This document shows, piece after piece, positions 1 through 39,560 of a DNA stretch of 39,560 nucleotides. The translations under genes were made by a program, and so were the position numbers. The DNA is from Acidobacteriaceae bacterium (GTDB lineage Bacteria > Acidobacteriota > Terriglobia > Terriglobales > Acidobacteriaceae): NCBI GenBank assembly GCA_003159355.1, contig PLPA01000283.1, forward strand, positions 43,621 to 83,180, written 5' to 3'. How positions within the stretch are numbered: the stretch's first letter is position 1; each line of letters opens with the position of its first letter. Below the pieces are notes generated by a model that saw only the letters and a list, made by a program, of their open reading frames with translations, was not told where the DNA came from and searched no databases.

Positions 1-2
1 TT

Positions 3-2735
3 GGACAAAATTATGAAGTCAACGGCATGCGTCCGGAGTCCAATACCTTCCTCGTGGATGGCATGCGTAACATCAACCGCATGGACGGAGGGTACGCATA
101 CCGGCCGCCAGCCGACTCGATGGCTGAATTCCGCATTCTCACCACGACCGCGCCGGCTGAGTTCGGTGGGACCAGCGGTGGCATTACCACCATTGTCACC
201 CGTTCCGGCACGAATCAGGTGCACGGAACGCTGTATGAGTTCCTGCGCAACGACGCGCTTAACGCCAACAACTACTTTGCGCCGCGGAAGGAAGAGCTCA
301 AGCAGAACCAGTACGGCGGCACCATCGGCGGCCCCATGGTGCATAACCACGCCTACTTCTTCGCGTACTACGAAGGTCTTCGCGAAAATCAGGACATCAC
401 GCATGGCGTGGTGGTGCCAACGGTGGCGGAGCGCAGTGGCGACTTCTCAGCCGATGCGCCCATTCTTTTGAATTCCACACGAACGCCCCTGGGCAACAAT
501 CTTTCCGGTCAGGTCAACGCGATCACCGCGAAATACTTCCAGTACTTTCCCATTCCCAACACGCTGGAAAATCCGCACCTGGCCCAAACCACAAACCTGA
601 GCCAGTTAGACAGTGACCAGGGCGGCGCCAAAGCCGACTGGTTGCTGCGGAACGTGGATGTTTTGAGCGCGCGCTACAGCTACTCGACGATGGGACTTCG
701 CAGCCCGTATTCGGAACTCGGCGCCGATGTTCCAGGGTTTCCCGTTGGCTACTACGCCAACACGCACCTTAGCGGATTGACTGAAACTCACACCTTTTCT
801 CCGCATACGGTGCTGACTGCAAATGTCAGCTTCTTCCGGAACCACATCATTCTGGATCAGCGCAAATCCGGCTTCAGCCCTCAGGCATTCGGCTTTGGAT
901 ATTCCTCCACATGGGCCTCGGCCACGGGCGCGCCGCTAATCATGACCCAAGGCTACTCCAATGTGGGCGACCCAGTTATCAACCCGCGCGATAGCACACA
1001 GAACGACTACGCTTACAGCGCCAACCTAGTACACACACAGGGCAAGCACGTCACCAGTTTCGGCTCTCAGTTCCGTCGGACGCAGCTCAACGGCTATCAG
1101 GCAAACTTTGCTTCGGGCACCTTTTCCTTTACGGTTCAGGGCTACACCAACAACTCGTTGGCTAACTTCCTGCTGGGTAAGCCGGATATATTCACCCAAG
1201 CCGGGGGCGACTTCACACGTGACCTGCGCGGCTGGGAGTTGGGCTCCTACGCACAGGATGAGTACCGCATCAGCAAGACGCTTACGCTGAACTACGGCGT
1301 ACGTTACGAGATCACGACGCCGTTCCGAGACATCCACAATCGCATGATGGAGTTTGCGCCGGGCCACCAATCCACCGTTTATCCTAACGCTCCAAACGGC
1401 CTTCTGTTTCCCGGCGACTCCGGTGTACCCGACACGATTGCGCCTGTCTTCAAAGGTGATTGGGCGCCCCGTGTCGGCTTCGCATGGGATCCGTTTCGGA
1501 ATAGCCGCACGGTGATCCGCTCAGCCTACGGCATCTTCTACGACGAACTGCTGAACGGCGTGGGAATGCCCTTCCGCGCCACCAGCAGCGCGCTCCCACA
1601 GACGGTCGTCCGGACTCTTACTGGATACACAAAGATCAACTACGCCAACCCGCTCGGTACCGTAAGCAGTCCATTTACGCCCGGCCAGTTTGCTCTGCCC
1701 GCTTCCACCTTTACCATCGATAGCAATCTGCGGCCTCCCTATGCGCAGGACTGGAACTTTACCATCGACCAAAGCCTTGGTAAGCAGAACCTGTCCGTCG
1801 GATACATTGGGTCCAAAGGAACTCGCTTGCCGCGCCTAGTCGAAGCTAATCCTGCGATCTATCAACCCGGTGCAACCTTCGCTAACTCCCCTCGGCGTCG
1901 GCTCTACTCCGGCTGTACGCTGACGACCGGCACCTGCACGCTGGGCACGGCCGGACTGGTGGAGGGAAATGCGAACTCAACCTTCCACTCGGCACAGGCT
2001 TCACTCACACGGCGCGGCACGCCGGATTTGAATTACACACTGGCCTACACCTTTTCCAAGAATCTGGATTACTCATCAAGCCTTCATATGTCCGGTCCCG
2101 CCCCCTGGATGGTCCTTGGAGAGCTTGACATTGCCCAGAATAACCAGGATCTGAAGGCTGAACACGGACGCTCGCTTTTCGATTCGCGCCATCGTTTTGC
2201 CGGGAGCGTGACCTACGCGATTCCATTTGCGCGCAGCTTCACCGGTCCGTCTCGAATTCTGCTGGATGGCTGGCAATTCAGTGCCTTGTTAGCCGTCAAT
2301 TCCAGCACACCCTTCACTGTTTATGACTCGGCCAATGTTTCGTTGCAGGCTCCGCATCCCGGAGTTTCCGGCATGTTCGGCGATCGGCCCAATGTTGTTG
2401 GAAACCCCAATAAGGGAGCGCCGCACAAGGTGTCGCAATGGGTGTCGCCTTCGGCATTTCAACGGCTCGATCCGGTTGCAGACGCCGGGCAGTTCGGCAA
2501 CGAGGGGCGAAACAGCGTCGATGGCCCTGCCTATGGAAGTCTGGACGCTTCACTCGACAAGAGCTTTGCGATAGGAGAACAGACGAGAGTGCAGTTTCGG
2601 GCGGAAGCCTTCAACGTGACAAACCGTGTCAACCTGATCCCACCCGTATTCGACATGAACTCGCCTGCCTTCGGGCAGATCACGGAGGCGCAGGCCCCGC
2701 GTGTCCTGCAATTCGCCTTGAAGTTTGTGCGGTGA
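3..2735 (+). CDS. TonB-dependent receptor, Oar/CarboxypepD_reg-like outer-membrane protein (5' truncated by window edge)
   Basis: Frame 3 is open from the window start (GQNYEVNGMRPESNTFLVDG...); plug-like EFGGTSGGITTIVTRSGTNQVHGTLYEFLRNDALNANNYF and GGTIGGPMVHNHAYFFAYYEG motifs, ends with typical C-terminal beta-strand ...VLQFALKFVR*. Confidence 0.93.
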   Translation, partial: GQNYEVNGMRPESNTFLVDGMRNINRMDGGYAYRPPADSMAEFRILTTTAPAEFGGTSGGITTIVTRSGTNQVHGTLYEFLRNDALNANNYFAPRKEELKQNQYGGTIGGPMVHNHAYFFAYYEGLRENQDITHGVVVPTVAERSGDFSADAPILLNSTRTPLGNNLSGQVNAITAKYFQYFPIPNTLENPHLAQTTNLSQLDSDQGGAKADWLLRNVDVLSARYSYSTMGLRSPYSELGADVPGFPVGYYANTHLSGLTETHTFSPHTVLTANVSFFRNHIILDQRKSGFSPQAFGFGYSSTWASATGAPLIMTQGYSNVGDPVINPRDSTQNDYAYSANLVHTQGKHVTSFGSQFRRTQLNGYQANFASGTFSFTVQGYTNNSLANFLLGKPDIFTQAGGDFTRDLRGWELGSYAQDEYRISKTLTLNYGVRYEITTPFRDIHNRMMEFAPGHQSTVYPNAPNGLLFPGDSGVPDTIAPVFKGDWAPRVGFAWDPFRNSRTVIRSAYGIFYDELLNGVGMPFRATSSALPQTVVRTLTGYTKINYANPLGTVSSPFTPGQFALPASTFTIDSNLRPPYAQDWNFTIDQSLGKQNLSVGYIGSKGTRLPRLVEANPAIYQPGATFANSPRRRLYSGCTLTTGTCTLGTAGLVEGNANSTFHSAQASLTRRGTPDLNYTLAYTFSKNLDYSSSLHMSGPAPWMVLGELDIAQNNQDLKAEHGRSLFDSRHRFAGSVTYAIPFARSFTGPSRILLDGWQFSALLAVNSSTPFTVYDSANVSLQAPHPGVSGMFGDRPNVVGNPNKGAPHKVSQWVSPSAFQRLDPVADAGQFGNEGRNSVDGPAYGSLDASLDKSFAIGEQTRVQFRAEAFNVTNRVNLIPPVFDMNSPAFGQITEAQAPRVLQFALKFVR

Positions 2736-2761
2736 ACCCGCCTCCGAAGAAAGGAACGACT

Positions 2762-2890
2762 ATGAAAAGCAATACTCGCAGCTATTCGAACGGCAGTACC
2801 GACGCCACCATCGCGCCAATGCAGGTGGCCACCAGTACCTATCACGCCACCAATCACAACCTGGTTTTTACGGCGCGCAATCTGTTCTAG
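2762..2890 (+). CDS. Small 42-aa ORF (MKSNTRSYSNGSTDATIAPMQVATSTYHATNHNLVFTARNLF), unknown function
   Basis: ATG preceded by AAGAAAGGA with 6-nt spacing, 26 nt after the TonB receptor stop, same strand; shorter than the ORF-track threshold. Confidence 0.6.
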   Translation: MKSNTRSYSNGSTDATIAPMQVATSTYHATNHNLVFTARNLF

Positions 2891-2959
2891 TACCGCAAAT
2901 GCCCGGTTTACAGTTTATCGGAAACATTGTGTGTAGTTGCTGCTCATGGGGAATGTTGG

Positions 2960-4345
2960 ATGAGAGTCATTGCAAGAGTGATGACGATTGCCGCTCCGTT
3001 TGCGCTGGTGCTGATTTGCGGTTTTGCACCCGAACCGGCACAAAGCCCAGCGGCGGATATTATCGTTACTGCCGCGCTAGTCTATGATCCGTTGGCGGCC
3101 TTGCGCGGAGAAGAACGCTTTCCCAAGGGCGCGCAATTGCTCGTGATTCACGCGGGCAAAGCGGGTTCCAACCCGGAGCCGCTGGTGACAGGCTTTGCGG
3201 CTACCGCGGACGCCAATGTTTCCTTCGACGCCAAGACCGTACTATTCGCTGGTAAAAAAACCGCGGGCGACCCATGGCAGATATGGGAACTGACGATTGC
3301 AGACCATTCGCTGCGGAAGATTGTCGCGGATGCAAACGGCGCCATTCGCCCGCTCTACCTGCCTGGCGGCCGCCTGGTCTATGCGCACCGCACTTACAAG
3401 GGCTATCGACTTGAAGCAGCGCAATTGGATGGCTCCGCAGTTCAGCCACTCAGTTTCTTGCAAGCCAGCACACTACCTGCGTCAGTGCTGAAGGATGGGC
3501 GCATTCTCTTTGAAGCCGGCTTCCCTTTTGGTTCCGGATCGACGCCGGAACTGTTCCTGGTTTACTCGGATGGAAGCGGAGTCGAATCCTACCGCTGCGA
3601 TCACGGCACGGCGCGCTGGGAAGGAACACAGTTGGCCTCTGGCGATGTGGTGTTCACGCACGGCGCAACATTGGCGAAGTTCACGTCGTCTTTGGCAGCG
3701 GAGGAGCGCATCGTAGCGCCGCGCGCCGAATATGCCGGCGCGATTGCCGAGACAGCCACTGGCGCATGGCTTGTGAGCGTGCGATCCGGCGCTGGAACGC
3801 ACTACACATTGAAGCTGTGGAAACCGGGCGCGGCGGCACTGCAAACATTACTGGCTAAAAGCGGCGAGGATATTGTCGAGCCAGTTCTTGTGGCAGCGCA
3901 TACAACGCCCAAGCGTCACCCCTCCGGGCTGCACGACTGGAGCTACGCCAATCTGCTTGCCCTCGATTCGCGCCTCTCGCGCGATGGCGATCTTCGCGTT
4001 GCACCTGCATCGGTGCGGCTGGAGACACAGGACGCTCAAGGCCGCACTGTCATCACTGGCACAGCTCCGGTTGAGGCGGATGGTTCCTTCTTTGCAAAAG
4101 TGCCCGCCGAACAGCCGATTCGCTTTGTGCTGCTTGATAAAAAGGGCGCAGTGCTGCGGCAGGAGCACGGATGGTTCTGGATTCGCCGCGGAGAACAGCG
4201 CTACTGCGTGGGCTGCCACACGGGGCCGGAACGCTCGCCGGTGAATCGCTTGCCGGCCGCGCTGCTGCGCACCACAACGCCCGCCGATCTTACAGGCGTG
4301 AAGGAGCCACGCGAGTCGCAACACGGAACGCCAGGAGGCAACTGA
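2960..4345 (+). CDS. Exported TolB-like/HzsA-related protein with one CxxCH motif (CVGCH)
   Basis: Signal peptide MRVIARVMTIAAPFALVLICGFA; propeller-like repeats; C-terminal ...ADGSFFAKVPAEQPIRFVLLDKKGAVLRQEHGWFWIRRGEQRYCVGCHTGPERSP, resembling the hydrazine synthase alpha middle domain-related family; start chosen at 2960 rather than 2927. Confidence 0.75.
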   Translation: MRVIARVMTIAAPFALVLICGFAPEPAQSPAADIIVTAALVYDPLAALRGEERFPKGAQLLVIHAGKAGSNPEPLVTGFAATADANVSFDAKTVLFAGKKTAGDPWQIWELTIADHSLRKIVADANGAIRPLYLPGGRLVYAHRTYKGYRLEAAQLDGSAVQPLSFLQASTLPASVLKDGRILFEAGFPFGSGSTPELFLVYSDGSGVESYRCDHGTARWEGTQLASGDVVFTHGATLAKFTSSLAAEERIVAPRAEYAGAIAETATGAWLVSVRSGAGTHYTLKLWKPGAAALQTLLAKSGEDIVEPVLVAAHTTPKRHPSGLHDWSYANLLALDSRLSRDGDLRVAPASVRLETQDAQGRTVITGTAPVEADGSFFAKVPAEQPIRFVLLDKKGAVLRQEHGWFWIRRGEQRYCVGCHTGPERSPVNRLPAALLRTTTPADLTGVKEPRESQHGTPGGN

Positions 4346-4346
4346 G

Positions 4347-6038
4347 ATGAATTTCCGCTTTCTTCTTCTATTTTCCGCCGTCTCCGTTTCTGCTGCGCAT
4401 CTCACTCTTGCTGCACAGCAGTCACCCGCACAGAATCCTCATGGCGCGCAAGCGCCGTCTGCGCCACCGCAGGCCGCGCCGGTGATTCGTTTTGAAGATG
4501 CGAGCGATAAGGCGGGCATTAACTTTACGCACAGTTACGGGTCGCGCCAGATGGCATCGCTGCTCGAAGATACTGGCGCAGGCTGCGTGTGGTTCGACTA
4601 CAACAACTCCGGTCTTGAGTCTCTCTATGTGTTGAACGGACGGCCGCTGGACGATTCGATGCATCCGTTTCCGCTGAAGGTCAAGCCGAATCCTCTGCCG
4701 CACAATCATCTTTATCGCAACAACGGCGACGGCACATTTACCGACGTGACAGAGAGTTCCGGGCTCAATCCCGAGATCTATGGAATGGCCGTGACGGCTG
4801 CCGACTATGACAACGACGGCTTTGTCGATCTGCTGGTGACCGGATACGGCAAAACGATTCTCTACCACAATGACGGCAACGGGCACTTTACCGATGTGAC
4901 CAAGAAGGCCGGCATCAATGTGGACGGTTGGGCCATCAGTTCGACGTGGCTGGATTACGACAAGGATGGCTGCGTCGATCTGTTTGTGGGCCGCTATGTG
5001 AAATTCGATCCAAAGTACCGCGCCTTCTATGCGCCGGACGGCTATCCGGGGCCGCTGGACTACGCTGGCGAGACAAACAAACTTTTTCACAACAACTGCG
5101 ATGGAACCTTCACCGATGTCACCGACAAGTCGGGCATCGGAGCCGATGTGGGCCGCACGATGGGCGTGACCGCGGCGGACTTCGACAACGACGGCTGGGA
5201 CGACATTTACGTTTCCAACGACCGCACGGAGAACTTCCTCTTCCGCAACAAGCATGATGGAACCTTTGAAGAGATTGGCAGCGATACGGGCACGGCTTAT
5301 GGACAAAATGGCGAGTCTACTTCGTCTATGGGACCGGTTTTTGCCGACCTTGAGGGGCGGGGATGGCTGGACCTGTGGGTCACAGATGGGCGCTACAACC
5401 GTTTGCTGCGCAACACGGGCAAGATGAGCTTTGAAGACTTGGGAGCAACGAATGGCGTCTCGCAGGCGAATGCGCAATATGCGAGTTGGGGCACGGGTAT
5501 TTACGACTTCGACAACGATGGGCTGCTCGACATTCTCATCTTCCATGGCGCGCTCATTCAGCAGATTCCGCAAGAGCATACGCTTTTTCGCGGAATAGGC
5601 GACGGTAAGTTCGTGGACGTTTCGCGCGAGGCAGGCCCTGTGCTGAGCGTGCGCACGACGGCGCGAGGCGCATGTTTCGCCGACTACGAAAACAATGGGA
5701 AAGTGGATGCTTTCGTGGTGAATCTGGGATCGAAGGGGACGCTGCTCCACAACGTTTCGGCGAATACAGGCCACTGGATTGCGATCAAGCTGAAGGGAAC
5801 AAAGAGCAACCGCGACGGCATTGGAGCAAAGGTGGAAGTCTTTGCGACAGGCAAGCGCCAAACGGCAGAACGCGTGGCTGGCTCGGGATATCTGTCGCAG
5901 AACGACGAGCGCCTGCACTTCGGTTTGGGCGCTGCGACGACTGTGGACAAACTCATCCTTCACTGGCCGAGCGGACGCGAGCAGACGCTCGAAAACCTGA
6001 CCGTGGACCGTGTGCTTACTGTGGAGGAACCTAAATGA
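4347..6038 (+). CDS. CRTAC1-family protein (FG-GAP/VCBS repeats plus ASPIC/UnbV domain)
   Basis: Repeated DYDNDGFVDLLVTGYG / DYDKDGCVDLFVGRY / DFDNDGWDDIYVSND motifs; C-terminal IKLKGTKSNRDGIGAKVEVFATGKRQTAERVAGSGYLSQNDERLHFGLG (ASPIC/UnbV). Confidence 0.93.
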   Translation: MNFRFLLLFSAVSVSAAHLTLAAQQSPAQNPHGAQAPSAPPQAAPVIRFEDASDKAGINFTHSYGSRQMASLLEDTGAGCVWFDYNNSGLESLYVLNGRPLDDSMHPFPLKVKPNPLPHNHLYRNNGDGTFTDVTESSGLNPEIYGMAVTAADYDNDGFVDLLVTGYGKTILYHNDGNGHFTDVTKKAGINVDGWAISSTWLDYDKDGCVDLFVGRYVKFDPKYRAFYAPDGYPGPLDYAGETNKLFHNNCDGTFTDVTDKSGIGADVGRTMGVTAADFDNDGWDDIYVSNDRTENFLFRNKHDGTFEEIGSDTGTAYGQNGESTSSMGPVFADLEGRGWLDLWVTDGRYNRLLRNTGKMSFEDLGATNGVSQANAQYASWGTGIYDFDNDGLLDILIFHGALIQQIPQEHTLFRGIGDGKFVDVSREAGPVLSVRTTARGACFADYENNGKVDAFVVNLGSKGTLLHNVSANTGHWIAIKLKGTKSNRDGIGAKVEVFATGKRQTAERVAGSGYLSQNDERLHFGLGAATTVDKLILHWPSGREQTLENLTVDRVLTVEEPK

Positions 6039-7963
6039 ACCGGCGAGCGCAACATGGGTTTCACTTTGGAGTTTGCGCGGGATTTGCCGCCGCGAGCGTG
6101 GCGTTGCTTTCGGTCGAACTGTGGACCGGCGGGAATGTTCGCGCAGCCGCGCAGCCAGAGACGAGCGCGACAGAGGATTATTCTTCGCCGCTTGAGGTTT
6201 TGCTTTCGCCGGATGGCGCGCGGCTCTATGTGCTCTGCCAGCAAAGCAACGAGGTACGCGTGTTGAATGCGGCCAGCTTCGCGGTGATCAAAAACATTGC
6301 GATGGGCCGTGTGCCGCGTGGATTTTCGCTTTCTTTCAAGGGCGACAAGTTGTTTGTGACGAACTCCTGGGACGATACGCTCTCGGTGATCGATACAAAA
6401 ACACTTGCCGTGGTGGCCACATGGAGCGTGGGCGCAGAGCCGTCGAGCGTGGTTGAGGACCGTGCAGGCAAACGGCTGTTTGTGGCCAATCGGATCAGTG
6501 GCGACATCGCCGTCCTAGATGCTCAGACCGGCGTGGAAGAGAAGCGCCTGCTGGCTGGGCGCGGCGCGAGCTATCTGGCACTCTCACCCGACGGTAGCCG
6601 CATTTATGTGACTCATGTTTACCCGAAGATCGTCCCGCGTCAGACCGGGTTGGAAAATCGGATGGAGCCGGAGTCGGAGATCACGGTGATCGATGCGGAG
6701 CGCGCAGTTGTGATAGATCGCGTGCCGCTGCACGCGATTGCCGGCGTCTTTCATTTGGCGCTCTCCGCCGATGGACGGCTGGGCGTTGCCGCCGAATACC
6801 ATCCAAAAAATTTGATTCCGCTGGCGCACGTGGAACACGGCGGCACTTTCACCTATTCGCTCGAAGTGTTTGGCGCGGATGTGGGAAAGGCTGCTCCGAT
6901 TGAAGTGCCGCTGGATGAGTTGGAGCGCTATGCCTCGCAGCCTTTCGGCGTGGCCATTGCGCCGGACAAGTCGCGCGTTTACGTTACCTGCGGGGGTTCG
7001 GAGATTGTGACCGTGGTCGATGTGCCGCGCCTGCTTCGCTTCATTCACGCGCACACCGGTCTCTTCGCGCAAGATCTCTCTGCCAGCGCCAATTATGTTG
7101 TGACACGCATTCCCGTGGGACTGAATCCGCGCGGGCTGGCGCTTTCGCGTGACGGACGCAGGCTGTTTGTAGCAAACCGCCTGGATGACACCGTGAGCAT
7201 GATCGACACGCGCACTAATCGCGTTGCCTCCACTATCACGCTGGCTGGACCGAAGACGATCTCTCAACTGCGTCACGGCGAGCAGACATTTTATACTTCG
7301 CGCTATTCGTTTCAAGGCCAGATGGGCTGCGCCAGTTGCCACATCGATTCCACCTTCGACGGCATTCAATGGAACCTGGAACCGGATGGCTTTGGCCGCA
7401 ACACGGTGGACAACAAGATCCTTGAGGACATCAAGGACACGGAGCCGTATAAATGGACCGGAACCAACCCGAACATTCCAACCGAGTGTGGACCGAGGAC
7501 TGAAAAGTTCTTCTGGCGTTCAGAGAACTACGACAATCTCACACTTGCCGATTTAGCTGCCTACGTTCGCAGTCTGGCTCCGCGCCCCAATCGCTGGCGA
7601 CAGGCAAACGGCGAGCTTACGCCAGCGCAGGAGCGCGGCAAAGCGATCTTCGAGCGCGCCGTGGACAAGTTCAAGAAGCCGATTCCCGAATACAATCGCT
7701 GCTCCTATTGCCACAGTGGCCCCAAAGGCACGAGTCAAATAATCTTTAACGTGGGGACGCGCAAACCCAACGACAATACAGGACTGCTGAAGGCTCCCAT
7801 GCTAACCAATATCGCGCTCACCGCCCCTTACCTGCACGATGGGTCGGCGCGTTCGCTGGAAGAGATATGGACGATCTACAACCCGGACGACAAGCACGGT
7901 CGGACCAACGATTTGACCAAGGATGAACTTAACGATCTGATCGAGTACCTCAAGTCTCGATAA
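6035..7963 (+). CDS. YVTN beta-propeller fused to di-heme cytochrome c peroxidase/MauG-like domain
   Basis: YVTN-type repeats (LYVLCQQSNEVRVLNAASFAVIKNI, RLFVANRLDDTVSMIDTRTNRV) followed by two CxxCH motifs (CASCH, CSYCH) and KAPMLTNIALTAPYLHDGSARSLEEIW, typical of the CCP/MauG family; ATGA overlap with upstream gene. Confidence 0.9.
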   Translation: MNRRAQHGFHFGVCAGFAAASVALLSVELWTGGNVRAAAQPETSATEDYSSPLEVLLSPDGARLYVLCQQSNEVRVLNAASFAVIKNIAMGRVPRGFSLSFKGDKLFVTNSWDDTLSVIDTKTLAVVATWSVGAEPSSVVEDRAGKRLFVANRISGDIAVLDAQTGVEEKRLLAGRGASYLALSPDGSRIYVTHVYPKIVPRQTGLENRMEPESEITVIDAERAVVIDRVPLHAIAGVFHLALSADGRLGVAAEYHPKNLIPLAHVEHGGTFTYSLEVFGADVGKAAPIEVPLDELERYASQPFGVAIAPDKSRVYVTCGGSEIVTVVDVPRLLRFIHAHTGLFAQDLSASANYVVTRIPVGLNPRGLALSRDGRRLFVANRLDDTVSMIDTRTNRVASTITLAGPKTISQLRHGEQTFYTSRYSFQGQMGCASCHIDSTFDGIQWNLEPDGFGRNTVDNKILEDIKDTEPYKWTGTNPNIPTECGPRTEKFFWRSENYDNLTLADLAAYVRSLAPRPNRWRQANGELTPAQERGKAIFERAVDKFKKPIPEYNRCSYCHSGPKGTSQIIFNVGTRKPNDNTGLLKAPMLTNIALTAPYLHDGSARSLEEIWTIYNPDDKHGRTNDLTKDELNDLIEYLKSR

Positions 7964-7973
7964 GGGAGATGTG

Positions 7974-9113
7974 ATGAAAAAGCTCTGTATGATTGCAATG
8001 TTGCTAATTGCTGCCATAAATGCATATTCCGCGTCACCAGCGTCCGTGTCTAAGCCGGCAAATGGAGCGCATAAATCTCATGCCGCGCAAGCGGCGTCTG
8101 CCGCACCGCAAGTGCTGCCGCGCTTCCGTTTTGAAAACTTTACCACCGCCAACGGCCTTCCCAACAATCACGTCTTCGCGGTACTTGTCGATGGAGATCG
8201 CATCTGGGCGGGAACGGAGAATGGATTGGCGGTCTACGAGAACCATGTCTGGAAGGTCTACACGACCGCGGATGGGTTGGCTCATCGCGCCGTCATCTCG
8301 CTGGCTCTGGACAAGAACACCGGCGATGTTTGGGCTGGAACCATGGGCGGGCTAAGCCGGATTTCAGGCGGACACATCGACAGCTTCACGCAGTTGAACT
8401 CAGGGCTGAGCAACAACGTCGTCTACAACATTTCAATCGAAGGCGAGAATGTATGGATTGCCACAGCCGCCGGCGGATGCCGGCTCAACCTGCACACCAA
8501 TCAGTGGTCGCTCTACAACGAGCGCAACACGCCCATGTTCGAGATATGGAATTATGCAGTTTCCGCGACGCCTACCAAGGTCTTTTACGGCGTTTGGGGC
8601 AGTGGCATTCTTGAATACGATCAGAAGACCGCGAAGTGGACCAGGTATGACGATCCGGACGGCGAAACCGAAACGGTGGTGATGAAGGATCAGGGGCTGA
8701 TCCACGAGATCGTCACCTCGGTCAGTTATATGGAGAAGGAGAATGTTTTGTGGGCAGCTACGTATTTTGGCGATAGCCATTATGATGGCCGTTACTGGCA
8801 CAACTTTCTCACCAAAGATAGCGGTCTTCCATCGAATTTTACCAATTATGTGAAAGGCGTGGACGGCAAGCGCGCTTGGTTCGGAACCGACAAAGGACTT
8901 GCTTATTATGACGGCGAAAATTGGTTCGTCTATCGCCCTTCACTCACCGATGGCAAGCCGGAGATGACGGTGCGCAATGCAAAGGGCATCGTAACGCCCG
9001 TCGCAGTGACCACCGCTCCGGCGCACAACTATATCCTTGGCATCGATTTTCAGGGCAACGACATTTGGGTTGCAACCGCTGACGGACTGAGCCACGGAAT
9101 TCGTCAGCCGTGA
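7974..9113 (+). CDS. Exported two-component-regulator-type beta-propeller protein (stand-alone, no kinase domain)
   Basis: Repeats such as IWAGTENGLAVYENHVWKVYTTADGLAHRAVISLALDKNTGDVWAGTMGGLSRI; signal peptide; RBS GGGAGA just before the ATG at 7974. Confidence 0.85.
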   Translation: MKKLCMIAMLLIAAINAYSASPASVSKPANGAHKSHAAQAASAAPQVLPRFRFENFTTANGLPNNHVFAVLVDGDRIWAGTENGLAVYENHVWKVYTTADGLAHRAVISLALDKNTGDVWAGTMGGLSRISGGHIDSFTQLNSGLSNNVVYNISIEGENVWIATAAGGCRLNLHTNQWSLYNERNTPMFEIWNYAVSATPTKVFYGVWGSGILEYDQKTAKWTRYDDPDGETETVVMKDQGLIHEIVTSVSYMEKENVLWAATYFGDSHYDGRYWHNFLTKDSGLPSNFTNYVKGVDGKRAWFGTDKGLAYYDGENWFVYRPSLTDGKPEMTVRNAKGIVTPVAVTTAPAHNYILGIDFQGNDIWVATADGLSHGIRQP

Positions 9114-9210
9114 GAAACCGGATCGCCATGACGGCACAAACTCAGATGCGAAATGTCACTGTGATCTTCTGTACGGATAAACAAGCTGGAACCAGCAAGG
9201 AGTTGTTGTG

Positions 9211-10677
9211 ATGCGCAAGAGATGGTTATTGGTTATCTTCGGCATCTTGGTTACTGGTGTAGCGGTCCGCTGCCTGGGCCAGGATGCAGCTAAGAATATG
9301 GACACGAGCACGGGTAAGAAAGTATGCGAGTGTGGCGCGCATCCGCCGGGACCGCCAAGAGACCGCACCGTAACCCCGTATGCTGGTACGCCGGACGACT
9401 TGAAGCCATTCGGCAAGTTTACGCCGAGTTATGATGTCAACTATATTCGTCCAAACATCTACATGGGCGCGGCGCGGAAGATTCCCGATCCCGCGGATAT
9501 TACGGAGGTGCGCATCGGATTTATCGGTCCGATCGAGCATCACCCCGACCAGGTTTTTGGGCTGCGGATGCTGCATGGCGCGCAGATGGCGATCGATGAG
9601 GCCAATGCCCGCGGCGGTTACGGGGGCAAGCCCTTCAAGCTGATGGCGCATAACGACTACGATAACTGGCAGGCCAAGACCGTTTATGGTCCGGACCGGC
9701 CCACAGACTCAGATATATGGGGATCGTCTTCGAATCAAGCTGTCAATATGGTTTACGACGACGAGGATTGGGCGATCTTTGGCTCGATCAGCTCCGAGAC
9801 CACGCACATCGTACTGCGCGTGGCGTTGCGTGCCGAGATTCCCGTGGTGAACTCGGAAAATACCGATCCCACCGTTCCAGAGACTACGATTCCGTGGTAC
9901 TTCGGCGCTTTGCAGGATGACCGGCAGCAGTCTTACACGTTGGCTCGCCACATTTTTACCGAGCTGGGGCTGAAACGCGTAGCGCTGTTCAGGGTAAACA
10001 ACCGCTATGGCCGCTTCGGAGTAGGCAAGTTCCGCGATGCGGCGCGCCGTCTGGGCCATCCGCTGGTGATTGAGCAGAAGTATCTGCCGGGCGACACGGA
10101 CTATTCGCAGCAGTTGAAGGTGATTCGCGATGCGCGGGCCGATGCGGTTGCTATCTGGGCCGATGAGGAACAGACGGCGCTGTTCCTCAAACAGTTACGG
10201 GCAGCGGGAATGAAACAGCGCGTCTTTGGCGCATATCGCACACTGGGTCCGGCGTTGCTGGCTGAGGCGGGAGATGCGGCCGAGGGCTTCGAAGCGGTCT
10301 ACCCCTACGATCCAACGCGCAACGACCCACGCTGGATCGACTTCAACAAGCGATACGAAGACCAATTCCATGAGAAGCCGGATCATTACGGCGCGTTGGC
10401 CTTCGACGCAATGAATGCTTTGCTCGATTCAATCTGCATGGCTGGACTCAATCGCGCGCGGATTCACGATGCTCTTGCCAACATTGAAGAGTACGACGGC
10501 GTAACTGGGCACATGACCTTCGACCCCAACGGGAAGAACGTGGCGCCGTTGTATTTGGGCACGGTACATGATGGCACAATCACATACAGGGTTGCCACGA
10601 TGGAAGCACGCTCGGTGCGGCCAGTGTCTTCTACCGCGCCGCAAATAATGCCCACTGGCGAGCCGCGCAAACAGTGA
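9211..10677 (+). CDS. ABC transporter substrate-binding protein, Leu/Ile/Val-type periplasmic binding fold (orphan)
   Basis: EVRIGFIGPIEHHPDQVFGLRMLHGAQMAIDEANARGGYGGKPFKL...VWAIFGSIS-type fold and FRVNNRYGRFGVGKFRDAARRLG...; AAGGAG upstream; no permease or ATPase gene next to it. Confidence 0.85.
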   Translation: MRKRWLLVIFGILVTGVAVRCLGQDAAKNMDTSTGKKVCECGAHPPGPPRDRTVTPYAGTPDDLKPFGKFTPSYDVNYIRPNIYMGAARKIPDPADITEVRIGFIGPIEHHPDQVFGLRMLHGAQMAIDEANARGGYGGKPFKLMAHNDYDNWQAKTVYGPDRPTDSDIWGSSSNQAVNMVYDDEDWAIFGSISSETTHIVLRVALRAEIPVVNSENTDPTVPETTIPWYFGALQDDRQQSYTLARHIFTELGLKRVALFRVNNRYGRFGVGKFRDAARRLGHPLVIEQKYLPGDTDYSQQLKVIRDARADAVAIWADEEQTALFLKQLRAAGMKQRVFGAYRTLGPALLAEAGDAAEGFEAVYPYDPTRNDPRWIDFNKRYEDQFHEKPDHYGALAFDAMNALLDSICMAGLNRARIHDALANIEEYDGVTGHMTFDPNGKNVAPLYLGTVHDGTITYRVATMEARSVRPVSSTAPQIMPTGEPRKQ

Positions 10678-10805
10678 CTCTTACTCTCCGCAACAGATGT
10701 CAGCCGAAGCTGCACGACAAATATGGCTCATTCGAGCGAATCTACGTTGTCCAGTCGGCTCTGCGGGGGAGAATCGTCAAAAAGAAGAAAGACGGGGTTT
10801 CCTCA

Positions 10806-11117
10806 ATGGATGATGCTCTTCCCGATGCCCGGATTGCATTCCGCGCCTACTTGATCCGTCTTCATGGACCGGAGAGCGGCCCAACAATAAGAGTGCTTTT
10901 AGTCGAGGCCTCAAAAGCGCGATCAATTTATGAGGGATTCGGATCGTGGCCGCAATGCGAGCGTTGGATCGGACAGCTTACAGGTTGGATTACTCCGCGA
11001 GATGTGTTGGCAGATCTTCACAAACGTCTCGAACAAAAGCAATTGGCGACCATTAATGTGGTGCGAACTTCAGTGCAAGACATCGAATCTGCCGGACTAA
11101 GTCGTGTTGATAGCTAA
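10806..11117 (+). CDS. Hypothetical protein (about 103 aa)
   Basis: ORF with non-repetitive protein-like composition after the PBP gene; start uncertain (10674 or 10806); no recognised domain. Confidence 0.35.
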   Translation: MDDALPDARIAFRAYLIRLHGPESGPTIRVLLVEASKARSIYEGFGSWPQCERWIGQLTGWITPRDVLADLHKRLEQKQLATINVVRTSVQDIESAGLSRVDS

Positions 11118-11134
11118 ACGAGAGAGGTTCATAA

Positions 11135-13810
11135 CTATTGTTTTGTCGCTGTTGTGGAAGGGGCGCCGAGGTGAAAGCTATGGCGGTCGAGTTTACTGAC
11201 CGCGGTTGCGAACTCACGAATTTCGATGTATTGATTCTTGTCCACGTCAATAAAATGCTGGCGGGTGTTGGTCGCAGGCCACCACACGTCGATCGCGGCA
11301 ATGCGCGCATTGTGCCCTAGCCCGATATGCTGTTCCATCGGATTAGAGCCGAAGGAACTGGTTTCTCCGACCGTACGATAGATTGATCGTGGTGCCTGAC
11401 CATCATCTGTCACTGTGACCTTGACCTGCGCGCCGACTCCGGAGCGGTTGCTTTTTACGCCAACCAGATGCACATTGATCCAGTCGTTGTTGTTGCCGGG
11501 GTTTTTAAACACACGCAAAGTGTGCGCATCGCCTGGCACAGCTCCGCCGGTCTCCGCCACGATGGCCACATTTCCGCTTCTGTCGAGATCGGCAAATGTG
11601 ATAGCGTGCCCTTTGTGCACGTCTCCTGTTCCCGAAGAAGCTGTGATGTCCACAAACTTTTTTCCGTCTTTGTTGAGTAGCAGCGTGTGCGGTATCAACG
11701 CAGTATAGTTCGGGTTCCCGTTTCCAAGGTAGATGGAGAGGAAGCCGTCGTTTCGGATGTCGCCAAAGCCGGAACCCATCGGCATGAATACCTTGTCGAG
11801 GCCCACTTTTTCGGTAACATCTTCAAAGGTTCCATCGTGCTTGTTGCGGTAGAGCTTGAGCGTTTCGGCGTTGTGCGGCAGACCTAAATAAGTCTTTATT
11901 GACTCCGCGATAGAGATCGGATAGCTTGCTACAAACAGGTCCGGCCATCCGTCGTTGTCGTAGTCGAAGAAGAACGTCGAGAAGCTGACTATTGGAGCCT
12001 GGACGCCCGCCTGCCGGGCCACATCTGTAAATGTCAGATTGCCGTTGTTGTGGTATAGATTATTCGCACCGTACAGGTTTGACACATAGAAATCTACGTA
12101 GCCGTCCTGATCGTAGTCCGCGGCCGTTACTCCCTTGGAAAACGCTGTCTGATCGATTCCCGACGAATGCGAGATGTCTTCAAATGTGCCGTCGCCTTTG
12201 TTGTGAAACAGTTGGCTGGGGGAGTTTTCGTTGGCAATGAAGAGGTCAAGATAGCCATCATTGTCAATGTCAGCCCATACCGCGGAATTTGTTTGAGCTA
12301 CGTTATCTCCCAGTCCGCTTTCCTCCGTCACGTCCGTGAATGTTCCATCGCAGTTATTGCGCAAAAGAGACCTTCTTTGAGGGTATTCCCATCCCCCGCG
12401 CGGAATGAAAAGGTCCATGCATCCGTCATTGTTGTAGTCCACCTGCATGATGTTGAGGGCGCCAAGCTGGTCAGCGAGGCCCGCTTGGACCGTTCGATCC
12501 GTAAAAGTGCCATCCCCGTTGTTGTGGAAATACTTGATCGGATCGCAGACTTCCATGCTGGAAACAACGATGTCAAGCAATCCGTTGTTCTCGAAGTCGT
12601 CGATGGTAAGCCCGCCGGCTTCGCGCATGACATTCAAGCCTGCTGCAGGCGCAACATCGACAAAGCGTCCGATGTCCTCCTTCGACTGGAAATCGCTCAG
12701 CGGGATGAGATATTCCTTGGGCACACCAGTCGGATACTCGCCCAGAGTCGAATACGCATAATTGAGCAGCCATTTTACTTCGATGTCGTTTGGGTATTGC
12801 ATGAGAAAATGAGTAAAGTATTGAATGGCAAGCCTGGATTCGTCCTTTTTCTCATAACTTTCCTTGGGATTTACGGGAGGAAATAAATCCATATCGCCGG
12901 AGTTGCGATAGACGCCGTTCTCCATCTCAGCCCAATGCAGATACGCCGCCCCGATTGTCTCTTCAAGTTTGGGTAACAAGGGAAACGTTGCTGCCTGTAC
13001 TGGGCCGCCCATGCCGCCACTGCCGCCGCCACCTGCACGATTGGACAACTGGGCCGATGTTGCTGTCTGGGCCATCTGGTAGGCAATCTTGAACTCCTTA
13101 ATAGATTCCTCCATCTTTCCCTTAGAAGCATATAGCTGGCCGGCAAACAAATAGAGTCCCAAAATATCTTCTGTACTGTAGGTTGCAGGAATATCCGACC
13201 TTGGCGTATTTGTAAAATCTACGATCTCCTTCATGGCAGCATCGTAAGACTGAGTTCGCAGGTTGCAGCTTTGACGGAGATCGCGAGCCCATCCATCGGG
13301 TTTTGGATAACGGCTAAAAAGACTATCAACTTCGCCAAGACCGCCAATTGATGCACCAAAACGAATGTCACCGTTTGCAACCAAGGCCTTTATGCGATCT
13401 GAGTTTAGATCTTGAGTCGCAGGCGCGACAGAGAAGATCTTCATGATTGCGAATCCAGACGGCACTGGAACAATGCCGCTAATTTGCCCATTAGAATGCC
13501 CGGCCAAGGCATCACGTAATTCGGAACGCAGTTGTGAAGGACTCAATTTGCCCATGTATCCGCCGTCGATTGCTGTTGGATCAATCGACTTCTCCTTGGC
13601 CAACACGCTGAAGTCCCATCCGGCATTGAGCTTACGCAACACGCCGGCAGCCTCTATTTCAGTAGATGTGACGATAATGCCCAATTCCAATGGCTGTGAA
13701 GCAGCATCTTGCTGGGCCAGGGCTAGGCTGGAAAAACATGGCAAAACCACGGCCGCTGAGAAAAACAGCTTTCCTATAAACAGATGACTGGCGATTGTTT
13801 GGCGTTGCAT
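11135..13810 (-). CDS. Parvulin-like PPIase - TPR - FG-GAP/ASPIC-UnbV fusion protein
   Basis: N-terminal LGIIVTSTEIEAAGVLRKLNAGWDFSVLAKEKSIDPTAIDGGYMGKLSPSQLRSELRDALAGHSNGQISGIVPVPSGFAIMKI (parvulin/SurA-like); central helical TPR-like region; C-terminal NNGDGTFTDRT / DYNNDGCMDLFI repeats and VHLVGVKSNRSGVGAQVKVTV (UnbV). Confidence 0.85.
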   Translation of the reverse strand: MQRQTIASHLFIGKLFFSAAVVLPCFSSLALAQQDAASQPLELGIIVTSTEIEAAGVLRKLNAGWDFSVLAKEKSIDPTAIDGGYMGKLSPSQLRSELRDALAGHSNGQISGIVPVPSGFAIMKIFSVAPATQDLNSDRIKALVANGDIRFGASIGGLGEVDSLFSRYPKPDGWARDLRQSCNLRTQSYDAAMKEIVDFTNTPRSDIPATYSTEDILGLYLFAGQLYASKGKMEESIKEFKIAYQMAQTATSAQLSNRAGGGGSGGMGGPVQAATFPLLPKLEETIGAAYLHWAEMENGVYRNSGDMDLFPPVNPKESYEKKDESRLAIQYFTHFLMQYPNDIEVKWLLNYAYSTLGEYPTGVPKEYLIPLSDFQSKEDIGRFVDVAPAAGLNVMREAGGLTIDDFENNGLLDIVVSSMEVCDPIKYFHNNGDGTFTDRTVQAGLADQLGALNIMQVDYNNDGCMDLFIPRGGWEYPQRRSLLRNNCDGTFTDVTEESGLGDNVAQTNSAVWADIDNDGYLDLFIANENSPSQLFHNKGDGTFEDISHSSGIDQTAFSKGVTAADYDQDGYVDFYVSNLYGANNLYHNNGNLTFTDVARQAGVQAPIVSFSTFFFDYDNDGWPDLFVASYPISIAESIKTYLGLPHNAETLKLYRNKHDGTFEDVTEKVGLDKVFMPMGSGFGDIRNDGFLSIYLGNGNPNYTALIPHTLLLNKDGKKFVDITASSGTGDVHKGHAITFADLDRSGNVAIVAETGGAVPGDAHTLRVFKNPGNNNDWINVHLVGVKSNRSGVGAQVKVTVTDDGQAPRSIYRTVGETSSFGSNPMEQHIGLGHNARIAAIDVWWPATNTRQHFIDVDKNQYIEIREFATAVSKLDRHSFHLGAPSTTATKQ

Positions 13811-13978
13811 CGGCTCCCCAATGGATGACTTGGATCGTTTGTAGATTTGTGAACGAAAGAAGAATCATAGTGGGGGTGACGGCGCGCGTCTTGGACCAAA
13901 GGATGGAGTGCCCGATTCGTCCGTCGGGAGGAGAAGGGAAGCCATACTTAATTATGATGCGGATACTCCACCAGATGG

Positions 13979-15358
13979 ATGAAGGCGCGCATCATCTCAT
14001 TGATTGATAGAGTGTTCATCCATATTGCCGATGGAGAATGCGGCCAGAAAGAGCACAATCATCTGTTGGCGGGAATTGCCGCGGGAGATTTCCCTGTGAA
14101 GCTCAAGCAAATGATGTGCGCTGCTATATTCATCGGCTGCCGGCTGCTGTCCGCACAGGGAGGCCACGAAGCGCCGTTGCCGACTTCACTCGCAACTCTA
14201 TTGGCTGAGGCGGGAGCAAAAAATAGTCAGGTTGCCTCCGCCGAGGATGCTTGGAGGGCCTCAGCACACGTTGAAAAGCTGGCCACTGCGCTTCCCGATC
14301 CTGTTATCACACTTCAGTCGTTCAGCATAGGCAGCCCTAAGCCGTTTGCCGGATTCAGCAACAGCGAGTTTGCGTACGTGAGTTTGGGAGCTTCACAAGA
14401 ACTTCCCTACCCTGGAAAACTCAGGCTCCGGGGCGAGGTTGCTCATCGCGAGATGGAGACGCAGAAGGCGGGCGTTGCAGTGACACGCTCCTTGGTGGCA
14501 GAGCAGGTCAAGCTGCTGTACCTGCAAATCGCATATTCTACCTCTGCAATCGCATACCTGGATCGTATCGATTCACTGTTGCAGTCCGTTACAAAAGACG
14601 CGCTCTCCCAGTACGCTCTGGGCAAAGGAAGCCAGTCAGCGGTCATCAAGGCGCAGATGGAGCGTACGCAGATTCTTCGTCAGGACACCATGCACAACCA
14701 GGAACTGTGGCAGGCACAGGCCCGGCTCAAGCAACTGTTGCATCGCACACAGGATTCTCCCGACATCTATCCCGATCCGCTGGCAGCGACGACCTTCGCG
14801 GCTGACCCGCAGGAGTTGCGAAACCAGTTGCGCTCCGGCAATCCCACGCTGCTGATGGATGCTTCTGCAGTGGACAAGCAGAAGGCGCAGTTGGCGTCCG
14901 CAAAGCGCAGCGTGAAGCCTGACTTTAATGTTGGCTATGCCTTCCAAATCACTGGCGATGATCATCGAAACCGATATATGTTTTCGGCGGAGATTCGTCT
15001 TCCCAATCGGCGTCGTGTAGAAGCTGAAATTGCCCAGGCAATGGAACTGGAGACTCGCGCAAGACACGAGATGGACTCGGATGTTCAGCAAAAGCTGGCT
15101 GATTTGCAGGAGCAATACATTGCCGTGAAGAGCACAGCGGAACTCCTCAATGAATACAAGGAAGGACTAATACCGCAAGCGGAGGCCGTGTTTCATTCCG
15201 AGCAGTCCGCCTATCAATCCAACAAGCAGGAACTCGGCCCGGTGCTTTCCGCATTGTTGGACATACTCACACTGGAGAGCGATTACCAGCAGGCGCTTCT
15301 CGATCATGAGGCCGCGCTGGTACGCATAGAGACATTGACAGGGAGAACAATACGATGA
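13979..15358 (+). CDS. Outer-membrane efflux protein (TolC/CusC-like)
   Basis: ALPDPVITLQSFSIGSPKPFAGFSNSEFAYVSLGASQELPYPGKLRLRGEVA... TolC-family pattern; overlaps the adaptor gene by 4 nt; true start may be the internal GTG near 14096. Confidence 0.83.
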   Translation: MKARIISLIDRVFIHIADGECGQKEHNHLLAGIAAGDFPVKLKQMMCAAIFIGCRLLSAQGGHEAPLPTSLATLLAEAGAKNSQVASAEDAWRASAHVEKLATALPDPVITLQSFSIGSPKPFAGFSNSEFAYVSLGASQELPYPGKLRLRGEVAHREMETQKAGVAVTRSLVAEQVKLLYLQIAYSTSAIAYLDRIDSLLQSVTKDALSQYALGKGSQSAVIKAQMERTQILRQDTMHNQELWQAQARLKQLLHRTQDSPDIYPDPLAATTFAADPQELRNQLRSGNPTLLMDASAVDKQKAQLASAKRSVKPDFNVGYAFQITGDDHRNRYMFSAEIRLPNRRRVEAEIAQAMELETRARHEMDSDVQQKLADLQEQYIAVKSTAELLNEYKEGLIPQAEAVFHSEQSAYQSNKQELGPVLSALLDILTLESDYQQALLDHEAALVRIETLTGRTIR

Positions 15359-16926
15359 GCGTGATAGCGCAACGGAACATCCTGACAGCTTCATTGGTCT
15401 GGGCTAGTGCGATGACCTGTATGCTATTTTTTCTTCTGAGTCATCCGGCGGTACATTGGTCACAGGTTGCCGATTCTCCCGCTCCCATCGCCATGGCGCC
15501 CGCTGCTACGGCGGCAATGGCCATGGATACACCATCGCAGCAGATGGATGCGCCGCTTGCGCCGATGCAACTGACCGCGGAACAGATGCAAAACATCGGC
15601 ATGACAACAGGCACAGCGGAATACAAGGATCTCAGCGACGATCTGCGCGCCACTGGAAGCGTGGCAATCAATGATAGCCTCCTCTCTTATGTTCAGGTAA
15701 GATTTTCCGGCTCCATACGTAAAGTCTTCGCGAATGCAACCTATCAATATGTCCGAAAAGGCGAGCCGCTCTTTACCGTATATAGCCCGGAACTGGTGGC
15801 TACGCAGCAGGAATACCTGCTTGCGAACGAGAATCAGCGGGCCCTGAGTAGCAGTTCCATCCGCGATGTTGCCGCTGGCGCAAGGTCTCTTTCGACAGCG
15901 GCCGAACGCAGGCTTACGCAGTGGGAGATTCCTGAGAGTGAGATTGCAGAGCTGAAGCGCAGTGGGAAGGTGCTTACCGACCTGACGATTCAATCGCCGG
16001 TCTCCGGCTACATCACGGAGCGGAACGCGCTGCCGAATATGTACGCCGAACCTGGCACGCGTCTCTACACCATCGCCGACCTTTCGCGCGTGTGGGTCAA
16101 CGCGCAGGTATTTCAATGCGATGTTGGCCGCCTCAAACCAGGCGATCAGGCCGAGATCACCGTCGATGCATATCCGCAGAAGATATTCAATGGGCGTGTC
16201 GAAGAAGTCCTTCCACAGGTCGATGCAACCACGCGCACGGTAACGGTGCGGCTCTCGATCGACAACACGGGGCTACTGTTGAAGCCGGGAATGTTTGTCA
16301 ACGTGGACCTTAAATCCGCAATGGGCCGCCGCCTGGTCGTTCCCGCTTCATCTGTTCTACAAACCGGCTTGAAACAAATTGTATTTCTGAATAAAGGCGA
16401 TGGGCGCATCGAGCCGAAGGATATTGTCCTGGGCCCCCAGATCGGCGACAACTTTGTGATCCTCAAGGGACTCGAAGCGCATCAGTCGATTGTGACATCC
16501 GCGAATTTCCTCATTGATTCCGAAAGCCAAATGCAAGCTGCCTCCGGTGCAGGAATGGCGTCAATGTCTAACTCTGGCGCAAGCGAGGGAACCGCATCGC
16601 GTCAGTCGATTCGGATAGAGTTCACCACCAATCCCAATCCGCCGCAGAAGGGGACGAATACACTCCGCGTTAAGCTTACTGACGGCAATGGAGCAATAGT
16701 CTCAGGCGCTGACGTTGCAGTCGCATTTTACATGGCGGCAATGCCGGAGATGGGAATGGCTGCAATGAGCACAAACACAAAGCTCGCCGAGAAAAGCGGC
16801 GGAGTCTATGAGAACACAAGTGAACTGCCCTGTGGAGGAACATGGCAGGTAACCGTTACGGTGAAGCAGCACGGTCAACTCGTTGCGACAAAGAAACTCA
16901 GCGTCAATGCCAAGGGCGGAATGTGA
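15355..16926 (+). CDS. RND efflux periplasmic adaptor (CusB-like) with Met-rich N-terminal linker and C-terminal YtkA/FixH-like domain
   Basis: MFP hallmarks GSIRKVFANATYQYVRKGEPLFTVYSPELVATQQEYLLA and YTIADLSRVWVNAQVFQCDVGRLKPGDQAEI; C-terminal FTTNPNPPQKGTNTLRVKLTDGNGAIVSGADVAVAFYMAAMPEMGMAAM. Confidence 0.9.
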   Translation: MSVIAQRNILTASLVWASAMTCMLFFLLSHPAVHWSQVADSPAPIAMAPAATAAMAMDTPSQQMDAPLAPMQLTAEQMQNIGMTTGTAEYKDLSDDLRATGSVAINDSLLSYVQVRFSGSIRKVFANATYQYVRKGEPLFTVYSPELVATQQEYLLANENQRALSSSSIRDVAAGARSLSTAAERRLTQWEIPESEIAELKRSGKVLTDLTIQSPVSGYITERNALPNMYAEPGTRLYTIADLSRVWVNAQVFQCDVGRLKPGDQAEITVDAYPQKIFNGRVEEVLPQVDATTRTVTVRLSIDNTGLLLKPGMFVNVDLKSAMGRRLVVPASSVLQTGLKQIVFLNKGDGRIEPKDIVLGPQIGDNFVILKGLEAHQSIVTSANFLIDSESQMQAASGAGMASMSNSGASEGTASRQSIRIEFTTNPNPPQKGTNTLRVKLTDGNGAIVSGADVAVAFYMAAMPEMGMAAMSTNTKLAEKSGGVYENTSELPCGGTWQVTVTVKQHGQLVATKKLSVNAKGGM

Positions 16927-16927
16927 G

Positions 16928-19900
16928 ATGATCGCTCGGATCATCGAAATCTGCGCTCGGAATAGATTCCTCGTATTTGCAATTGTCTCGATGCTGACAC
17001 TGGCGGGCGCCTGGTCTCTAATGCATATTTCTTTAGACGCCCTGCCTGATATCTCGGATGTTCAAGTCATCGTCCATACGAGTTGGGAAGGCCAGCCGCC
17101 GGATATCATCGAAGATCAGGTCACTTATCCGATTGTCACTAGCCTCCTGGCTGCGCCTCACGTGAAGGCGGTGCGCGCGCAGACAATGCTTGGAGACTCC
17201 TATGTCTTTGTCATCTTCGAAGATGGAACCGATCCGTATTGGGCGCGTTCGCGCGTAGTCGAATATCTTCAGCAGATCAGCGGCCGCTTGCCACAGGATG
17301 TGCATCCAGCCATCGGCCCCGACGCGACCGGCGCGGGCTGGGTCTTTGAGTATGCCATCGTTGACAAGAGCGGAACCCACAGTCTTGCCGACCTGCGCAG
17401 CTTGCAGGATTGGCATCTGCGGTACGACCTTGAAACAGTTCCAGGTGTTTCGGAGGTAGCGAGCATCGGTGGGTTTGTGCGCCAATATCAGGTGCGACTC
17501 GATCCCAACAAGATGCTTGCCTATGGAATTCCGCTTTCAACGGTGATCGACCGAGTCAAGGCCAGCACCAATGAAGTAGGCGGGCGCGTGCTCGATCTGA
17601 GTGGAGCGCAGTATTTGATTCGAGGCCTCGGTTATTTGCGCTCGACCAATGACCTGGAAAACGTAGCGGTGGGCAGTAAGAACGGCGCTCCGGTGCTGCT
17701 GCGCGATCTGGGCAGTGTCGGACTTGGACCTGATATTCGAGAAGGTGTTGCAGAGTGGAATGGCGAGGGCGAAACAGTCGGCGGCATTGTGGTCATGCGT
17801 CAAGGCATGAATGCGCTGAAAGTGATCGACGGTGTAAAGCGCAAGTTTCACGGGATCGAGGCCTCTCTTCCATCCGGTGTTGAGATTGTCTCTGGGTACG
17901 ATCGTTCAGGCCTCATCAAGGACTCGATCGCCACTCTTCAGCGCGACCTGCTTGAAGAAGCAGTCATTGTAAGCCTGGTGATCCTCATCTTTCTTTTTCA
18001 TTACCGCTCCGCGCTGATTGTGATTATTGCTCTGCCTATAGCTGTGCTGGTCTCCTTCATCCCAATGTATTTTCTTGGAATCACTTCCAACATCATGTCG
18101 CTTGGCGGCCTAGCGCTCGCCATCGGCGTCCTTGTCGACGCGGCTATTGTCATGGTCGAAAACGGCTATAGGCATCTTTCGGAGCGGCAAGAGGCAGGTT
18201 CACTTCCCGTATCACATTCGGAACGCCGGCAGATCCTCATCGGCGCCGCAAAGCAGGTTGGACCCGCGCTTTTCTTCTCTCTGTTAATTATCGTGGTCTC
18301 TTTCCTCCCCGTTTTTTTGCTTGAAGCTCAGGAAGGAAGGATGTTTCGCCCCCTCGTTTGGACAAAGACTCTTGCTGTTGGATCTTCATCCATTCTCGCC
18401 ATCACTCTGGTGCCTGTTCTAATGGTGCTGTTGATTCGCGGCAGGCTGCGGCCAGAGCGCGAGAATCCGGTTTCACAATTCACGCAGGCGCTCTATCTTC
18501 CAGTGCTTCGGTTTTGCCTCAGGCACAGGAAGCTGACAATCGTCCTCAATCTTCTGTTTCTGATAGCAATGGTACCCATCGCCTTCAAACTCGGAAGCCA
18601 GTTCATGCCACCGCTTTTTGAAGGGTCCGCACTCTATATGCCAACCTCCCTCCCCGGCATTTCCATCGAACAAGCGAAGACCCTCATGCAAAAGCAGGAT
18701 GCTCTCCTGCGCGCATTTCCCGAGGTGGAGAGCGTCTTTGGCAGCGTGGGCAGATCAGACAGCGCGACGGATAACGCCCCTCTCGATATGTTCGACACAA
18801 CCATCATGCTGAAGCCGCGAGAGCAATGGAGGCGCGGCATGACATACGAAAGACTGATTCAGGAGATGGACGCAAGCGTGCAGTTTCCGGGCATCTCCAA
18901 CACCTGGACAAGTCCGGTGGAATGCCGCCTCGACATGGAACTTACCGGCATCAAAACGCCGTTGGGCATCAAGGTGCAGGGACCAAACATTGATGGGATT
19001 GAACGTCTCGCGGGACAAATTCAAAGCGTGCTCGCAACCATGCCGCAGCAGCGTTCCTCATTTGCGGAACGCATCTCCCAGGGCTTCTACGTGAACGTGG
19101 ACGTGGATCGCGAGGAAGCGGCGCGTTATGGGTTGAGCGTGGCTGATGTACAAACCGCTGTCTCGTCAGGCATCGGCGGACGGAACGTCACCGAGAATAT
19201 CGAAGGACGGGAACGCTACCCCATCAACGTGCGCTATGAGCAGGATTTCCGCGACAGCGTGGATCGGATGCGCAGTGTCTTGATCGGCACTCCATCCGGA
19301 TCGCAGATTCCTCTCGGGCAGGTTGCGCGCGTCTCGCTCTCGAATGGACCTGCGATGATCAGAGACGAAGATGGCCAACTTACGGGTTATATTTACATCA
19401 ATCTCAAGGATACAAACTACGGCGCTTTTGTTGATGCGGCAAATCGATTGCTGCGCGATCAAGTCGCATTGCCCGCGAACTATTCGTTCACCTGGTCGGG
19501 AGAATACCAATTTGAGCAGAGAGCGAAGCAGCGGTTGAAGCTGATTGTACCGGTGGTCTTTGCGCTGATCTTTCTCTTGCTGTATATGGTCTTCCAATCT
19601 GTTGTAGAGGTCGTGGTCCTTATCTTTCCTACGCTCTACGCAATGACTGGCGGGCTGCTGATGCAGTGGCTGCTCGGTTATAACTTCAGCGTTGCAGTGT
19701 GGGTGGGATACATCGCGCTCTTTGGGATCGCGGTTGAAACCGGCGTTGTGATGGTGGTGTACCTTCACGAGGCGGTGGAACGGCGCTTGAGCTCGGGAGA
19801 AATCCATTCAGGTAGCGATATTGAACTTGCCGTCATTGAAGGCGCTGTGCAACGTCTCCGCCCGAAGTTGATGACGGTCTGCGCAGTGCTTGCAAGCCTG

Positions 19901-20083
19901 GTTCCCATCCTCTGGGCGTCTGGTATCGGATCAGATGTCATGAAACCGATTGCCGCTCCGATTGTTGGCGGCATGATCACCTCTGCTATTCATGTCCTCA
20001 TTCTGGTGCCCGTCTTCTTTGTCATGATTAAAAAGCATGAACTGCGAGTTGGCAAGCTGCACGCGATAAGAGAGGATAATTAA
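16928..20083 (+). CDS. cusA: CusA-like heavy-metal RND efflux pump (monovalent Cu/Ag class)
   Basis: Inner-membrane RND architecture; TM4 signature [15 protein letters not shown] and C-terminal [46 protein letters not shown]; start reassigned from 16883 to 16928, after the cusB stop. Confidence 0.9.
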   Translation: [1051 protein letters not shown]

Positions 20084-20464
20084 TTTATAGTGTAGCTCCC
20101 GCTGCGACAGGCAGTAGCGCTGGTGCGGCTCTTACCCGCCCCTCAGCAACGAAAATCCTCTGTTCAAGTTATTATGTTTCTTCCGCCTCGCGGCGGGTAC
20201 ACCCCTGCTTAACAGTATCAATCCAAAGATGGAGGCCCGGCATCATCATTGAGATTGATGGTGGAATCATCCTTAATGCCCAAGACATAAGCCCCAAGAT
20301 CGTCGAAGATCATGTGCAATCACTCATCGGCATTTCGCAGGCACTTGGAACTATGGCTTCAGGTTGCGCGAAATCACTACCACCCGTACTCCCGCGTTCA
20401 TGACTGCCGGTGGTGCTGACGCATAGTGCGCGGGAGAGTACTGTACGCGACATTTGGAGGCTTC

Positions 20465-23400
20465 ATGAAGATTCGTATTCCATTATCAATCGCCGTGGTG
20501 AGTTTGCTGTTTATTCTCGCCAGTTATTCCGCGAATGCACAACTGACAGAGTCCACACTCATAGGATCAGCTGTTGATGCCACTGGTTCCGTGGTTCAAC
20601 ACGCGATCGTTTTGGCTACCAACGAGTCAACCGGTATAAACCGCGCGGCGACAAGCGGCAACGATGGCTCCTTTACCATAACGGACTTGGCGCCGGGCAA
20701 TTATTCCGTCCATGTCAAGGCGCAAGGCTATAAAACCTTCGAGCAGACCCACCTGCAACTGAATGTTGGGACCACCACGCAGGTTAATGCGCGCCTTGAG
20801 GTAGGGCAGATTCAGGAAACTGTCGAGGTGATGGCCGATCAATCGCAAGTTGCCGTGTCGAAGGACGGGCGTCTTTCAGACACATTGCATGAAACGCAGA
20901 TTACTCAGCTTCCGATTCCCGTCCGCGACGTCTTTTTCCTGCCAAGCCTTAATGCGGGGGCTACAAATATTCCAGGTCAAAATATGTCGTACAAACTCAC
21001 CAATTCGCCAACCGTCACTGTCAATGGAAACCGCTTTCGCGGGAATAATTATGTTCTCGACGGGTCGATGAACACCCATACTCTCAATGAAGGAGAGCCG
21101 GGCATTGTTCCCAGCATTGAATCCATTGAGGAAGTGCAGGTTCAAACGGGAAATTTCTCCAGCGAATACGGGCGCGGCAACGGTTCCGTAGTCAATATGC
21201 GAACTAGATCCGGGACGAACGAGTTTCACGGGAAAGCGTGGGAGTATCTCAAAAACACCGATCTCAACGCGAGAAATTACTTTGCCTCACAGCGAACGCC
21301 ACAAGTATTCAATCAATTCGGAGCGCGCGTAGGCGGCCCAATCATCCGAAAGAAGACCTTTTTCTTTGGATCGTACGAAGGCACGCGCAATGCTCTGGCG
21401 CAAGCTCTCTCGTTTCAAGTTGAAACGCCGGAGTTCGCAAACTATGTGGAAACCACCGCGCCCAATAGCATTGCGGCGATGCTGTTGAAGGACTTTCCAC
21501 CCGTGAAGCCCATGCCTGGAACCACAACGGAGTATCTGAACGAGACGGATTTTACAACGCCCCAGGGCACGGTGATTCCAGGAACAGGAACTGATCACGA
21601 TATGCTCCATGACTATCTCCGATACGATCAGTACCTGACTCGCGTCGATCATACGGTCAATGGTGGAAACGATACATTGACGGGTCGCTGGATCAACGAG
21701 TTTGAGCGGAGCCTGGGTGCGACAAACTCCCTGAGTTCAAATTTGGGCGTGTCCATGCGCGGTTTTCTTGATCCTTATAACGGCGCATTTGGAAATCTCA
21801 ATGTAGGTGAGATCCATGTTTTCCACGGCAACGTGAACGACGCCCGCTTTTCCTTCCAGGACGACATCATCAGCTATGCTAGGCCTGACGCGCAATATCC
21901 AGCCATCAGCATCACGGGAATCAGCGCGCAATTCGGCGACCCTGCCAGCTTGGGGAGCCGCATCCGCACTTACGAGTACCGTGACACTCTAAGCTCTATC
22001 ATCGGCAGGCACCTGCTGCGCTACGGCGGGGAGTTCAGGGATATTTTCATCGCGCTTAGCGTGGGCGCTCCAAAAGCAGGCAGTTTCAGTTTCAATAGCC
22101 TGCTCGCTTTTGCCAATGACAGTCCCTATTATCAAAGCCTTGTTGTGAATCCAGCGACGGGATATCCAACGGCGGTTCAGCATGATTACACTTCGCATGA
22201 AGCCGGATTATTTCTTCAGGACGATTGGAAGGTGAATGCGCGGTTGACCATCAACTCTGGAATCCGATGGGATTTTTTCGGCGGGCCAAGCGAGCGCTAT
22301 GGAAAACTTTCATCCATTACTTTTGGACCGGGAACGACCTTTGACGAGCAGCTTGCCAGCGCCTCTGTCGGACAGGTGTCGAGCCTCTTCCATGCGCAGA
22401 GGGACAATTTGTCGCCGCGTGTAGGCCTTGCCTATGATCCATTCGGAGATGGCAAGAGCTCGATTCGGGCAGGCTTCAGCCTCTCCTATCAGCCGATTCA
22501 CGGATTGACGCTTCTGAGCGGTACTGGAAATCCGCCATTTGCAGTTACGGCTATCTTGCAGCCAAATGCCGGATATGGCACAAGCATCCTATACGGAATC
22601 CCGGTCCCTTACAATCCGGAATTCAAGACAACATTGAATGCGCAAGGTGGAATCGTAAGTCCGCCGGGGACTCCTCCGATTCGCATTTCTCCCTGGCTTA
22701 TCGATCCAAAGCTCAAGACGCAATACAGCGAGAACTGGTTCTTGAGCCTTCAACATGAGTTTGCGAAGGGCTGGATTGCGGAACTCGGATACATCGGCAC
22801 GACCGGGGTCAATCTCGAACGACGGGACGACCTGAACAGGTTCGATGGCGATTTGCTCATCAACAATGGCATTCAAAAACGAATCAATCAAAACTGGGCC
22901 GGTATTACTTATGCGACGAACGGCGTCTCCTCCAACTACAACGCCATGACCGCCGAAATCCGCCATCAGGCGAGTAAAACACTTATGGTGCAAGCCAACT
23001 ATCGGTGGTCCAAGTGGTTCGACGATGAGTCTGACACCGCTTCATCTTTCTGGGCCGATAATTCGCAGGGATCGCGCGGAGCGCAAGATGCGGCCTGCTT
23101 GAAATGTGAGCGTGGGCCTTCGGAATTCGACATCCCGAAGCGCTTTACTGCATCCGCGGCATGGACCCCTGAGTACTTCAAGGGCCACAACTTACTCGCA
23201 AAGGCGGCTGACAACTGGCAGTTATCAACCATTGTCGCGGTGCAATCGGGACGTCCTTTCAGCGTTTACTGCTCGGCGTCTTTTCAAGCAGGATGCGATT
23301 GGAAGGCTGATGGTGGAGGCGGCATTGGAAGCGGATACTATGACCGCCCGATGGCCCCGCCGGCAGGCTCAATCAAGAAGAAGTTCAGCCAACAGGAATA

Positions 23401-23728
23401 CGTGAATGGACTCTTCAATCCCAATGTTTTTCCAATCCCTGTTCTGGGCACAGATGGCACATTGAAGCGCGACGCATTCCGCGGCTCGCGCCAGATCAAT
23501 ACCAATCTCTCACTCGCGCGCGGCTTCAAAATCGCAGAGTGCAAGGAGTTCCACGTGCAATGGCAGGCGTTCAACGTCATCAACACCACCAATCTCTATA
23601 TGCCCAACGGCGACATGGCGTTGGCTCTGGAGCCAAACAAAACCTTCTCCACAACTTCAATCTTCGGCAAATCCACGCAAGCCTTTGATCCAAGGATCAT
23701 GCAGGTTAGTGCTACATTCTCATTTTGA
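20465..23728 (+). CDS. TonB-dependent receptor with N-terminal CarboxypepD_reg-like domain
   Basis: Signal peptide MKIRIPLSIAVVSLLFILASYSANA; STLIGSAVDATGSVVQHAIVLATNESTGINRAATSGNDGSFTITDLAPGNYSVHV; ...YGRGNGSVVNMRTRSGTNEFHGKAWEYLKNTDLNARNYF; GGAGG RBS. Confidence 0.94.
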   Translation: MKIRIPLSIAVVSLLFILASYSANAQLTESTLIGSAVDATGSVVQHAIVLATNESTGINRAATSGNDGSFTITDLAPGNYSVHVKAQGYKTFEQTHLQLNVGTTTQVNARLEVGQIQETVEVMADQSQVAVSKDGRLSDTLHETQITQLPIPVRDVFFLPSLNAGATNIPGQNMSYKLTNSPTVTVNGNRFRGNNYVLDGSMNTHTLNEGEPGIVPSIESIEEVQVQTGNFSSEYGRGNGSVVNMRTRSGTNEFHGKAWEYLKNTDLNARNYFASQRTPQVFNQFGARVGGPIIRKKTFFFGSYEGTRNALAQALSFQVETPEFANYVETTAPNSIAAMLLKDFPPVKPMPGTTTEYLNETDFTTPQGTVIPGTGTDHDMLHDYLRYDQYLTRVDHTVNGGNDTLTGRWINEFERSLGATNSLSSNLGVSMRGFLDPYNGAFGNLNVGEIHVFHGNVNDARFSFQDDIISYARPDAQYPAISITGISAQFGDPASLGSRIRTYEYRDTLSSIIGRHLLRYGGEFRDIFIALSVGAPKAGSFSFNSLLAFANDSPYYQSLVVNPATGYPTAVQHDYTSHEAGLFLQDDWKVNARLTINSGIRWDFFGGPSERYGKLSSITFGPGTTFDEQLASASVGQVSSLFHAQRDNLSPRVGLAYDPFGDGKSSIRAGFSLSYQPIHGLTLLSGTGNPPFAVTAILQPNAGYGTSILYGIPVPYNPEFKTTLNAQGGIVSPPGTPPIRISPWLIDPKLKTQYSENWFLSLQHEFAKGWIAELGYIGTTGVNLERRDDLNRFDGDLLINNGIQKRINQNWAGITYATNGVSSNYNAMTAEIRHQASKTLMVQANYRWSKWFDDESDTASSFWADNSQGSRGAQDAACLKCERGPSEFDIPKRFTASAAWTPEYFKGHNLLAKAADNWQLSTIVAVQSGRPFSVYCSASFQAGCDWKADGGGGIGSGYYDRPMAPPAGSIKKKFSQQEYVNGLFNPNVFPIPVLGTDGTLKRDAFRGSRQINTNLSLARGFKIAECKEFHVQWQAFNVINTTNLYMPNGDMALALEPNKTFSTTSIFGKSTQAFDPRIMQVSATFSF

Positions 23729-23736
23729 GTTACTCG

Positions 23737-23781
23737 CCTGTCTGCGGCCTGAGAGATTATACTTCTCTGGCCACAGACAGG
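23737..23781. terminator. Intergenic stem-loop, probable terminator or attenuator between the TonB receptor and the polyferredoxin gene
   Basis: cctgtctgcggcctgagaga-ttatact-tctctggccacagacagg inverted repeat (one internal mismatch, 2-nt bulge) 8 nt after the stop codon; no U-tract. Confidence 0.5.
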
Positions 23782-23837
23782 TGATTCCACTGTCGCCAGA
23801 TAGGTTGCGGCACGAGTTTAATTTGGAGGTCCGTGCC

Positions 23838-25361
23838 TTGACAACGCGAATTCGCCGTATATCGCAGATTGCATTTTTTTTCTTATTTGTCTGGTTGCTG
23901 GCGCGCGCAAAGATGAATTACTCATCTGGCGCAGATACGCGGACGTTGCATCCCGTCAACTACTTTTTCAAGCTGGACCCGCTGGTTTCCCTCGTCAATT
24001 TGCTGGCAGGCCACGCGCTTTACCTTACACTCACATGGTCGCTCGTAATCCTGATTCCGACCTTTTTTCTGGGGCGCTTCTTCTGCGGCTGGATCTGCCC
24101 CCTGGGCAGTTTGAATCAGTTCCTCGGCGGCATCCGTTCGAAGTCCATGGGGCGCAAGGCGCTGATTGAAGCCAATCGCTATAAGAAGTGGCAGACGGCG
24201 AAGTATTTTCTGCTGATCGCCGGGCTGCTGGCCGCACTCTTCCGCGGCAGTATCGTTGGTTGGATCGACCCCTTCAGCCTGCTGGTGCGATCGATGGGAG
24301 TGTCGATTCTGCCGGCCGCTGCCAGCAAGAAATATTACGTCGTCTATCAGCCGCACTATTGGCCGAGCGTGATGATGGGCGCGGTCTTTCTGGCGCTACT
24401 ATTGATGAATCTGCGGGTGACGCGCTTCTGGTGCCGTGCGTTGTGTCCTCTGGGCGCGCTTCTGGGCGTGGCCGCGCGGTGGTCGTTTCTGGGACTGCAC
24501 AAGGATACGACCACCTGCAACCAGTGCAGCCGCTGCATGATCAACTGCCAAGGCGGCGACGATCCAATCGGCGGCGCGCCGTGGCACAAGGCGGAGTGCC
24601 ACCTTTGCATGAACTGCGTCGAGGCCTGCCCGCACGGAAGCCTTGAGTTCCGATTCTTTCGCAAACTCCAAACGCCGCCGGAGGTTGTGGGAACGAATCT
24701 AAGCCGACGAAGAGCATTGATCGCGGCTGTGACCGGGCTGGCCGTCGTGCCTTTGTTGCGCGCGCAATCCGCGTTGGGCAAGAGCCGCAACGAGCGGCTG
24801 ATCCGGCCGCCGGGAGCACTTGACGAAACCGATTTCCTGTCACGGTGCATCCGCTGCGGCGAGTGCGTGAGAGCGTGTCCCAACAATGCACTACAGCTCG
24901 CGTTTACTGAGGCTGGGCTGATGGGTTTGTGGAGCCCGGTCGTGACGCCGAAGATCGGCTACTGCGAGCCAAGTTGCGTGCTATGTTCGGAGGTCTGTCC
25001 CACGGGAGCGATTCAGGAGATGACGCCCCGGCAAAAGGGTTGGATCGCGGTGGAAGGTATCGCTTCCACGCCGCTGCTCATCGGCACGGCGGTTTATGAC
25101 CAGAGACTTTGCTTGCCGTGGGCCAAGGCCACCGATTGCGTCGTCTGCCTGGAGTGGTGCCCAGTAGCGCCCAAGGCGATCTATGTCAAGGACGCCATGG
25201 TGATGGACGCGGAAGGCAAGCCCAGGATGCTGAAACAGCCGCACATCGACCTCAATCGCTGCGTGGGCTGCGGGGCATGTGAGTTCGCCTGCCCGCTCCA
25301 GGAGCAACCGGGCGTGTACGTGACCAGTAGCGGAGAGAGCCGGTCACGTCTTCGTTCTTAA
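23838..25361 (+). CDS. Membrane-bound polyferredoxin, NapH-NapG-like fusion (putative quinol dehydrogenase)
   Basis: NapH-type FFCGWICPLGSLNQFLG and CRALCPLGALLG motifs after TM helices; multiple [4Fe-4S] motifs (CNQCSRCMINC, CHLCMNCVEACP, CIRCGECVRACP, CVLCSEVCP, CVGCGACEFACP); internal SRRRALIAAVTGLAVVPLLRA; TTG start at 23838 with GGAGGT upstream. Confidence 0.85.
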   Translation: MTTRIRRISQIAFFFLFVWLLARAKMNYSSGADTRTLHPVNYFFKLDPLVSLVNLLAGHALYLTLTWSLVILIPTFFLGRFFCGWICPLGSLNQFLGGIRSKSMGRKALIEANRYKKWQTAKYFLLIAGLLAALFRGSIVGWIDPFSLLVRSMGVSILPAAASKKYYVVYQPHYWPSVMMGAVFLALLLMNLRVTRFWCRALCPLGALLGVAARWSFLGLHKDTTTCNQCSRCMINCQGGDDPIGGAPWHKAECHLCMNCVEACPHGSLEFRFFRKLQTPPEVVGTNLSRRRALIAAVTGLAVVPLLRAQSALGKSRNERLIRPPGALDETDFLSRCIRCGECVRACPNNALQLAFTEAGLMGLWSPVVTPKIGYCEPSCVLCSEVCPTGAIQEMTPRQKGWIAVEGIASTPLLIGTAVYDQRLCLPWAKATDCVVCLEWCPVAPKAIYVKDAMVMDAEGKPRMLKQPHIDLNRCVGCGACEFACPLQEQPGVYVTSSGESRSRLRS

Positions 25362-25615
25362 GAGCGCTCGTTCGCCTCGATTGGTTTGCGAGAGTCTCTC
25401 CGGCGCAGCCAGCCAAAGACGCCGGCGGCGGCCAGAATGGCAGCGGCAATCCAACTGATGGCGGCCGCGCGGTACTCGGATTCCCGCGCGCTGGCCAAAG
25501 CTGTCTGCACCAGCAAAACTTCCAGCAGCAACCACAACTCGGCAAGAGCCCAAAACCACCACGGGCGCTTGCGTATTGTAATCATAACAACATCGTCGCC
25601 GTTCGTCATAATCAT
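25358..25615 (-). CDS. Small membrane protein, putative RdhB-like membrane anchor (85 aa, two predicted TM helices)
   Basis: ATG overlaps the rdhA stop (4 nt); hydrophobic segments WWFWALAELWLLLEVLLVQTALA and AAAISWIAAAILAAAGVFGWL; position matches rdhB in rdhAB operons. Confidence 0.65.
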   Translation of the reverse strand: MIMTNGDDVVMITIRKRPWWFWALAELWLLLEVLLVQTALASARESEYRAAAISWIAAAILAAAGVFGWLRRRDSRKPIEANERS

Positions 25616-26985
25616 CCTCTTCTATCGGATGGCTGATCTTTCGTCCACCATTGTTCTGGGTCATGCTGCTTGCCGTAGCCGAAGGCGTTGTCCATGATGC
25701 GAAAGACGCCATCCGTGGCCGGCGCAATCGACGCTATGGCCTTCACACCTTCGTGAATCCATGCCTGATCGCCCTTCGTGTACGGGCAACTGGCAAGACA
25801 CACGCCGCAAGCCGAACCCGACTTCTGCCAATATTCAAAACACTTGTAAGAGTCCTCGAACCAGGTTTTGTGTCCGGGATTATTCCACGGGCCTTTGGTT
25901 TTGAAACTCGGCTCGTCGTCGAACGAAAGGGCACGCGAAGGGCACACCTCAGCGCACTTCTTGCACGTCTTGCAGAATTCTACCAGGCCGAAATCGACAG
26001 GTTTGTCGTATGCCATGGGCAGATCGGTAAAGACCTTGCACAAGCGAACCGCGGGACCGAACTCAGGCGTGACCAGCTTATTGAGGCGGCTCAATTCGCC
26101 AATGCCCGCATCGAGCGCGAACGGTATGCTCTGTGCCGTATCGTTCACGCAAGGTATCGCCTCATAGCCGAGGCCGCGGATAAACACGGCCAGCGATGAG
26201 ACCACAAAAGCAGAGTGGCTATAGCCGAGCGCCGAGGCTGCATCGCCAAGTGGCGTGGGCGTGCGAGCGAGCAGTTCGATATCCATCGGAATGGCGATAG
26301 CCACCACCCACTTCATCTTCCGGGGGATCACAAACTTGGTGTCCGTCACCTCCGGCACATCGACATCTTCAAAGACAATATCTTTATCTTTCTCTTTCTC
26401 ATCTTGCCGCGGCACTTGCAGGTTGACATAGCTCTCGTTCATCGGCGCGATGCCGACAAGCCGGGCGCCGTAGAGTCGCGCCGCAGCCTTCACGGTGTTC
26501 GCCATCTCCTCCGGCGAAGCCGTATAACGCTGGGCGCTTGGTTCTGTTGATGTGCGCCCAGGAGTGCGCGTCCATGACAGCAGGCCCGTGCCGGGTCTGG
26601 AGCTGCGCATCACAGTCCAAGCGCCTTCGCTCAACTTCTGATCGGGCAGACTGAATCCGGGCTTCTTCTCGTTGGTCCACGCGATCAGGCGCTTGGCCTT
26701 GGAGACTTGCTCCGCTTCAAAGGAACCAGTTCCCTCGTGTTGCGTCTTCAATGGACGATAGAGCGCAAACATATCGAAGCCCGAAAATCGCTTGTAATCG
26801 GCGTTCGTTTCACCCAATGTGGGCCGGACCACAGTCTTGACCCACCGGGCGCGTTTTCGTTGGTTGCTCCCAGTGCCGACACCGGTCACAAGCGCTCCAA
26901 GCCACCCAAGCGTGCCGGTTGCCGCAACAAATCCGCCAGCCTTCAACAGGCTGCGTCGTCCTATTGGCTTACGCAGTTCTTCCAC
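25612..26985 (-). CDS. rdhA: Reductive dehalogenase catalytic subunit (RdhA-like), Tat-exported
   Basis: Twin-arginine GRRSLLKAGGFVAATGTLGWLGALV; FIRGLGYEAIPCVNDTAQSIPFALDAGIGELSRLNKLVTPEFGPAVRLCKVFTDLPMAYDKPVDFG; CKTCKKCAEVCPSRAL and YKCFEYWQKSGSACGVCLASCPY, the RdhA-type FeS motifs. Confidence 0.9.
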   Translation of the reverse strand: MEELRKPIGRRSLLKAGGFVAATGTLGWLGALVTGVGTGSNQRKRARWVKTVVRPTLGETNADYKRFSGFDMFALYRPLKTQHEGTGSFEAEQVSKAKRLIAWTNEKKPGFSLPDQKLSEGAWTVMRSSRPGTGLLSWTRTPGRTSTEPSAQRYTASPEEMANTVKAAARLYGARLVGIAPMNESYVNLQVPRQDEKEKDKDIVFEDVDVPEVTDTKFVIPRKMKWVVAIAIPMDIELLARTPTPLGDAASALGYSHSAFVVSSLAVFIRGLGYEAIPCVNDTAQSIPFALDAGIGELSRLNKLVTPEFGPAVRLCKVFTDLPMAYDKPVDFGLVEFCKTCKKCAEVCPSRALSFDDEPSFKTKGPWNNPGHKTWFEDSYKCFEYWQKSGSACGVCLASCPYTKGDQAWIHEGVKAIASIAPATDGVFRIMDNAFGYGKQHDPEQWWTKDQPSDRRG

Positions 26986-27260
26986 GTTAACAATCCTCTC
27001 AGCCGAAGTCTAATCCGCCAGTCGAGAACAGTCGTCAGCCGAAAGGTTGAAGCCTCGATCCATCTTTCTGTGGCTTCATTACTCATTCAAATTAACGAAG
27101 CGCTCCATTCGCTTGCTGTTAGAAGAAGTCGAGTGTTGGTTCCCGTCCGGCAGCGCCGGGGAATGGTACTATGGGATTCATCGGAGCGTGGTGGTTGATT
27201 CTGGCGCAAATCGTCAGCTTGTAGAATTGGGAGCCTATTTTTCCCTAGAGCAGATTCGGT

Positions 27261-27350
27261 GGGTGTACTTTTGGGTGTATTTTATGAAAACATATTTGTA
27301 ACCAATTGCAAATCAATAACATGGCAGTCGATATGAATCCCCCTCTCGCC
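27261..27350. repeat. Left attachment-like direct repeat: GGGTGTACTTTTGGGTGTATTTT plus GAATCCCCCTCTCGCC
   Basis: Same two motifs in the same order at 33850-33938, 74 vs 72 nt apart; the second resembles a tRNA-Ser T-arm/acceptor 3' end. Confidence 0.5.
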
Positions 27351-27385
27351 AGGAACCCTTCCAAGAACATCCAAAGACATCCGAT

Positions 27386-27429
27386 AGAAAGACGCAAAGC
27401 CTAGCAAATTCTAGGCTTTACGTCTTTCT
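27386..27429. repeat. Long near-perfect hairpin agaaagacgCaaagcctag-caaatt-ctaggctttAcgtctttct
   Basis: Two 9-bp perfect arms separated by a single mismatch, 6-nt loop. Confidence 0.75.
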
Positions 27430-27465
27430 GCGTCCAGATGCATCCAGGTGCAGCCGTGTTCTGGC

Positions 27466-27479
27466 GGGTGTACTTTTGG
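27466..27479. repeat. Third copy of the GGGTGTACTTTTGG motif
   Basis: Exact match to 27261-27274 and 33850-33863. Confidence 0.6.
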
Positions 27480-27541
27480 TTTGAGGGCTTTGTTATGCTC
27501 CATTCCCTCGAAGAGAAACAATTGGCCTCCAGTTTTGTCGA

Positions 27542-30500
27542 TTAATATTCCTCGGCAGATTCGGCGGCAGGCAGGATGTCGTTGTTGCGCGCCATCCATA
27601 CATAGAGTGTGGGCAGCAGGAAGATTCCGATAATCAGGTTGGCGAGCAGGCCGCCAACGATAACGATGGCGAAGGGCCTCTGCGAGTCCGAGCCAATGGC
27701 ATGGGAAAAGGCCGCAGGCAGTAGACCCAACGTGGCCACAAGCATCGTCATCATGATGGGTCGCAGACGAAGGACCGCGCCATCGACGGCGGCGTCGATG
27801 ATGTGCTCTTCATAGGAGACTTCCTTACCCTTGGCGCGGGCGCGGAGTTGGTTGATGAACTCGATCATGATGACGCCGGTCTGCACCGAGACGCCGAACA
27901 GCGCCAGGAAGCCGACAGCAGACGAAACTGAAAAATTTGTGTGAGTAAGGAACAGTGCGAGCGGACCGCCGATGGAGGCCATTACTACGCTGACCAAGAT
28001 GAGCAGAGCCCATTTGTAGGAGCGGAACATGGTGTACAGGATCATGAAGATGGCCAGCACCGTGATAGGCACCACGATGGCCATGCGCTTGTCGGCGCGC
28101 TTCTGGCTCTCGTACTCGCCGGCCCATTCCAGGTGGTAACCGTCGGGCAGGCTCACGTTGCGATTGACCTTGGAAATTGCCTCTTCAACCGTGGAACCCA
28201 GGTCTCGTCCGCGCACGGAATACTTGATTGCGATGTAGCGCTGGCCGCCCTCGCGGTTGATCTGCTCGGCGCCGTCGTCGGTGGAAACTCGGGTAAGTTG
28301 CGCGAGGGAGACACGCTCGCCGGATGGTGCGAGAAGGCGCACGTTCTGGATGGCCTCGCGGGTATCGCGAAATTGCTGCTGATAGCGCAGAGTCACATCG
28401 AAGCGGGCCTCGCCCTGCTGCACCTGGGTAACGGCGTTGGCGCCGACCGCAGTCTGCACGGCGTCCTGAATGTCGGCGACGTTGATGCCCCAGCGAGCCG
28501 CGGCGGCGCGGTCCACCTGGAGATTCAGATTGGGTTGACCGACGATGCGAAAGATGCCCAGGTCGCCGACGCCCGGAACCGATGCCATTTGCGTCTGAAT
28601 CTTCTCGGCCTCATGTTCGAGGGTGCGCAAGTCATCGCCATAGAGCTTGACGGCCAGCTCTCCCTTGACGCCGGAGACGGCCTCTTCCATGTTGTCGGAG
28701 ATGGGCTGAGAGTAATTCCAGATCACTCCGGGGAACTTTGATAGCTCTGCGTCGATGGCTGCGATCAACGCTTCCTTGTCTTGATGGAAGACGGGCCGCC
28801 ATTGCTTCTTGGGCTTGAGATCAACAAAGTATTCGGTGTTGAAGAAGCCGGCGGTGTCCGTGCCGTCGTCGGGGCGGCCGGTCTGGCTCACGACCTGCGT
28901 AACTTCAGGGAACGAGGCCATCACCAGGCGCGCCTTGTTGGTGAAGTCAATGCTGGCGGTGGGGCCTTCGCTGGGAGGCAGTGTGCCGCGCACCCAGATG
29001 GAGCCTTCATCAAGGTGGGGAAGGAACTCCGATCCGATGGGGCCGCCCAAAGTGAGATAGACAGCGATGGCAAAGAGGGCAGTTGCGATTCCAACGGTGC
29101 GTTTGCGGTGGAGAATCGCGGAGCGGACAGCCGTGCGATAGTGCCCGGTAAGCCAAAGCAGAAGTGGGTTTTCCCACTCGTTTGCATCCTTGCGGAAGAA
29201 TAGGCTTGCCAGCACCGGAGCGACAAGGATGGCAAAGAGAAGTGCGCCGATCAGGGCAAAGGTGACCGTCCAGGCCATGGGCTTGAAGAGACGGCCCTCG
29301 ACGGCTTGCAAGGTGAAGATGGGCAGGTAAGCGGTGATGATGATGCCGCGCGCGAAGAAGACTGGGCGCAGCACCTCGTGGGCCGCGTTGCTAATTTTCT
29401 GCATTGGCGACCGAGTATCGCCTTTGATGTTGAGATGACGCACCATGTTTTCGATCATGACGACAGAGCCGTCAACGACCATCCCGAAGTCCAATGCGCC
29501 CAGAGAGAGCAGGTTTGCGGGGATGTGGCTGAGATCCAGGCAAATGGAGGCGAACATCAGCGCGACGGGAATTGTGAGCGCAACAATGATGGCGCCGCGC
29601 ACATTGCCGAGAAAGAGAAAGAGAACGATCACAACCAGAATCATTCCCTCGGTCAGGTTGCGCTCGACGGTGTCCACCGTATAGCGCACCAGGTCAGAGC
29701 GGTCGAGAAAGGGAACGATCTTTACGCCCTTGGGCAGGACGTGTTCGTTCAGTTCCTTGACTTTGGCGTGAATGCCGTCGAGGACCGGATCGGAGTCGTC
29801 GCCCTTCTGCAACAGGACGATGCCTTCCACGGTGTCGGGATTATCGACGATCTTTCCGTCGACGCGGTGAATGGCTTTGCCGATCTGTCCGAGGCGAATC
29901 TTGGGACCTTGCGCGACAGTGGCGATATCCTTGATTTTGATGGCCGTGCCGTTCGTGGTCTTGACGACGGTGTTCTCGATGTCCTGCACGCTGGTGAAGA
30001 GGCCGGCGGATTGCACGTTGATTTGCTGCGCGCCTTGCTCGATGAAACTGCCTCCGCCGTTGCTGTTGTTGGCGGCGATCTGCTGCTCGACCTGGGCAAT
30101 ACTCAATCCGTGCGAGACCAGCTTATCGGGATCAAGCTTGATCTGGTACTCCTTGGTGGGTCCGCCAAAACTGGAAACGTCGACCACCCCTTGGACGCCC
30201 TTGAAGGACTTCTCCAGCGTCCAGTCTTCCAACGACTTCTTCTCCATCACGTCGAAGGCGGGGTTGGTGCTTTCCAGGGTATACCAGTAGATTTGGCCGA
30301 CAGGGCTCCAGTCGGTGCCCATTTGAGGAACGAGATTGGCGGGCAGATTAACCTGGCTGAGGCGTTCGAGAACGTGTTCCCGATTGACGTCGCTAGTGGA
30401 GTTGTCGTCGAAGATGAGCATGAGGCTCGATAGGCCGGCCAGCGTCGTCGAGCGAAGATGCGTAAGGTGAGGAATGCCGGCCATCTGAATCTCGACCGGA

Positions 30501-30700
30501 ACGGTGACCTGGCGCTCGATCTCTTCAGCACTACGCCCCGGCCACTGAGTAATGACCTGAACATAGTTGTTGGCCACATCCGGGTAGGCCTCGATCGGCA
30601 GGTTGCGGAACGAGATAATGCCCCACGCGGTGAGGACAACAAGTCCCCCGATGACCATCCAGCGGTTCCTGAGCGCGAAATCGACGAATGCGCGAATCAT
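27542..30700 (-). CDS. czcA: CzcA/CnrA-like heavy-metal RND efflux pump (divalent-cation class)
   Basis: RND N-terminus MIRAFVDFALRNRWMVIGGLVVLTAWG...LPIEAYPDVANNYVQVITQWPGRSAEEIERQVTVPVE; TM4 signature DFGMVVDGSVVMIEN. Confidence 0.92.
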   Translation of the reverse strand: MIRAFVDFALRNRWMVIGGLVVLTAWGIISFRNLPIEAYPDVANNYVQVITQWPGRSAEEIERQVTVPVEIQMAGIPHLTHLRSTTLAGLSSLMLIFDDNSTSDVNREHVLERLSQVNLPANLVPQMGTDWSPVGQIYWYTLESTNPAFDVMEKKSLEDWTLEKSFKGVQGVVDVSSFGGPTKEYQIKLDPDKLVSHGLSIAQVEQQIAANNSNGGGSFIEQGAQQINVQSAGLFTSVQDIENTVVKTTNGTAIKIKDIATVAQGPKIRLGQIGKAIHRVDGKIVDNPDTVEGIVLLQKGDDSDPVLDGIHAKVKELNEHVLPKGVKIVPFLDRSDLVRYTVDTVERNLTEGMILVVIVLFLFLGNVRGAIIVALTIPVALMFASICLDLSHIPANLLSLGALDFGMVVDGSVVMIENMVRHLNIKGDTRSPMQKISNAAHEVLRPVFFARGIIITAYLPIFTLQAVEGRLFKPMAWTVTFALIGALLFAILVAPVLASLFFRKDANEWENPLLLWLTGHYRTAVRSAILHRKRTVGIATALFAIAVYLTLGGPIGSEFLPHLDEGSIWVRGTLPPSEGPTASIDFTNKARLVMASFPEVTQVVSQTGRPDDGTDTAGFFNTEYFVDLKPKKQWRPVFHQDKEALIAAIDAELSKFPGVIWNYSQPISDNMEEAVSGVKGELAVKLYGDDLRTLEHEAEKIQTQMASVPGVGDLGIFRIVGQPNLNLQVDRAAAARWGINVADIQDAVQTAVGANAVTQVQQGEARFDVTLRYQQQFRDTREAIQNVRLLAPSGERVSLAQLTRVSTDDGAEQINREGGQRYIAIKYSVRGRDLGSTVEEAISKVNRNVSLPDGYHLEWAGEYESQKRADKRMAIVVPITVLAIFMILYTMFRSYKWALLILVSVVMASIGGPLALFLTHTNFSVSSAVGFLALFGVSVQTGVIMIEFINQLRARAKGKEVSYEEHIIDAAVDGAVLRLRPIMMTMLVATLGLLPAAFSHAIGSDSQRPFAIVIVGGLLANLIIGIFLLPTLYVWMARNNDILPAAESAEEY

Positions 30701-31864
30701 CTACTGGTTCCCCGCTGTTTCCAAGAGCAATGCGTTGCCGGCGACCTGCTGACCGGGCTGAATGCCGGATAGAATCTCCTGGCGGTTTCCATCAGCCATC
30801 TTGCCTGCGTGAACTTCGGTGCGCTTGAACTGATTCCCCCCAACTGGCAGGAAGACCCAGTCGCGATCATGGAGATGAAGAACGGCCTCGGCGGGCACCA
30901 CGGCGTGGATCTCTTTGCTCTTGCTGGTAAACGTGGCGGTGGCAAACATGCCCAGCCTGAGGAAGCCGGGGTTGGCAACCTCAATACGAACCTTGGCCGT
31001 GCGCAGCGACGGATCGAGGATGGGGCCAATGTCGCTGATGTGGCCGGTGAGCGGGCGGTCGGGGAAGGCATTGAATTTGATTTTTGCTTCCTGGCCGAGT
31101 TGCAGCTTGGGAATGTCGTTTTCGTAGACATCGCAGATAATCCATACCCTGGAGAGGTCGGCGATGGTGAAGGCCGTGGCAGAACCTGAGAGGCTCACAC
31201 CCGCCGCACTTGCATTGGTCACGTTTTGGGCCACGATGACGCCTGAGATCGGCGCGTAAACATTCACGACGCTGCTGGGGTGGTTTTTATTGACACCGAG
31301 AGTCGTCAACTGTTCTTCTGCGGCGGTCAGGTCGGCCTTGGCGTTTTTCTCCGAATCCTCGGCCTGTTCGAGTTGGGCCTGCGAAATGGCGCCATGCTTC
31401 AAGAGGTCTTCGGCGCGCAGATAAGCCATATCAGCCAAATGCTCGTCGTTGGCTGCTTTCAGATAGGCATTGAAGGCGTTGGTGATGTCCGGACTTTGCA
31501 CTTTCAGAAGTAGCTGGCCTTTTTTGACGTTGTCATCGAGACGGGTCTTGATGTCGACCACGCGGCCATTGGCCAGCGAAATCACCGGAATCTCGCGGGA
31601 GACATCGGGAAAAACCGAGCCGGTCGCGGTCAACTCGGAAGCGGTCTCGATTTGAGTGGCTGAGGTCAACGGAAACTTGGCCACATCCTTGGCGTCGATG
31701 GTGAGCAGGTTCATGTCGGCCACTTGAATGACCTGGGTCTGCGGCGGCGCGCCGCTGCCTTCTTCTTTGGATTTGCAGCCGGAGAGAGCGAGGCCGAAGA
31801 CTGTGACCAGAACGAGAGTCCGCGCAATTCTAGGAGAATCACTCATACGGAAAGATGATTTCAT
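30701..31864 (-). CDS. czcB: RND efflux periplasmic adaptor (CzcB-like lipoprotein)
   Basis: Lipobox LALSGCKS; VVDIKTRLDDNVKKGQLLLKVQSPDI; LSRVWIICDVYENDIPKLQLGQEAKI; coupled to czcA. Confidence 0.9.
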   Translation of the reverse strand: MKSSFRMSDSPRIARTLVLVTVFGLALSGCKSKEEGSGAPPQTQVIQVADMNLLTIDAKDVAKFPLTSATQIETASELTATGSVFPDVSREIPVISLANGRVVDIKTRLDDNVKKGQLLLKVQSPDITNAFNAYLKAANDEHLADMAYLRAEDLLKHGAISQAQLEQAEDSEKNAKADLTAAEEQLTTLGVNKNHPSSVVNVYAPISGVIVAQNVTNASAAGVSLSGSATAFTIADLSRVWIICDVYENDIPKLQLGQEAKIKFNAFPDRPLTGHISDIGPILDPSLRTAKVRIEVANPGFLRLGMFATATFTSKSKEIHAVVPAEAVLHLHDRDWVFLPVGGNQFKRTEVHAGKMADGNRQEILSGIQPGQQVAGNALLLETAGNQ

Positions 31865-33153
31865 TGGATTACCTCGCGTCCCACGGCTAAATTCAGTTGT
31901 CCGGCAGCGGTCAGATAGGAGCCGATCAGTTGCAGATAGGCCAGTTGGACGGCCCGGTAGTCGCTCTGCGCGTTGAGGAAGTCCATCAGCGATGCGCCGC
32001 CGTGCTCATAGGAATAGGTCACCGTGTCGCGCACGCGCAGAGCCTGTGCCTTGTATTGCGCCTTGTAGGGCCGGAGCAGCGCGATGTTGCTCTCCACTTC
32101 GACGTAGGCCGAGTCCACGTCGCTGAAGACCTCGGCGCGAACGGCTTCGGTCAATTGCTGATTGCGGCTAATGTCGATCTGGGTGCGCTGCTTCTCGCCC
32201 TGGTTGCGGTTGAAGATGCGCACGGGAATGGAAATGTTGAAGCCGACATAGGGATCGAGCGGAGGATTGGCTCCCGAATCGACGGCGAAGGTGGGATCGG
32301 CGGAGCCGTTGGCCTGGGCCAGCTTGCGGTTGGTCTGGGCCTGCTGGATGGACTCCAGCGCGGCTCTCAGGTCGGGACGCTCGTCGAGGGCTACCTGCCG
32401 GAAGTCTTCCAGCGGCTTCAGATCGTCGGAGAAGTCGAAGGGGCCGGTCACATCGAACTGCTCCACCGGCGTGCGTTCGTTGAGCAGTTGCAGAAGCTGA
32501 ATCTTGGAGGTGCGCAGGTTGACAATGGCGTTCTGAATCTCCACTTCATATTGGACGCGCAGCAGCTCGATGCGGTCCAGATCGATCTGCGCGATGTCGC
32601 CGGCGCGAAGACGATTGCGGCTGATGGCGATGATCTTGTCGTAGTATTCGAGGTCGGCCCGGGCCAGATCCAGCACCGCCTTGGCTTGCAGAGTATCGAC
32701 GAAGGCCGCGCGCAGATTGAAGAGAAGATTGCGCTCCAGATCCTGATGCTGTAAGCCGGCGATCTGCGTGCCCTCCTTGGCGCTTTCGAGCCGCAAATCG
32801 CGCTTGTGTTCGCGCTCGTAGAGGTAGCTGACCGAGCCGGTGGTGAGCGCATTGCTCAGCGGACGATTGCGCACGCCGGGAACGTTGGGGTCGTAGTGCG
32901 CGCCGAAAGGATAAAGCTGGTCCATGGTGAAGGAAGCCGTGGGATTGGGGCGCAGGAAGGCGGTAATCTCGGCGGCCTTCATCTCGTCCACGCCGAGGGC
33001 GTCGGCCCGCAGCGCGGGGTTGGCGGCTTCAAACTTCGCCTTTACCTGATCCCAGGTCAAGGCAAGACTCTGCTGCGCGGAACTGAGACCCGGCGCAAGC
33101 AAGAGCAGCACGGCCGCCACGGAAATCGGCAGGAAAGGGAAGATTCGCTTCAT
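31861..33153 (-). CDS. czcC: Outer-membrane efflux protein (CzcC/TolC-like)
   Basis: Signal peptide MKRIFPFLPISVAAVLLLLAPGLSSA; FEAANPALRADALGVDEMKAAEITAFLRPNPTASF; start moved from 33774 to 33153 because the upstream codons overlap another gene; 4-nt overlap with czcB. Confidence 0.88.
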   Translation of the reverse strand: MKRIFPFLPISVAAVLLLLAPGLSSAQQSLALTWDQVKAKFEAANPALRADALGVDEMKAAEITAFLRPNPTASFTMDQLYPFGAHYDPNVPGVRNRPLSNALTTGSVSYLYEREHKRDLRLESAKEGTQIAGLQHQDLERNLLFNLRAAFVDTLQAKAVLDLARADLEYYDKIIAISRNRLRAGDIAQIDLDRIELLRVQYEVEIQNAIVNLRTSKIQLLQLLNERTPVEQFDVTGPFDFSDDLKPLEDFRQVALDERPDLRAALESIQQAQTNRKLAQANGSADPTFAVDSGANPPLDPYVGFNISIPVRIFNRNQGEKQRTQIDISRNQQLTEAVRAEVFSDVDSAYVEVESNIALLRPYKAQYKAQALRVRDTVTYSYEHGGASLMDFLNAQSDYRAVQLAYLQLIGSYLTAAGQLNLAVGREVIQ

Positions 33154-33233
33154 ACGCAGCCTTTGCGCCGTGGTTTGTACGGCGGACACAGAAGAAGAGA
33201 GGCCAAAAGATGTAGGAAGAGCGCGGCGAAGGA

Positions 33234-33632
33234 TCAGGCGGCGGGCGGCGGGCGGTTCTGAATGGAAGCCATGGCGGGAATCTTCACCAGCGGGGTGGGA
33301 AGCTGGCTGGGCGCGGCAAAGCCTAGGAAGCCGAAGGAAAGCTCGGCGAATACCGGCGGAGGAAGGGTTGCAACGGCGGGCAAGATGGAGTGCGGGCTGA
33401 CTGCGGCGTGATCGCGGCGCGTACACAGGTAGTAAGCGTCGGCCTCGGCTGGGTTTAGAGCCATTTGCAGGTCGTCGGTCACCGAGATCACGGGAAAAAA
33501 GATCACGATGGTCATCAAGAGCGCGACGGCTTGCATCCGCGTGCTGGCGCCGTTGCGAGGCGCATGACGCAGCCAGAGCCCCATGAAGAGAAGAGCCAGC
33601 AGCGCCCAGACGAGATTGAGGATGATCTCCAT
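33234..33632 (-). CDS. Small membrane protein upstream of czcC, unknown function
   Basis: MEIILNLVWALLALLFMGLWLRHAP...VALLMTIVIFFPVISVTDDLQMAL: two hydrophobic segments; same strand as czcCBA; internal start preferred. Confidence 0.55.
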   Translation of the reverse strand: MEIILNLVWALLALLFMGLWLRHAPRNGASTRMQAVALLMTIVIFFPVISVTDDLQMALNPAEADAYYLCTRRDHAAVSPHSILPAVATLPPPVFAELSFGFLGFAAPSQLPTPLVKIPAMASIQNRPPPAA

Positions 33633-33849
33633 TCCCTTCCACAATTCTACATGACCGGTTATTCCGCCTATTTTGAAGAAATTGCAAACCGAAATAGCTT
33701 TGTGCACTCAAATCTGGAGTTGAACCCGGTCCGGCGCAGATCATGATAAGGCTGCAACCGAGTGAGCACAGCACGGCAACAATGACCGTATTTGCTATTG
33801 GTGTGCTCCATTCGCCATAGCAGCACTAGGGGTCTAATCAATTCTCGAA

Positions 33850-33938
33850 GGGTGTACTTTTGGGAGTATTTCCGCAGCGTAGATTTTCAAGATACTGTAA
33901 ATAAATAGTTTATCTATCAATGAATCCCCCTCTCTTGC
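33850..33938. repeat. Right attachment-like direct repeat: GGGTGTACTTTTGGGAGTATTT plus GAATCCCCCTCTCTTGCC
   Basis: Counterpart of 27261-27350 in the same orientation. Confidence 0.5.
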
Positions 33939-34018
33939 CGTTTCTGCCTCAATTCTCCAACGCAAAAAAGGGGAGTGACTTTTCGACCTGAAAAAACCAA
34001 AGAGAAAGCAGAGTGCAT

Positions 34019-34504
34019 CTAACTCGCCCCGATGCGCCCGCGCAGGCGCTTGAGCACGTTGGGCGGGACCAGGCCGCTCACGTCACCGCCGAAGCTGAAG
34101 ACTTCCTTCAGCATGCGCGAACTGACAAAGGAGTAGCGGCCGGCGGGTTGCAGGAAGACGGTCTCGATCTCTGGGGCCAGCCGTCGGTTCATCAGCGCCA
34201 TCTGGAACTCGTACTCGTAGTCGCTGATGGCGCGGATGCCTCGCAGAATCGCCGAGACGCCTTGCTGGCGCGCAAACTCCACCATCAGCCCATCGAAGGT
34301 AGCCACCGAGACGTTGCCCAGAGCGCTGGTCGATTCCTTCAGCATCTCGACGCGCTCCTCGACGGTGAAGAGCGGATCTTTCCCCGGATTGTTGAGGATG
34401 GCGACGATGAGGTGGTCAAAGAGTTTGGCGCCGCGCTGGATCAGGTCGATGTGACCGTTGGTCGGCGGGTCGAAGGTGCCGGGATAAAGGGCGCTAACGC
34501 TCAT
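34019..34504 (-). CDS. coaD: Pantetheine-phosphate adenylyltransferase
   Basis: MSVSALYPGTFDPPTNGHIDLIQRGAKLFDHLIVAILNNPGKDPLF...RGIRAISDYEYEFQMALMNRRL...VSSRMLKEVFSFGGDVSGLVP. Confidence 0.97.
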   Translation of the reverse strand: MSVSALYPGTFDPPTNGHIDLIQRGAKLFDHLIVAILNNPGKDPLFTVEERVEMLKESTSALGNVSVATFDGLMVEFARQQGVSAILRGIRAISDYEYEFQMALMNRRLAPEIETVFLQPAGRYSFVSSRMLKEVFSFGGDVSGLVPPNVLKRLRGRIGAS

Positions 34505-34542
34505 GATGGCTCTCAAGTGATTCTAGCAGCGCGGCGAACCGG

Positions 34543-36060
34543 CTACCGCTGCAGCAGGTTGATGGGCTGGGTGAAGTCGGTGACGCGAATCTGCTGGGCC
34601 AGCGCCGGGTGCTGGCGCTTCAGGGCCAAAAACATCTCCCAGGCGACGCGGCGATAGCTGAAGTGGCCGGCGGGCCCAGAGCGCAGTTCGATGATGTATT
34701 GGGCTTCGGCGAAGTCCATCTTGAAGAGCGAGCGAATACGCGTAGCCAGCGGCAGCAGGTAGAGCGCCGACTGGGCGGCTTCAGGAGCCGCGCTGGCCGC
34801 GACCCGCGCGCTGGCGGCGTGGGCCAGGGCAACGGCGGATTGAAATTCGGCCAGGACGCCGGCTTCGGCGAGGATGTTTACGTCAGGGCCAAGGTCGCCT
34901 GACGTGGGCGTCTCGTAGCCGTGCAGCGCCGTGAACGGCTGGATGATCTGCGTGCAGCGGCGATGGCGGTGCATGTCGCGGAAGCCGCCAATGTCCATCA
35001 GAATGTCAAACCGGAGCGAAGCTCCAGCGTGAAAAGCACGGAGTGCTTCATCGTGCTTGCCGCGGTGGCGTAATCCTAGCTCCACGATCTCCGCAATGCG
35101 AGAGGCTGGAAGCCCGGCGACCAGGTCGCGAATCTGCCGGTAGGGGTGATGGCTGGCCGAGTAGAGCAGCGTAGCAGCCAGTTCAACTTCCAGGCTCTCG
35201 GTGAGCTCCACCAGATCGACCACCGGCGCCACTGCGTAGGGCAGGCCATTGAGAATTTCGGTGGCGGCGAGAGCGAGTTCGGCGCGGGTCTGGATCTCGT
35301 AGTCGTTGGGCTGGGCGTACTTGACCAGCGTGGGAGCGCTGCGGACCTCTCCGGCCTGGGCATTCACATTCCATGCGGGGCCGATGGCGGCTTCGCGCAG
35401 CTTGGTTCCCAGGTCGCGCACCTCGGCCGCGGGGTGGGAGAGCAGCCGCGAGACCTGAGTCTCCAGCGTCCGCGCGTTCGTGATCTGGCCGAGCGAAGTG
35501 TTGGTGGCCAGCGGAAGCAGGTAGCGGGCCACGTCGAAGGCGCGCGCCTTGAGTGTTCGCTCGTAGGCCTCCGGCTTCATCGCCTCCGGGCAGGGAACGC
35601 GCCGCCGCAGGGCCTCCAGAACCGCCGCGGTGGTGCGCTGGTAGGCGGAAAAAAGGCTCGTAATGGTATCGGAATAAAGCTGCGCCGCGCCGGAATCCTC
35701 GCCGAAATCAGGAAAATACCAGCCGGATTTGAGGAAGTTCTGGTAGCGTGTTGATCGTTCCTGGCCGTCCCACCTCTGCTCATCCACCAGCACAATGGCG
35801 GCCAGCAGGCTGAGCCGCTCGATGGCCATCGCCACATGGGCCAGGTCGGCGATGGAGCGGTGGCCGTATTGAAAATAGAAGGTGTTGAGGAACTGCTCGG
35901 CGCGCTGGCGGCTGATTTCGGCCAGCGACTCGCGCATGGAGAGAGCGGAGCGGGAGTACTTGGCCATGGCATAGGCCAGCACTTCGGGGTCGGCGCCGTG
36001 CACGGCGAAGACTTCGGTCTGATTGCGGGCGCCGGGAGGCATCAAAGATTCACTGGACAT
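34543..36060 (-). CDS. Tandem-domain FAD-dependent thymidylate synthase (ThyX)-like protein
   Basis: N-terminal half FYFQYGHRSIADLAHVAMAIERLSLLAAIVLVDEQRWDGQERSTRYQNF; C-terminal half LRFDILMDIGGFRDMHRHRRCTQIIQPF; start chosen at MSSESLMPPG. Confidence 0.8.
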   Translation of the reverse strand: MSSESLMPPGARNQTEVFAVHGADPEVLAYAMAKYSRSALSMRESLAEISRQRAEQFLNTFYFQYGHRSIADLAHVAMAIERLSLLAAIVLVDEQRWDGQERSTRYQNFLKSGWYFPDFGEDSGAAQLYSDTITSLFSAYQRTTAAVLEALRRRVPCPEAMKPEAYERTLKARAFDVARYLLPLATNTSLGQITNARTLETQVSRLLSHPAAEVRDLGTKLREAAIGPAWNVNAQAGEVRSAPTLVKYAQPNDYEIQTRAELALAATEILNGLPYAVAPVVDLVELTESLEVELAATLLYSASHHPYRQIRDLVAGLPASRIAEIVELGLRHRGKHDEALRAFHAGASLRFDILMDIGGFRDMHRHRRCTQIIQPFTALHGYETPTSGDLGPDVNILAEAGVLAEFQSAVALAHAASARVAASAAPEAAQSALYLLPLATRIRSLFKMDFAEAQYIIELRSGPAGHFSYRRVAWEMFLALKRQHPALAQQIRVTDFTQPINLLQR

Positions 36061-36206
36061 TCGTGTGTGCTCGCGAACAGAATACGACATTAGGGTGGAT
36101 TGAGTTGTGCATCCTTGGTCCCGCTCGCGGCGTCTATTCAATTAGCCGAAGCGTGAGCGGCAAAACAGGGCAAGTCGGTACAAGGCAAATCAGGAGCAGC
36201 CCAGCC

Positions 36207-37016
36207 ATGCTGGAGTATCTGGTACGCACGTCGCACAAGCCACGGCCCTTGCCGCCGGGCCGCTGGCTGATCAAGCAGCGCTGGAACGATCTGCTCTTTG
36301 CCCATTGGCCGGTGCCGGCCTCGGTGCTTGCTACGCTGATTCCAGAGGGTTTGCAGGTAGACACCTTCCAGGGTTCCGCGTGGCTGGGAATGATGCCCTT
36401 CTGGATGGACCGCATCAAGATGCGCGGCATTCCGCCGGTTCCGGGGACGAGCGGCTTTCCCGATCTGAGTTTGCGCACCTATGTCCGCGAGGAGCGGACC
36501 GGAACGCCGGGGGTGGTCTGTCTCTCGCTGGATGCCAGTAACCTGCTGGCGGTTGCGGTGGGGCGTGCCGCCTATCGCCTCCCCTACCACTGGGCCGAGA
36601 TGCGCATGGAGCAGCGGACCGAGCGGGAGTATTCGTTTTATAGCCGCAGGCGCTTTGCCGGCCGGCCGGTGATCTTCAAGGCGCGCTACCGCGGGCTGGG
36701 TCCGTCGCGGCGGCTGGCGGAGAGCGGCGAGGGCTCTCTGGAACACTTCCTGATGGAGCGCTACAGCCTCTTTTCCAGCAACCGCGACGGCCAGCCCATT
36801 CGCGCCAATCTGCACCACATCACCTGGCCGCTCGAAGAGGCCGAGGCGGAGATCGAGCAAAACGATCTGGCTGCGGTGCTCGGCATTCAATTGCCGGAGC
36901 AGGAGCCGGTACTGCACTACACGCGGAGGCTGGCGGTTTATATCTGGCCAACGGAGCTGGTGCGTCCGTCGCTGGTGGCGCGCCCCGTGACGGTGGCGGC
37001 TACACCGTCGGGGTAG
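36207..37016 (+). CDS. DUF2071 (YqjF-like) family protein
   Basis: LIKQRWNDLLFAHWPVPASVLATLIPEGLQVDTFQGSAWLGMMPFWMDRIKMRGIPPVPGTSGFPDLSLRTYV; CAGGAG RBS; start moved to 36207. Confidence 0.88.
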   Translation: MLEYLVRTSHKPRPLPPGRWLIKQRWNDLLFAHWPVPASVLATLIPEGLQVDTFQGSAWLGMMPFWMDRIKMRGIPPVPGTSGFPDLSLRTYVREERTGTPGVVCLSLDASNLLAVAVGRAAYRLPYHWAEMRMEQRTEREYSFYSRRRFAGRPVIFKARYRGLGPSRRLAESGEGSLEHFLMERYSLFSSNRDGQPIRANLHHITWPLEEAEAEIEQNDLAAVLGIQLPEQEPVLHYTRRLAVYIWPTELVRPSLVARPVTVAATPSG

Positions 37017-37018
37017 AA

Positions 37019-37045
37019 AACAGTGAACAGGGAACAGTGGACAGG
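37019..37045. repeat. Short 7-nt tandem repeat (AACAGTG/AACAGGG/AACAGTG/GACAGG)
   Basis: Directly visible heptamer periodicity just after the DUF2071 stop. Confidence 0.7.
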
Positions 37046-37308
37046 TTTCGGCGGTATGGGCTTGGTGGGCTGCCAGTTCTCAATGGGGAGTAGTGGTGTG
37101 GTTTCCGAATCGACGACGATCCAGGCGGGAATCAAATATCTCTTAACGGAGCCCGACACGTAGAGTGCCTAGGTTTGGGTCTGATACGCCATGCCTTCCA
37201 CAAACTCACGGTGATATTGGCCATCCGCTCATCCCACGCTGCCTCGGCACAGTGATCGCCTTGTATAATTCTTGGTGACAGATCGAGGGGAGCTATAAGC
37301 TGAGACCC

Positions 37309-38760
37309 ATGATATCCGAGACCGTGCTTGGACACCTCGCAAATCGCTTTGGCAGTCAGCAAGAGAATCTGGCCACAGAGGCGTTGTGCTTCATCCTGCG
37401 GACCTCTCCTGCCGCGTCCCATGCATTTACAGAATTCGTTCGCCAAATCGGGTTTGATTGCCCGGAAGACTTGCTCTTCGAACCACAGCGGGGCGGATTG
37501 GAAGAGTGCGTCCCGGACATAACGTGCCACGATGTCAAGGGAGAGCTCAGACTGATCGTGGAAAACAAGTTCTGGGCTGACCTGACCAGGCACCAGCCTC
37601 GGACTTACGTTCGTCAGCTTCGTCAGACTAAAGTTCCCGCTGCTTTGCTGTTTGTGGTTCCAGAAGCTCGCGTACCCTTAATCTGGCTTGAGATCGTTCG
37701 TCAATGCGAAGCTGATCACATCCCAGTCGGCGACGTTCAAAGGCGTGCAGCGATGACGACTGGTCGACTCGGAGAAGGGCATCACATAGCGACGACGTCG
37801 TGGAGATCGCTCCTTGATGCCCTTTCTCAGGCTGCACCGTTAGATGGAGAGATTGATCGTCGAAACGACATTGCTCAGCTTCGGGGGTTGTGCAACATGA
37901 TGGACGAAGAAGAGATCCTACCGCTAAAAGAAAACGAGATCACTGACCAGCACATGGCGTTACGGATCATGAATTTCCATGATCTTTCGCGTGCCATCGC
38001 CGGCGAGGCCGTAAGCATGCACCTGTGCAGTCGTGGTGACCCTCGTACCTCGCATCTTCGATATTCCTCAGGCGCATACGTCGAGTTCGGCAATTACCGT
38101 GCATGGATGGGATTCGACGTCGTGGCGTGGTACCGCAAAGGGGTTTCACCGATATGGGTGACCTTCCTTAATGAAGCGCAGATGCCTGAGATCCGTGCCC
38201 AACTCCGTGAGCTACGAAAGACTTCACCTCAGCGTTGCTACGATTCCCAGAACGGTCGGCTTGTGATGGTGCCGATCCTTTTGACTCCGGGCGCGGAGAA
38301 GTACAAAATCCTCGAAAGTGCAATGAGTCAAATTGGTGAACTGGCGGAGATGCTTGGCGTGCGGCTACCCTCAGTCACGAGGAACAGCGAAGACCCCGAG
38401 GCAGACCACGACGAACACACGGCTCCGCAAACCATAGTAGAGGTTGGCACGGAAGGCGGGACCCTGACCCTGTTCGGGGATAGGGATGCTGCCGGCAAAT
38501 GGAGGTTTTGGACAAATACCGACGAGACCACGTTTAATTATTTGCTTGATGAGGAGGACCTGTGCGGATTGGGAGACCTTGTCAACATAAGCAAGCCCGT
38601 TACTTCTTTCTGTGACGCTCTTTCCTTGTTGGACAAATACCGATGGTACGGTTTTGTCCCTCTCAAAATTCATCCCGATTTCAGCGCTGCGATTCTGAGA
38701 GAAGTACAAAAGAAAGGCACGCCAGAGGAAATAGCCTCATGGATCAATCGCATTCACTAG
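37309..38760 (+). CDS. PD-(D/E)XK nuclease-superfamily protein with a separate C-terminal domain
   Basis: VPDITCHDVKGELRLIVENKFWADLTRHQPRTYVRQL fits PD-(x)n-ExK; C-terminal EGGTLTLFGDRDAAGKWRFWTNTDETTFNYL...WYGFVPLKIHPDFSAAILREV looks like a distinct domain. Confidence 0.75.
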   Translation: MISETVLGHLANRFGSQQENLATEALCFILRTSPAASHAFTEFVRQIGFDCPEDLLFEPQRGGLEECVPDITCHDVKGELRLIVENKFWADLTRHQPRTYVRQLRQTKVPAALLFVVPEARVPLIWLEIVRQCEADHIPVGDVQRRAAMTTGRLGEGHHIATTSWRSLLDALSQAAPLDGEIDRRNDIAQLRGLCNMMDEEEILPLKENEITDQHMALRIMNFHDLSRAIAGEAVSMHLCSRGDPRTSHLRYSSGAYVEFGNYRAWMGFDVVAWYRKGVSPIWVTFLNEAQMPEIRAQLRELRKTSPQRCYDSQNGRLVMVPILLTPGAEKYKILESAMSQIGELAEMLGVRLPSVTRNSEDPEADHDEHTAPQTIVEVGTEGGTLTLFGDRDAAGKWRFWTNTDETTFNYLLDEEDLCGLGDLVNISKPVTSFCDALSLLDKYRWYGFVPLKIHPDFSAAILREVQKKGTPEEIASWINRIH

Positions 38761-38961
38761 GACTGGTCGGAAGGATGTGCCGATAGACCCACCAAGCTCC
38801 CGAGTTCCGGACGAACGACCGGCTAACCGGAGATTGCACCAACACCCAATGGCGAAATCTGGAGTCACCCGCGCTCCATTCCTCTAAAATTGTTCTGTAT
38901 GAGCCGGAAGCCTCTTTCGTTGGGGGGCGCGTCTTCCATCCGGCCACAGCATCCAAGAAGA

Positions 38962-39560
38962 ATGAGATTACCTTTTAACGCAGCCGATCCGCGAGAAAGC
39001 GAAAAAGGACCGACATTGAATCATCCGAAAACCAAGTACTCTCCGACTCCAGCCGTCCGGTTGAACGATCGCCGATGGCCCGGCAAAATCCTCGACAAGG
39101 CGCCAATCTGGTGCAGCGTGGACCTGCGCGACGGCAATCAGGCGCTGATCGATCCAATGGATGCGGAGCGCAAGAACAGAATGTTCGATCTGCTGGTTAA
39201 GTTGGGTTTCAAGGAAATCGAAGTGGGATTTCCCGCCGCCTCGCAGACCGATTATGATTTTTGCCGTGAACTGATTGATAAGGGGCGCATCCCACCGGAT
39301 GTCACCGTGCAGGTGCTGACGCAGGCGCGCGAGCCGTTGATTCGTCGCACCTTCGAGGCGCTGCAAGGCGCGCCACGCGCCATCGTTCACCTCTATAACT
39401 CCACCTCGACGGCGCAGCGCGAGATTGTCTTCAAGATGGATCGCGAGGGAGTGAAGCAAATTGCCGTCCAGGGCGCGCGGATGCTGCAAGAGATAGCGGC
39501 ATCTTATCCGGGAACGGATTGGATCTTTGAATATTCTCCGGAGAGTTTTACCGGGACGGA
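38962..39560 (+). CDS. leuA: 2-isopropylmalate synthase (3' truncated by window edge)
   Basis: [60 protein letters not shown]; start ATG 38962 or TTG 39016. Confidence 0.95.

Follow-up and report, generated by a model that had tools for sequence, protein, structure and literature searches.

Two overlapping minus-strand genes in the metagenome-assembled genome (MAG) of a soil or peat acidobacterium raise the question of whether they code for a respiratory reductive dehalogenase with its membrane anchor and, if so, by which route the enzyme would be supplied with electrons. The genes lie in a stretch of 39,560 nucleotides of contig PLPA01000283.1 (assembly GCA_003159355.1), hereafter the window, whose features are collected in Table 1. 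A first-pass annotation, made from the letters alone, had proposed an rdhA gene followed by an RdhB-like anchor gene in an Acidobacteriota-like genome. Both ORFs were indeed found where it had placed them, on the minus strand and with an overlap of exactly 4 nt (ATGA), and the GRRSLLK motif, the quoted RdhA core and both FeS motifs are all present; the placement in Acidobacteriota was likewise borne out, the host family being Acidobacteriaceae.

Table 1. Features of the window, with positions counted from its first letter.
Feature	Coordinates	Strand	Remarks
Adjacent gene set	27-10677	+	also co-located with rdhAB in bog_218 and in Bryobacterales fen_298
TonB receptor A		+	first member of the 27-10677 set
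Hydrazine-synthase-alpha-like haem protein	2927-4345	+	
UnbV/FG-GAP protein	4347-6038	+	
Hydrazine-synthase beta-gamma-like di-haem protein	6035-7963	+	
Reg_prop protein	7971-9113	+	
Periplasmic binding protein	9208-10677	+	
Whole conserved block	20217-27065	.	6.85 kb, end-to-end in Acidobacteriaceae MAG bog_218
TonB-dependent receptor, Oar-like	20465-23728	+	CarboxypepD_reg and PF25183 barrel; start tentative
Stem-loop in the gap between TonB-receptor gene and napHG	23734-23785	+	-35.6 kcal/mol, z -5.6
NapH-NapG fusion, quinol-dehydrogenase-like	23805-25361	+	NapH/NapG similarity; TTG start tentative
rdhB, membrane anchor	25358-25615	-	85 aa; two hydrophobic helices, S-x2-E-x-E-x2-A loop
rdhA, RdhA catalytic subunit	25612-26985	-	457 aa; GTG start
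Upstream region of rdhA, putative promoter/leader and ribosome-binding site	26986-27065	-	conserved in bog_218

By its sequence, the rdhA product is a member of the RdhA family. In the two model searches that the first-pass annotation had suggested, it scored 276.8 bits against TIGR02486 (cut-off 160.35; E=3.4e-82) and 45.7 bits against PF13486 (cut-off 24.3), and its top sequence match in the PDB was the PceA of S. multivorans (E=6.5e-73). In the alignment to 4uqu, along which the PceA residue numbers were counted, Y255, N281 and R314 match the catalytic Y246, N272 and R305 of PceA, the three residues that had been put forward for comparison. The cysteines of the FeS motifs are arranged as C338-x2-C341-x2-C344-x3-C348P and C382...C393-x2-C396-x3-C400P, and all eight of them, together with the catalytic Tyr and Arg, are invariant across 28 aligned RdhAs.

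QueG, the tRNA epoxyqueuosine reductase, has a fold related to that of RdhA and, like it, carries a corrinoid and two [4Fe-4S] clusters, but it is cytoplasmic and has no anchor. That the window protein is instead QueG-like, or some other corrinoid/FeS enzyme whose substrate bears no halogen, would be in keeping with this common fold and with a weak match to the QueG model TIGR00276; the match reached, however, 39.4 bits, far below the cut-off of 200, and the comparison by which the first-pass annotation had proposed to judge its own assignment came out for RdhA (277 versus 39 bits). The presence of the PceA Tyr/Asn/Arg, of an RR signal and of a bona fide RdhB anchor also argues against it. An AlphaFold model of RdhA, built without ligand (pLDDT 72.9, pTM 0.73), retrieved PceA 4ur3 as the best fold match (E=5.5e-25), with QueG at about 1e-6; the global TM-score to PceA was only ~0.6, held down by low-confidence regions of the model. 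On the bit scores and the fold match to PceA the QueG-like identity was dropped, and we regard it as very improbable.

A Tat signal is predicted in RdhA because an RR motif (residues 10-11; conservation of R11 is at least 90% in the homologues) is followed by a hydrophobic stretch; the score against the Pfam model TAT_signal (PF10518), 13.4 bits, is under the cut-off of 22.7. An SD-like GAGGA lies 5' of the start codon, and a dN/dS of 0.15 versus the nearest relative indicates purifying selection on rdhA.

The gene overlapping rdhA is, judging from its conserved motif, a true rdhB. Between two hydrophobic helices (residues ~23-41 and ~50-68) lies a loop whose S-x2-E-x-E-x2-A core is invariant in 16 of 16 aligned RdhBs from Acidobacteriota, Sulfurospirillum and Dehalococcoides; this motif and a dN/dS of 0.30 versus the nearest relative, again indicating purifying selection, rule out a chance ORF. 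The first-pass annotation had correctly seen an RdhB-like anchor with two helices, but its reading of them as a departure from the usual form did not hold. Three TMHs are found in the majority form of RdhB and are not defining; the two-helix build is no anomaly, because it is shared by S. multivorans PceB, likewise predicted with two TMHs (PMC4585668), and by all the Terriglobia and Aminicenantes RdhBs compared, and the S. multivorans precedent leaves membership in RdhAB intact. The idea that the Aminicenantes relatives have no RdhB was dropped, since their RdhBs were found on looking downstream of rdhA; the apparent absence was due to a motif, Q....S..E.E, that was too strict.

The rdhBA genes, the convergent gene for a NapH-NapG fusion (NapHG) and a TonB-receptor gene form a block that has 83.5% DNA identity with the Stordalen Mire MAG bog_218, with the similarity stopping at the flanks, and dN/dS values of 0.06-0.30 point to purifying selection on all four genes. 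The fusion and the TonB receptor had been overlooked in the first-pass annotation. That the rdh contig is foreign to the acidobacterium, as an artefact of binning, might be thought of for a MAG of 311 contigs with 4% contamination (roughly 90% complete); ThyX, encoded 8-9 kb from the rdh locus, is however 78-93% identical in same-genus genomes, so that the contig is assigned to the genus, and the block recurs in another genome of that genus, which was binned separately. We consider such an artefact extremely improbable.

The TonB-receptor gene is co-directional with napHG. Its orthologue in bog_218, 89% identical, occupies the corresponding position, and the core stem of the stem-loop between the two genes is present there too. 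As an orthologous universal partner of rdhAB the receptor was discarded, the Acidobacteriaceae and Bryobacterales receptors belonging to different subfamilies (~26%); most Bryobacterales loci have a non-orthologous TonB receptor adjoining rdhAB. No cobalamin riboswitch was found in the window, and control of the receptor by such an element was therefore dropped; the scan for promoters and terminators gave matches at chance level.

NapHG is composed of an N-terminal NapH-type membrane/FeS part, a Tat-like segment in which SRRRAL precedes a hydrophobic run, and a NapG-type poly-ferredoxin part, and the ends of napHG and rdhB overlap by 4 nt. Since the curated cut-offs were missed (110 bits versus 269 for NapG; 73-77 bits versus 213-234 for NapH), it is named here NapGH-like and not NapGH. 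Both halves of the fusion align with proteins from the OHR region of Sulfurospirillum that are NapG- and NapH-like and also score under these cut-offs; proteomics backs a quinol-dehydrogenase role for them, and the S. multivorans pair is PCE-induced (PMC4585668). The AlphaFold model of NapHG, from six sequences, had a pLDDT of 36. The rdh-linked NapHG is a distinct paralogue, with 83% identity to its counterpart in the other rdh-bearing genome versus ~64% to the housekeeping copy, and full-length copies occur in just those two genomes of the genus that carry rdh genes, at the identical position; a truncated rdh-type copy (76%) is located at a contig end of a further same-genus genome, in which respiratory rdhA was not found. 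NapHG is a likely candidate for feeding electrons to RdhA.

NapHG may, on the other hand, be unrelated to RdhA, because it is convergent, is not part of the rdhBA operon and has no counterpart near the Bryobacterales rdhAB loci examined. RdhAB would then be self-sufficient at the RdhA/RdhB interface, with NapHG serving another periplasmic or c-type-haem system (e.g., the hydrazine-synthase-like one) or a general one, a reading to which we give somewhat short of an even chance. It agrees with the conservation of the menaquinone site, K404, H411, D432 and Y437 aligning with K489, H495, D515 and Y520 of D. hafniense PceA (PMC10624902), and with the other rdhAB loci of the clade, in which NapHG is not linked: it was not found within 6-10 kb of the Bryobacterales loci examined, which rules it out as a universal partner of the clade's RdhA. 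Housekeeping NapHG, moreover, occurs in ~50 of 80 same-genus genomes, almost all without rdhA. The restriction of complete copies of the separate paralogue to one position in the two rdh-bearing genomes and the PCE induction of the S. multivorans pair stand against this self-sufficiency.

Our preferred reading, which we hold to be quite probable, is that of a Tat-exported, RdhB-anchored putative organohalide reductase fed from menaquinol, by the interface, by NapHG or by both. RdhA would bind a corrinoid and two [4Fe-4S] clusters and be exported through Tat, and the two-helix RdhB would tether it to the outside of the cytoplasmic membrane, with the ExE loop facing the periplasm. Menaquinol electrons would enter RdhA at the RdhA/RdhB interface, as in D. 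hafniense PceA2B2, or alternatively by way of the NapH-NapG fusion, the route suggested for S. multivorans; cob(I)alamin would then receive them over the two clusters, with Y255 and R314 aiding halogen removal from the organohalide. As substrate, natural chlorinated aromatics of peat would be the likeliest; the first-pass annotation, too, had put natural organohalides forward tentatively.

The system most like this one in build is Sulfurospirillum multivorans PceAB with the NapGH-like SMUL_1541/1542, the comparison being made through the Sulfurospirillum plasmid pSulSP, whose RdhAs match that of the window at 42% over 298 aa (one) and 32% over length (the other). The 4-nt rdhA/rdhB overlap, the short two-helix RdhB with an ExE loop, the catalytic residues and the nearby NapG-/NapH-like proteins are common to both, whereas in the window NapH and NapG are one polypeptide encoded convergently to rdhBA, and a TonB receptor is found instead of adjacent two-component or cobamide-biosynthesis genes. 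With the menaquinol:organohalide oxidoreductase PceA2B2 of D. hafniense (PDB 8q4h; PMC10624902) the window shares the RdhA fold, the menaquinone-site K/H/D/Y and the ExE of the RdhB loop. PceB of D. hafniense crosses the membrane with three TMHs and carries ExE in the loop joining TMH2 to TMH3; counterparts of these two are retained in the window RdhB, but not TMH1, the helix that makes the PceB-PceB contact in D. hafniense, and pceC and pceT are missing at the window locus.

Neither CobS nor CobQ was found in the roughly 90%-complete bin, and a check of 8 other genomes of the genus, bog_218 included, likewise found no CobS; the cobamide of RdhA is therefore probably acquired by salvage. No rdhT chaperone, local regulator or corrinoid genes were found beside rdhAB, unlike in Sulfurospirillum, nor was rdhC, and the single rdhA belongs to a genus otherwise without it (known in only 2 of ~80 genomes). 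This would suit an enzyme of RdhAB build that dehalogenates without supporting growth, in detoxification or electron disposal and not as main energy metabolism; the Tat-like signal, the RdhB anchor and the quinol-oxidation-site residues speak instead for a respiratory build that may conserve energy, and we rate the non-growth role as possible but rather less probable.

The nearest RdhAs are all from peat or soil Terriglobia and form one fully supported clade, with Aminicenantes next: seven from Stordalen Mire Bryobacterales and Acidobacteriaceae MAGs are 69-88% identical to that of the window, and twelve from Candidatus Aminicenantes 42-48%. Terriglobia and Aminicenantes have the same RdhB build, but NapHG stands beside rdhB only in the Acidobacteriaceae block among the loci compared. 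Earlier Acidobacteriota reductive dehalogenases, of the same superfamily and phylum, are those of the marine/hydrothermal Ca. Sulfomarinibacter (PMC8528874) and hybrid-RdhA lineages (PMC6797604); the hybrid RdhA has N-terminal helices and, unlike that of the window, neither a Tat signal nor a separate RdhB. In the open-licence literature, outside of which most subscription journals lie, we found no report of organohalide respiration in Acidobacteriaceae or peat and no paper naming Acidobacteriaceae together with a reductive dehalogenase.

A wider picture, unlikely as a whole in our judgement, is that an organohalide-respiration island is passed horizontally among peat and soil Terriglobia (Acidobacteriaceae and Bryobacterales). 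In its Acidobacteriaceae form the single-chain NapHG would feed RdhAB, a dedicated TonB receptor would import cobamide or the substrate, and a multi-haem complex of hydrazine-synthase-like type would take part in the same anaerobic chemistry; these bacteria would scavenge cobamides and facultatively dehalogenate the chlorinated organic matter of peat.

Acidobacteria rank with the most abundant bacteria of soils, and the predicted genes would place respiratory-type dehalogenases in Acidobacteriaceae, a family for which we found no such published report in the open-licence literature. The complete rdhAB set of peat Acidobacteriaceae and Bryobacterales provides named targets for peat metatranscriptomes, and the two-helix RdhB together with the fused NapHG offers a natural experiment on the question of how electrons pass from menaquinol to RdhA.

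The positions that the first-pass annotation had given for a reductive dehalogenase gene and a 4-nt-overlapping small gene were borne out; both lie on the minus strand (see table). The window RdhA exceeded the curated thresholds of both TIGR02486 (276.8 bits, cut-off 160.35) and PF13486 (45.7 bits, cut-off 24.3), whereas QueG, the alternative proposed for checking, was rejected at 39.4 bits against a cut-off of 200. Among solved structures, the best sequence match was Sulfurospirillum multivorans PceA (E=6.5e-73), followed by Desulfitobacterium hafniense PceA (2e-52) and QueG (5.5e-7). An AlphaFold model built from 25 homologues (pLDDT 72.9, pTM 0.73, the N-terminal 70 residues without confident modelling) also matched PceA first (E=5.5e-25, TM about 0.6; QueG about 1e-6). 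The catalytic PceA residues Y246/N272/R305 (numbers counted along the 4uqu alignment) align, as had been suggested for checking, with Y255/N281/R314; an alignment of 28 RdhAs shows no variation at Y255, R314 or any of the eight cluster cysteines. As judged from its sequence, the protein has complete active-site and cluster ligands. The RdhA of bog_218, a Stordalen Mire Acidobacteriaceae MAG (L039, 6001-7548), carries a 59-aa charged, low-complexity insertion ahead of the IVFxDVDVPE segment, absent from the window RdhA.

Features of the rdh region and of the adjacent island
Feature	Position (nt)	Strand	Remarks
Island	27-10677	plus	second TonB receptor, UnbV/FG-GAP, Reg_prop, periplasmic binding protein, two hydrazine-synthase-like proteins
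Hydrazine-synthase-alpha-like haem protein	2927-4345	plus	alpha-middle domain PF18582 60.7 bits, above cut-off; one CxxCH
Hydrazine-synthase beta-gamma-fusion-like protein	6035-7963	plus	NF052342 184 bits vs 1250; two CxxCH
Efflux set	13979-20083	plus	TolC/HlyD/RND (Cus/Czc-type)
TonB receptor, Oar-like	20465-23728		upstream of napHG
Stem-loop	23734-23785		strong; between TonB-receptor gene and napHG; -35.6 kcal/mol, z -5.6; core stem also in L039
NapH-NapG fusion (NapHG)	about 23805-25361	plus	518 aa, convergent with rdhBA
rdhB	25358-25615	minus	85 aa, 4-nt overlap with rdhA
rdhA	25612-26985	minus	457 aa
Efflux set	27542-33150	minus	TolC/HlyD/RND (Cus/Czc-type)

The 85-aa protein had no significant match in Pfam or NCBIfam. 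Nevertheless, an equal-sized gene with the identical overlap directly follows rdhA in six Stordalen Mire loci (L039-L043 and L065), and S42, E45, E47 and A50 are invariant in an alignment with Sulfurospirillum, Dehalococcoides and Aminicenantes RdhBs, E45-x-E47 being the ExE motif described for RdhB (PMC6797604), E61/E63 in D. hafniense PceB (PMC10624902). Two stretches of the protein, residues 23-41 and 50-68 approximately, are hydrophobic and have basic residues (IRKRP, LRRRDSRK) at their outer ends, which by the positive-inside rule would place the ExE loop in the periplasm. On these features the protein is a bona fide RdhB. It lacks an equivalent of the first of the three helices of D. hafniense PceB, and the two-helix anchor had been read as a departure from the usual three; it is unexceptional, since two helices are also predicted for S. 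multivorans PceB (PMC4585668) and are common to Terriglobia and Aminicenantes RdhBs.

The first-pass annotation, right on rdhA and its anchor, had overlooked the neighbouring NapHG and Oar-like TonB receptor. NapHG consists of a NapH-like membrane part, an SRRRAL...hydrophobic segment, which looks like an internal Tat/anchor signal, and a NapG-like poly-ferredoxin part. Its profile scores (NapG 110 bits, NapH 73-77 bits) are all under the curated cut-offs, as are those of the NapG- and NapH-like proteins, encoded separately in a Sulfurospirillum organohalide-respiration region, with which its halves align (E=6e-21 and 5e-11). In S. multivorans this pair is held to connect the quinone pool with PceA; quantification of the FeS subunit of the pair succeeded in PCE-grown cells only (PMC4585668). 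Fused NapHG is ordinary in the genus (50/80 genomes, identity mostly 60-67%), with a second copy in the window's own genome (contig C144); the rdhA-linked one is a separate paralogue, with 83% identity to its counterpart in the other genome that carries rdh genes.

Positions 20217-27065 are collinear with bog_218 (L039) over their whole length at 83.5% DNA identity, the alignment ending just beyond the TonB-receptor gene on one side and, on the other, about 80 bp upstream of rdhA. The dN/dS values against bog_218 (rdhA 0.15, rdhB 0.30, napHG 0.18, TonB receptor 0.06) indicate that all four proteins are maintained; at sequence level, the locus shows purifying selection and a conserved linkage of rdhBA to the NapHG paralogue and the TonB receptor. 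Among 79 same-genus genomes, the receptor has an orthologue (89%) only in bog_218; the next best homologues (56%) lie away from napHG and rdhA. An efflux set lies on either side of the rdh block, and the relative order of the plus-strand set is kept in the Bryobacterales MAG fen_298 (L171, L179).

RdhA would be exported by Tat and anchored by RdhB with the ExE loop outside, menaquinol being the putative electron donor. The menaquinone-site residues of D. hafniense PceA, K489, H495, D515 and Y520 (PMC10624902), align with K404/H411/D432/Y437, so that RdhAB alone may oxidise menaquinol; this is weakened by the conservation of the same residues in quinone-free organisms. Alternatively, as proposed for S. 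multivorans, NapHG may supplement or replace the menaquinol input of RdhAB in this genus. Naturally chlorinated aromatics are plausible substrates, because peat is the source of the nearest relatives found. The window genome yielded neither CobS nor CobQ, and CobS was not found in bog_218 or seven other same-genus genomes either, hence cobamide is most likely taken up from outside. No cobalamin riboswitch was found within the window, so there is no ground for assigning corrinoid to the TonB receptor over organohalide or other cargo.

The window genome (3.58 Mb MAG, 89.7% complete, 4.3% contaminated) has one RdhA above cut-off. The contig is placed in the genus by ThyX, which is encoded 8-9 kb from rdhA and shares 78-93% identity with its counterparts in relatives. 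Another 35 genomes of the genus were sampled for the RdhA family, and none had a member above cut-off; bog_218, of the same genus, has one. Strong protein matches among 398 family genomes, a sample without bog_218, were confined to the window genome and G727 (60-66%), and 35/396 genomes of the phylum had an RdhA above cut-off. In the RdhA tree, the window RdhA and that of bog_218 are joined by those of Bryobacterales peat MAGs; together they fall in a 9-row Terriglobia clade with full support, and Aminicenantes RdhAs are close kin. Shorter RdhA-like proteins (330-370 aa; TIGR02486 93-112 bits, under cut-off) in several same-genus genomes, L006-L009 among their loci, are probably a separate family. 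AhpD/CMD-type peroxidase-related proteins occur near rdh loci of bog_218 (L176, 12305-15816), G804 and G805 (L169, L172), followed in bog_218 by a 344-aa RdhA-like protein (TIGR02486 86 bits, under cut-off) and an MFS transporter; an AhpD-like gene is immediately upstream of pceA in S. multivorans (PMC4585668), and none was found adjoining the window rdhA.

The island gene set also adjoins rdhAB in bog_218, and in fen_298 (L171) it directly follows rdhAB in identical gene order, at 71-89% amino-acid identity to the window (TonB receptor 44%), with hydrazine-synthase-like homologues at 5997-7472 and 9168-11291. The hydrazine-synthase-like pair and the UnbV, Reg_prop and periplasmic-binding genes accompany rdhAB in three genomes, which represent two orders; no island gene lies within about 5-10 kb of rdhAB at other loci of the clade (G803, G804 and the second fen_298 locus). 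When the collinear island was compared with L171, L175 and L176, the dS of four genes was unsaturated and nearly equal between orders (0.6-1.0) and within the genus (0.5-0.9), which suggests horizontal exchange between Acidobacteriaceae and Bryobacterales; for rdhA the values were 1.5 and 0.5. Identity of the island proteins as hydrazine synthase was rejected (184/1250 and 50/800 bits, far under cut-offs). A second such pair lies on the window's own contig (L178, 5545-9224).

The original observation of a reductive dehalogenase with its anchor is confirmed and its interpretation supported with corrections: by sequence the locus belongs to the RdhA and RdhB families, its closest likeness being the Sulfurospirillum system of RdhA, two-helix RdhB and NapGH-like partner. 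Reductive dehalogenases are already known from marine Acidobacteriota (PMC8528874), and no report of rdhAB in Acidobacteriaceae was found in the open-licence literature. The novelty is mainly one of place, namely a complete rdhAB with a linked NapHG in Acidobacteriaceae.
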